Assembly: GCA_005406025.1 (NCBI GenBank)
Contig: BGZK01000095.1
Location: forward strand, 124,001 to 188,000
Length of the DNA stretch: 64,000 nt
Direction: 5' to 3'
From: Eumeta japonica
Taxonomy: Eukaryota; Arthropoda; Insecta; Lepidoptera; Psychidae
Numbering within the stretch: position 1 is the stretch's first letter; each line of letters begins with the position of its first letter. The notes below the pieces were generated by a model. It ran no database searches and had not been told where the DNA came from. It saw only the letters and a list, made by a program, of their open reading frames with translations. Below are positions 1 to 64,000 of this stretch, piece by piece. The position numbers and the translations under genes were made by a program.

Positions 1-185
1 GAATACCTAACATATAGCATCGAAATTTAAATGATCCCATAGAAATTTTAAAAAAAACACCACATTAAAGGATTTCTAACGCCACGAAAAACCCAATATA
101 TATTCCTGACGGAAATGCACGTTCAAAATAATGAAAACGCTGAAATTAATAATTTACAATAATTTAATTTTAAATAACATTAAAA
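1..185 (-). other. 3' flank of gene A
   Basis: AT-rich sequence downstream of the gene A stop codon. No AATAAA is visible on the minus strand; the nearest variant signal is ATTAAA at 163-168, only 17 nt past the stop. The 3' UTR may run off the window edge. Confidence 0.4.
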
Positions 186-265
186 TTATAACGTAGAATA
201 TTTCTGTACTTTCTCCTTGAAACCGGACATCTCCATTTGCATTTGTTGATTCTCATTGCAGTATT
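186..265 (-). CDS. Gene A exon 13: C-terminal tail and stop
   Basis: Acceptor TTTACAG|AATACTGC, phase 1. Encodes EYC followed by a short hydrophilic tail ([16 protein letters not shown]...) and TAA. There is no hydrophobic anchor. The gene B exon also starts with EYC but is otherwise unrelated, so the tail is free to vary. Confidence 0.92.
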
Positions 266-3200
266 CTGTAAAAAAATATATCGCAATATCAATTATATCA
301 ATAACATTCACAAGTAATTCCCCTTAAGGTGTCCGCTAAAATAAATTTGACCATTTGAAGCTGTTATAACTATCGTTTTTATTATTTTTTTTAAATTATA
401 TGTTATCTGTATACATGTAATAAAATTGTAAGAAAACCGTATGTGTAGATGGAATATTTTTTGAAAGTTTTGTTGATGATCTATGTAAAGTATTGCAAAG
501 TCCACTAGTGCATGCATTCACACACATAGGTATACACAAATAGTCCATTAAAATGTTACATTTTTTAGGCCTTACCTTGCGTTTTTTAGAGGACGTAATT
601 TTATTTTTTTGATGTGTGGGGGGGGTCAGTGTAAAGCTAAAAACAAGTTTGTGGGGTCGCCACCCTTGTCCCACGGCCGCCATCTTGAAAATAGGGGTTG
701 AAATGGTATTTACGATATATCTCTTAAACTATTTATTTGATAAAAAAAATTTGTTAACATTTTTTGTTACAAATTAAATTCTCTACAACTTTGGTCCAGT
801 AACTTTTTGTCGTATAACTATAAATAAAAAAGTTATAAGCGAAAATCTTCAGAAATTCGAGAAAAAAATTTATATTTTCCGATTTAACTTTTTTTTTATC
901 ATTTTACGAAAAAATGATATCTGACCATTTTTGTAGATCGTTTTTTGAGGAACAACTTTCATTCGCATCATTTTTCATTAAGTCAATAGTTAAGGTTTAG
1001 CGCTCGAAGTGAGTACTATTTTTCAGTACTCTTAACTATCCTATATTATACGTGTGTACCTATAATATGTCATCAGTTATTGATTGTTTTTTTATTTTTT
1101 TTACTTTATTATTATAATTTTTTAATACTAAATTTTGCAATATTATTAATAATTAAATATTGACTCTTTCCCCACCACCCACGAGGTAGAGTCTAGAGGC
1201 GCGTTTTTTTTACGTGGTATCCCCAATAGGCATAATCCACGGTGATTTTCTAAATTAGAACTACTCCGTCGTCAGTCGTTTCGATGGACCAGGCTGCGGC
1301 TCAGCATCTGATCGGGTTTCTGAATTAAATACCAGTGGGAGAACTGGAGAAGGAAGGGGTGTTAATGTTGGCGGTTCATCATCAAAGTCATTTTCATTTA
1401 TTAATTGAAGCTTCTAAAATTGATCTTTTGCAAATGCAAAGGAAACTGTGGAGCGATGTGTGGATGCCGAAAAGCAGGAATGAAATGTTCTGTAGTATGC
1501 TTCCATTGTTCTGGAGAGACTTGCAGCAACGTAATGGAACTCTCAGAAACGCAAACGTCCTCTAAAAAACGCAACCCCAAATGTAACTTTTCAATGGACT
1601 AAAATGCGTTTATCGTCTCTGGGGGGCGATTCTCGGACCGTGTGGAAATTGTCACATGAGACAATTTTTAAATGTGAAATTTCCGTAATATTCCGTTTAC
1701 AAAATGACGGAACATGTCGAGTGATGGATAAAATATGTATTCTCACTCACCTATAGAAATTTAAAATAGTTTCTATTTAGAAATCATGAATTTTATATAG
1801 ATATGAGAATATACTTATAATATTTAAAACGAAAAACGCGGACATTTAAAACTTTCCAATCTAAAATAAAAAGACCGTTAGAGGACCGTTAGTCATGATT
1901 TCATTAAAATAAGTTGCCACTCATTACATTGATCTTCTAAATTTAATGTGTGACAATTGATGTCGTCTGCTAGGGTGTACCTGTTGCATGTCACATGAAC
2001 GCCGCTTGACGATTGCCACAGCTTGGAAATTGAGAATACTGAATTAGTGTTTTCACTTGACATTTATCATTGGTATGAATGGAAAAATGGTAAATAATCA
2101 CATTAATTCAATAGTAATTATTAAGTTTATTCTATTAAATTCATATTCTACTATACGTCTCTTTAAAAAATGTCTCATGTAACAATATCCACATGTCCCG
2201 AGAATCGCCTCCCTGGGTTACACGATACGCAAGTCGCGGAAGTGAGGGAAGTCGCCTCCTGGCCGTTGTAGAAATAAGACGTATTGTATAAGGTGCAAGC
2301 CGATATTTAGATTCTCATATCTGGATACAAGCACAACAGGTAACATTCAATAGAGTAGGTACACTGTGGTGTAGATAGACAGACGTACAGAAAAAAAAAA
2401 CCAAAATATCAATTTTTGGTATTTTTATCTGTCTGTCTGTCTGAGTATGCATCAAGCATAAAACTAATGAATGGATCTTGATCAAATTTGATCTTGATAA
2501 GATTTGGTTAACACAGGTATTTAAATTTCATATATATGATACTTTATCGCTAGAAAAATCATTTCCAAGGGAAAATAGAAAAAGTACCAAATTTTGCCAA
2601 TTTAATTAAATTTAATGTTTTTAAAGCGGGAACTTTTTTAGATAATATGTAAGGGACTACAATAATAGAATTTGACATGAAGCTAGTAGGTAGACAAAAA
2701 TAACGTTACGAGTAGTAATTTGTCAGTAGTTCAATACAAACCAGGCGGATGACATCGCGGGCACAGCTAGTATTTAATGCAAATAAGTTTAATAACGGGT
2801 CATTAACAAAAATAAATATAATTTATTGGATTTTCAATGAATGCGAAAGATTATTAAAATTCTATAAAATTGGCATTACTCTCACTCATTCAGGGATGAA
2901 TCAAAATGAAAAATCAATGAGACCGGAACTCTTAATGTACGGACACCTCTCACACTTGACCAGCTTTATTATCTTAGTGATGGTATATAAACTACATAAC
3001 GTTTTTGGATTTTTTTTTTATCGTAGTCCCCATCGATATGACACAATGTAACCCTCTCTAAAGTACACCCTCCATAATATACTGTTTCACATTAACAATT
3101 GAATTTCCAAAATTGAAACCTTTTTAGATATTTTTTTTCGGAAAGGTAACGCATAAATGTGAATGTAGACATTAGTGGCTCTTTACATGGTTTATAGATA

Positions 3201-6200
3201 ATCCCTCAAAAGATTAAATCTAATCCATCTCAAAGATTTAAAAATACCCCACCCTTCCTCAACTCACCAACTTCGCTCGCCTCCCAGCCTATATATTCTC
3301 CTGTTCTCGCATTTTCTTCAATTAACCAGTCGTACAAGGGTCTGAAGTAGTCCAGTACAGCGCTAGCATCCATTATTCTTTGGCCAGTTAGAACTTCCAT
3401 CGCGTCTGGCCATGGTTTTGAGGAACCCAATGACAACATACTCCTGCGAAGTAATTAAATAAAAACTGTCACCTTAATTTTATTTTCTGTCGCATTTTAT
3501 TAAATTATAATACATGTAATAGAAAAGTATTATTCATGTTTTTTTGGTAAAATTTGACAGAACATCAGAGATAGTTTCAGTTTAGCATCTCCTAATTATT
3601 TCGAATTAATCTTAAACAAAAAGTGTCATCAACTGCTCTACTAATTATTACGGAAGTTTGTAAACCTCGTAAAAATTCGAAATAAAATTATATTATAAAA
3701 GAAAATGAAATATTGTTTTATATTATTATTATTATTGTACATAATATCTGCATAAAAACGAGTGGTGTCGTGGGACTCCAGGTAGGAACGAAGTTCCTTC
3801 GGCTAATGTAGAATCGACAGAATTTGCAAAACCAAAATCGTGCTCAATTTTATGTAGGTTTTCTTGATTTTTCTCTTAAATTTTGCTGATTAGTCTTTAT
3901 TTAAGTACAGGAAAGTATTTAGGAAATTCAGTATTTTAGGAAATAAAATAAATTACGTAAATTAAAAAAAAATCGTAATTCAAATTATCAACTAAAATAA
4001 CAAAATATGTCTCTTTATTTTTGTTTGGCAACACAAAATTACATAGAAATAGAATAATTTCCCACTATTATCACTGTCAATTGCATTCAAGTCACTTGTT
4101 AGTTCACTTGCCATTGTTACTATATTTATTATTGTTTTGACGATTTGAAATTATATGAAAATAAACGTGACTACTCACGAGTAAAATGTATCTATAATGT
4201 GAATATTAGCTACGTGCTTGTCCATGAATTCATGAGTATATACTATGCATTGGCGCGGTGGAGTGGTAATAGAGAGAGAAGGGATGAGAGAACGAAAAGA
4301 AAGAGGGAGAAAGAGAAAGGTATTATACACTACTCGCCTGTGTATACGACTGTCGCGCCTGCGCACGTCTCATTTAACGGTTTTATTCCACGGACTTTTT
4401 CTTACGGTTTTACTATCACATTTTTTCAGTTCGGTCGCGCAGCAAAATCCCTATCTCCTCCAAGCCCGCCGTAAGGAACTTCGTTCCAATAACAATAACA
4501 ATCTTTACTAACAACGTATCCAAAGCCGGATATTGAAATTTAACCCCTAGTCTGTCTTTATGAGTGTCTTATCAGTTTTTTCATGTCAACAGGACATCTA
4601 CTTCATTAAACGTCTTATAACCGATCATTCGATAATAAAAACGTGTTTTAAGTAAACCACCACATCGCTGGATTAGCCTGTCTAAGTTTTCTACTGAACT
4701 TTGAAGGTTTTACCCTAGAGCGCTGCCGGCGGCCGCGTTGTTGTAGATGTCGCAGCTGGCCAAATCGTCCGAGCCGGGCGTGTACTCGCCGGCCAGCTCG
4801 CACAGCGCGCGGTGGAATTGGAACTGAATGATGTACGATATGTAATACCTGGGTCAAAGTAAACACAACAGTATGATTTCGATTCTGTGCTGTGGGTTAA
4901 GTAAGCGTCAAGCAGATTTATCTTAGATTCAATAACTTAGTTTCGAAACCGATGACAGACATAACACCAATTAAAACCAATTTCAACATGACTTTCTGTC
5001 TAGAAATGATTTGTATGGCACACTGTCACTGTGTGTTATTGATCGCTTTGTATCTATTAGTGGGCTCGTAGTTGGATGAAGGGATAGGCGGAATTTTTAT
5101 TCTTCTTTAGTTATTCTGATATGATGATAAATATTCGGTTTTATTTACTTTAATTTTACCAATATGTGCATCTTGTGGCGGTATTGTATGTATATGAGAG
5201 TATATATCGTTCGAAAGTTACAAATTTTTTTTTGCACTGTATTTGGGAACATTCGTGACTTTTGATCGTTTAACTCGGTGATGTATGTGAGGTTGTGATG
5301 TACTGTGAGTCGACGGGTAATTCATCGTTGATCTCTGAATCGCTGTATCAAAATGACCTGCCGAACGCCAGGTATCGCTATAGGTGATTTCGCCACCATG
5401 ACCAGGACTTTGCTACTATTAGCTAATGCAAAGTGCCTTAAACGCCCTTTGTTGAAACTATCGTAGAGTAGGGCAAATCATAATCAGGTGGAATAGGTCC
5501 GGAATATCAATTATTTCATACATCTTTTACTTGTTGGAAAGTGTCAATATTTGTAACGCATGACGTGTCCTGTAGATTTTTACTGTTTGTCTAAAAATTA
5601 TTATAGATATTTAGATTGTGTTAAATACAAATGTAGTAATTGCAGTGGCAACTGTTACATTGCGCTATTTTTTTACTTAATAATTGACTTTTTGTTTTTT
5701 TATATACTTCATCGCATCAAAATATGTAATTTCCCGGTCATAATAAACATTTTAATTGAACCCGACCATATTTTCCCAAATCAGCAGGAAAACAAATATT
5801 CTTAATAGTTTTCCACAAAAACTATTTGAAATAAAGACTTGGTTAGGTCACACGTCTGCTTTTCTTCGTTCCTTATTTATCTTACTTTTATTGATTCATT
5901 ACTCCATTTCATATTGACTATACTTAACTACAACGCTTACTCAACCAACCACAATATTTAGTAAACTTTTTATCCAAAATATATTTTTATACAAAACATT
6001 TTTTTTGCACAATTTAACAAAATGTCAGCTATGTCCTTGCGTTGGATAGCCATCATAATGATCGCAAACGTACAAGATTTTATTGATTTTGGTATGGAAA
6101 TCTACAAATTATAAAAGTATCTAATTACTCCACGAGCAACTGTCGCCAGTAATAGTTACAGTTACGTTAACATTATTCATAGATTTTATTAGAATATAAT

Positions 6201-9200
6201 AAAACCTCATATATTCCACATCAGCAGAGACATGGTATTTGGCAGCCGGGTCGAAGTCGTATTCGCTTCGCGGCGCCGGCGGCTGTACTCCCTGCAGAGC
6301 CTCCCTGAGCATCCAAAAGTGGCAGTTGTAGCTTTCGGGAGTGGTGGTGCCGCGGAACACGCCGTACCGGAACAAGTCGAGGACGTAGGCGAACGGCAGG
6401 AACACTATTTTGTCGAGACCCTGTTGAATAAGCATACCAAAAAACGCATTTATTTATATGAATTTCAATACTATTACATTACTTTTTTTGCACTTAACCT
6501 AATAAAAACTGTATAAAGCATGGTCTGTACTATTATTACTACATTATCTGAGTAACACCGTACTATACTAAAAAAATGTGTCGTAAAAAGACCTTCTTTA
6601 TGTTGTAAATCGGACACAATGCCGTATCTGCGACAGGCACAGAGACTGTCTGTTCTTTACGCCATAAACATCAATCAGTTAGAAATCGAACAATTTTAGA
6701 AATAGGTATTTAGTCAGATCATGAATGTTACTCCACTATTTAGGTTATTGGTTAAATTAGAACCGTATCAAGATAACATTTTCTATTTTGAACTATTCAC
6801 AGTGAGATTATAATATAAACAACAAACTTAAATTTCAAATTTCAAAAACAGTAATTTAAATTCTATCGACTATTTAAAATCTTACAAGAAAATGTACCGT
6901 AATTTAATTTTTATTTTCCATATGATGAAATATCGTTCTAGCATGGTATTAAGTATTATATACCATTTTGTACAGTTGATTGATGTTGGACTCGGCATCT
7001 TCAGGCCCTTCCTGCAGCAATCCCATTTTCTTTAAGTGCTTAGGCGTCGACACGGACAACGCTATCACGTCACCGACTGCCTCATGGAACCCTGAAATTC
7101 ACATAAACATCCACATTACCTGTGATAAGTCTTACATGTAATCCAAAAGTGATTTAAATAAACATGTTTTTATTATTTACGGACAACGAGAAAATGATTT
7201 TATTTATTAAGTTTCATATTTGTTAATTGTTTTCTTAATTAAATGGGGTTTAAAAATACAAGAATTTATCAACATTAAAATATCAATATTAACAATAAAT
7301 AAATTACTGTTTATATTGGTGGTGTCATAGATAATAGGCAGAACCATCACAATTTCAATACCTGGGTTAGCGCCACTTCTGTATATCTGCGGCTGGTCCT
7401 TGTACTGGAGATAATACTGAATGTGTCCCATTTCGTGATGAGTGGTAATGAAGAATGCGTTTGTGATTGTGGTGCATTGCTTAATCCTGAATAGAAGAGA
7501 AATACTAAGCGGAATATAAATCGCCAAGGAATTTAAAAAAGTAAATTTTATTTTTTTGTATAGTTGAAGTAGTCGAAGGACAAACGAGCAAGTGAGGCAT
7601 CAGACAGTGAATGATCACCGCTGCCCATGGACACTCGCCACCCCAGTGGAGTCATCGGTACGTTCCTACCCTCTTGGGAGGGAATAGGATATCTAATATA
7701 GGAGAATAGGGTTCAAAAAAGAACGAAAGCAAGAGTGCGCCCCTGGAACTGTCACTTATACGCAACATTATACAGCGCAAGCTGAGAAGAAGGTATTTCA
7801 CTGATCGAACTGGCCCTATTTTTGTGCTGCAGCCGAGTCGACCACAGCTCTGCTACAATAAATGGTGTTTCGCTTGATTTTAAACAATATTTGTATTTTT
7901 GAAAACAATTTCAAATATAAAAGTTAAAAAAATGAAGATGCTAATGTAACTTTACTGCGTCTACGTGGCCTCTATTATTAAAATGAATGCTTAAATGTGC
8001 GGAATAAAGTTAAGAAGAAATAAACTTTTCTTTTTAGGTTTTAATAATTTTCTTACTTAAGATTTTTGTTGTATTATAATAAAAGACGTACTGAATTACA
8101 AATAGATCATACATAATTCGAAACCAATTTAGAATTTAACATTACTGTCTCAAAACGTATTTCAAACTATCATTGTTAATATTTATACTGTCAATGAAAA
8201 CGAATAATTATTTTAAGAAGGAATGTTTACAAAATAAACAAAAAAAAAATCACACCTAAAATCTTCACCGTCAAAGAAATCCCAAGCGGACGCGTGGCAG
8301 ACCATTTCCCTGCCGTCGTCCGGCCTCTCTATGATAGATCGTTCCCAAAACAGATCCGGCATTCCGCTAAGGTTGAGGGATTTGAAGAAGTCTTCCGCTG
8401 CTTGGAACATCTTTAACGCCGTGTAGTTCTAGAAAATTAAGGAACGCATAATGTCATTGCTGCTTCGGATCGTGTCTTTGAGTGGCATATACGGACTTAG
8501 ATTGGGAAACTAAAGAGATGGGAAATTTGCTTAATATAAAAGATATAAATTAGCTAACTATGCCGTGAGTTGCGATTAAGCGCCGAGAGATTAATATTAA
8601 GTTTTATTTGTGATTTATATCTTTTTATGAATTTATTTTTCTATATATTTTTTAGACTTAATTTAATAATGTATATATCTGGGTCTAGAGATTAACTTTG
8701 TACTAAAGTTTATGTTGTAACGTAGACGAGCACTAACAAAGGATTTTGTTAAAATTCAACTCCTAAAGGGGTGAAAATGGTGAAACAACTGTTGTATGAA
8801 AAAATGAGTCCGTCGAAGCTATAGTAAAATGGTATACTAAAATGTCAAGCGTTACATTTTAGCTATTTATAGAAATAGAAAAACAATTGCGGTTTTTTTT
8901 TTAATTGACCTTGAGGTAAAATATGTGGAAAATCGAAATTGCTAAAGGTTTTGATGTCAGAATTTAAATATTTGTTAATCATTGATAATAAAAATAATAA
9001 TATGCACCTTTTTTTTTTTTAATAACCCTGAAGAAGGTGACATGAAAGTTGATATTTTTATATAGTAAAACGAAACCCTTGATGCTGTTGCCCTCAAAAT
9101 TTATATTTTTGCTACTAATTACGAATGAAAAATAATGACATGTACCATTTTTGGAAAAGTAACTCCAATGGAGTGAAATAAGGGATGAAATGTTCTATGG

Positions 9201-12200
9201 AAAATTAAAACCACTATGTGTATTTTGAACTTTTTTGGCGTCCTTAAGCCTCGGTTACTATGAAATTAGCTATATATTGCACGCGAACAAAAACCTTTGG
9301 ATAAAAACTTGCTTCATCTTCGTATTTCTGTCATTAAATATCGGAAAAACCGTTTTACTCAAGGAAAGCTACACTATCCCCAAATAATATAGTCCTAATT
9401 TTCTTTTGATGCTACTAACTTTTGCTACTTTTGCGTGCGAATCAGAATTGTGACTGGTTGTAGAATCGAAATTGCATACAACACAAGAAATAAAACAAAA
9501 AGTCGAGATCAGGATCGAAATCGACAATGAGCCCAAAGTAAAACTTAATATGGGACCAAAATTAGAATCAATAGTGTGAACAAAATCGGGATGAGATGCA
9601 GTATTGAAATCAAAATTTAAAGCTGAACGATATCGAGAACGGAATCGAAATCTTCGTAGATCCAAACCGGAGTCGGAATCGAGAATGAAAGAAATTGAAA
9701 TCGAGAGCAAGAATGGGATCAGAATGGAAAACGGGACAGCGATCGGGTTCTTGATGTCATTATGGGGCTGTATACAAGATGAATGAATTCATTTTGAGTC
9801 TGCGCGGGCGGAGCGGCGGGCAATAGCTAGTCTTGTAAAAAATATAGTTTAAGCATCAGTTACCTGCGCTATAAGAGCGGCCGTCACGTCGACTTCTGGC
9901 TTATCCTTGTGCGGTCGAGTAAAATATTCAACATTACCCCAAGTCTGGGCCCAAATGTTGCCTGAAAAAATGAGCATTTTGATCAATTTTCCTTAATTCT
10001 TAAATTTTCAACTACATTTGCTACTCATGGATAACTTCATTTTATAAATAACAATTAACTACAATTTAATGAATAGTGCTAAAATGGAAACAATAATATC
10101 TGAAATAAGCTTATTAGAAACAGAACATAGATATACGATGTTTTCGACCCATCCAGCCGTAATAAATATTGTAAGAGAAAAATTTCTTTCATATTTTCAA
10201 AAAAAAAGTATATATTATGTATATTAATTACCTCGTACCCATAATGCAAGTCTCGTTGCATAGTTTGAAACCAGATAGAGGTATGTATACAGAATGGATT
10301 TTATCATGTATCTTTTCGCAAATATTTATAATAGCCTTCTCTTTTAGAACAATATAACTATAACAGTAATTGAAATTATACTTATAAATAATATAAACTA
10401 ATACAGACACAACCCTAATAAATCCTAAGTCAGGCTGCAAGTGCGGCCGCGATCGGTTGACCGACCGCGCAGCGTGCTGCGGCGCAGTACCTAAGCGTCA
10501 AGTGTTTTAAGTCTGTCAGTACGACATTTCTAGGTAAATATTCTATCTTAATACAATGATTATGGTTTCTTTAGCAAAATTGCTTTATAAGGAGAAAAGA
10601 TTATGAATATTTACGAAGAGATACATGATAAAATCCATCCTGTATATGTCCGGAACATACAATTATTACGTTTTGCGATGTCGAACAAAAACAAATTTAA
10701 TGACTAGAAAAACTCTCCCCTTGACTGCTTTGCGAAATGTGCCAGACTATGAAGTCAGTCTTATGATTGTATAACTTAAAGGTCTGTGCAGACCTTACAA
10801 ATCAGGGAGACTTGCGTACAGTGATTTTTGTTCCTGACAGGGGGGAAAAGTTATCATCATCCACAATTTGAAGGTAAGTTACGTTTTCACTTACATTTAG
10901 CCGATTAGATTCAGAATGAAAGAGTTTCATTAGAGAAAGAACTGCTAGGTACGTCGATTATATTGAGCTTCAGTCCTTGATAGAATAGCTAATTGCTACA
11001 TCGGTAATAGATTGATATGACTGACGACACTTGGATTCGGGATTATCGGCTATACTTACCGATGTAACAAGTTTCGAAACTAGGCAGCGGTATTTGGTCG
11101 TTAACGTTTTCGCTTCTCAATCACGGCACGTATATTTGCACCGAAATGCTCCCCGCATCTAGTCGGGACAAAGCCGAAAAGACCTTCTCTTACTTTGCCA
11201 GTGTCCTCCAGAAGTAGTAAGCTTTTTGATTCTTGCGACGACTATATACCGCGACTAGGTTCACGCCTTATTCCACGAAACAGTGAAAGCTGACTCGAGG
11301 AGTCTGTTTCGATTAGATTGTACAAACAAATTTGTTGTTTCTGTCTAAACATTTCTGGGGATTAGGCGTGAATTCGTAAATGATAAGAATTGTTGTATAA
11401 TTGATTTGATTGCGAAAAGTGAAATTGAATAGCTGCAATACACATACGAATTTAGAGATAATTCCGTTGGCCCACTCTTCCCTCTCCTCCTTCTGTCAAC
11501 CTAATCTCCCTCTATCAGTTATCGTATTCCCGGTAACGCATTAGTGATTCTTCTTAGATTACGACTATCATTGTCGGTGGTGATAATCTACTCTCCAATA
11601 TGTCGTCTGCTCGTTTGCCCTTCGTCGATACCATATAAAGAAAAATATACTTTTTTTAGAAGAAGACAATTAAAAAAGATTTTAATACCTAACAGATGCG
11701 CGGGTATGGGTCCTCTGGCCGGCACGACTTCGTCGCCGTACTTGAGCCTCAAGTGTCTCCGCACGTACGCATGGATTTGCAGATACAAGGGCTTGACTTG
11801 ACTCCATAAGGTCGCGAACTGCACTTCGCTGTCCGAGGCCTCGTATTCGCTCAACCACCATTCGGCGGCGTTGTCATAGCCTGAAACATGTACGAACTAA
11901 TACCAGTTGCTTCGTTTTTTACCTAGAGACATAAAATACTTGCTTTTTTTGTTTATCTTTTCTGTGTTAAATATTCGTGTTACATAAAATTAAAATATTA
12001 TGTAATGTTTCAAGTATGAATTGAGGCGTTGAAATTTCTATATATGTATGTGTATGTATATATGTAACGTCAGTCTGTATATACAATTTTTTTTGCCAAA
12101 TTTCGTTATATGACTTATTGACCCCAATTCGATCTTTTTTAGAATCTATATCTTTCTGTCATTCTATCTGTATTTCTGTCTGCCTGTCTGGCTGACTGTC

Positions 12201-15200
12201 TATCTGTTTGTATGTTCTTTTATAATAAGAACGGTTTGACCGATCTTGATAAAAATTGGACAGATGTCGTGTCAAGCGCATTACTGAATAATGTTTCACG
12301 CTTGCCGTTATTATCGACAATGATCAAAATTATCGAATATTGCTAGTCCAGATATATTCGTTTAAGCAACATAAACGAATTTTCCACGTCGTGCATGAGC
12401 AAGGCAGGCTATTTGGTTTGTAAATGAAAAGCTACTTTCATGTCTTGCCAATTATCTAGGTAATCTATTTTAGCAGTGTGTGAAGGCTTATATTATTACA
12501 GTATTTACTTAATGTTTTTGTCATGTAATTACTTGGAAACGGGGCCAGGACGCAATTTGCAACTAGTATCGGAGTTGCGAGCGAAATTGAAACCAAGATA
12601 GGTGTTTGAGTTCGATGTGCAGGAGGAGAACGTTTTCGGACGAAAAATACACGCGACAATTAGTCAAGCTTTATGAGATTTCTATTTATTAAAAAATCTT
12701 TCTCTCAGTATCGTATTTTTTAAATGCAAAAAAAGGAAACTAGATCAATAGCGACAAGGTCCTCCTGGCGTGAAATCCAATTTACACTGAATTCCATACA
12801 CAAAATATTTATGAGATTATTGGTACAATATTAGTATATGTAAAAACAAAATAACGCAAATTAATGATAATCCTTATTTCAAAATCAATAAAAACGCCAT
12901 TGTGGAGCATAAACAAGCCGTGCTATGTTTCGGAATAGTGGTCGCGAGCGAATGTGATCAAACGGCTTTACACCGAGCATTTCGGCCTGAAAATATATTA
13001 TTTATGATCGCTTGTGCCTATGAGCCAGGCGTGTTCTAAAGGCATTAAGTTAATAATGCCGATAAGTCTATCAGGAGGGTTTGCAACGGAAATCCTTATA
13101 AGCGTGTGTGTGTGTTCAATTCCATTTTACACACGCACACACACACATATATATATATATATATAATGGAATAGAAATTTTATGCGGCAGATCGATATCG
13201 AAAACGTGACTGAAATCGGAATATGAAGCAGTACCGTGAACTGAATTGAGAGCGGGATCTGATTCGGAATCTAATGAAATCGAGACCGATTAAGCAATCA
13301 AGAGTGGGTCCATGATTGGGAGAGTAAGACAAACTGACATCGAGAGCAGAACTGGGGCCAAGATCGAGGGCGAGAAAGTGATCGTGATCATGACTAAAAT
13401 CGTGATAGGTCGAGCTCACGCGGCCGAAAGCTCACGAGCTTTCCATTTACAATCTGATGCCTCGTCCTAATTGCAAACGTTTCGTTTCGTTATTGAATAA
13501 TAATTCTGGACGTACAAGTCCGATTAGCACGTGGCCCATTTCTGTTTTTAATGTGTTGAGTTAGAGTTTACTTCTAAAATTTATTTAATAGCAACTGTTA
13601 GATGTATTTTTAAATTGTCATAGATTGTGAAGTCTATCGGCAATAATAAAACTAAGTATGGCATTATTCATCCTTTCTTTTAAGTGAGTTAACGAAACAA
13701 GAAGGATTCTCTTGTTTTAAATAATAAACAGAAGAATAGAGGCGATTCACTATGATATAATTATTCTGACTGTAAACGCCTTTTCTCAATAAATAAATCT
13801 GACTAGGTTCAAACGATAGAACGAAGTATAATGATATATAATAATTATTGAAAATAATGTATAAATACATTCTATGAGACGTATCAAATAATTACTCAGG
13901 TATCTTTTCAAATTCTCGTTTCATTAAACAACAAGCACATCTGATCGTATACGAAGCATTAAAACACTGCTTCTATTCTTTTACCCAATCGAATAATTAC
14001 CGTTCAATTTAGCCGCTTCGTTGTTGAGCTGGACGTACTCGGTGAAGTTGCCTTTAGAAGCGGCCCCAGCCACGCGGTGCCACTCCAACCAGGCGTACTT
14101 TAGCTCCTCCGGGTCCTGACTGGTGGCAAAAATGTTGGTGATTTCTGAAAGTGAACGCCACCTGTCAGTTTCTAATCAAGTCAAATGAAATGACACGTTT
14201 CGTGTATCGAAGAGCACATTAAGCCGTCGGGTCTGGACTTCGGCACAACCTCATTCGAGACGGTCGTTATTCAATGGGTGATACACACCTGATACAACAA
14301 CGAGACGTTAGTTTTTTGATAAAAGGTACAGTTAAAATAGGTATCTTCGTCATATAAAATAATTCTATACAAATTGAACTTAGAACATTTTATAAACGGT
14401 AACAATTGGTCTGAATTTTCTATCACAAATTGGTATACATAAGCCAATATATTCTAAGAGACGTATATTCATTTATGATGTTAATGAGCCTTTTGATTTT
14501 CTTGGATAGTATAGGTTATAATTACTACTAATGTGCATAAAGTTAAAAATACTTATTAATATTATAAAGTAAATCAATAAAATATATGATTTTGTTGTAC
14601 ACCCAAAAGGATACAGCAATAAACAAGGCAAGGCAAAGAAAGTATCGGGTGCGATCCGGTCGACTGACGAATTGACCGATGAGTGTTTAACTTAGTCAAT
14701 TTGGACCACTCGTTTCGCTCTGTGCCTCCGAGAGCGGCACTCGGAAATTGTCATCGTACGGCGATAACGTGCGGCTATACCTTACCCGCGTTGGACTAAC
14801 ATCTAGGTTGCATCTAGGCCGACTAAGTTAATGTCCAAGCGGTGGGATGCTGACAAAGCAACCTACAAGTTTCTTGGTCGTTACTCTCGAGGAAGAACTT
14901 CTGGTTTTTAAACGAACAGTAAATTCATAAAATAGTTGATGTTTTACGTTATCACTTATTAAATAAAGACGATTTGTTTAATTATATCTTACAAGAATAT
15001 TCTCGCGAAACATGTTCTCACTTCATATATTCTTAATAACAATGGAACAAAGATAATTCCATATTTTGATTGCGGATGGATATGTTAGAAACACTAATCA
15101 ACTAAACAAAATAATTTCTCCCAAAAAGCTTATATTTTTCGAGCTAAATATAAATTTTAATTTCTTATTTAAGTCGCCGTGGTTTATCAAAGCATTGCAT

Positions 15201-15748
15201 ATTATCTTATTTTCGATACACTCGAGTTCTGTTAATTTTTATAACAAAAAATAAAGTGACAAGATTTTTTTATATGAAATTTTATGCTACACCATTTTTA
15301 TTCATAACTTTTTAGCAGATTTTACTTTACAGGAGTAATCTTAAGAGAGGCCCTTTATCGAGGCTTGCAAAAATGTTCGTTCACGTCAAGTTTTCAAATG
15401 CTAAGTGTAACTTATATCAAAGATTCCTTCGTTTCCTCAAAAATGTTCATCTATTTAAAGGCGTATTCTATTTAACAACACAAGACTATGGTCAGTTGGT
15501 CACACTGCCCACGCACGTATATTTTAGCTCCGCTTTTTGTCAAATTTGACGTGAAATCACCTACTCCGCTACTCGGCAGGCTATATGTGTGTATTCAATT
15601 TCGGTTTGTACAAAACTGTAAATGGAATCACTACGGCGCCACTCAGTCTTATTACAAAGTGTTTTTAGCTTTACTTTCTATCAAAATAAAATGGGACTGA
15701 CTATGCTACGAGTAATATATGTGCGTGTGTGTGTGTGTGTGTGTGTGC

Positions 15749-15791
<43 letters not shown>

Positions 15792-18737
15792 TGTGTGCGT
15801 TTGCGTGTTTGTGTTTTCTATAGAGGTAGGAAAGTACATTTACATATCATCAGGCTTTCTCTTGGCATGTCGAACTCAAAATGTTAATACCAACTAAAAA
15901 ACCTCCCGTGCTTCCGGCCTCTCAATAACCGTGGAAACCGCCGTTAGGCATTACTTCGTGGGAGTGTGAGTGCCTGTGTGTGCGTGTATATGTGTGCGTG
16001 CGCGTGCGTATGTATTCGTGTGTGTGCGTGTGTGTGTATTTAGGTCAATACATAGACTGACTAAATCACTACGCACATGGATTTAGGTTGGCTTTGTATG
16101 AAATCGTAACTGAGATCACTCGACGCGGCACACATGCTTCTAACGTGTATTTAACTTCTGTTTGTACAGAAATGTGAATTGCTCACATGCGGTTTGGATA
16201 CGCCACGCACTGAAGTGTGCTTTGTTCGTGACTAACTTGTGGCGAGTTATCGTCGGTGCTTATTTGTCGTCGAAGGCGCATCAGCTGACACGAAAGCATG
16301 GTAGTGTTCGGATTTATGAATAGGATAATAGCGGTTCAGATTGTTTAAATGTTGACAGCTATATTAGCCTATAATAACAAGAGAATTAGGATTACAACAG
16401 CATATAATACCATGATATGGTTTAAGTTATTACCCAGAACTGTTAATTTCTTTTGTTTTTCTTGCAGTAATTGTAATACGTAAATGCAGTAAATCTAATA
16501 AGTAAAGAAGCTACATACCCGGTTCCACGTGTAGGTCGCATTTGTTACGATCTTTGTAGTCGCAAATCGTAGCTTTCGCGTAAGTCGATTGCATGTTACT
16601 GATAGCCTGTATGAGTCTTTGATTTAGATCTTCAGGCAAAGCTGAAGTCCCTAAAATTGTGTACTTCTGGAACATCCTCTTGAGGTCTTCGTCTTCGAAT
16701 TCGTGCCAAAGATACGACATCGTCTCTTTCCAGTTCTCCTTCTCTTCTTCGGCCACTTCTAATGACACTATCATCTGCAAAATCGTTAAAGTATTGTCAG
16801 AGTGGGATTAGTGATTTGAATACAGTATTTATAAAATATGTACTGTGAAACTATTATAATATGGCAAACATATTAAAGTAATATTCTAAAATAAATAGCT
16901 TTCACCCAAAATTTTGCCCGAATTGAGGTAGAATGAATGTGTCTATGTCGGCCCGATTTCGAATGTCAAACGCGATAAAGTTTAAATATTAAAAAAATTT
17001 TATAACCTTTTTTATAAATTTATAAATACTTTCACCTATGAAATACATAGAGAAGTGATTATGGCGTACATATGCTATAATAACTTTTAGAATTGATTTT
17101 CTATGTTTCTTAATACAGGCATGTGTATCAAGAAATATAGAAATCAATTCTAAAACTTAATTCTAAAATAATAGCACAGTCCTTCTTAGCATTACAAAAT
17201 AATTACCATCTGCTCCTCGTTGTACGCCGTCATATTGCTCTCGTAGGCCCAATTAGCCAAGGCCCTTTTGTTCTTGGCCTGTCCCACCTTCTCGTCCAGC
17301 TTCAGGATGTACTCCCTGCCGGCCGCCTCCTCGGCCGCCCTCTCCTCGGCACGACCCTGCGCGGCCACTATGAACACGGAGGCTATAGCCCCCACTAGCG
17401 CCAACTCCCCGCATATCTTCATTATCATCTGTAATGAATATATTCAGTTAAAGGCGGTGTGTCCGTTAAATGGCGTAAATTCATTTTTTTAAATCCAATT
17501 ACGATAAATTCCTTGAACTTGAGGAACGACATATCATACAATAAAGTGATAAAAAATTAAAACCACTTTAAAACTTATTAAAATAATTAGTCGTTTTTGA
17601 AATTGCCTGAAGAAGACAGACAAACAAAGAATAAATATAATCAATAATCATGAATACAAAACATGAAATATTGTATTAAAAATATATCAAACAATAAAAC
17701 CTGAGACACAGTTATTGTAGTTAGTTCCAGTCTATTGTTAAATTGTTTAATACATTTTTATTTTATTCACTTATTAAAATTATTTATAGTGGTTTTTTTA
17801 AAACACATTATTAATAAACGCACTAATATTTAGAATTTGAGTGCCTTATAAAAATATGGTTCAAAACGAGCATTCTCAAACATGAAACAAAATTTAGTCA
17901 TATAACTTAAAAACTGATTAATAAAAAACATTATGTATGTATACCTCAGACACCCTACACCCGTGTGAGATGAAATCGAATGCACAGAATCTTTCTCGTC
18001 GACGAAAATAAATAAATTCCTAAAGCCGTCAAAAAAAATATCGTGTCAAGGTTCTTATCGAGATCGGCGACGCGTCTGATAAAACCTATAAGTTGGCGTT
18101 GCATCACGACATAAAAAAATTGGTGAAGCGCGAATATAATTTGCGAGACTTAGATTAAAGATAAAAATACTTATTAGGTTTTAGTACGGCTAACTGTTCG
18201 ACTGGACAAGGCTTTTGAAAGGTATGGATATATATACCGAGGAAAGAGAGCGATACTAGCGGCGTTTACTTTTTTGTTACGTTAAATTATATAAATTAAG
18301 TTGATTGCTTCAAATCGGTTATAGATATTTGTGTCAACGGTATATTTATTAATAATGTATTTGTATTGTATGTGTATTTATTTATAATTACCAATTCAAA
18401 TATAAAACTTATAGTTTTGGAACTATCTAAGGATCTAAGTCAACAATTTAATTCATTTCCAATTGTGATTATTAAAATAGCAGTTACGGTTGTGTTAATC
18501 GAATTTAAGCTGTGAAGAAGGCTCAATCGATAATTAACAAAGAGATCTCATCAATTTCGATTTATACGAATTAAATACAGAACCCCAAAAACTGTACCCA
18601 TTCGCTTCAATGAACGCGTAAAATTAAGGAAAAAAATCTTACGAATTACGCAGAACACCAACCTCTATAAATACATCACCATAAGTACTTACGAACAAAA
18701 CTCTTTTGGTCGTCTCGCTGCAGTAACCGCACGGCAT
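186..18737 (-). CDS. Ance-like: Gene A: secreted angiotensin-converting enzyme-like peptidyl dipeptidase (13 exons)
   Basis: Predicted zinc dipeptidyl carboxypeptidase of the M2 (ACE) family. Thirteen exons join with GT-AG junctions into 1,989 nt (662 aa plus stop). Seen: N-terminal hydrophobic signal segment (about residues 20-40), HASA at 364-367, HEMGH at 394-398, third zinc ligand Glu422 in GFHEAVGD, Lys522 and His524 in KYH, and Tyr531, Arg533 and Tyr534. All sit at a constant +11 offset from human testis ACE numbering. Conserved cysteine pairs are [15 protein letters not shown] with KQC, and LC with SCD. There is no C-terminal membrane segment, so the product is probably soluble and secreted; insect ACEs trim short peptides outside cells. 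The length matches single-domain insect ACEs (about 615-660 aa). It lies head-to-tail with gene B. Which insect paralogue it is cannot be told here. Family call very sure; exact 5' start less so. Confidence 0.96.
1284..1602 (+). pseudogene. Cysteine-cluster tail of a repetitive arthropod ORF (fossil)
   Basis: The 1405-1602 frame encodes a tight cluster spaced CxC, Cx3C, Cx3C, CxC, Cx6C, Cx3C, Cx2C, Cx4C, including [12 protein letters not shown] associate this pattern with C-terminal tails of transposon-linked arthropod ORFs. Upstream pieces are split among frames, so it is a dead fragment. Family name not recognised. Confidence 0.5.
1620..2214. mobile_element. MITE with about 50-bp terminal inverted repeats
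   Basis: The ends at 1620-1667 and 2165-2214 are imperfect inverted copies sharing GGCGATTCTCGG, the (A/T)CATGTGGA-like block and the TCATGAGACA block. No coding capacity between them. Superfamily not assigned. Confidence 0.75.
2380..2773 (+). mobile_element. Helitron-like repeat, 3' end GCTAG/T
   Basis: Begins in a TCTGTC-rich, AT-rich body and ends GCGGGCACAGCTAG followed by T, matching the CTRR-type Helitron 3' terminus found repeatedly in this window. The 5' limit is approximate. Confidence 0.45.
3268..3443 (-). CDS. Gene A exon 12
   Basis: 176 nt, phase 2 in, phase 1 out. Encodes [33 protein letters not shown] and YIGWE, the conserved M2 C-terminal region. Donor GTTG|GTGAGT. Confidence 0.95.
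3784..4487. mobile_element. Short inverted-repeat element in gene A intron 11
   Basis: The 15-bp GGAACGAAGTTCCTT at the left recurs inverted at 4473-4487. The interior has a purine-rich block and a GC-rich segment but no credible protein. Confidence 0.5.
4714..4848 (-). CDS. Gene A exon 11
   Basis: 135 nt, phase 2 to phase 2. Opens with the codon completing Arg, then [16 protein letters not shown], where the first Tyr is the transition-state Tyr (human Tyr523). The second cysteine of the last pair is in [15 protein letters not shown]. Two codons shorter than in gene B. Confidence 0.95.
4849..6205 (-). other. Gene A intron 10
   Basis: 1.36 kb AT-rich intron. I see no recognisable repeat ends or coding homology; the short open frame at 5560-5805 looks random. 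Confidence 0.6.
6206..6420 (-). CDS. Gene A exon 10: substrate-binding KYH/VEY exon
   Basis: 215 nt, the same as gene B. Encodes [19 protein letters not shown], the insect-type YNCHFW, and [14 protein letters not shown] with the Lys and His that contact the substrate and the Tyr and Arg that support catalysis and chloride binding. The donor is poor (GAG|GTTTTA), but homology with gene B and the frame of exon 11 fix the junction. Confidence 0.92.
6964..7091 (-). CDS. Gene A exon 9: third zinc ligand
   Basis: 128 nt, phase 1 in, phase 0 out. Encodes [20 protein letters not shown], whose first glutamate is the third zinc ligand (human Glu411 equivalent). Ends INQLYKM at donor ATG|GTATAT. Confidence 0.96.
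7362..7486 (-). CDS. Gene A exon 8: zinc-binding HEMGH exon (single copy)
   Basis: 125 nt, phase 2 in, phase 1 out, acceptor ATTCAG|GATTAA, donor CCCAG|GTATTG. Encodes the active-site helix with [13 protein letters not shown], the two zinc-ligand histidines and catalytic glutamate, and GANPG. The subsite residues before HEMGH are A-F-F-I-T-T, unlike either gene B version. I found no second copy in introns 7 or 8. Confidence 0.97.
7560..7690 (-). repeat. Lepidopteran dispersed repeat fragment (CCATGGGC-core family)
   Basis: Reads on the minus strand as a decayed copy of the common moth repeat with a CCATGGGCAGCGGTGATC-like core followed by a GCTCGTTTGTCC end. A sister fragment lies at 54,540-54,740 in the opposite orientation. 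Located in gene A intron 7. Confidence 0.6.
8256..8428 (-). CDS. Gene A exon 7
   Basis: 173 nt, phase 0 in, phase 2 out. Encodes [20 protein letters not shown] and [14 protein letters not shown]. The HASA strand binds the substrate backbone, and its cysteine pairs with the one in exon 8. One codon longer than in gene B. Confidence 0.96.
8690..9832 (+). mobile_element. Helitron-like non-autonomous repeat with hexamer array
   Basis: Within gene A intron 6. An AT-rich body leads into a degenerate GAATCG-type hexamer array (9430-9760), then the GC-rich 3' end GCGGGCAATAGCTAG-T. The 5' boundary is uncertain. Confidence 0.5.
9430..9760 (+). repeat. Degenerate GAATCG hexamer array
   Basis: Purine-rich strand built from variants of GAATCG, GGATCG and GAACGG in near 6-nt register. 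The period makes short open frames encode Arg-Asn, Glu-Ser and Glu-Ile dipeptides, which are artefacts. Confidence 0.7.
9864..9961 (-). CDS. Gene A exon 6
   Basis: 98 nt, phase 1 in, phase 0 out. Encodes [10 protein letters not shown] with Gln292, equivalent to human testis ACE Gln281 that holds the substrate C-terminal carboxylate, then a charged [12 protein letters not shown] segment. Donor GCGCAG|GTAACT. Confidence 0.95.
10277..10650. repeat. Foldback element in gene A intron 5
   Basis: Left arm at 10,277-10,345 and right arm at 10,580-10,650 are imperfect inverted copies sharing ATGGATTTTATCATGTATC. About 230 nt lies between them. MITE-like. Confidence 0.65.
10651..11688 (-). other. Remainder of gene A intron 5
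   Basis: About 1 kb with near-average base composition and no recognised homology. The nearby GC-rich pocket at 10,440-10,495 has no identified role. Confidence 0.5.
11689..11880 (-). CDS. Gene A exon 5
   Basis: 192 nt, phase 1 to phase 1, acceptor TTTCAG|GCTATG, donor TTAG|GTATTA. Encodes [10 protein letters not shown], the helical LKPLY-like segment ([16 protein letters not shown]) and [10 protein letters not shown], all hallmarks of the M2 fold. Confidence 0.96.
12060..13440 (+). mobile_element. Helitron-like debris with hexamer array in gene A intron 4
   Basis: Contains a TCTGTCTGCCTGTCTGG block (about 12,175-12,215), a second segment with GAAACGGGGCCAGG wording, a TG/CA/TA microsatellite at 13,101-13,166, a hexamer array (13,185-13,410), and the GCGGCCGAAAGCT end seen in other copies. 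Probably two overlapping insertions. Confidence 0.45.
13101..13166. repeat. Compound TG / CA / TA microsatellite
   Basis: A (GT)n run, a short spacer, then (CA)n and (TA)n; the GT and CA runs can pair as a hairpin. Confidence 0.85.
14001..14144 (-). CDS. Gene A exon 4
   Basis: 144 nt, phase 1 to phase 1, acceptor TTTCAG|AAATC, donor AACG|GTAATT. Encodes [20 protein letters not shown] and a WLEWHRVAG core ending in NNEAAKLN, colinear with Drosophila Ance (DHEELAYYWREFYDKAG). Contains the NFT sequon. Confidence 0.95.
15719..15814 (+). repeat. (TG)n microsatellite
   Basis: About 95 nt of alternating TG with a few CG and TT interruptions, in gene A intron 3. The valine-cysteine open frame across it is an artefact. 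Confidence 0.95.
15963..16040 (+). repeat. Second, interrupted TG/CG-rich tract
   Basis: Alternating purine-pyrimidine GTGTGCGTGCGCGTGCG-type sequence 150 nt after the first tract. Flanking sequences of the two tracts are loosely similar, suggesting an old local duplication. Confidence 0.85.
16519..16774 (-). CDS. Gene A exon 3
   Basis: Bounded by CAG|ATGATAG and GAACCGG|GTATGT (phase 0 in, phase 1 out), 256 nt, the same length as in gene B. It encodes the [19 protein letters not shown] region and the first ACE cysteine pair (CDYKDRNKC). Confidence 0.95.
17085..17155. repeat. 71-nt near-perfect hairpin in gene A intron 2
   Basis: Arms of about 32 nt pair with two mismatches and one bulge around a GGCATG loop. 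It lies about 50 nt inside the intron from the exon 2 donor. It could be a tiny MITE or a microRNA-like precursor; the sequence alone does not decide. Confidence 0.75.
17207..17428 (-). CDS. Gene A exon 2: signal peptide and mature N-terminus
   Basis: Acceptor CAG directly precedes ATGATAATG; donor is CAGATG|GTAATT, phase 0. It encodes a hydrophobic segment with a small-residue end (AAQG) typical of a signal peptide, then an acidic helix and WAYESNMT, the insect ACE N-terminal motif with a glycosylation sequon. Two in-frame ATGs at the exon start are alternative initiators. Confidence 0.93.
17429..18692 (-). other. Gene A intron 1
   Basis: 1.26 kb AT-rich intron with no recognised repeat or homology. 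Confidence 0.6.
18693..18737 (-). CDS. Gene A exon 1 (coding part)
   Basis: Fifteen codons from an ATG with A at -3, reading [15 protein letters not shown], ending in a textbook donor (TTC|GTAAGT), phase 0. It joins exon 2 in frame. The exon continues upstream as 5' UTR with no visible acceptor. If the real start is instead the ATG that opens exon 2, these codons are untranslated leader. Confidence 0.65.
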
Positions 18738-18910
18738 GATCGAAGTGGACGAATCAAAAAATAAAATGAAAACAAAAAACAAACCAAAACACGTATAAAA
18801 ACCAACAAACCGAAACACGAGACCAAATAAAAGCGAAATATAGCCCAAACCGAGACAAACACACGACCGGCAGTCTTAGAGGTGTGACGGGCGACGGACA
18901 CAGTTTACGT
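18738..18910 (-). promoter_or_regulatory. Putative 5' UTR and core promoter region of gene A
   Basis: The sequence upstream of the exon 1 ATG has no splice acceptor and is T-rich on the transcribed strand close to the ATG. It becomes GC-richer at about 18,850-18,900. A TATATTT-like motif lies near 18,837-18,845, but no arthropod initiator is clear. Position is inferred only from the first exon. Confidence 0.35.
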
Positions 18911-19611
18911 CCAAATGAATTAGCATTTTAGCTCGACCGCTGTCATGGTTCTTAAAGGCGTTTGGCATTCTTTTGTCCGCCGCCGAGAGGCTTGAGGCCC
19001 GCGTCTAATGAAACGCCGTCTCCTCACCAGTGCTGGGAACAAACCGAGTCGCGTGCAGTGTGCAGCGGGCAGTCGACACCCGATGCAGGAAAGCCACGTG
19101 CATAGTTCAATGTGAAGGTTGCCCGCCGATAACAACGAACCGTTTCCTCGTTAATTCCCGATTGGCTTGGTGCGATCTGAACTCCCGGCCATGTAGTGAT
19201 TTTCTTCTCTGATATTCGAGACGTATATGCGATAAATTTTCAATTTATACCTAATAATATATATAATAAAATCGTGGAATTCATGTGTTTATTACGGAAT
19301 TAATCGTTTAGTGTTTACTAACTCATGCTTACGATTTTGCTTACTTGTATATAGAACGAATTCCTTTTTTTTATACCGATTAGTATACAGCACATTTGTA
19401 GTATAGTATACATAGTATACATTGGTGACAGCAATGTCCGACCGGTGTTGAAAATCAAAATTAGCACCGGTTCGAGACTACAACTGCTAAAGAGACAGAG
19501 ACCATCATCGTGAGTGAAAATGAGATTGTTTTATATTAGAATAATTCGGCGGCGAAACGTGTTTTCCTTGTTATATTATCTATATGTTGTTTTGGAATGA
19601 TTTGGTTGGAA

Positions 19612-19866
19612 TCCAGATATCTTGATTCCAAACAAAACATTCCACACCGAGACCAGATACGAAATTAACGATATAAGATCAGAGTGGGTTCACAATCGAG
19701 AACGAGGTCGGGATCAGCCTCATGGTCGACGGCGTGATCGAAAATAAGACTGAAGAATTATCGATCGTTTTTCTTCATTCATGATCAAATTTCTTCATTC
19801 TTTATATCGATCGATATAAACAAAGACGAAATTCCATGCAAGCGGAGCCGCGGCCGAAAGCTAATA
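19612..19866 (+). repeat. Hexamer array plus GC-rich 3' end
   Basis: A GAATCG/GAACGAGG-like array is followed within about 100 nt by GAGCCGCGGCCGAAAGCTA, the 3' end shared with other copies. Confidence 0.55.
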
Positions 19867-20287
19867 TAAAAATTAAACCATGTTTATAGATGTCTCATCA
19901 GTTTTATTTCGGATTCAAAATAATATTTTCTGCGATGAGACACCGTCGTCTCTTTTGTTTAGGAAAAACAAACGATATGCTAAATCTAGTATAAGAGTTA
20001 ACCGTGAGGTTTGTTTTGTGTAACATGATTGATACAAGTGGTTCGGAAAGAAACTGTCAATAATCAATCCAAACTAGACGCAGCTTAAAGCGAATGGACC
20101 TCACAGAATTCTTTATTATTCGTTTCGTTATGAAGATCTTCTAAGTATGCCAAACTTGTGGTACTTTTCACTAATATCTGTTACTTTGCTTTGAAGTATT
20201 GAACCAATATAAAGGTCAAATATGAAACCAGTAGGCTTAACTGATTTTTCCAACGACAAATCGAAACAATATTTAATTTTATACAAT

Positions 20288-20585
20288 AATAGCCCCCCGC
20301 CCATGGCTCTGCCCGCGTGGAAATAAAATGACCTTCTTCATTTTATATAACGATCGACTACGATCTCAATTATGATTCTCATAATTATGGCATTCTCGAT
20401 TCTGATCGCAGTCCCGCTTTTGCTTTAAAACCTTGTCTCGATCTAAGTATATTCTAGTCCCGCTCTCAACTCTGATCTCGTTACGGCTTTTTATTCAGAT
20501 TCTGGTCCCACTTTTAATTCTAATTCTAGTCCTACACTCGAAACCGATCTTGTTTTCGGTATCGATTTCAATATCCCCCGAGGTC
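20288..20585 (-). repeat. Hexamer array plus GC-rich 3' end, minus strand
   Basis: A pyrimidine-rich array on the plus strand (CGATTCTGATCGCAGTC-type) preceded by a GCCCATGGCTCTGCCCGCG block. This is the reverse complement of the end seen at about 62,515-62,551. Confidence 0.6.
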
Positions 20586-22499
20586 GGGGGATAATCATTT
20601 GCAATTTGCAATTTTTAATTTATTACAAAGATGAATTTGAAAAATGATAGAATCAAACGGGACAGCAGTCAGTGAGTCATAAAACGGATATTAAACACAA
20701 AATTTGGCAAAAAAATTTGTATGTACAGACAGACGATATAAATGTATATATCATAGTAGTGCAGATACATACACTTTTAGCATTCTTATTTTTGTATCTC
20801 TATCTAACACAAGTTTTCGCCCGCGGCACCACCTGTGACTCCACCTACGTGGACACCGATTGAATTTCTTTATCTTGTATGTAGACCGATTACGCTTCCA
20901 ATCATGATCCTTTAACATAACGTGTTCTGGCATTCAATCAAGCACTGCTAAGTGCAGAGGTGGCATTACAGACCCGTTCGCGTTTCGCGACGATGCAATT
21001 GCTTAATGTACACGCAGACGCGTAAATCCAATATGGAAAGACTTGAAGAAGCTTTCTTTGATTGCGTGCTACATCTGAGTACCTAGTTTCATATACCAAA
21101 ATCAATCATCAATTGATCAAAAATACCTTCAATTTTAATGACCTGTGTCTAAACCTGTCGTACAGAGTACCCGTAGATTTCAAATATCATTAGATGTATT
21201 ATCAAAGGCCACTTTAACAAAACATCGCAATGATTGACATGTACAAGCATCGTTATCAATGTGAGAGTTGATAAAGACGTTCATTGATCCCTAGACGTGT
21301 CTACATCATGATACTTTACATTGATGGAAAGAAATAGCATTATGTTGAAACAGTGATAAAAATATTTTATTATCATGATTATTTCTATAGTATAGAAATA
21401 ATTTCTGTACATTCTTCTTTGAATAGAAAAAGCTTTAAATATAATAATTTAAAATAATACACAATTACCGTGCTGTAATAAAGTTTGAACGTTTCGATTC
21501 AATGTTTTATCAGATTTAATTCACAAGAGAAAAATAACGAAAAATATAACATTAATTTTATTAGTAAATATGTATTTTCTATGAATTCATAGAATTACTG
21601 TAACATGATGATGTAACGTTATGTACACATAAATGATAACCGTCGCCGTTCCAATCTTATTGGTTAAACAGTTGTTTCACAATTCCAATGCGAGACGAAA
21701 ACTCTAATTCAGCATATTTTTCTTCAGGTTCTATGTAGCGTTAATAAGCTTTGCTGAATTCATTTATAGGTAGAAATGTTTAAATTTATGTTTTTTTTTT
21801 TATTTATGTATATTTATTTATGTAATGTATGTGCGAGTGTTACCGAGTATCGTCCCCAAAATGACGGATATTTGACATCAAATTAGGAGTCTTGGAATAT
21901 TTTTTTTTTCCAACTTATAGAGTGGTGCATCAAAATGAAGAATTTTGACAGGAAATCACAAAAATATGTACCACTTATGTGTTTAAAAGTATTTGGATGA
22001 CGAAATAATGCTAATAATGAAACGCGAATTGCTTAACTGGCCAAGACTCCGATCGTCCCTTGGTGCTTATGGTATGTTGTCCTTCATCACCTATCAGGTA
22101 CTGCAATACTAGCAGATAAAGCAGTGGAGCAGCCGTTTAAATGTCACCTAAACATTTTGTTTATTCTTTAGTCTTAATCAATTTCTTTTGATTATTTTAA
22201 AATAAATTATCATGAAATAAATTATCACGTTTCGGTTTGTTTCTTAGTTTGATACGAAATAAGCAAAATTATTTCTTTTGCCTCTGTCTTTTGCCTTTAA
22301 TTAATATTAAAAATACATATATTAAGTTAACATGTTCTAAATTTGATTATATATTTAATAATTATTGAATTGTTAGGTTGTGTTAAGTTATCTGTGAAAT
22401 TTTGCATAAACCAAAGAATGAATATAAAAAGCAAATTTAATGTATCGCGTCTTTACTATGAACTAAAAAGAATTACTTTGTCTCAGATAAAAATTTAAA

Positions 22500-24500
22500 T
22501 TATATAGTGAACGCGATATTGTTCTTTTTTTCTACCACATTTTCTTGCATTGTTATCCAATTCTGAGCAATATTCAAAATTTCAGCGATTTTCTGCTTTT
22601 ATTTTTATCTTGAATAGTTTTATTTATATACTTATATTAATTTTATCGAAAAATGTAGCTTCCAAACTCATTACCTGTATTAGCGAGGTCAGAGAGCATT
22701 TCATCAGAAACCTAGTTCGCTTACTAAATAAAAAGCTAAAATATTTAGTTCTAAATTTAAAATATAATAAAACCCTTTCGATTATTAACTTTTGGATTGT
22801 TAAGAAAACGCTGCCAACAAAATTATTAAAAAATATATATGTCAGATATGGAAATGTCTATTAAATCAAACCCAAGTTACTTTGGCCGTTCTTGAGAAAA
22901 ACATTTCTAGCTATTGTCCAGAAATGTTTCACAGTGATGTGAAAGCTGATAAAAGTGAAGACATCTGTAATCTTTTTGCTTCGCAGTTTTCTTCGGCCTA
23001 TAATAAAACGAATGTACACTCAAATGATTCTCGAACGTAAAATTTCAACGATAAGATAAATTCGCACTTTTGTCCAGCCTACTTCAACAGTGTTGATGTA
23101 TTAAAAGTTATAAAAAGAATATATCGATCTAAGAGGCGCTGAATTTGATGGTATTCCCGCTTGTTTTTTTTTTATTGTAAATATACCGCAGAACTTGCAT
23201 ACGCATTACCAAAAATTTTCAATACGTCAACATCATCAGGGGTTTTTCGTTCAGCTTGGAAAAATACCCTGATTGTACCTACATTTCTATGATTCTAAAT
23301 ACCAGTATTCGCTAAGGTCTTTGAAAAAACGCTGCCCTGCAGAGATCTCCATCTTAAGCGCTATATAACTCGATGTCCAAATGATTTTGCGAAAAAATAG
23401 ATCGACAACTGCTAATCTTGTTTCGTTAAAAAATTTCATTAGTTAAGGAGTATAACGTACCATTGATATAATCTCCGAGATGTACTCACAAGATAAACAT
23501 GAATACTATGAAATTACTTGTCACGCATTAAAATGGTTTAAATCTTATTTAGTGGACAGAGAGTCTACGGTGGTCGTAAATTAGTATTATTCCAATCGTA
23601 TTATAACTTTATCATGTGACCCACAGTGCAGTGTACTTGGCCCTATTTTATATAATATTTTATAAAATTATATAATACACTTCTTATATTCCAAGATTAA
23701 AATATTTTAAATCACTAATACTATTGACGATATCGATCTTCTTCAAACAAATTTATATATATCGTGCGCTTGGTGCGCTACGAATGGGATGAATTAAATA
23801 TCAATAAATGTTTTATACTTATATTGTCCACGAAAAAAGCCAGCCTATGGCGTTATTATCATAGTAATGATATTGTGATAAATGAAGTGCAATAATCATG
23901 GACTCAGGAGTGATAAGGAATCAGGGCGATTCCAGATTGAGTTTCATATCCACACTGATCTCCAAGAAGTCACTACAAATGGTAGATGTTTTTTACGTAA
24001 TTGCAAGGATTGTAAGAATCCTCGTGTTAAAATATTACTGTATACCGCTTTGGTTCAAAGTAGAAAGATACAATGCAGAGTGGTCTGACATTCTTCCGGG
24101 GCCTATAAAAAAAGATTGGAAAGTGTACAAATGCAGTTTATTTGGTAATTTTCATATTGGTTTTTTAACAAAAAAAAATCACTTAAATATGAGGACCGTT
24201 TAGGCACTTTAATATACAAACTTTGTCTAGCAGAAGAACATTAAGCGACTGTCTTTTCTGCTATAAATTAGAGAGATGTATTTTAGACTGCCTTGATTTG
24301 CTTTCTGGTGTTAAATTATCAATCTCGTGTCGACTGCCTTGGCCAGAGATCTAAAACTATTTCACGTCGTATACTCTTGAACAAATATAGGTTTATACTT
24401 ACCTATAAACAGAAGGGCGTCGCTTTAGAAATTATTAGCCAAACGCTGCTAATTGATAGATGTTTTCCACCAAAACTACTTTTGATTTAAAAAAAAAAAA
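22500..24500 (+). mobile_element. Jockey-type LINE fossil (reverse transcriptase)
   Basis: Decayed non-LTR retrotransposon. Across frames, recognisable RT blocks appear in order: LRGAEFDGIPACFF (about 23,130), FNTSTSSGVFRSAWKN (about 23,215-23,275), KVFEKTLP, LKWFKSYLVDRES, QCSVLGPILYN, a degenerate catalytic-box region, CAWCATNGM, then INEVQ and the C-terminal tract to an A-rich end at about 24,490. Many stops and frameshifts make it non-functional. The block before 22,870 is less certain. Confidence 0.9.
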
Positions 24501-24774
24501 TATTTTATTTATTGTAAATAGCCTGATAAATATTAGTTGTAGTTTCAAATTGTTACGCTTCATATTTTCATGTTTAATTTGAGTTTTATATACAATGTAA
24601 TCAAGTGTAATTGCTGTCTGTGATTATAATTGATTATAATTAGACGCCTATAATCGATGCACCAATTCTTTTTATGTTTATACTTCGTTATTGAATATAG
24701 CATTACACCTTGTTGGGGATTCAATAAAATAAAAAAAGAAGTGGAAATAAAACGAAACTTGTGTGGTAGAAATT

Positions 24775-24780
24775 TTATTA
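24775..24780 (-). terminator. Poly(A) signal of gene B
   Basis: AATAAA on the minus strand 77 nt downstream of the gene B stop codon, giving a short 3' UTR. Confidence 0.65.
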
Positions 24781-24856
24781 GAAATACTGTGGCTTCGTTA
24801 ATAATTAGACTAAATCTGCAATGTAAGTACTATAGTTTTGGCGCGCCTTAGACGGG

Positions 24857-24939
24857 TCACGTGGCCTTCTCGGCGGCAACACTTTTCGTGGTCGTGGTCG
24901 CCGCTTCTAAGGCAGCTCTCTGTTCTGTCGTGCAGTATT
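24857..24939 (-). CDS. Gene B exon 13: C-terminal tail and stop
   Basis: Acceptor TTACAG|AATACTGC. Encodes EYC and an Ala/Thr-rich tail ([17 protein letters not shown]...) ending in TGA. The tail is not hydrophobic, so there is no anchor; the run of threonines could carry O-glycans. Confidence 0.92.
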
Positions 24940-25687
24940 CTGTAATAAAAATGAAAATACATAGAAAATACACAAAAACATGAAAATAGTTATTCATCAC
25001 ACAGGACAAGTTTCGAATAGTGTGTGATAGTGTTCTAAAAAGGTAGATTAGGAATATGACAATATATAAGACTTTCTAGCTGATAATTTTCAATATCGTG
25101 AAATTTAGATAATTAACAATTGAAGGGCATAAATTAATTGTGTTTTTATTACATTCCGATTATTTCATTATACTATCAGGTTTCTGTTGTTGAAGTAAAA
25201 ACTTCTTTAGCACCGTTCTGATTGGAAACTCGACGAAACTAAAAAGAGTAAGTAAAAAGAGACCGACATATAGATATAATTTAATGTGCAAGGGAATGAG
25301 ATAGCATATGAGATGACATGAAATGCGAGAGAAAGCGGTATGTGTGTTTGTTTGCGCCCGCATAATGTCATATAGAAATTGAAAATATGGGGTTGAAATA
25401 ATGAAAGTTAAAGGTCATTTTAGACCTTTGACGTTGACACCCATATTTTAATAAATAAATTATATAGTTATCCCACTCCTGATACTGCATTTATCCTATT
25501 CTCTTAATTTTAATTTCCCACAATGAAAATTGAAAAATTTACATGAAATTGGGAAGTTACTGTTTTCATACCGATTTTCGAAAATCGAGTTTTTACCAAA
25601 TCTTGATATTTTAGAGTCCTAGGAATAAATTTCAACTATTTTCCGATAAGTTGAAGCAGACTCCTAGGGCTCTAGGACCTCTCCCAC

Positions 25688-25747
<60 letters not shown>

Positions 25748-28700
25748 TTTCTCTCTCTCTCTCTTTCTCTCTCTCTCTCCTCTTTCTCTCTCTCTCTTTT
25801 TGCATTTTAAACTACTCTACCGATAATTCTAAAATCTAACCAGGTGATCTTAAAAAACAATATAGATTGTCGCAAACTCAGTTTGTTCATTCCAAAGGTA
25901 TAGATAGAGAGAAACTCTAAGAAAAAGTATTTTTTTCAAAGTAACATGTGAAATTCTTGATGGATTGATATTTGGTACTTGATCTCTTTCTGCTTACAAA
26001 ACTGCGTCGAATACTGTAGAGCAAAATCAAAATCGGTCACCTCGTCGTGATTTATGATACGTGATGTACAATTAAAACTACGATATCAACGATTGAATAT
26101 ATCGTAGTTCAAACATCAAAAAATAGCTTGTGTTAACTTCCCGCTTTGAAAATTGAAAATTTTTATAAAATAGGAAAACAGTCCGAATTTGTAAAATCAA
26201 GTTTTCATCACATCTTGTCGTTTAACGGTCCTAGGAAGTCATTTCGATCATTTTCCGAGTGATTTCTCTACGTAAATTTTATAAAAGTGTTTTTTAGAAT
26301 ACTTCTTAAACTACTCTACCGATAAATTAAATATTAAACATAATTTGTTACGAATCGTGAATAATTGATTATATTCGAGTCTAAGATTAGTATTAACTAT
26401 TAACTTACTTATTCACTTCGCCTTCTTAGAAGTGACTTAATATAGACTAGGTATGCCGATGTCGATTCCATCTGGAGATCGTTTTCTGGACTCATGTAGA
26501 CTGAGCTTCAAATAAACCTCGCCGTACTCACGGACTACGCTGGGCTCCCAGCCGATGTGTTCGCCGGTCCGTTGGTTTTCGGCCTTTAGCCACTCGTACA
26601 GGGGCTTGAAATACTCGAGCAGGCCGTCGGCTCTCATCTCGCGCTGCCCCGTCAGCGCCTCCATCGCGTCGGGCCAGGGGCGCGACGAGCCCATTTTCAG
26701 CATATTTCTGTAACAGTTTTGTAACATTCTAGGATTACCAGCCTTTTCAATTACTCTATTAATATTCTGATTTATAATTAGTAAACAACATTAAATCGAT
26801 ACATTTGCCTCACATTACGCATTAGAAAAGCAAAAAGCACAACGACACTTAATACTTGAAAATCTTGCGGTTTCATTTCTTCAGTCCTGGTTTCAGTTCG
26901 TCACAATGCGTATTGGTGACGTAAGAACATCTTATGAATTTATTTTAAAAAACTAATACTTGTTTCAAAAAATATCATGAGATAATAATCTCCCACTGGC
27001 CAGATGACATTACTAAGTGTCAGATGAGATTCGATCTGCCGATTCGTAAAGTATTTTTATCAATTTCATATTAATGAAACAAGTTACTTGATATCATATT
27101 CATATGTTTTTTTTGTGATGCTAAACTTAGAAAGCATATTTCACAATATTTTTCATTGAACAACGTTTTAAGTTTATTTATTTCTAATAGATACACTATC
27201 GAATATTGGCAAAATATCAAAATCATATTTTTTGGCGCCAAATTTTTACTTATCAAATTCCCTGTTATGAAATGTAATACTTCGATCCAGCTTGGCGCTA
27301 CCTTCGAGCTAAAACAAAGTGATTCCTTTGAGACTTCTAACATTTTTTCGAATACATTAAATAATCACAATCGTATATAATGTGTGTAATTTGCAACAAT
27401 CCTATTAATTATATACACTTTGTTGAATTTTACTAATTCGCTCGCGCTGGGGATTTTATGTCTGTACAATGTTTATATTTATTTCTTCGTATGATTAACG
27501 CAACCTAATTATTTAACAAAATATGATTTAAATAAAAATATTTCCCCTATCATAAAACACTCTTGATGTTTTGTTAAAAATGTACAAGCAAAATATTATT
27601 ACATTTTAGATACAAACTCATTCGGGAGCGGTTTATTCGTAACTAGTTTAATCAAAGCACCTCGTTTGTAATGACAATGTATTCTGATGGCTTTGTAGTT
27701 GACTGTTAAAATGATAAACAAAGATGAATTCCAAAACGGCCCTGGTCACTCACCCCAGAGCATTTCCCGCCTCAACGCTCTGATAGATGTCGCAGTCGAC
27801 CAGTTTCTTGTTGGGGTCGTCGGGCGCGTACTCGCCGGCGAGCCTGCACAGCGCGCGATGGAACTGGAACTGGATGATGAACGAGACGTAGTACCTGTCG
27901 AGGATAGAATCGGTGAAAGATACCAAACGTGTCCAAAGTTAGGAGGACGAGCGAAATCTTTTTGGGACAAAAGAGGCATTTTTTGGGAAGCTTCAATTTA
28001 TTATACCTTTTCAACTACGTCCAATATTTCATGACTAATAATTAAGTATATTCGATATGGCAGTACACAATTCTATTAACATTTCGATAATTACATATAG
28101 AAATTAAACAAGCGATGTCTGCTAATTAAATATATTTAATTAACCATACTTTAAAAGACCTAGTTAAAACGACTTGTGGCTTCTGTATACCTTTACTAGT
28201 TAAATCGAGTTCTTCAGAGCCATGTAAACAAATAAAAGAATACATATTGCTCTTGTATTGTTGTCTGCATAATAAGAGTTTTATAAACCTAACCTTGTTC
28301 AGCTAATTATCCTTTAAGGAATTTTTCTGACCTTGCATATTCTACGTCGGCCGAGACGTGATATTTGGCAGCAGCGTCGAAATCCTCCTCGGTCCGGTTG
28401 ACCGGCGGTTCTACACCCTGGAGCATCTCTCGGAGGTGCCAGAAATGGCAATTGTAATCATCTGGACTGGTAGTACCACGGAAGACTCCATAGCGGAACA
28501 AGTCCAATGTATACGCAAACGGCAGAAACACAATCTTGTCAATGCCCTACAAAAAAAATATAAATATACAAATCTGAGAAATATCTCAGTACTGTATATA
28601 GAGTTTCTAGAACCTGTTTTACAAAGATTAAATTGCATCTTAATATTTGTTATGTAAAAGGAAACATTATTCTACGAAAGAATAAAAATAAAATAAAACA

Positions 28701-31700
28701 ATTCTTTATATTCTGTTCTTAAGAATCCATATATTACACACGACAGCATCAAACGCCTTAGGCTTTACTATTTGAAAAGTGAGTTTCACAATTTTTTTCT
28801 CTCAAGTTCATGGCTCGTACTCAATTACTCTTTGACAGCGAGCCAATAATCACTTGCGTTGTATAAGTTAACATAAGCGTCATTTATGACGTAAGAAAAA
28901 CAAATGATATGAACACGACAGCAGTCCATGACAAAAAATGTGTTTCACTGAAAAATAATTTGGTCAAATCCATTCACTTTCAATTTACTCGAGAAAGTTT
29001 TTTTCCGTAAAAATAACAAGCGGGTCAGCTGTGACAGACATCACGTAAAGTCGTCAGCGACTATGTCCTCGTGTTTACTGAGGAAGGATCGAGGACCTTT
29101 ATGAATGTTCAAAGTGTAACTATGAAAGTCTGAGATACAAATAGTGTCATAATAAGTCAAACGAATAATACCATTTTATACAGTTGATTTATCTCGGTTT
29201 GCTCGTCCTCTGCGTCGCCGCTCGACAGCCCAACGCGTCTCAAGTGCTTCGGCGACGAAACGGACAACGCGATGGTGTCACCGACGGCCTCGTGGAAACC
29301 TTCGAACGACAGAGTCGATTTTAATGGATGCCCTCCGAATTTATTGAGTAGAAAAATAGAAGATATGTCTTTATTTAGAGAAGGCAACAGAAGATAGATT
29401 TTGATTATTATCGCAAATCAGAAAACATTTCAAGACATGCTATGAGACAGAAAATTTTTTGAGACAAGCATGCCTGTACAGATATCGTTTAGTGATTATG
29501 TCGTTGTAAAATGTCTTATTTTGTGAAGGTGTAAGATACTAAAGGCAAGTATAATGCATTCACTTCAATTAAAAATGTTTTTAAAATTATCCTATTTCTC
29601 GTTCTCAATATGAACGTGAAACGCGTAAGTTATATACAAGGAAAAGGAATATTTTGTAAAATTTTAATACAACTAACGCCTGTCACAATCAAACTATCAA
29701 TGTGTTAGTTTGACCATAAGAGTTAAATCCTTATAATTACATTATGGTGCAAATGAGAAATGAAAAGTTGCGAAATATAAGTATAATTGCTGACAACATT
29801 TTCATCAATTTAATTAAAGATTTTTTATAGTCTTGTATAAAGGACGTTAATTAACAAGCATTCATACATTTGTATTAAAATAGTTTTATCATATTATGAG
29901 ATATAAATGCAGTTTACACAGAGCTATTTTAATAGGTTTAGTTGGTAACCATTCACATAACTACGTTACATTATTAAACTAAACTATTCTATTGAGTAAG
30001 CATAGTAACTGAGAAATTTGAAATTAATTAACTGGCCATACTTAAGGTATTGTTAGTGCCTTATAAATGAGGTTAATTGAAGTGCATTCACACAATTGCA
30101 TTGAAATAACTTTCTCATATCCATACATACAATGCACCGGTATCAGAGCCATAGAGCTCACCTGGATTCGCTCCAGCTCGAAATACGACAGGCTGATTTC
30201 TATATTGCAAATAATATTGTATATGGCCCATCTCATGATGCACTACCCTCAAATTTTCCATATTCACCACCGTACACATTTTGATCCTGCATTCCAGAAA
30301 ATAAGTTTAATTGTAACAGATATTATAACGTTTACCTGGATTCGCACCATCACGGAATATCACTGGTTGGTGTCTGTATTGTAGAAAGTACTGTATGTGA
30401 CCCATTTCATGGTGTGCCGTTTGGAAATACTCATAGTCAATAACGGTGCACTGTTTGATCCTTAAAAATGAAGCGAAAAAATTACTTAAATATTAAAATC
30501 TTTCACCAAAAATACTATATGTTTAATGAGCTCTAACGTAACTACAAGATATTAATTAGCTTTTATGATTGAATTCATACGCACATACAACACATATGTA
30601 ATATTATCAAAAGCTAAATGTCTATTGTATAACATCTTTTCAATCGTCGCTTTTTTTATGCGGATATAAAAATGTACAAGGTTGGAGAAAAAGTATTTTA
30701 CGTATTTCATATACCAATTCAAGATCATTTTTCATCATATTTTATTTACACGTAATATGGTACCATTTTATTCAACAAACTGTTGCCATTTTGTAGGTAG
30801 TGATACAATCCCATTGTTGTAGAAATTTTGGGACTTCTGATCAAAAAAGTGTGACAAGTAGTTTTGTCATTCCCGTGTCAGTCCCCTGTCTACCTAAAGA
30901 ATTCACCTAAACAGGTAAAATCTAAGGTTGCAAGGTCTGAGCTATATGTTAGATGTATTAAAATTTCCCAACCAAACTCTCTCAATATTTGCTGAGTGGC
31001 TAAAGATGTGTGGAGTCTGGTGTTGTCATGGTGAAAAATCATACCCATTCTTTAGATCAATTCCGGCCGTTTTTTCTCTACTCTTGCTTGAGACTCATCA
31101 GCTGTTGATAATAGAGTTCCGAATTAATGGTTTAGCCCGGCGGTAGTAACATATCATAATTAATGAGGCATTATCCCCAATCCCAATCCCAAAATATCCA
31201 ATCCCACCATACACATAGCATCAGCTTATTGTGAATTAATACGGGTTTTGTAATAGTCTCTGGAGCTTGCTTGCCTTATGACTATAACCTTTTTCGCACG
31301 TTCTTGTCGTAGGTAATCCATTTTTCATCACTAGTACTCAATCTTTTCAAAAACGGTTCGGTTTCATTACGTTTCAATAGAGAATCGCAAATGAGTACAC
31401 GATTATATACTTCTTTCAGTGAACTCGTATGGGATCCGAGTACCAGCCTTTAAATGGGTTAAAACGCAGTTTCCAGCTTTTCAGTTATGTCGTAAGAAGT
31501 AATATGCCTATTTTCCTCTACTTTTTCCAAAATAGCATCGACTTTATCGGTAGCAGGTCGACAGAGCGAGGTTCATCTTTGATATCAAAATAATCAGACT
31601 AAAAAAACTTCAACTAGTTTTGTGCTACGCTTACCGACACTACATTAGATTCATAAATGTCACAATATTTTTTGCAACTTCAGTTGCTTTTTCCCTTTTT

Positions 31701-34700
31701 TGTGATAAAATTACAAAATTTTTCGAATTTCTAAGTTAGATTCACTCATTTTGATGGACAGAAAAACAATAGGAAAATTGCAGGACGCCGTTTTTCCTTT
31801 TCATTTTTTTTAAATGACATCTAATTAGTGGTTTCAAAACTAGCCAGATACAAACAACACAACCCAAAGAGATTTTATTGCAAATTTTTACTTAAAAATT
31901 ACGAAAAAACTTTTCCCCAACTTATTATTACTTGATAACAATTTCGCACTCGATCTTGATCTCTGTAAACGTATCGTTAAGCTGAAAAGATCCACGTCTT
32001 CGCGTCCCTACCATCAACGAACCTCGTAGACTCGATGTTGAAGCTTAGAGCAACTAATGAAATCATCGTCGATTCTGCCATTAAAATTTCTAGCTACATT
32101 CACTAGACCGCTACGAAAAAGCACAATGAATAGGATATATTTATGTCGACAGTACTTAGGCCTTATGTATTACTGTGAATGTACCGTCTGATATCAATAA
32201 CAATTTCCAGTCAGTAATATGAATACGAAAAGCTACTAACACTAGAAATTGAGAAACACTGATATGAAAATGTTAAACAACTATCGACGTCTTAGATGCC
32301 TGTCGATTGATGCTTCGTCTATGGTCACCAAATCAATATTCAGTGCTCAAGTGGTGTAATAGTATATATCTATGAACATTTCTGTAGCTCGTCATTAATA
32401 GTTTTAAATATTTGGAATCTGCTCGACACTTTTCAGTATCTTTAATAGCATGCACAAATAAAACCCCAATATTATTGATTTTAATTCTTGAAGAAACTAC
32501 GATACAGTTAAAATCGAATCAAAACCGACTTACCGACCAAAATAAACACAAATACGATACCATGAAGAGTGCAAAAAATTTCGGGCTTGTTTATTAAAAT
32601 AAAATCGTTAACAGCCCTTAAATAACTAGAATTACAAATCGTTTAAGACAAGAAACTAAAGGATACTAATTGTACTAATCTCAAACGTTGTGCAACAAAT
32701 CGTCAAGGGCAGAACCTGTACATGTTAATTCTATCCAATCAGCTTTAATAATATGTAATCAATTTAATTCGAATGCACGATCTATGGCGCCTGGCACAAC
32801 TGTCATGCCCGGAGGCCACGCATCGGCGCCGTAGATCTTATCGACCATAGAAATATATGCAGTAGTCCCAACCTACCTGAAATCCTCTCCGTCGTAGAAG
32901 TCCCATGCCGACGCGTGGCACACTATTTCCCGGTCCGCCGGCTTTTCGATGATGGAATTCTTCCAGAACAGTTCGGGCATAGCGGTCAAATTGAGCGAAC
33001 GGAAAAATTCATCTGACATTTGAAACATCTTTAACGCTGTATAGTTCTGCGAAAGTGATTTATTTCATTACTAGAGATGTTTAGGTATTTGCAGCAGCTT
33101 AATGACTACATTGTAATTTTTGTTATGGTCTAAGTCTTAAATATGTTTCTGTTTATTATTTTCACCTGGTCTTTCATAGCTTGCGTGATGTCCACTTCGG
33201 GCTTGTCCGGATAAGGCCGGGTGAAAGATTCAATATTGTTCCAGGTTTGCGCCCACATATTACCTAAATTAAGATAAATTATGATATTTACATTTACTGT
33301 CGAAGTGCTAGGACGTTCTAATCTTAACTTGAAATTCAGGGTCTCCTACCCAAGCATGTGTAACAATAATTTTTTCAGATATTTCAGACACACTTAACGC
33401 GCTAACATCGATCAGCGGCCTGTACGGGCTCACATGACGCAGAACTGGCAGCAGTGTTCAAAGAGGCATGATAATAATTAAAATTTCTACTTACTTATTT
33501 ACTTATAGTGAAATATTATAAGAATCCAATTGAAAACTTTTTGTTAATAATAGAACAATATTAGGTAACAATGACTTTGTCATAGTCTTATAATTCCAAT
33601 TTTCAATGTCGTAACGTTATCAGTAATATACATTTCTAGTAAAGGTAGATACACATTGATTCATACTTAATATGAATGTACATATTATAAAAAAAACCAG
33701 TGTTATATCCTTTATAATTAAATATTCAAGCAACTAATAACAGAGGATAACGTAGCCAATTTTCCCTTAAAAACAGGAAAAGGTTAAATAAATTTCGCTC
33801 CACACGTATAATACACGACGTGTCGTATATCAATTTTAAACGGAGTTATAAAATCTATATCAGAATAGGAGGATAATGATAACAGCCATTAAACTCGACA
33901 AACACAGGCATGAAGCGACTAACCGTCGTTTATTCAAGATTGAATACATTGCATACAATAATGTAAAATGATCAATTAAATTAAGTTAAAAATATGAAAA
34001 ACTGTAAATGAACATTCATATTAGATTTGCTGATAAAGAAAATATTATGTTCCTTGAAAACCTGAAAAAAACATTTAGCCACTTAAAATTCTGTAGTATC
34101 AATTTCTCATGCATTGTGTATTTGACTAATCTGTCTATTCATATATCTAAAACATTCATGCTTTGGATATTTTTGCAGTTACTTATAAAATAACTTTGGT
34201 ATCCATTATTGTAGAAGTATAATACATAACAATTTTATTACATATTACATTTTTTCTTAAGAAAAAGAATAAGTACTTTCTTAATTAAATAAGTAAAAGA
34301 ACATAAATAAACTATCGAACGCGATTTGAAGCGATTCCCATCAAGTTTATAATTCAACAGTGGTCACGCACAGCGCCGGCGTCGACAGACCTAAAAGGTG
34401 GGCCGGGATCGGGCCCCGCGCGGAGACGACGTGATCGCCGTATTTGTCGCGCAGGCGCTTCCGGACGTACGCGTGCATTTGCTGGTAGAGCGGCTTGAGC
34501 TCCTCCCACAGCCTGGCCAGCTGCTGCTCGAAGTCGGGCACCTCGTACTCCGACAGCCACCATTCGGCCACGTTCTTGTAATCTGCAATCCGATTCTATT
34601 AGATGTGACCGGAGAACGCATTAAAATATCTAAAGCTCTGCGCCATAATAGATTTGAGTCCATTATCCGTACGTACTTACCGTTGAGTACGGCGGCCTCG

Positions 34701-37199
34701 TTGTCGAGTTCCACATATCGGGTGAAGTTGCCCCTCGCGCGTGCGCCCGCCGCTTTATGCCACTCCACCCATGCGTGCTTCAGTTCTTCTGGATTTTGAC
34801 TTTTGGTGAATATTTCCGTAATATCTATAACCGAGAAAAGTCTTAATGCTTAACGTGTAATTTTGTTTGTACTCTTTCTACAATGTCTACGAGTAAATTA
34901 AAATTCGAGAAGGCGCTAACTATACATTGAAGTGCAGCGCGGACAAAATTCTCGCTTCAAGTTATCTGTCATTATTTAAATTCATTAATCATATAACGCT
35001 TTACTTGAACTATCGTCGAAAAAAAACAACGACATCTTGTATTTACAAAATTTCGTTTTTGTTCTTTTCCTTATAACGTTTTATATTCCAACTCAGAGTC
35101 ACTTGTGTATGTATATATCGGAATGTAAATAACGGAATTAATGATTTGGGATATATATATTTGTGGCCTTAAATTATGTTGTAACCGAGCCCTTAATATT
35201 TTTGGGATATATCTAGCAGCCAATATATTCAAATCAGTAGTTTGCCTTGCGCCAAAGATATTCAAACTACAATCCTAACTACAATTGATTTTTAGTCAGC
35301 AGAGACACAATCGGACAAAAAACGTCTATCTATTGAAAACCATTAATCAACCATGCATCCACCCAATCACCCAATGATAGAGCACTTCCTTTTCAGAGGC
35401 AGATACAGTTCCGAGTTCTGACTCGACAAATGAAATATAGCGAATAGCGAACAATTATGAACATTGTAAAATTATCTAAACTTAAATAAAGAAACTATTG
35501 AAATGCGTGTCCAAAATACGCACCGAAGGCTCCTTACAAACTAAATTCCTTAAACTAAATTCTATTTGTATGCAGTTTACAAACTAAACAGAAAATCCAA
35601 GTGAATAAATACATATGTTTTTTTTTTATTTTCCTATAAATGCTTTATTTACAGCTCCGTTTTGTTTTTTCGTAATATATATCAGACTTTTGCATTATTA
35701 CAAATTGTTATTGACGAGGGTCGGCTTATAAATATTGGTAGTAATATTTGTAATCTGTATTTTACACTTTTTTTGTATTCAATGTTACGAATTTTTATTT
35801 ACGTAAAATTCTGAATTAAATGATTATAGATAAACAATTTTTTAATATTTGAAGCAGATTCGTTCAAACTATGATCCAAAAAGTATATATACAATGAAAA
35901 GAAAAGTTTTAGATTTACGAACTCGATTAGTGAATGAAAATTTACTTAAATGTAGAAAAAAATCTTTAAAATTCCCAAAAATTTAATTTATCCAATTAAT
36001 CTTAATGAATTTGAATAAAAAAATTTGAAAGTATTTTATCGACAGCTTTTTCGACTTAGTGAAAAAAACAACCACACACACGTATGGACAATAAACACAC
36101 TGAAGTCTCATCGCAAACAATAATTTTGAACCTATTAGATCGGAATGAGATACAAGTGAAGATGTAATCTAGCCAATCCAATTGTTCGACATGACTAACC
36201 ATCGGCCAATAACGTACTCACATGAAATGTAATTATATGAAACTAATGCGAGACAAACACTCACCTGGCTCAAGCTCCAGATCGCATTTATCCGGATTCC
36301 CATAAGCGCAAATCTTCGAAGTGGCATAATTAGATTCCATGTCGGATATAGTTTTGATTAATTGCTCGTATTTGTCGTCTGGCAGCGCAGCGACGCCCAG
36401 TTGGCTGTACTTCTTAAACATCCTCCTGAGCGTGTAATCCTGGTAGTCCTGCCATTGGAACATCTTCGTCTCCCCCCACGCCGCCTTCTCTTGTTTTGAG
36501 ATTTCTAACTGGATCTGTATCTGGAATATTAAAACGAAGAAGAATTTTGTGGAAAGGCACAACTGTTGTTGTGTCTAATAAAAAATGCATTCTCGTTTAG
36601 CTGGAATAATCTCAAGACAACGGTAGCAAAATACGCTTGCTAAATAAAGCTTGTTTTTTTTTTTTTTTGAAAAGTCGGAAAAAAATTTATTTTACAATAT
36701 ATATTTCATCTCCTGAAAACACAATGCGACGCGCATTTATTTTGAGATCTATGCCCGTTCGAAAACAAACTATTAATGACAACGAACAAAACGAGTTCCT
36801 GCTCTAAACTTGTCTAAATTATGGCATATTTTCAAAACAACCACAATTTTGCAAAATAAAAGCATAAATTCTAACAGATTGTACGCATGGAACTACCAAT
36901 AACATAAAAAAAAAGTTTTCTCTTCCAAAAATAAAACATCATTTTCCTTAAGTGAGTCTGAATCACCACCTCACACTTACCTTCTTTTCCTCGTTCTCTT
37001 TAGTGATGTTGGACGTGTAATCCCATTCAGCATGACTCGCTCTATTTCTTCTCATGCCGGTAAGTTTATCTAATTGTGTTATGTATTCTCTACCTTCGTG
37101 TTCTAAAGCCTCCAAGTCCGGATCTCTACCTTGAGTCGCTACAACGAACACGGCCACGATCGCCGCCACCAGGGCAGCGGCCCCGCCGACTTTCAACAT
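24857..37199 (-). CDS. Ance-like: Gene B: secreted ACE-like peptidyl dipeptidase with duplicated zinc-site exon
   Basis: Second M2-family ACE-like gene, paralogue of gene A. Using one exon 8, the coding exons total 1,947 nt (648 aa plus stop), all in frame. Seen: signal peptide ending ATQG, HEMGH at 377-381, third ligand Glu405, HASA, Lys505 and His507, and Tyr514, Arg516 and Tyr517. These match human testis ACE at a constant -6 offset. The three ACE disulfide pairs are present, and there is no membrane anchor. Exon lengths equal those of gene A except for small indels in exons 7 and 11, an exon 2 coding part 3 nt shorter, and a different tail in exon 13. Unlike gene A it has two alternative exon 8 copies. 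The protein should be secreted and enzymatically active in either form; natural substrates cannot be deduced. Confidence 0.96.
24940..26531 (-). other. Gene B intron 12
   Basis: 1.59 kb intron holding a long TC microsatellite and AT-rich DNA; no coding homology. Confidence 0.7.
25690..25800 (+). repeat. (TC)n microsatellite, (GA)n in the gene B transcript
   Basis: About 110 nt of CT repeat with CCT and TTT interruptions. The leucine-serine open frame across it is an artefact. Confidence 0.95.
26532..26707 (-). CDS. Gene B exon 12
   Basis: 176 nt, acceptor TTACAG|AAATAT, donor GTCC|GTGAGT. Encodes [33 protein letters not shown] and HIGWEPS. Confidence 0.95.
26708..27753 (-). other. Gene B intron 11
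   Basis: 1.05 kb AT-rich intron; no recognised repeat or homology. Small opposing open frames at 27,071-27,380 look random. Confidence 0.6.
27754..27894 (-). CDS. Gene B exon 11
   Basis: 141 nt, phase 2 to phase 2, acceptor TCGACAG|GTACTA, donor CTGGG|GTGAGT. Encodes [20 protein letters not shown] and the [17 protein letters not shown] segment with the last disulfide cysteine. Confidence 0.95.
28332..28546 (-). CDS. Gene B exon 10
   Basis: 215 nt. Encodes [25 protein letters not shown], and [14 protein letters not shown]. Donor GCAAG|GTCAGA is better than the gene A equivalent. Phase 0 in, phase 2 out. Confidence 0.95.
29172..29299 (-). CDS. Gene B exon 9: third zinc ligand
   Basis: 128 nt, phase 1 in, phase 0 out. 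Encodes [20 protein letters not shown] with the zinc-ligand Glu, ending INQLYKM at donor ATG|GTATTA. Acceptor TTCGAAG|GTTTCC follows a modest pyrimidine tract. An open frame runs upstream through this acceptor but has no ACE similarity there. Confidence 0.94.
29300..30161 (-). other. Gene B intron after exon 8b
   Basis: 862 nt AT-rich intron between exon 8b and exon 9; it forms part of the longer intron removed when 8a is used. I looked for a third exon 8 copy and saw none. Confidence 0.6.
30162..30286 (-). CDS. Gene B exon 8b: alternative zinc-binding exon, downstream copy
   Basis: 125 nt with the same phases as 8a, acceptor GAATGCAG|GATCAA, strong donor CCAG|GTGAGC. Encodes RIKMC, the specificity stretch VNMENLRVV, intact [13 protein letters not shown], then [14 protein letters not shown]. 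Its VVNMENL and VVHHEMGH wording is closer to the vertebrate enzyme than 8a is. No stop or frameshift is seen, so it looks functional rather than a dead exon copy. Confidence 0.95.
30287..30335 (-). promoter_or_regulatory. 49-nt spacer between alternative exons 8a and 8b
   Basis: Read on the minus strand it begins with the 8a donor (GTAAAC) and ends with the 8b acceptor (GGAATGCAG), with a short TTATTTTC pyrimidine run between. At 49 nt, donor and branch point are closer than most metazoan spliceosomes tolerate. Direct 8a-to-8b splicing is therefore probably blocked. The exons are seen; the steric block is inferred. Confidence 0.7.
30336..30460 (-). CDS. Gene B exon 8a: alternative zinc-binding exon, upstream copy
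   Basis: 125 nt, phase 2 in, phase 1 out, acceptor TTTTTAAG|GATCAA, donor CCAG|GTAAAC. Encodes RIKQC, the specificity stretch IDYEYFQTA, intact [13 protein letters not shown], then [14 protein letters not shown]. Both zinc histidines, the catalytic Glu and the disulfide cysteine are kept. It is 30/43 identical to exon 8b. It must be used instead of 8b, because including both adds 125 nt and shifts the frame. Confidence 0.95.
30677..31925 (-). mobile_element. Mariner-family DNA transposon, inactive copy 1
   Basis: About 1.25 kb between terminal inverted repeats of the form GTTGGRGAAAA, flanked by TA target duplications. Minus-strand translation gives mariner transposase pieces, including the catalytic [14 protein letters not shown] block near 31,010-31,055 and the C-terminal [17 protein letters not shown] near 30,790-30,840, with many stops. 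It lies in gene B intron 7, 217 nt before exon 8a. Confidence 0.9.
31926..32876 (-). other. Gene B intron 7, exon 7-proximal part
   Basis: 950 nt between the mariner copy and exon 7. No third HEMGH exon and no recognised repeat. Confidence 0.6.
32877..33046 (-). CDS. Gene B exon 7
   Basis: 170 nt, phase 0 in, phase 2 out. Encodes [20 protein letters not shown] and [14 protein letters not shown]. The phase 2 end is completed by the first G of either exon 8 copy. Confidence 0.96.
33166..33263 (-). CDS. Gene B exon 6
   Basis: 98 nt, phase 1 in, phase 0 out. Encodes [10 protein letters not shown] with the substrate carboxylate-binding Gln, then [12 protein letters not shown]. Acceptor TTTAG|GTAATA, donor GACCAG|GTGAAA. 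Confidence 0.95.
33264..34390 (-). other. Gene B intron 5
   Basis: 1.13 kb AT-rich intron without recognised features. Confidence 0.6.
34391..34582 (-). CDS. Gene B exon 5
   Basis: 192 nt, phase 1 to phase 1. Encodes [36 protein letters not shown] and [10 protein letters not shown]. Very GC-rich compared with flanking introns, which opens long spurious reading frames on both strands. Confidence 0.96.
   Translation of the reverse strand: MTRTWPNGGCRSTRCPTSSSSWPGCGRSSSRSTSKCTRTSGSACATNTAITSSPRGARSRPTF
34681..34824 (-). CDS. Gene B exon 4
   Basis: 144 nt, phase 1 to phase 1. Encodes [27 protein letters not shown] and the GNFTRYVEL sequon region. Donor AACG|GTAAGT. Only 98 nt separate it from exon 5. 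Confidence 0.96.
34825..36264 (-). other. Gene B intron 3
   Basis: 1.44 kb AT-rich intron; nothing recognised. Confidence 0.6.
36265..36520 (-). CDS. Gene B exon 3
   Basis: 256 nt, phase 0 to phase 1, acceptor ATTCCAG|ATACAG, donor CCAG|GTGAGT. Encodes [26 protein letters not shown] and the CAYGNPDKC disulfide loop. A second possible acceptor 6 nt further in would drop two residues; the gene A alignment favours the longer form. Confidence 0.94.
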
Positions 37200-37202
37200 T
37201 GT
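36981..37202 (-). CDS. Gene B exon 2: start codon and signal peptide
   Basis: Acceptor TTTTTCAG|ACA precedes the ATG at 37,197-37,199, so an upstream non-coding exon must exist. Encodes [20 protein letters not shown], a strong signal peptide, then [15 protein letters not shown] with a glycosylation sequon. Donor AAG|GTAAGT, phase 0. Confidence 0.93.
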
Positions 37203-40200
37203 CTGAAAAATGGAAAATATTCTTTAAATCACAACAAATAATTTAAAGTCTCTCTTTTATGAGGCAAATAATCATATGTGCTCTTGAATTACTATCTCAA
37301 TAGGTCATATAATAATAATAATAATTTATTTCTCACCACAATCAGGCAACATGTCTCTAACAGTACATTTTACAATTAAATGATTATCCTAGGATTATGA
37401 GAGGCCGGTGCTTAAGTTGGGTACAGAGTACCTGTATTATAGTCATCAGGATCCCACCCCGCAATATGTATATTTGATAAATATTATGAAAAGATCATTT
37501 ATTAGGCAGTTACTTAACAAGGCAAGATATAGGATTGCAACAGTATTTCGGATAAGCATTCGTACTTATAAATAGTTATACAGTGAGTCTCAAAACAAAT
37601 CGAGTTTTTTCATGTATTACTACATACGTAGTTAAGAAATATGTTAATTATGAATAATAATGTTTCATAGTAATATCTTGAGAAGTTTTAAACATAAGTA
37701 GTCATTTAGTATTGCAAGTATTACATAAGTGAACTTAATTTCATTTATTACTACAAAGAATAAAACCTAGCTAATTCATTCCCTTTCCGCAGATGTCTAT
37801 ATCCGCAGATAACTAAGTTTCAAAATCTCATTAATTAATCATTGACATTCATGCATACAGCTCCTACGATCTAAAAAAAACAGTCTCCTTGATATACGAC
37901 TAGGACGTATACACAGTACCTCTTTGTAAGTGCCTCGAATAAATCAAACAATCTGCTTTTCAAAAAACAATCACCAAAAAGTATGAATAAAATCCAAGTG
38001 AATGGATCACGTGAGAGTAAGAAAGTAATGAACACTACTATCATTATAGTAGTATTTGACAAGAATAGCCAAAGTCAACACGCTGACTTTGGCAACACTC
38101 GTCAAATTTAAGAACGGTAATAACTTAATCTCTGTATAGCAAATACAAATCTGTATATACATCGACGATGGTAACATTTTACAGCTCCAAACATAATAAA
38201 AATTATTCAATTTCATTTACCGTTTATTTTATGTATCGACTAGCACGGTCGGTCAAATTTTGTCTCGACACCAAAAAATTAAGATTAGAAACAGTTTCTA
38301 ACCACAGATCTTTTCTAATTATTAGCAAATGTGCTTGAAATCACAGTATAAATAACGCTGCTGTTATGGAAATAATAGAACATTTTAGCATTTTGCATAC
38401 GAATTTATAGTCTTTTACGTGTCGATTTGGTTCAAATTGATTCCAGACCGTAGACCTTGACGACGTTCAAGCTACTGTTCACTCCAAAATATATGCACGA
38501 GTTTGCAATAGTCCTCGATATAACAATACAAAACATTTGTATTATAATTACATTTTCTATTGCGGTGTATCGAATCGTATCTTATTCTTCTTTTTACGGT
38601 TCTTAAAGTAAAAGGCTTATTTATCAGACTGCTTAAAAAGGAGTTACAAAATTTTCTAAATGAAGCGTAAGAAAGCGTCTAAATGACAGACGACACATGA
38701 CAAAGATTACTTCATAAACATTACGTATGACACGGCACTGTGACGGCCATATACATTCTGTATTAATACTTTATAGAAATAAAAGTATACATATTGACCA
38801 AAACATAAACAAATGGTATACTTATAAATAATGGGATTAGTGGGTGAGAAGAAAGAAAAGAAAGTGGGTGGAAGCATGGCTATTCATTAGCTGCAGAGGC
38901 CTACCGCATAGTGCAAAAAATGGCAAGTTTGAAAAATAAGGTAAAAGAGGTTGAATCAGGACACAAGGCAACAAAAACGAGAACAAGTGAAAAGAATATG
39001 ATAAATAGACGGCTATGACAAAAGATTTGCGGATAATTTTGGGGAAAACCAAAAACTTTAAATTTGACTTGCAAAATGCGTAATCTATCAACACGCAAGA
39101 TCGAAATAAAGATTAAGGCTTGAAGCAGGGTTGAACTAATATTTGAATATGAGGTACAATTCGTAAAAGGATATCGGAAAAACAACGTCTACTTTGTAAG
39201 GCTAAATTCAACTTGACTAAACAAAAAGATTTCAACATTTTGTTTTGACGGCCGGGCAATGTTTATTTCTTTTTTTTTTTATTATTTACTGCTCTAAAAT
39301 TTTTTGAAGTAAAACTTCTTTAGGCTTGACTTGAGAGTAAGATTCCGAATTTGAGAGGCTTCGACCGTATGCCCTCCACGTTCGACCAGTGCCTATTGAG
39401 GGTTGCTGACGTCAGTCCTCGTCAATGCGCTAATAATGTCCGGAATCGACGGCTTAAAGTGCTTTCAAAGGCATGAAGCGTGCGTTTTGACTTAAATTAA
39501 AAACTTATTGGTGTATTCGCCCATGTTCAGGGTCGATTTAGATACTATCCGATTCGAAGCTTGACGCTTTTAACCCCTGAACCACCTCCGCCACTAAATA
39601 AGGTTCAGTGAAATCTATAACAAAATTGTAAAAAAAACGTAGAATATGCATAACTGTAAAACAGTTAAAAGTTTTTGAAGTGCGACATCTGCATCTCTTG
39701 CTTGTATCATACAGATTTATGTGAGTCAAAAGGCCGTACTTGGAAGCGCATATGCGTGCAGAATTGTTGAGAAGTGTAAAAAACAAATTATTCAAAATTT
39801 TAATAATATTAAACAATACAGTTCATTGTTAAATACTATATAATTGGGAAACATCTCAATTTTCATCTATTTTTAGGTTAAGAAAAAAGGCATAGAGATA
39901 GCGTAATAGATGTGAGGACATTTTTTACTCAAAATAGCTGAAAGATTATGACAAAAATATTTCGCATCTCTATTAATTTTACTTAGTGTGAACTATAATA
40001 TCAATAGATATCCAATGTGTATTACACTTTTATAATCGGAAGAACTTATCTGACAAAAACTCGGACCATTGCGAATACAACGCACATGCTGAGGGTGCCG
40101 TACAAAATTAATTATGTAAGCCCATTTTTCTTACAAGTCTTTTTGATTCATTTATTTGATAAAATTGTTTTTTAGTATTTTCTTAACGTACATGGAATGT

Positions 40201-41174
40201 TCAGATTATTGGATTATAAAGAAAAAATCAAATAAAATAAAGCATTTCATAGAGAGAATACATATAAAGTATTAAATTAACATGTCTTGTGTATCCGTTT
40301 ATTTGACATTTTTAACTACACACTATTCTAACTTCAGAAAAACAGGTAATACATGTGCAGGTGCACGTGATAAGTTTTGAGGTTAGCTGCTAGAAGACGA
40401 TGCAGCGACCTAAGCGCATAGTCATAGTAGGGCGAGGCAGGCGTGAGCTGAAGGTACCGGATTTTTGGACGTGTCGCTCTATTGAAGTGCCGGATTATTG
40501 AGATTATACTGTAGTTATTTTGTTATTATTACATTTGCATTACTGATTACACATAAGTGTTCCATTTTAAACAATAAAGTTTGGAGACGAACACAGGCAA
40601 AATACCTTCGCCAAATTGCAGAAGACGAATTTTTGCTATTCGTCAAAAATATGATTCAAAAGCAAAACGTCAGCGTCCGCGCCAGCGTGTACTATAGTTA
40701 GTGACGCTGGGTTTTTAGGCATTAGCATAGGAGTGGGGTCTACATGCCCTTGAGGTGGCTGATAAATTGAACTCTGCACTTTTTAAGTTATAAAAATAAG
40801 GTGATTCATTGACGTGGTAATGGTAAAATTGGTTTAATTTGAGATATTTTCGTAACCTAATGTCACACGCTCTTCTGCATTGAGGAAAAACTGCTGAATA
40901 TTTGCTTTACGATTGAATACAAATTGCACTGGCTTGAATTTCGGAGATAAAGAGCTCAATTTAAATAAGACAACATTCTTACTGTCGATATTTATGAAAA
41001 CACGATGTAGATGTGCAAAATCATTGATATTTTATCTGAGGTGTGCGACTGCCCCATTAGTACAAGAGAAAAACAATAAAAAATTATGAAAATAACACGC
41101 GATTCCCTGATTCAAATTAATAAAACATGAATAATTATTTTATGTGCGACTGTATACGTTTTCATAAAAAAAAA

Positions 41175-41425
41175 TTAACTTTAGCCCGCAGCTTAACCCG
41201 TTTAGATATAGAATAGTGCCATAAGATAAGATTCGTGTTACTTGCATGGAGTGATCGTTCTTTTAATCACAATTCAGATCTCGATTCTGTTCTAGAACAG
41301 GACCGAGTTCTGTTCCAGTTCTAGAATTCTATAACAGAATCTAGATTCTGATCCCATTCTCGATCGTGATCTCGATTCCGATCGCGAGCCTAATCTCGAC
41401 TTCGATCTTAGTTGCGCTTCTAATT
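41175..41425 (-). repeat. Hexamer array with GC-rich end, minus strand
   Basis: Pyrimidine-rich array (GATCTCGATTCCGATCGCGA-type) with GCCCGCAGCTTA on its 3' side, matching the other copies in inverse orientation. Its Arg-Ser-rich open frame is an artefact of the hexamer. Confidence 0.6.
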
Positions 41426-42654
41426 CGTTATAACGAATGTTTCCTTTATCTATATGAAACAGGTGTGAAAAAAAAAAAACCGACACCTTAATACAAAATT
41501 TCTGTTACGAACTGTTTTTTCCATGAAGGGAGCGTTCCTCTATTTGGGGCGTTCGTAAAAGGGATCTCGCATAGTGTGACGAGGAGGACGGCAATTTGAG
41601 GAAAAGTGACGTTCGTAGTTCATTGAACGATTTTACTTTAATTTTCCTTTCGACTTTTTATTTTATTTTGGCGTTACGATGAAAAGTCTTTCGTTTCAAA
41701 TTTGCAAATGCTATACAAAAAAAAAACGTATATATTTCCGTCAAATTATGTTATATCTCAAAATATATATTCAAGTATGTTTTTCGACATCGGCGCTGGC
41801 ATCGCGGTCTGTCACAATCGGTTCCCTTGTGTCTTCAATATCAAAGAAAATGGAGTTTTCTCGCAGGTCTTCGAACTTGAGAGCTTACTATACATATTAG
41901 GCGATGAAAACGCTGGTATAGGAAATGCTGAGTGGATAGATAAAGATGTGGTAAATGATAGTTTTGAAAATAGAAAACGAAAATACTAGAATGTCGATTA
42001 TAAATATTTCTGAACATTTATTAAATCCTTGAACTTCTAATAAATAACAAAATAATTATTTATTTGTTTGTTATCGTAGATATTTATTTTAACCTATAAT
42101 TATAATATTCAAATTTTATTTTTTCATATAATAAATATTATAAAACATCAAAATTTGTGTAATAGTAATCGCAATGTATCATGCACGGAGGTCTATTTTG
42201 CGTGACGTAATATTAATAAAGGGGGTCGCATAAAATGTGACGCAGCGTGACGTAACGGGGAGGGAAGGTAAAATTAGCGTGAGGTATTTATTTTTATAAA
42301 TCCGATCGCATGTCGAAATAATAGACTTCTGTTTGTACACCCAGAAGTATACACTAAATCTATGCTGCGAGACAAATGTGATACGAAAGTCAGGAAAATT
42401 TAAAGTTTTCCCCAAAATAAACAACTCCTTCGCAGAACATTTAGTAAACATAAAATAAGCTTTTGTTTATATATAATTTATCAACCTGGTAGTGTTTGAT
42501 TTAATATTCTATTTCAGTGAAATAATGTCTAGAAAGTTAGTTGTTTAATTTCAACTTGTTTAAATTTATTGGCAAAATTTCAATTTTCATCCAAGGTCTT
42601 TTTGTATCAAATGTCAATCAAGTTCAAACGTCACACTTCATTATACTATGAACT

Positions 42655-43008
42655 ATATAAATTATAGTAAAAAAAAAAAACTAAACAAACGCGCTTTAAT
42701 AACAAACAGAACTAAAAAATAGAAAATTATTGTTAGAATAAAACCTGAGTTATTAAAGAAATAATTTAATTTATAGTAAAATAGCGTGGGGTACTTGATA
42801 TTAAATGATGCAATTAAATATTCCATTAAAAGCTATTTATAAAAGTAGAGTTATTATGAAAATATAGATCTCTGCACTCCACGCTTTTTACTATAAATTT
42901 AATTATTTATTAATAACTTAAATTTTACTCTAATTATTTTCTACTTTTTAGTTTGGTTTGCTATTAAAGCTTGTTTTTTTAGTTTTATAAACTATAATTT
43001 ACTATCCA
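42655..43008. repeat. Foldback (long-hairpin) MITE
   Basis: Arms at about 42,655-42,796 and 42,880-43,008 are inverted copies, both containing (A)TTTATAGTAAAA and GCGTGG at the inner edge. Only about 85 nt separates them. Confidence 0.8.
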
Positions 43009-43084
43009 AATTTTTAATCTCAAAACGATTTCAATAGTATTTATAACCAAGTGTCTTGATTTTAGAATATCTAAGATGTGAATT

Positions 43085-43440
43085 TAAGTTTGTATCATTG
43101 ATGTCGACGTAATCTTTCCATTTCATCTAACGCATCACTATGACATGGAACTTTCCCTGTTAGCTTTGAGCAATCAAGCTCTTCTATTAAAATTCCATTT
43201 AGCAACCTACCGCGACTCAAGAACTACATAAGCCTGTCCGGCAGCAAACAACCGAGAACCCAGATGAATAACTGCATAGTCTACCGTACAACCTTGCATT
43301 TTGTGTACGGTGGACGGCCAACTTAAGACCAATGGTGGCATTTGTCTTTCAGTGGTGCCACAGCCGTATGAGGTTGACACTAGCGATATACCATTTTTAA
43401 ACACCCTCTTGCCATTCATCCCTCGGCATATTTCTCACCT
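43085..43440 (-). pseudogene. PIF1-like helicase C-terminus (Helitron remnant)
   Basis: Minus-strand translation gives PPLVLSWPSTVHKMQGCTVD, YAVIHLGSRLFAAGQAYVVL, then after a frameshift LLNGILIEELDCSKLTGKVP and a stop after RRHQ. The STVHKMQG block is the helicase superfamily 1 motif seen in PIF1 and Helitron helicases. The frameshift and missing N-terminal domains mark it as dead. Confidence 0.88.
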
Positions 43441-45555
43441 TATATTGAATTCGGGTGAATTCAAAATTGGATGAAAATTTGGCTTTCTACATAAGTTAAC
43501 GTAGCGCTGAATAGTTTATAATTGTGACATACATAAGTTTTTTTTCAATATTTACAAAAATTTATAATTTCTTTTAAAATTTTTAAATTTAACTATTTAC
43601 TTTGTAATTATGAAAATTCGATTTTTTATTTATTATTATTAAATGTAATTTTTTTGAAATCATTTAGTTTTTTAATTAACTAAAAATTTAATCATATTTT
43701 AAATTACTTGCAAATTTTACAAAATTTCACGTATTCAAAATACTTTTCGAACTTTTTAATTTTCAAAATTTAAAATATGAAATTATTATCATCGGTCCTT
43801 GGCACGTCTGCAAATTTTCAAGTTAATCGGACTTGCTGAAAATTACGCTCAAAGATTCCATTACAGGTCAAGCTAATAAAAGCATGTTAATAAATCCACG
43901 TTATTATAAATGTGAAAATATGTCTTCATTTTTTACATTCAATCACGCTCAAACGACTGAACGATTTCTAGGGAAATTTATTATAGAAATAGATATATCT
44001 AGAATAAAACCTAAGACGTTTTTTAAACAAAAAAATATATAGTATAAAAAAAATAGTGATTGGAAATCGCGTGCAAATTTATATTGAGCAAATTAAATAA
44101 TCCCTTCTACATTTTAATTATCACTCAAACGAAGCAGGCCGGTATGTGATATGCAACTAGTACATGATATATATGGCTTTCAGCCTGTGTACAAAACTTT
44201 GACCACTAAGTAGGAATTTGCAATTGTATATTTTGTGGTTTTACTATATATAATACGATTACTATTAACTCGCCAGATTTTTATGAAATATAATAATTGA
44301 AAGAAATTGCATAATAAATACCAATTCGAACTTGAAAAACATTGTATTGTATTCGAAACGTTATAAAATTAGCCTTTAAGTAATGGGTTATTTGACCTGT
44401 GATGCTAAATACCTTTGAGGTGACATAGGGGGGAATAACCAGACAGGCAGATGGTCAATGACCCCTCTACGACTCGAACGAGGTAGTCTGATCTTACCCT
44501 CTTGGAGTGGCATGACTACTGTCGATATTTGCGTGCAAAAAAAACTTACGGTATTCAAACGGGAGGCGAGCCGTTCAACTCCGTTTTCATAAGTCGCTCG
44601 CTTATGTGGTCATCAATTTATGAAATATATCAATTTCGGAACGGTCGCTCTTCCAATAGGACAATGTCAGCGAGTGCACAACGATAAGCGAGCAATGTAA
44701 AGAATATTAAAATTTATTTCCATGCAGTACAATGGTAGAAGTGACCAGGTCGTTGCATCACTCCTAGAACCAGTCGGACAAGACATCTCAGGCGAGGCAC
44801 CGGAATAAGCAAGACCGCGAGTATTTCTGTATCATAATAACAATGGAATAGCGAAAATGAACCGTTCAAGAAATCAGATTTGAGTAATCTGATTTCTTTC
44901 TAAAAACAGAGTAAAAAAAATAAATGTTAAAAATAAATAAAAAGGTTAAGTTACTGAATATACGTAATAGTAGATTTTATTTTTACAGTATTTACTTTAG
45001 CTAATATTATTAATATTGTTATATATAACAACAACAAAACAATAACGTAGAGGATTGATTGAAATGCCTTAAGTGATTGAAGATAATAATATTGACGGTT
45101 ATTACACGAAGTAATCAAAAAATTTACATGAATTATTTCCTTAAAAAAAAATAATAAAATTGTTTCATTCTTAACACTATTTTCAATGTATTCGATCGTA
45201 TAAAAGAATATTCGCGTTAAATTAAAAGATATGCAAAATATGCCAAGACAATACTTTTGTTTTAAACAGTATGTTCACTGTATACAACACAAAAAAAAAA
45301 CATTAATGGGCCTTTTATTGAGACACGAATTAATTATCGTTGTTAACAATAAGCATTGTAAATAAAATTTAAAATTAAATAAATAAACGTGCAAAATATA
45401 ACCATTCGTTTCTTTTAGTCAAGCCGCAACGAAAATAATATTGTCTGTTAACAATAAAGTGAAACACATCATTTTCTCAAATCTTGCTAGATCCTTTTAA
45501 AACTTTATACGTAATTCTAGATATTCATAGAAAAAGAAGAAAAAAAATAACTCAC

Positions 45556-45740
45556 CTTTCAACTGTATTCTCACTTTATTCTATTCAAAATTTAACTAAT
45601 TTCATTTACTTAACATTTAAATATATAGATTAAGCAGTCATGGCGAAACATGACAAGAACAGCCAACGTTACGCCGTCGACTGCGCTGCGTGAATGTAAA
45701 GCCTGTCCGACGCCGGCGCAGCCTTAACGACTCGCTTACG
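45556..45740 (-). other. Candidate non-coding first exon of gene B
   Basis: A local GC-rich stretch on the minus strand, followed by a near-perfect donor (GAAAG|GTGAGT) at its end. It contains short upstream ORFs only (MFRHD..., MTA). Gene B needs a non-coding exon, and this is the best candidate I see; the implied first intron is 8.35 kb. It could belong to another transcript. Confidence 0.4.
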
Positions 45741-45765
45741 TACATACGAATAAAATGTGTGAATA

Positions 45766-45773
45766 TATTTATA
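45766..45773 (-). promoter_or_regulatory. TATA box (TATAAATA), candidate gene B promoter
   Basis: TATAAATA on the minus strand about 25-30 nt before the GC-rich candidate first exon. Position and orientation fit a TATA promoter for gene B; AT-rich DNA makes chance matches common. Confidence 0.4.
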
Positions 45774-45799
45774 CGTTCAGTCGGCATACTTTTTAGTCG

Positions 45800-46424
45800 A
45801 GAAATGTTTTTGAGCCATTGTGCACTGATATATTTTCTAGAAAATAGAACGTTGTCATACTTCAGTTAAATCTATCAACAATAACCTTTCTCGAATGAAA
45901 TGTGAGACAACCTATTTTCACATTTAAACGTACAGTTTTGTTTCATTTTAGAAATCAAAAATATGTTTAAAAATTTAATAAAAACTGCACATCATTTCAG
46001 ATAGAAACATAATTATTTTGCAAATCAATGAATCATCTTGCGATAGGTTTGACCTGTTTATTTGGTAAACAATATTTGAGTACGCAAATGAGAAGACGTT
46101 ATATTTTGTCATAGTCAATAAATTAAAACTTTCAAAAGAAAAACATATGATTTAACTTTAGCCTCCTTAAACCGAACAGGAATGGTGAGAAACGATTCAG
46201 TCCGTCGAAACACTTCTCAAATATTCATTAGAATTAAGGCTGATTTCACTATGCACTGTCAAATTATTTAAAACTTTTCGAGCGTTAGTTGACCGTCTCC
46301 ATTCACATGGTGATTGTTCACACAATTATTCATGTAAAAATAGGAGTTAACGGCCAATTAATATAACCGATATGTGGACGATGCATGACGAATGGCGGTC
46401 GTTACAATTAGAATATGAATTCGC
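45800..46424. other. Intergenic DNA upstream of the gene B candidate promoter
   Basis: AT-rich sequence; no coding homology or repeat ends recognised. Confidence 0.5.
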
Positions 46425-47400
46425 GCCTATTTCCCAGAATAATAAGCAGAAACTATAGATTTCCACATGATACGATCTTTATATATCTCTCTTGCTTGAC
46501 AGACATTCATCAATCTTTTCATAGAAATATGTCGGTTTCTAGTGCTTCAAATTTGACCCTTATTTAATATGCCATCAATTTGATCTACACAAGGTTTTCT
46601 AGTGCAACTCTTGTCGACCTTTCCATCATACATATTCGCTCTATAGATTTGTTTTATCAGTCTACTTTCATTCATCCTTTCCCGATTGCCAAATCACTGC
46701 AACATATCTTTTCTATTCTAGTCACTACTGGTTCTTTCAAACCATACCATTCCCTGGCATCACTGTTCCTACATCTATCATAGACACTCCACAGATATTA
46801 CGCAGAGATCGCATCTCCACTACATTGATTTTACTTTCATTTATCTTCTGCCATACCTAACTTTCATTACCATTTATAAGCCTAGGAATCAAGATCCCAT
46901 TACCAATAGCCAAACGTGCTTGTTGTGAGACATCTTTACCGTCCACAATAGCAAAAAAGGTCCCATTCACTTTATTTCCCGCATTCACTCTCTTTCAATA
47001 TCTCTATCATATTTATCATTATTCATAAACAGACAACTGAAATACACAAAGTCACCTTTGTATCACTCATTTGTTTAATACTCTCATCTTCTTTATATAT
47101 GTCGCATTCAGTGGTGTTTTCGCCTCTTTCAATTACCATCACCTTAATTTTGCAGATATTTACTTTTATATCTCTTTTATTTACAAAATCTTCATTTTAA
47201 TTATCATCTGCAACTCACACGCCGACGTTGCAAGGATTACTTAGTTATCAGCGTACATGAGCCATTTGACAGGGAGCTTATCCTTTCTCAGTCCACACTC
47301 GTCCCGTAAGGATATTGGAAGCGCTCCATAAAATACTAACACTTGCTTAGGTATTCGACACCTGTCAATGCTCTCGAATCAATATTCAATTTATCAGATA
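46425..47400 (-). mobile_element. RTE-like LINE fossil, reverse transcriptase C-terminal half
   Basis: Minus-strand fragments in order: LMYADN (degenerate YADD box, about 47,255), ILATSACELQ, RVNAGNKVNG, NVVEMRSLRNICGVS, and the extreme C-terminus HISMKRLMNVCQAREIYKD with IMWKSIVSAYYSGK and a stop at about 46,427. This is the tail of a LINE common in moth genomes. Stops and shifts make it inactive; the RTE label is by recall. Confidence 0.88.
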
Positions 47401-48089
47401 GGAATTCGTAGTGGAACAAAAGAAGACTAGAGGATCACTGATGAGCTGCATGCTATTACATATAATATATGTAGTGTTTTTCACAAAAAAATTTTTAGAG
47501 TTTTTAGATTTCTGTAGATATTTGACGCGACAACTAACGTCCAGAAAATGTATTTATTGCTATGATAAATTTTATCGCAGTCCTGTTGCTGTTTAAAACA
47601 CCTACTTAAGCGGATCTATATATTTACTGCAAAATTCAACTTTATGTATTTACTGCAAAACAATTGCAATTACTGTCGACCTTACTCTTTCTAGTTGATA
47701 AGCAGATGATTGAAAGTGATTGTATTTATGATATGAACTATGACGTGGCACAAGTGGGACCACGAAGGAGTTCTACCACACTGTGTCATTATAATAACTA
47801 CAGTTATTTGTTTTGACTACGCATAATGAAACAAAATCCAAAATTGTCAGTGGTTTTGTATTTGTTTTGAGTATGCGTAATGAAACTAAAAAACTACTCC
47901 TCACTTTCTTGCGCGTTCTTCTTCAGTAGAAACTGCTTTGCAGACGAGTGGTATGGTGTAAATTCACAAAAAATTATAAAGCGTATACCCTATCAATCAC
48001 CCTTATACCCTATGAAATAAAGATATTTAATTTGAATTTGGATTTCGCACGATGTCGTCAACGCTAGCATAAAAATTAATTCGACAAAC

Positions 48090-48400
48090 CACTAAGAAGT
48101 GGTTTGTGCTAATGTGGACGTCACGGTACGCTTTCGTATCTACAACTTTGCTTCTCAACCGATCATCTACAATCATAAAGTTTATCATTATTTTGTATTC
48201 TTCTCTCCGTCAAGCATATAAGTGTATCCTTCTATGGTCATACATACTTTCTGTTACACACAAATTAAAGTCTTGGCACAGAAGGAGTAGCCCATTACCA
48301 TTCTCCTTCGATCTTTTATCTCTAAATTTATAAAAGACTCCCTTAAATCCAGTTCGCTATACACCCACTCAGCTATTAAAGTCAACTAACATGATAATTT
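48090..48400 (-). mobile_element. LINE APE-type endonuclease fragment
   Basis: Minus-strand translation contains MINFMIVDDRLRSKVVDTKA followed by YRDVHIS, the DYI-DxRLRS-TKAYR signature of the endonuclease domain in the same LINE class as 46,425-47,400. Probably the 5' part of the same insertion. Confidence 0.7.
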
Positions 48401-49795
48401 TTACATCACACTAGGGGAATAACATAAAATATAAAGCACGAAAAATATTACTGAATCTTAAAATTTGTCGCCTGTCCTTCAGTACGTGGCGTGGGTATTT
48501 TCGTGACTACAGCCGGTTTTGGCCTATGATGGCGAGGCTCCACGTGAATCTGATTCCTTTCTTTAAAAGCGAATTGTAACGCAAATATTATCAAACTTAA
48601 TGTATAAATGAACTATATAGAGAGCGTTCAACCGGTTCGTACGGAATTTATAAATAAAATTATTACCGTACGATATGTACCTAACGAAAATTAAAAAACT
48701 GTATTACATAATAAAGTTTTTATTTCCAATATATAAACATAAGCTTAATATAAAATAAATATTCCAATACGAAAGATACATAAGTTTAAGTAGGACAAGT
48801 TTTTATGTCGTGTACAATGCGTAATACTACATCATTACATTTCGCATTAATTTTTCGTAAATGCGATTTAAATATTTGTGATTCTGTTTAAAGTAGCATA
48901 CAAACTCGCATATAAATTCGCAAACTAAAAGTAAATTCCCGTTTTTCTATGCCTTACAAAAGTTACCCAATAAAAATAAAGCATACAATATATACTATGT
49001 TGGTAATTATCATACCTCGATGAGTGCATCTGATGATGACAACCAGTGTACAGAGAAATAAGTCGAATCATTTGAAGTCAATGTCCTCGCAGCCGACTTG
49101 TTTATTTAACTGATTCGAGGGTACATAACGGTGCTATAATATTATCGATATGTAAATCGCGATTTCTAAAGTATAATTCAGATTAGTGTTTTAAGATTCG
49201 CATAGGTGGAGATTTTTTTGGTACACCGATCCTGCAAAATTGGTCCGGTCGCTTGAAATACCTACTCGTGAAAAAATGTGGTCTGTTCCGGATCGGTTGT
49301 GCTGATTTCTTTGTGATTAAATGCAGTCGAAAAAAAGTTTTACTGTCTGGTATTATGTCCGTAACAAATTAAAAATAATAAATAAAAAAACATGAATGCT
49401 GTAACGGTAGTTTGTAAGTTGAAATGTAAAAGGCAAATATATAAGCCAAAGACTAATCGAGATAAATGTCTATCGGCGGAATCAAAAATATCTCTAAGTT
49501 AATATGGTGAAACATCGCACTAAATTTAGTACATTTAGCGTGATAATTTTTTTTTCCAATTCTTCCAAGTTTATTACGTATTAACATAACGTAATTTAGT
49601 TCTAAGTTTCATCATATTTTGTTTAATAAATTATTTTTATCTTCCTTTTATACTGACATTTAACAAAAAGTTGCTTAAAAATTAAATTTGCGTTCCACCT
49701 CCTCCTTTTATGGATCGTTGAGGGTAAAAGCTGTTTTTAGAAAAGTCACTGTTAACAGTTTAATAGATGGTGGAAGAGGTTTTTAAACTAATTAC
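48401..49795. other. Repeat-poor intergenic DNA
   Basis: AT-rich; no gene or recognised element. Confidence 0.5.
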
Positions 49796-49803
49796 ATGTT
49801 TTT

Positions 49804-50307
49804 GCTCTTCAGTTTGTAAACTAACTTTGAAGAAACTGTATAATACAATCAGATTTTTTATATTTGTTAATTTATATATATATATATATACATACAAGAC
49901 CCTCACAATAAGTATTTCGTTTCATATGTCATATGTTACATTTTACAAAACTTTTTTTTTATTTTACTTACAAAAAGTAAACCTCATATTTAAAATTCAG
50001 ATATTAACGTTACTCGTCCGCATTTGGATCACAGATATGTAATATATGTCTACCAAATATCAACTTAGATATTTTATACTAACTCGGTCCAGTAGATTCA
50101 GAGTAAATTGGCTGTGACAGGCGAACAGACAGAAAGACACACTAGAGATTCTATAAGGGTTCTGCTTTTTCTATTTGGAGGTACGGAACCCTAAAACAGT
50201 AAATTAACAAATATAAAAATCTGATTGCATTATACAGTTTCTTCAAAGTTAGTTTACAAACTGAAGAGCAAATACTTACTGTGAGGGTCTTGTATGTATA
50301 TATATAC
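49804..50307. repeat. Rearranged inverted repeat around a dispersed-repeat end
   Basis: Block A (49,804-49,874) and block B (about 49,881-49,917) recur inverted at 50,200-50,269 (A') and 50,271-50,306 (B'), nearly identical. The order is A-B...A'-B', not the A-B...B'-A' of a simple palindrome. Between them, at about 50,100-50,195, lies the GGTTCCGTACC-type end of a common moth repeat on the minus strand. Confidence 0.75.
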
Positions 50308-51040
50308 TTATAACTTTAAAGTAGATGGTTTTAAAGTTATTTAAGAAAATAAATCTAAATTAATCATTTCTACACTTTATCTCAGAAACTACTGCGCCTA
50401 AAACCTTGAAATAAATAGAGAAAATAGTTATTTACCTACAAATTAATTTGTTTCGTATCGGTTCATTTTAATGTCAAATAGAAACTGACAATTGATGAGT
50501 ACGTGACTGCATAGTTAGTGCGTATCAGTTTACTTTTGGTCTATCGTAAAAGCAGTAACGTATACAAGCATCAAACTTGGCGTGGTCACGATGCCAACTT
50601 AAGTTAAGAAATAAAAGTGTGAGTGGGGCTCCTGCTAAAAATCCCGCTAAGAATGACAATAATTCCTTTTAAGTATTTAACACAAATATATTGTGTTATA
50701 GTACGGAACTCTCAGTGGGCCAGTCAGATCGACTTTAGCCGGTCAAGATTATGATGTCTATTGACTTGTACAAGACTTCGCAGACGATTTAATTCTCGCA
50801 AAGAGTTTGGGGTCATGACAGTTGCCGCCACCCTCACTTAATTAACTAGCGTCTGCTGAGAGAGAGAAAGAGAGAGAGAGAGTCGCTGAAAGTCGATTGG
50901 GGGGCATAATGCTTTTTTTTACGTGATGATTTCTGGCAACAGACACCTCTCATAAGCCGCGTTAAGAAAATTCAATCCAAAAAATACAGAACATATTGAA
51001 TTCAATCTTTCATATTATTTATCTTTAATAAATTAAAATA

Positions 51041-52476
51041 AAAAATTGGTTGCCTGTAAAGTCGGTATACGGGCGAAGTTTACGTGACAACGACTTTGAG
51101 TGGTAAATCATTTTAATGTGAATATTCATTCATAGTAGGAAGAAGGATGAAATAATAGTAACAATTTAAAACATTTATTTATACAAAGAATTATATTTAA
51201 AACATTAATTTATACAAAGAATCTCGCACTGAATTTCATATTAACAAAATTTTATTTTTACCTTTACACATACATACGTATTTATATACAAATATACATA
51301 CAATAACTTGCAATACATTTGCGTCTCTGTCTCTCTCGCTCATAGGCGGGCTAACTGTGCTCGAGTGGTAGGGACGCGTGCCTTCACTTTTATGTCTGTC
51401 TCTCTCGCTCTTAGGCGGGCTAACCATGCCCGAGTGGAGGGACGCGTACCTCTCACTCGCTCTCATTGTGAGCGCATAACGTGAGCGGAGCGTAACGCAG
51501 TTTCTTGAAGTGTCACCCGGCAAACCAATTTATAAGACGTTGTCACGTCAAAATATCAAGTAAAAGTGTTCATATTTAAAAATAATAATATTGATTTCAT
51601 TAAATGCAAAATGTAGGCAAATCTATCTATCGAGTCTGCCCTTAATCTGCTACACACTACTTATTACGCGTATACGGGGATTTCCCTTAGTGTGCGAAAC
51701 CAATACCTTTCTGAAATTGGAAAACGTATAGGATATTCCTTAAATAAAAGGAACGAAAGAAACTTATGTGCACAAATTGCTTATTTAATTAGCGTATTTA
51801 ATTATCGTTTATGTAAAGTGTGGAAAACGAATTTGACGTATTTTTGTACGATGTTACATCCAAGTTCCGCTTTCCTACATGTTGTATTTCACAATTTTTT
51901 TCATTTAATTGTATCACGTTTTATCTATATAAATAAAAATGATACGCCACAATGTATGTACGTGCATCACTTCTGAACGACTACACCAAATTGTATATTT
52001 TTGACGTGACAACGTCTTAAATTAGGTTGCGGCTGGGAGTCACTTTGAAAAAGTGTAACGCTCGGTAACGTAACGATGAGTCACCGAACGAGAGAGAGGC
52101 CCGCCGAATGCCTTGCGTCTCTCTCCCACTCAACTATGATCGGTCTGCCGCGCGCGCAGCACTAGAGAATTAGTGCATAGCTTGCAAATGTATTGCAAGT
52201 TATTGTATGTATATTTGTATATAAATACGTATGTATGTGTAAAGGTAAAAATAAAATTTTGTTAATATGAAATTCAGTGCGAGATTCTTTGTATAAATTA
52301 ATGTTTTAAATATAATTCTTTGTATAAATAAATGTTTTAAATTGTTACTATTATTTCATCCTTCTTCCTACTATACGAATGAATATTCACATTAAAATGA
52401 TTTTACCATTCAAAGTCGTTGTCACGTAAAACTTTCGCCCGTATACCGACTCTTTACAGGCAACCAAATTTTTTTG
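51041..52476. mobile_element. Non-autonomous DNA element with about 280-bp terminal inverted repeats
   Basis: Left arm 51,041-51,325 and right arm 52,183-52,476 are near-identical inverted copies starting TTGGTTGCCTGTAAAG(A)GTCGGTATAC. Each arm contains a tandem ATTTATACAAAGAATT-type duplication. The interior has no transposase. Confidence 0.85.
51530..52024. mobile_element. Nested MITE inside the long-TIR element
   Basis: TAAGACGTTGTCACGTCAAA at the left recurs inverted (TTTGACGTGACAACGTCTTA) at the right, bounding about 495 nt. It shares the word ACGTTGTCACGT with the outer arms. Either nested insertion or an internal TIR of a composite. Confidence 0.65.
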
Positions 52477-52488
52477 TTGTGTTCATTA

Positions 52489-54186
52489 TTATCAGGATAA
52501 GGTTTGTATTAAAGAAAATAACGCTTTGTATCTGTCTCTCTCTGTTTGTCCGGGGTATCGTCGGGACGGCTGAACAGATCACAATGAGGACTCAGGAGAT
52601 GGCAAAAGAGCTTCTTAAGTTATATTTACGGTACTTTTCATCGCGATATTTTTAGGATTCCATTGCGATAGAAAACCCTTAAAATAGATTAATTTATTGG
52701 AATTTCATCATAAGCGGAACCGGAACCTAACCGTTAGATCGAGAGTCAACAAGGACCAGGAGCCGAATTGGAATTATGATGGATGTATGGATCACAGTGA
52801 TATCGGTCGACGCGAAAGATATAGAAAATCATTCTATGTTCATAAGGGAGGAGCCGCGGTCGACAGCTACTTATATCAATATATCAATGTGTGTTTGTCC
52901 TCGGTACATGCCTAATACGATTATGGTGAAACGTAAATGATATGTTGCACGCATGCAGGGTAAGATTTGTAAAAAAAAACTAGCATTTGTTCCCGGTTTC
53001 ATCCGCATATACTAATGCGAAATAAGGAACTGATTCCAAAAATTCTTTCATCAATAGATGTTTTGGATATTTGTACTATTTTACGTAAATTAAGCTGCAA
53101 ACATTTACTTTCAGCTTCGTCCATGAATATATATATATATATATAACTTTCTATCTGTTTGTCCAGGGTATCTTAGTAATAGCTGAACAAATCACGATGC
53201 GGCTTTCAATGGAAGATAGAGGAGCTTACTGGGCTACACTTAAAATACTGTTCATCGCGATATTTTTTAAGGTTTCTTCTTGCAAAAACTCTTCGAAATG
53301 GGATAATCTAATAGAACTGAAGCAACAGTGCAACCGGAATCGAGATCAAGAGCAAAAGCGGAATCCAGATGATGACCCTTTGTATCTGTCTGTCAGTCTA
53401 TTTGTCTGGGATATTTACGGAATGGCTGAAAAGATCACGATGCGAATTTCACTGGAAGGTATAAGAGCTTACTTCGCTACGGTAAGGTACTTTTTTATCG
53501 CGATATTTTTAGGGTTCCTGCGTAAAAAAGAAAGCCTTACAATGAGATAATTTATTGGAATTGAATCAAAACTGGAACCGCTATCGAGAACGGAAGCAAA
53601 ACCGCGATTGGGATTACATCAGAACGAAATCAAGGACAAGAAGCGGAATCGGAGTCACGATGTACACAGCGTCATCATTTCTAAAAAAAAGGTCCAAAAT
53701 GAATGTAAAGACCAGATTTAAATTTAAAGTGTGAATGGCACGTTTCATGTTTTGTTTGTTATGCCTACTAATGTTTGTCCTCAGCTTCGACCATGTATTT
53801 GTATTATTGAACCGAACTTCTACGTCGATTCTAAAAGTTAATTTACTCATAGAAATCTACCGTCTACTAACTTCAAGTAATAGAAGCTATTTTTTATTTT
53901 TATAATAACCACCGGCTTCGTTGAAATCGGAATTGTGATTGGTAGCGGAATCGGAATTGATAGCGGGACGGAGAGCAGAATCTGGAACGGGGCCAGAATC
54001 AGAATCAAGTGTAATTGGGATCGGAGTCGAAAACGAGACCTGGATTTAAATTGACATCGTTCGATACAAAAGAAGAAAAACTCATTCTACGTCCGTGTTC
54101 GTGCAGCTGCGCCGCCAACATTAACTATACGGCCAAGTCATCTACAAGAAAGTGCAGAACAACATCTGCCGGGTCAGCTAGTATAT
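52489..54186 (+). mobile_element. Tandem Helitron-like units with hexamer arrays
   Basis: Three copies of a unit (about 52,520, 53,145 and 53,385), each with CTGTTTGTC-like wording, a GAACAGATCACGATGCG-like block, a CATCGCGATATTTTTAGG-like block and then a GAATCG-type hexamer array. The tract ends with a further array (53,925-54,050) and the terminus GCCGGGTCAGCTAG-T. Open frames through it are decayed. Confidence 0.6.
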
Positions 54187-54539
54187 ATATACATAGTATA
54201 CAATTATTCTATACAAAATATAGTGTAATATATTGTATATGTTTTTTGTTGATTATATATTTCACGCGTATCTGAGTATCTATGCACGTAGGATTTTTTA
54301 TACCCTCAACGGCTGAATGCATATTGATCAATGAGGTGTCTATAGATTCGTCTAAACCACGCAATAACCACAAGTTAAACTTTAATTTTATGAACTAAAA
54401 TGGTGGCCGTAAAATATAAAATGTCGTAGAACCCTATTGCAGCCAACTTGGCAGCAATGCAAAAATGGGCCTACTTGGCCTGTGGAATATCAAACTCTCG
54501 CAAAATACGGACATGAAGTAGCAGCTTCCGCTGTCACGT

Positions 54540-54740
54540 TTAGTGAATGAGAGTTTCGGTGACCCATTCCCCCTTCCTCTTCCATCAGCCCGATTCGTGT
54601 CCATTGAATATCCTATTCCACTTCAAAAGGCCAGAAACGCATTGGTGACTCCTCTGGGGCTACGAATGCCCATGTGCGGCGGTGACCATCTACTCTATGA
54701 AGGCTCGCATAATCATTTGCTAAAAGTTAAAAAGGAGATT
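54540..54740 (+). repeat. Lepidopteran dispersed repeat fragment, plus orientation
   Basis: Contains AACGCATTGGTGACTCCTCT and CCCATGTGCGGCGGTGACCA, a diverged copy of the widespread moth repeat also found at 7560-7690 on the minus strand. Confidence 0.6.
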
Positions 54741-56845
54741 GCGTAAAAGTGAATTAAGAAGATGAATATAAATGATGCAAAAATTATTCAATCAAATGTG
54801 ATAAATATTTGCAGTCGGAGAAATCAGATTGTTCTTCACATGTTCTCTTACTTCCTGTAGCTTTTGCTAGACCTGTGCCTCCCCGACTGCAATATTTACT
54901 TGATTAGATTGAATAGTCAAATCAAGTCAATCAAATCAATATGATATATCACATTGATGGGATAATTTTTTACATTATCTTGTTTCCACCTTCATAGTTC
55001 ACTTTAACGCAGTCAGGTATTTTGAAACTTCAGTAATAATTTTGAACTGAAAACATTTTTAAGCACTTTCAGGATGGGGAAAAGGTACTGAACTCGAGGG
55101 ACCATCACGCTCAGATATATACAAACGCACGCACACATGCACGCACGCACGCACGCTCACGCATATATACGTAGGTCTCGCATAGACATAAAATGATGAA
55201 ATTTTTTTTTGGATAGGATTTGCTTAAAATCCGTTTTAAGTAAACGTCCACGTTCCGAAAAGTATAACTATGCCAAATTTTAAGTCAATCGGACCTACAG
55301 TGTCGAAGATCTGACGAATCAGTCAATCAGTTGTATTTATATATATATATGGATATAGCACTTTTCACCATTAGATTTATATGTAGATACATCTACATAA
55401 ATATATTAGGAGAACTCAAACATTTTCTTGGCAGATGTTAAAAGTTTGTCATTAATAGAATTTTTAAATAGAGTTTCAATTAAATATGTCCATTGATCGA
55501 CATCTCATCACTTCAAGCTATAGAACCACAATTGATTCTATTTTTACAAGATATTTGCATACATTAGAATCAAAATTGTTCGTTTCTTATTTTAGTTATC
55601 AAATAAGCCTAGAGTATCAGTTTTTTAATATAATAATAATATTGAGAAAATTGTTGAAATTATGGAAGATTGGTGAAAGTAATGTTGAAAATCCAATTAA
55701 TTCAATTTTATAAATTGATATGTGTTTATAAATTTATTTGTATTGTATATATATTAATCACTCTTATGCATGTAAAACAGCGCAATAAATAAAATTTTCA
55801 TTATATATTAATGCGTTAATAAAAATAATTTCTATTAAAAAATACTATGTAAAAAATATTTCTTAACAACCCAAAAATAATGTTTACAAGTTTGTGAAGC
55901 TAAGAAGTTCTCACTCCCGACGTGCAAGTCTACGACTAACAGTTTCATTTTTCTTAAATTACGTATTCTGGTACAACAGAAATATATCATAAGGATTCAA
56001 TAGAGTATAGGTCTTTTGAGCTAACGGATCAACTATTCAATAATAAATACTAAACGGAATAAAATGAGTCAAGTGCGAAACAGAACTGCGCACGCGCATC
56101 AAGTCTCGCGCACCGGACGTGAGAACAAATTATTATACCTACATGTAAATAAGAAAAATATTATACGAGTAATTAGACAGTAAAAATAACAATTATTGTG
56201 TATCAATCAAGGTAAAGCAGGATAGTATACCTCTTGTATTAACGTACAGCGGATTTGCTACGATATGTTGTTATTGAACGTCAAACACGAATGAATCAGA
56301 TCGGAATGTTATTAAATAATGTTATTTAATTTCAGGCAGTGTATTAAATCACTAATACGGGACCGAGGCATACGGAACGCATATCTTTGTAGCGTTATCT
56401 AAGAGATTTCTTTTTTTGTTTCAATTTTGTATATTTGCTTTTATAAACTTATCGGCAGTTTTGTTATTAACGTAAATTAATGTCGCCGCCACACACAATG
56501 TACGAAAATTGATGCATATTTATAATAGTTCGTGAGATAAAAATGTGTGGCAGATGCATCGGTGGAGAAACGAACTAGCTAGGTTGTTACCTAGTTTACG
56601 CCAATGGTCACTTGTATTACATTTATTATTTTTAAGATAACAAGATCTAAAAATTTGAACCAGACCCTTGATAATACCAGATAAGCAACAGCTTAAGCTT
56701 CATACCTAAAACATGACTTCTGTATAAATAAAATGTATTCTTTATATACAAATGAATGTTTAGACATATTTTTTAATTCGGAAACTCACCTGGTCGACAC
56801 CGAATGAAATGAAAATAACTAAAATACTATTATATGACTTCGGTA
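54741..56845. other. AT-rich intergenic DNA
   Basis: Nothing coding. A GCAC/GCTC microsatellite lies near 55,124-55,165, and a common repeat phrase (AAATTTTAAGTCAATCGGAC) near 55,275. Confidence 0.5.
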
Positions 56846-57048
56846 AACTACTTCACTTCGCATCGAAGAAAAATTGAAATACAATTGTTAAATGGCTTGC
56901 CAAGAGGAGGCGCTGGAGGACGTCGATGATTTGAAAGAAGCCTCACCGAAGTTAAATCGTCGTTAAATAGGACGATGCGATGGTGTATACTTATTTTACT
57001 CTCTCTTAATTTATGGATAGATGGAAATGCTGCTGTTAAACAGGGGGC

Positions 57049-57360
57049 CATTCATAAATTACGTCACACGAATTTCATGATTTTATGACCCCTCCCTGCG
57101 TCCTTGAAACCGGTGGTCACATTTGTATGACCCCCGCCCCTGGTGTGACGTCACAGATCTTACGAATTTAAATTGAGAAATTATTAAATTGAAACTGCAG
57201 TTCCAAAATAATTTTTGGTACAATTAATGTTTAGAGTTTTAATATTTTAGTTTTATACATGTGATATCGCAAATCTCATGGCTCGCCCCCATCTGTCAAG
57301 TTATGTTAAACTTTGTTGATCCCCTCCCAACGTTTTAGTGTGTGACGTAATTTGCGGATG
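57049..57360. mobile_element. MITE with CAAATTACGTCACAC-type ends
   Basis: Left CATTCATAAATTACGTCACA and right TGTGTGACGTAATTTGCGGA are inverted copies bounding 312 nt. A related partial end occurs near 42,190-42,250. Superfamily not assigned. Confidence 0.7.
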
Positions 57361-60132
57361 ACGTCATATTTGAAAACACAAAGATATATGGGCAGGTGGA
57401 TCCGCAAACAAAAGCTAGATGTAACTATAAATACTGATGCCATAATTTCTAGTGTATACGTTAACACAGCGCACCCTATCCAGCTGTGTGCACTACGCTA
57501 GACAACGTGGTTGATTCCCACGCGTTATTGTCGACGAAGCGTGTCTCAACATAACGCGTTCTACACTGTTTGACGTTATTACGTCTTTTATGATACGATT
57601 TCGTAATCGTGATGTTTTAAACTTTTTTTATATATTTGCTTTCAGCTATAGAAAATTTTGAAGCTTTCTTATAAAAATCGCATATACACATTTTGATATC
57701 AAATTTGACTTAACGAAACTGCGTCTGCAATATTTAAAAAGAAATGTTGAAAGATACATCAAACAACGATCCATTCTTCACGTTCGTCATTCTTGTTCAC
57801 GGTTTCCTTCCAAATTACTGAAGCAGTTGCTACTTTTTCCTTTGTTTGCACTGACCATTTAACGGTCATTCGTAAAAAAAATTGGCGGTCACTGGCAACT
57901 TCCGACAGAAGTGAAAATTTAAAACTATAAAATAACAGTGTTTTTTAAGATTTTCAGGTTTATTGTGATTATTAAAAATTTACATGTAAAAATTTAAGTA
58001 CATATCACATGTAAATTAAAAGTATTAATATTTATTTGATTTTCCTATCCATCAGGACTCAAACAAAAATTACGTACATTTTTATGATTTTTAATTATTG
58101 ATCAAAACAGCAGAGTTGCGCAAGCCCAATAAATTTGAAATAAAAATGATATTAAGGTTTGAATTGCAAAGTTTAAGCCTTACAATTTAAAGAAAACAAC
58201 AACAAATTTTCAACCGATTCTAAATAAAAAATAAACACAAATAAACCACACAATTAAAACAAATAAATAAACACAAATAAAACACATGTACTGCATTAGC
58301 ATGCAATCACCCAACGCGCATAAAAAAATCACACGTAAATACTGCATTAGAGAACATGAACTCGTAACATTTTACCCATATGAAAATCGTGCCTACAGAA
58401 CTTTTCATTACAAAAATAATGCAGCAACAAATATTATTACATATTTAATTCAGTATTCTTGCAGTTGTCCAGTAACAGATTAATATCTCCATTACAGTCG
58501 AATCTCACTTCTTGCGAACTGAAACTGGTAAGGGAGAAATAGTTGGAGCTTTGACAGCGGAATTTGAATGGGGGACGGGTATACGTCACAGTGACAAAAA
58601 ATAGAACTTCCTCTATATTCCTATGGAACTATTGACAATTAACCAAAGCATCTTCAACGTAACCAACAATGTGTCGCTACTAGTCTTAATGGAATTTTAA
58701 TGATTCATTCACTACGTTCTTAAGTGGGACAACGATTAGTGACGACGTTGTTGGATAAAGTTAAGGTCTCTTGCAACTATGTTACCGTAATTTAATGTAT
58801 GTTAATATGTACTCCTATGAGTAATTGCAATAAAAAATAACAGTTAATGAGAACGCCTACGAAGTAACAACATGACAGTCATAAAATAAGTGTAAACACA
58901 AACGGGCTCATTGTACCTACATGAAAAAAGAAAGTGTGACGCCGACCATAAACGTGTCTTCTGCCGGTGATTCATCGGAAGACACTCTGTAATAAATTTT
59001 TAGCTACTTATGTGATATAATCTGATACCAGTAGGTCAGCATTAAATCACGGTCTTAACGCTGTTGTAGTGACTCATTCACAGCCATTGGAGTCGATTAG
59101 ATACATTTTAAATAGTTGTATTCTGATAGCAGAGTAATTTTAATCATTACCCGGTACGTATACGTATTGTATAGCGGTCAGTGTCATATGATCACGAGGA
59201 AAATTTTCAACTAGTATTTGCACATGTTAATACTTGGAACTTATTAAATTGACCGAATTGGATGTATATGAGGTGGTGATGATCGATTTAGTCCCATTAC
59301 CTGCATCTCACCAGCGCCAATCTGTTGCATACAACATCGGCCCGTACTTAACGTAAGTCTGCCGACTAAATCATGCGTGGCACCTATTCGTAGTTTTGGA
59401 TGCTTTTATGATACGATCTTTTATGGCTGGCGAATAGAGACAATCTGCATCATATTAGCACAGGAGAAGATCTCTTTCATATAAGATAGATTTTTCTTTT
59501 TGAAGATTACTTAAGGTTTTGTTTGATAGCTTCTTTCCAGGGAAACGCTTGCAACGAGCTCGTCACGCGTGCTAACCAGCTTAGTTAAGCACTCGGCGAC
59601 AATAACAGAACGAAATCCGACAAGGGAGCGCTGCTGTTGAACTTAAGAAATAAAGAACAAAAGTGGATACAACGACGCTTTTAGAAGATTCGCTTTTAAC
59701 TTAATGACTAACAGCGAGTGATTACTTTATACTTCTTTTCAACAGACGGGTTAAAATTATCATAAGTATTTTGGTTAACAACCCTTATCAACTAATGCCA
59801 CAACATTTTCCTTTAAAAAGACAACAGCATTTGAAACAATATAATATTACTTACTTACATAAAATCATTTTTTAATTATGAGTCGAGTTGTGGAACTTAA
59901 GCGACAGCTTCACTGCTGCCTGCAGCGCTACACGAAATGCATTCGTGCGTAACGTAATGCGTAAAAACAAACAAATTATGTTAATTTGTATCGATCCCTA
60001 GAATTATCTATGAAATTTGGTAGTTTGATTGAAAATAATTAAATACAATAATTATTGTAAAATATTGTGTACGACTATCTACGAATATACTTATAGTTAG
60101 AAATATATTTATAGTTAGAAAAAAAAATTATA
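57361..60132. other. AT-rich intergenic DNA
   Basis: No gene or clear element. A GTGGTTGATTCCCACG phrase near 57,507 resembles a weak tRNA-type B box, but no tRNA fold was found. Confidence 0.45.
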
Positions 60133-61881
60133 TAAAGTCGAAGAAAAAGGTTTTTCGTATTTTATATACAAAATCAAGACGATTTTTGATCATATTTTAT
60201 TTACATTTAATTAAAATAAATATATGCCATTTTATTCAACAACTTGTTGCCATTTTGTAGGTAATAACATAATTCTATTGGTGTAGAAATTTTGGGACTT
60301 TGATCAAAAAACTGCGACAGTAGTTTTGACAGTCCTCTCTTGATTTGAACTTAACACTACCTAAATAATTCTGAAGAGACCGAAATAGGTGAAAATCTGA
60401 GCGTGCAAGGTCAAGGCTATATGGTGTTGCATTCACACTTCCCAACCAAACTCTCTCAATATTTGATGAATGGCTAAATATGTGTGTAGTCTGGCATTAT
60501 TATCGTGAAAAACCACAACCTTTCTAGTAATCAAATCCGGCCATTTTTTCTCTACTTCTTGCTTGAGTCTCGTCAGCTATTAGCAGTGGATATTCGAATT
60601 GATGGTTTTACCCGGCAGTAAAAGCTCATAATGAATAATGCCCTTCCAATCCTAGCAAACTCATAGCATCAACTTATTGCGAATTAATCCAGGTTTCACA
60701 ATAGTCTGTGGAGCTTGCTCTACTTTTTCCAAAGTGGCATCGACTTTTATCTCTAACAAGTCGACCATTGCCGAGCTGAAAACGCTTGAACCAGTTTTCT
60801 GTAAGAGTTACCACACTACAATAAATCTAATTTTTTTACGGCTTGTGTTGTACTTTTAGGGTTTTGAATCAAAATGGTAAAAACGGAACCTTTATAGTTT
60901 TGACATGTCCGCCCGTCCATCCGTCTGCCCGTATGTCACAGGCATTTTATTCAAAAACTACAAAACATATTTTGACAGAATTTATAGTGTAGATGTCTTG
61001 CATGCGCCGCTATTTAGTTTAGTAGTTAAGTATCAAAAATAAATATTTCTAGGGAGCACTTCATAAATGCAACAGTAACTGAAAAAAAATTTATCCAGCA
61101 TGAACAAATGGCATGTATTTCAATGGTTCTTTTAAAAACACTTTAAGGTTTTTGAGCAATTTTTCTAGTTACGTGAATAAATTTGGAAATAATCGCTCCG
61201 AAAGTTGCAGAAATTTTCTGCAACTTTTCTCTATTTTCCGAAACGTGTCTCCAAAAAATATGAGAAAAATAAAGAAAATAACACTTAGTAATTACTTTAA
61301 TCAAAAATCGTTTTTAATATGGTCGGATATATTTTTTGGAAGTTGTTGCTGAAAAACTGCGCCTCTCAACAAAAGGACGTAAGAGCGATGAAGATATGTG
61401 CTTTTCCTGATGAAGTTTAATTTTCACTAGTTTAACCGTAATAGTCGACATACATTACTTGTTTTTCTAGTTATAGATAACTAAAGTGCTTATAACTATT
61501 CTGTGCAGGAAACACGGAAAAAGTGTAACAACGTATTTTTTTCATCTATACTGCATTTCTTTGTAACCCCTGCTTCGGAACCCTATAGGGAGCATGATCC
61601 GATGCGCTCTTGGCCGGTTTTTCCCTTTTTTATAATTAAACTGCAAATTTATCGAATTTCTACGTTAGATTCACTCATTTTGGTAGACTGAAAAACAATA
61701 GGAAAATAGCCAGACACCGTTTAAACTTTTCATTTTTCTTTTTTTAAAATATCATTTATTTAATTATATCAAAACTAGCCAAAGAACACAACCAAATACC
61801 AAGATAAAAACAGCGCAAACAAAGAGATTTTACTGCAACTTTTTCCTTATACAGTAAGAAAATACTTTCTCATCCACCTAA
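60133..61881 (-). mobile_element. Mariner-family transposon, inactive copy 2, interrupted
   Basis: Terminal repeats similar to the copy at 30,677-31,925, with flanking TA. The catalytic HDNNARLHTYLA block lies on the minus strand near 60,470-60,515, and the C-terminal end near 60,250-60,300. Split by an insertion at about 60,857-61,620. Confidence 0.85.
60857..61620 (+). mobile_element. Dispersed moth repeat inserted in mariner copy 2
   Basis: Starts near GGTAAAAACGGAACCTTTATAG with a TCCGCCCGTCCATCCGTCTG block, and ends GGAACCCTATAG...CGCTCTTGGCCGGTTTTT. These are the head and tail words of a repeat common in Lepidoptera. Mariner sequence resumes on both sides by comparison with copy 1; ends are good to within about 10 nt. 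Confidence 0.7.
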
Positions 61882-62184
61882 TACGCACATAACTTGCGTT
61901 GATTTTATTGTGTTTGACTAAATTTCTATTTATGTAATTACTAGATTCTTATATGAGAGTAATATAATAAATGGGGTGTTATTAAATTGGTAGAAGTTTT
62001 ATTTTATTGTTTGTTTTTAAATATATTATTTTTGTTATATGTATAGACTGGATAGAAAAAAAATACATATAATTTTCGTTTATTTTATTGTGCTCTAGTT
62101 TACAATAACTAACTTCAGTCTTACTTACGGATAGCTATAATATAGTCTAAATTTTATTTTAATTCTATCATTTACCCCGGCTTC

Positions 62185-62551
62185 CTCCAATTCGGAACTA
62201 CGACCGTTAGCGAAATGTAAACCATAAGCGAGACGAGAAACAGAATCGATATTCAAGACCGAGGGACTTAAAATCAGGAACGGGACCAAGATCCGTTCGA
62301 TCGAGTGCTAAACTTAAAACTAAACGTAAAATTAATAGCGTGATTGGAACTAAAATCGGAATCTACTTGCATCAAGACCACGACCGAAATCAAAAAGGGA
62401 GTATAACCGAAATCGAGAGTGAGACAAATTAGCATCGAGAACAGAATCGAGCACGGAATAAACTTTCCGGGACTATCGTTGGGAAAGCTTATCAGTTTTA
62501 AAGAAATAATTTAATATCCACGTGGGCGAAGCCATGAGCGGAAGCTAGTAA
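62185..62551 (+). repeat. Hexamer array and GC-rich 3' end of a Helitron-like repeat
   Basis: GAATCG-type array (62,185-62,465), then CACGTGGGCGAAGCCATGAG and GGAAGCTAG-T. The GC-rich stretch can form the short 3' hairpin expected before a Helitron CTRR end. Confidence 0.6.
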
Positions 62552-62649
62552 ATACAATATAAACCTATGATACAATGGCCAAATTAATTGAATTGATTAA
62601 AAATTAATGCCACAACTGGTACATTTGTGGTCACGTTAAAGACATAGGA

Positions 62650-63260
62650 ATTATTTCGGGCTTGGAACGTGGATAAACGAAGCACAGTTGTTTCTTGGGA
62701 CTCAAGAGGATCATTGTAAAGGAAAAATTGGACCTGTAGAAAATGAATATGTTTCAGGTGTATTTATAAATCTTTCTGAAGCTACACTAAAGGAAGGAAT
62801 ATTTGCGGATCTTCATATAAGGAAAAGATAAGACGATACAAAATTTTAAGAGTCTTTTATCCTAGTTAAAAAAATAGCAGCCTGAAGCTCTTTCAAAAGT
62901 GTGATTAGAAAATTTTTTGGCAATAAAAAATGACAATCACATAACGACAATTATGAAAAAGAAAATTTATTACAAAATTGCAAGCGTGTGAGGGTAAATA
63001 TTCCATTTAAATTTAATTTTTTGCATTGCAAATTTTGATGATATGAGTAATGAATATGGTAAATGATTTCTCCAACATTTCAAATAATTTGAACAAAATT
63101 ATCAAGGTTTTTTGGACCACAATATGCTAGGTGGCTATTGATGATCTGTTGTGAGAGATACAGATGAAAATATTTATATAATAAAGAGTCAAAATTATAC
63201 ATTTCTAATATTTGTTTGAAGGAAATTTCTTGTAAAAATTTCCTTAAAAAGTATCTCAAA
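62650..63260 (+). pseudogene. Decayed ORF of a transposon-associated arthropod protein family
   Basis: Frame-hopping translation gives WINEAQLFLGTQEDHCKGK, GPVENEYVSGVFINLSEATL with KEGIFADLHIRK, then DDMSNEYGKWFLQHF-like, NYQGFLDHNMLGGY and VVRDTDENIY. I recall this order from an unnamed repetitive arthropod family with a SDEHGERFHQ core. Several stops and shifts; not functional. Family name uncertain. Confidence 0.6.
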
Positions 63261-64000
63261 AAGTCGACGTTGTGGATTTTTTTTAATGGACGCTTGCCTG
63301 CAACATACAATAACATGTAGCATGCAACCCACCACTGACCTTCGAATCTGTTCTTCCATCACGAATCTCTATCCAACTGATTGAATATTGATTCTAAAGG
63401 ATTGAAAAATATAGAACACCTAACCAAGTGTTAATATTTTTATTTATCTTAGTCTGTTAAATAATTATATTGTTATTTCTACGTCATACTATCTAGGCAC
63501 ATCCTCAGGAACATGTAGAAGTTACATTCATCAGGGTGTCAGAAGTATTAAAACTACCAATTTGTAATTTTAATTTGTGCATCTAGCCGTATATAAATTT
63601 CACGTCATGCTCAACATGAAAAACACTAAAAAAATGTTCAAGTAACTACGGAACCCTATCAAGTGCGAATCACAATCGAGTTTGTTTGTATTTTAACGTC
63701 AGAATGTCCGAATACCTTACCTGTTAGTCGATAGCTCCTAAATGTGCTATACAGGAGCGATAGACTAATAGGTATGGTAGGTAGGTGCTCAATGCAGTAC
63801 CCAGGCATGTTTTGATTGTTTAGCTGAGGTCAGTACTAAGTCATCGTGTGGCATAAGAGGTCTTTGGAATACATCGAAATTATTTGTTTTGATCAGAGCC
63901 ACCTACTGACTGACTGACCGTGGCCTAACAATGTGTCCGTCATCTGTACAAATCACCACAATAAAATTAAGCTCAAGTTCACAACACTACATTGTCTTCT
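63261..64000. other. Right-hand end of window
   Basis: AT-rich with short repeat phrases; no gene recognised. Confidence 0.5.

Follow-up and report, generated by a model that had tools for sequence, protein, structure and literature searches.

Can a single insect ACE gene make two different peptidases by exchanging the exon that carries its zinc-binding helix? The question is raised by a stretch of 64,000 nucleotides of Eumeta japonica (contig BGZK01000095.1, positions 124,001 to 188,000), hereafter the window, which contains two ACE-like genes. In a preliminary description of this DNA, one of them, gene B, had been said to hold two adjacent 125-nt exons on one strand, with equal phases, canonical splice sites and an intact HHEMGH, and all of these features were found at the same positions in the present analysis. 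The exons are called 7a and 7b here, since the exons numbered 7, 8a/8b and 9 in that description correspond to 6, 7a/7b and 8 in our model, from which a leader exon is probably missing.

Gene B encodes a predicted single-domain ACE

Gene B was built from eleven coding exons, running from 37199 to 26437, from its open frames and splice sites and from its likeness to ACE (Table 1). A leader exon probably precedes the ATG because an AG sits 3 nt upstream of it, and, given this AG and the donor-like site in the last exon, both ends of the model are provisional. Judged from its predicted protein, gene B is an ACE gene of the M2 peptidase family, insect-like and with a single domain. Peptidase_M2 (PF01401) was matched over profile positions 4-581 of 581 both by the 7a form (832.2 bits, 3.1e-250) and by the 7b form (837.4 bits, 8.1e-252). 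HHEMGH is intact in 7a and in 7b, and GFHEAVGD, with the downstream Glu zinc ligand, spans the junction with exon 8; both gene B forms share this Glu, as well as CHASAW, KYHV and YARYY, in intact form. Against the PDB, the 7a form scored best among single-domain matches with 6s1y (780.4 bits, residues 52-619), which we take to be Anopheles AnoACE2, followed by the group of 2x92, 2x8y and 1j36 (738.3 bits and less), presumably Drosophila Ance, and by other ACE domains. No C-terminal anchor was obvious by eye in the gene B protein. Near the active-site CHASAW segment, exon 6 is one codon (a Gly) shorter than in gene A and in the PDB relatives compared.

Table 1. Positions of genes A and B and of their features in the window.
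Feature	Position	Strand	Remarks
Gene B exon 1, coding part	36981..37199	-	signal-peptide-like N terminus, by eye
Gene B exon 2	36265..36520	-	
Gene B exon 3	34681..34824	-	
Gene B exon 4	34391..34582	-	
Gene B exon 5	33166..33263	-	
Gene B exon 6	32877..33046	-	upstream partner of 7a/7b; ends ...GATTTCAG
Gene B exon 7a (previously 8a)	30336..30460	-	125 nt, encodes 41 residues
Intron between 7a and 7b	30287..30335	-	49 nt, GT...AG; probably not long enough for 7a to be joined to 7b in the ordinary way
Gene B exon 7b (previously 8b)	30162..30286	-	125 nt, encodes 41 residues
Gene B exon 8	29172..29299	-	downstream partner of 7a/7b; begins FHEAVGD, third zinc ligand (Glu)
Gene B exon 9	28332..28546	-	
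Gene B exon 10	27754..27894	-	
Gene B exon 11 (last)	26437..26707	-	to TAA; internal GTGAGT donor-like site, C terminus uncertain
Gene A	3230-17422	-	tandem ACE paralogue downstream of gene B; 631-aa model, same exon plan

Apart from the two genes, the window holds several repeats. A broken mariner-like transposon relic lies in intron 6 of gene B (approximately 30690-31910, minus strand), where the minus-strand frames are full of stops; the label rests on motif pieces within these frames. Three plus-strand ORFs in or near this relic had no Pfam match. Two arrays with a period of 31 nt (51164-51222 and 52284-52342), the units of one being the reverse complement of those of the other, stand about 1.1 kb apart and are perhaps the ends of a mobile element, and a 69-nt repeat unit (51326-51457, 1.9 copies, 89% matches) is located between them. 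Viral contigs gave no match, and Rfam gave 0 matches at gathering scores.

Exons 7a and 7b are homologous and each restores the frame alone

Exons 7a and 7b are adjacent homologous exons of equal length and phase, identical at 82 of 125 nucleotides and 28 of 41 residues, and both are entered after a split codon. The acceptors read ...tttttaag/GATC in 7a and ...ggaatgcag/GATC in 7b, and the donors CCAG/gtaaac and CCAG/gtgagc, respectively. Their splice scores are similar (donors 5.4 and 5.4; acceptors 10.4 for 7a and 9.3 for 7b) and lie within the spread seen among the other donors and acceptors of genes A and B (19 of each), the donor scores being low, with only 2 of the 19 other donors scoring lower. 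As had been claimed before, one exon restores the frame while both or neither break it: 7a alone or 7b alone, together with the ten other coding exons, gives an open frame, joining 7a to 7b leads to a stop after 408 residues, and skipping both leads to a stop after 366 residues. The full-length enzyme is thus open with either exon, at 652 aa in our provisional model and not the 648 aa given earlier.

An 18-base pattern for HHEMGH, with up to 3 mismatches allowed, matched four times in the window versus 0.73 expected, a number reached by none of 100 shuffles; three of the four matches are exact, namely 7a, 7b and the corresponding exon of gene A. In a scan with a profile itself built with both exons, E-values were 1.5e-30 for 7a and 2.7e-31 for 7b. 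No third or relic copy of the zinc-helix exon was detected in the window by this profile, which yielded 7b, 7a and the gene A exon and then an E-value of 0.51. A chance or pseudo-exon origin was rejected by the pattern count together with the divergence pattern and the kept invariant columns described below. It is hardly credible that the assembly set two alleles or gene copies side by side, as the exons differ at 34% of their nucleotides, their likeness is limited to the exons and a few flanking bases, and the neighbouring exons are without a second copy except gene A's own.

A short intron and a frame shift would keep the exons apart

The intron between the exons, which the preliminary description did not mention, measures 49 nt versus 98 nt for the next smallest intron in the models of genes A and B. 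With a donor-to-branch-point limit of about 50 nt (PMC5740500 and PMC7969005, excerpts), any branch point inside it falls within this limit, and joining of 7a to 7b should therefore be sterically hindered; we infer the exclusion from this size limit. One weak yTnAy match is present in the intron, at a distance of 34 nt from its donor and of 15 nt from its acceptor end, which leaves the branch point uncertain. In 629 human mutually exclusive clusters, a distance of less than 50 nt from donor to branch point was found in 57 (9%) and a frame shift as lock in 377 (60%), although joined exons were nonetheless seen in 83 of these 377 (22%) (PMC5740500, excerpt). The criterion used there is that reads splice each exon past its neighbour while the neighbours are never joined, or joined only with a broken frame. 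Close branch points keep exons 4a and 4b of OGDH apart (PMC7969005, excerpt). Since human introns of 43-65 nt do splice, including one of 49 nt in NDOR1 (PMC8363638, excerpt), this length is no absolute bar to splicing. The frame shift is a second lock against 7a and 7b in one message. We propose that, with an intron of 49 nt, the distance from the 7a donor to the branch point would be below 50 nt, leaving 7a and 7b unjoined, that 7a-7b joining or double skipping would break the frame ahead of the third zinc ligand, and that the mRNA would then be either 6-7a-8 or 6-7b-8.

Intronic RNA pairing of the docking-selector type was also searched for, in the single sequence and with Watson-Crick pairs only. 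The best 24-nt pairing had 21 matches, which 2 of 20 dinucleotide shuffles also reached. Docking elements were rejected, as the strongest inverted repeat (29654-29677 with 30948-30971) did not exceed shuffles, and its pairing would place both exons in the loop.

Both exons look selected

Saturation is seen at the synonymous sites of 7a and 7b, where the estimate is 24.8 changes for 23.8 sites, and 18.2 changes were estimated on the 99.2 non-synonymous sites. The exons differ at 13 of 41 residues, versus a mean of 26.2 and a minimum of 20 in 2000 neutral simulations started from 7b with the same extent of change as observed, of which 418 remained free of stops. Five other ACE segments, from four PDB domains and gene A, share 21 columns without variation; all 21 are kept by 7a and 20 by 7b, whose sole departure is Met369, a residue also present in 9 of 11 bacterial M2 rows. 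With 22 or 43 changes, none of 3000 neutral runs from either exon both kept at least 20 columns and stayed free of stops; with 15 changes, this was achieved by 1 of 3000 runs from 7b and 10 of 3000 from 7a. Both exons also keep the ten columns that are invariant across 16 rows (5 animal and 11 bacterial), the 11 bacterial M2 loci having been taken from 15 pattern matches in prokaryote genomes for the conservation comparison only.

Since the invariant columns are kept in a way that simulated neutral decay rarely matched, both 7a and 7b look selected, and not like one live and one dead exon. We consider it quite improbable that one is a silent or dying duplicate and the other alone is used. The single zinc-helix exon of the tandem gene A would be in line with such a duplicate, and very recent disuse of one exon would leave no trace because the divergence is saturated; against this, both exons retain nearly all invariant columns, their phase and their splice sites, without stops.

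The swapped residues point to a probable change of peptide preference

By testis-ACE numbering, H383, E384 and H387 lie in the swapped segment, while E411 is encoded by the constant exon 8. The numbering is anchored on Cys370 of testis ACE and agrees with V379, V380, F391 and E403 in a human-ACE study (PMC7148434, excerpt). Thirteen positions differ between 7a and 7b: 369, 373, 374, 375, 377, 378, 379, 380, 381, 391, 396, 400 and 403. In human ACE, the N-domain selectivity of inhibitor 33RE was abolished when eight N-domain residues were exchanged for their C-domain counterparts, and five of these eight positions (376, 379, 380, 391 and 403) fall in the swapped segment (PMC7148434, excerpt). 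At four of the five, 7a and 7b carry different residues (379 Gln/Arg, 380 Thr/Val, 391 Phe/Tyr and 403 Asp/Ala), which is only mildly above chance (hypergeometric 0.028) for positions that are variable across the family, and position 376 is Glu in both. In a listing of subsites, 380 is assigned to S1' and S2', and 391 and 403 to S2 (PMC11880972, excerpt). Exon 7a is like the human C domain in S2 (Phe, acidic) and like the N domain at 380 (Thr), and 7b has Tyr at 391 as in the human N domain and Val at 380 as in the C domain. The segments of the human N and C domains are unlike at 12 columns, and at nine of these 7a and 7b are unlike as well; the overlap arises partly because these are variable columns of the family, and columns 392 and 400 of the human C-domain row are provisional.

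The two predicted enzymes would share their body and catalytic residues and would be unlike in residues of the pocket next to the HExxH helix (379, 380, 391 and 403). These pocket differences would confer a different peptide preference, so that a single gene would parallel the two domains of human ACE; a change of preference between the 7a and 7b forms is likely from the residues exchanged. The earlier proposal of two catalytically competent forms likewise stands as likely, because no damage is seen in the zinc ligands or in the further active-site segments inspected. It is unlikely, if somewhat less so than a silent duplicate, that both exons are used and one form is no ordinary peptidase and acts as a weak enzyme, a decoy or a route to message decay. 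At position 379, neither the Gln of 7a nor the Arg of 7b occurs in any of the 16 compared rows, six residues of 7a and five of 7b are unseen there, and a message with 7a and 7b joined would yield a stop; on the other side, HExxH, the exon 8 Glu, CHASAW, KYHV and YARYY are all intact, and all but HExxH are common to both forms.

Taken together, we hold it highly probable that 7a and 7b are a true mutually exclusive pair in an insect-like ACE gene, which would switch its peptide preference. The mutually exclusive reading given in the preliminary description is supported by the phase, the frame locks, the splice sites and the selection on both copies, to which the 49-nt intron is now added; it is drawn from a single genomic sequence and from the internal logic of that sequence.

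Gene A and the age of the pair

The tandem gene A contains a single zinc-helix exon (7362-7486, minus strand). Seven of its 11 coding exons equal their gene B counterparts in length (256, 144, 192, 98, 125, 128 and 215 nt), exon 7 included. Its zinc-helix exon is identical to 7a at 80 of 125 nucleotides and to 7b at 69 of 125, compared to 82 of 125 between 7a and 7b. In a tree of 43 residues, the grouping of 7a with the gene A exon was best, and neither the grouping of 7a with 7b (AU 0.21) nor that of 7b with the gene A exon (AU 0.083) was rejected by the AU test. Val372 and Arg395 occur in both 7a and 7b and in none of 16 other rows, a sharing that points away from the best tree. The order of the exon and gene duplications is not fixed by the 43-residue tree. 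By these comparisons, the pair may date from about the time at which genes A and B split, and it is old whichever duplication came first; being old, it should occur in related species if it is real.

Meaning and comparison with known systems

We think it possible, with a confidence that does not quite reach even, that one insect ACE gene yields two active peptidases of different specificity through a swap of the zinc-binding exon, as an alternative to the two-domain ACE of vertebrates, and that, given the possible age of the pair, this arrangement could be common across that insect group and under the control of tissue, sex or stage. If true, it would be a natural experiment on ACE specificity, with enzymes identical but for 13 residues around the zinc helix, including pocket positions tied to human domain-selective inhibitors. 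The counting and the knockdown of such ACE genes would also change, with one gene model standing for two enzymes.

Mutually exclusive exons are a well-known kind of arrangement, enzymes such as OGDH included. The preliminary description knew of no such case for ACE, and likewise no report of mutually exclusive exons in ACE was found in the open-access full-text literature among the matches listed. When printed insect ACE sequences were sought by the string HHEMGHIQY in open-access full text, the only matches were, by title, on human ACE or ACE2. In the excerpts of the paper on the Anopheles ACE family, no active-site exon pair is described, and 'splic' is absent from the main text of that paper (PMC1325048).

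The gene B pair can be set beside three known systems. The Anopheles AnoACE family likewise has tandem single-domain ACE genes, and AnoACE3 has two transcripts; however, these variants differ in the first exon (PMC1325048, excerpt), whereas the gene B pair affects the active-site exon. OGDH, whose exons 4a and 4b are one of the sterically enforced mutually exclusive pairs, is also an enzyme gene with adjacent alternative exons; its branch points lie less than about 50 nt from the donor (PMC7969005, excerpt), as would any in the 49-nt intron of gene B. Its exons set calcium sensitivity and its branch points are mapped, while the exon of gene B carries the catalytic HExxH and has a candidate branch point placed by motif. 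Human somatic ACE shares with gene B the presence of two versions of the active-site segment with different pocket residues. In the human enzyme, the N and C domains lie in one polypeptide as a result of duplication (PMC1325048, excerpt), whereas gene B would yield a single domain in two predicted forms.
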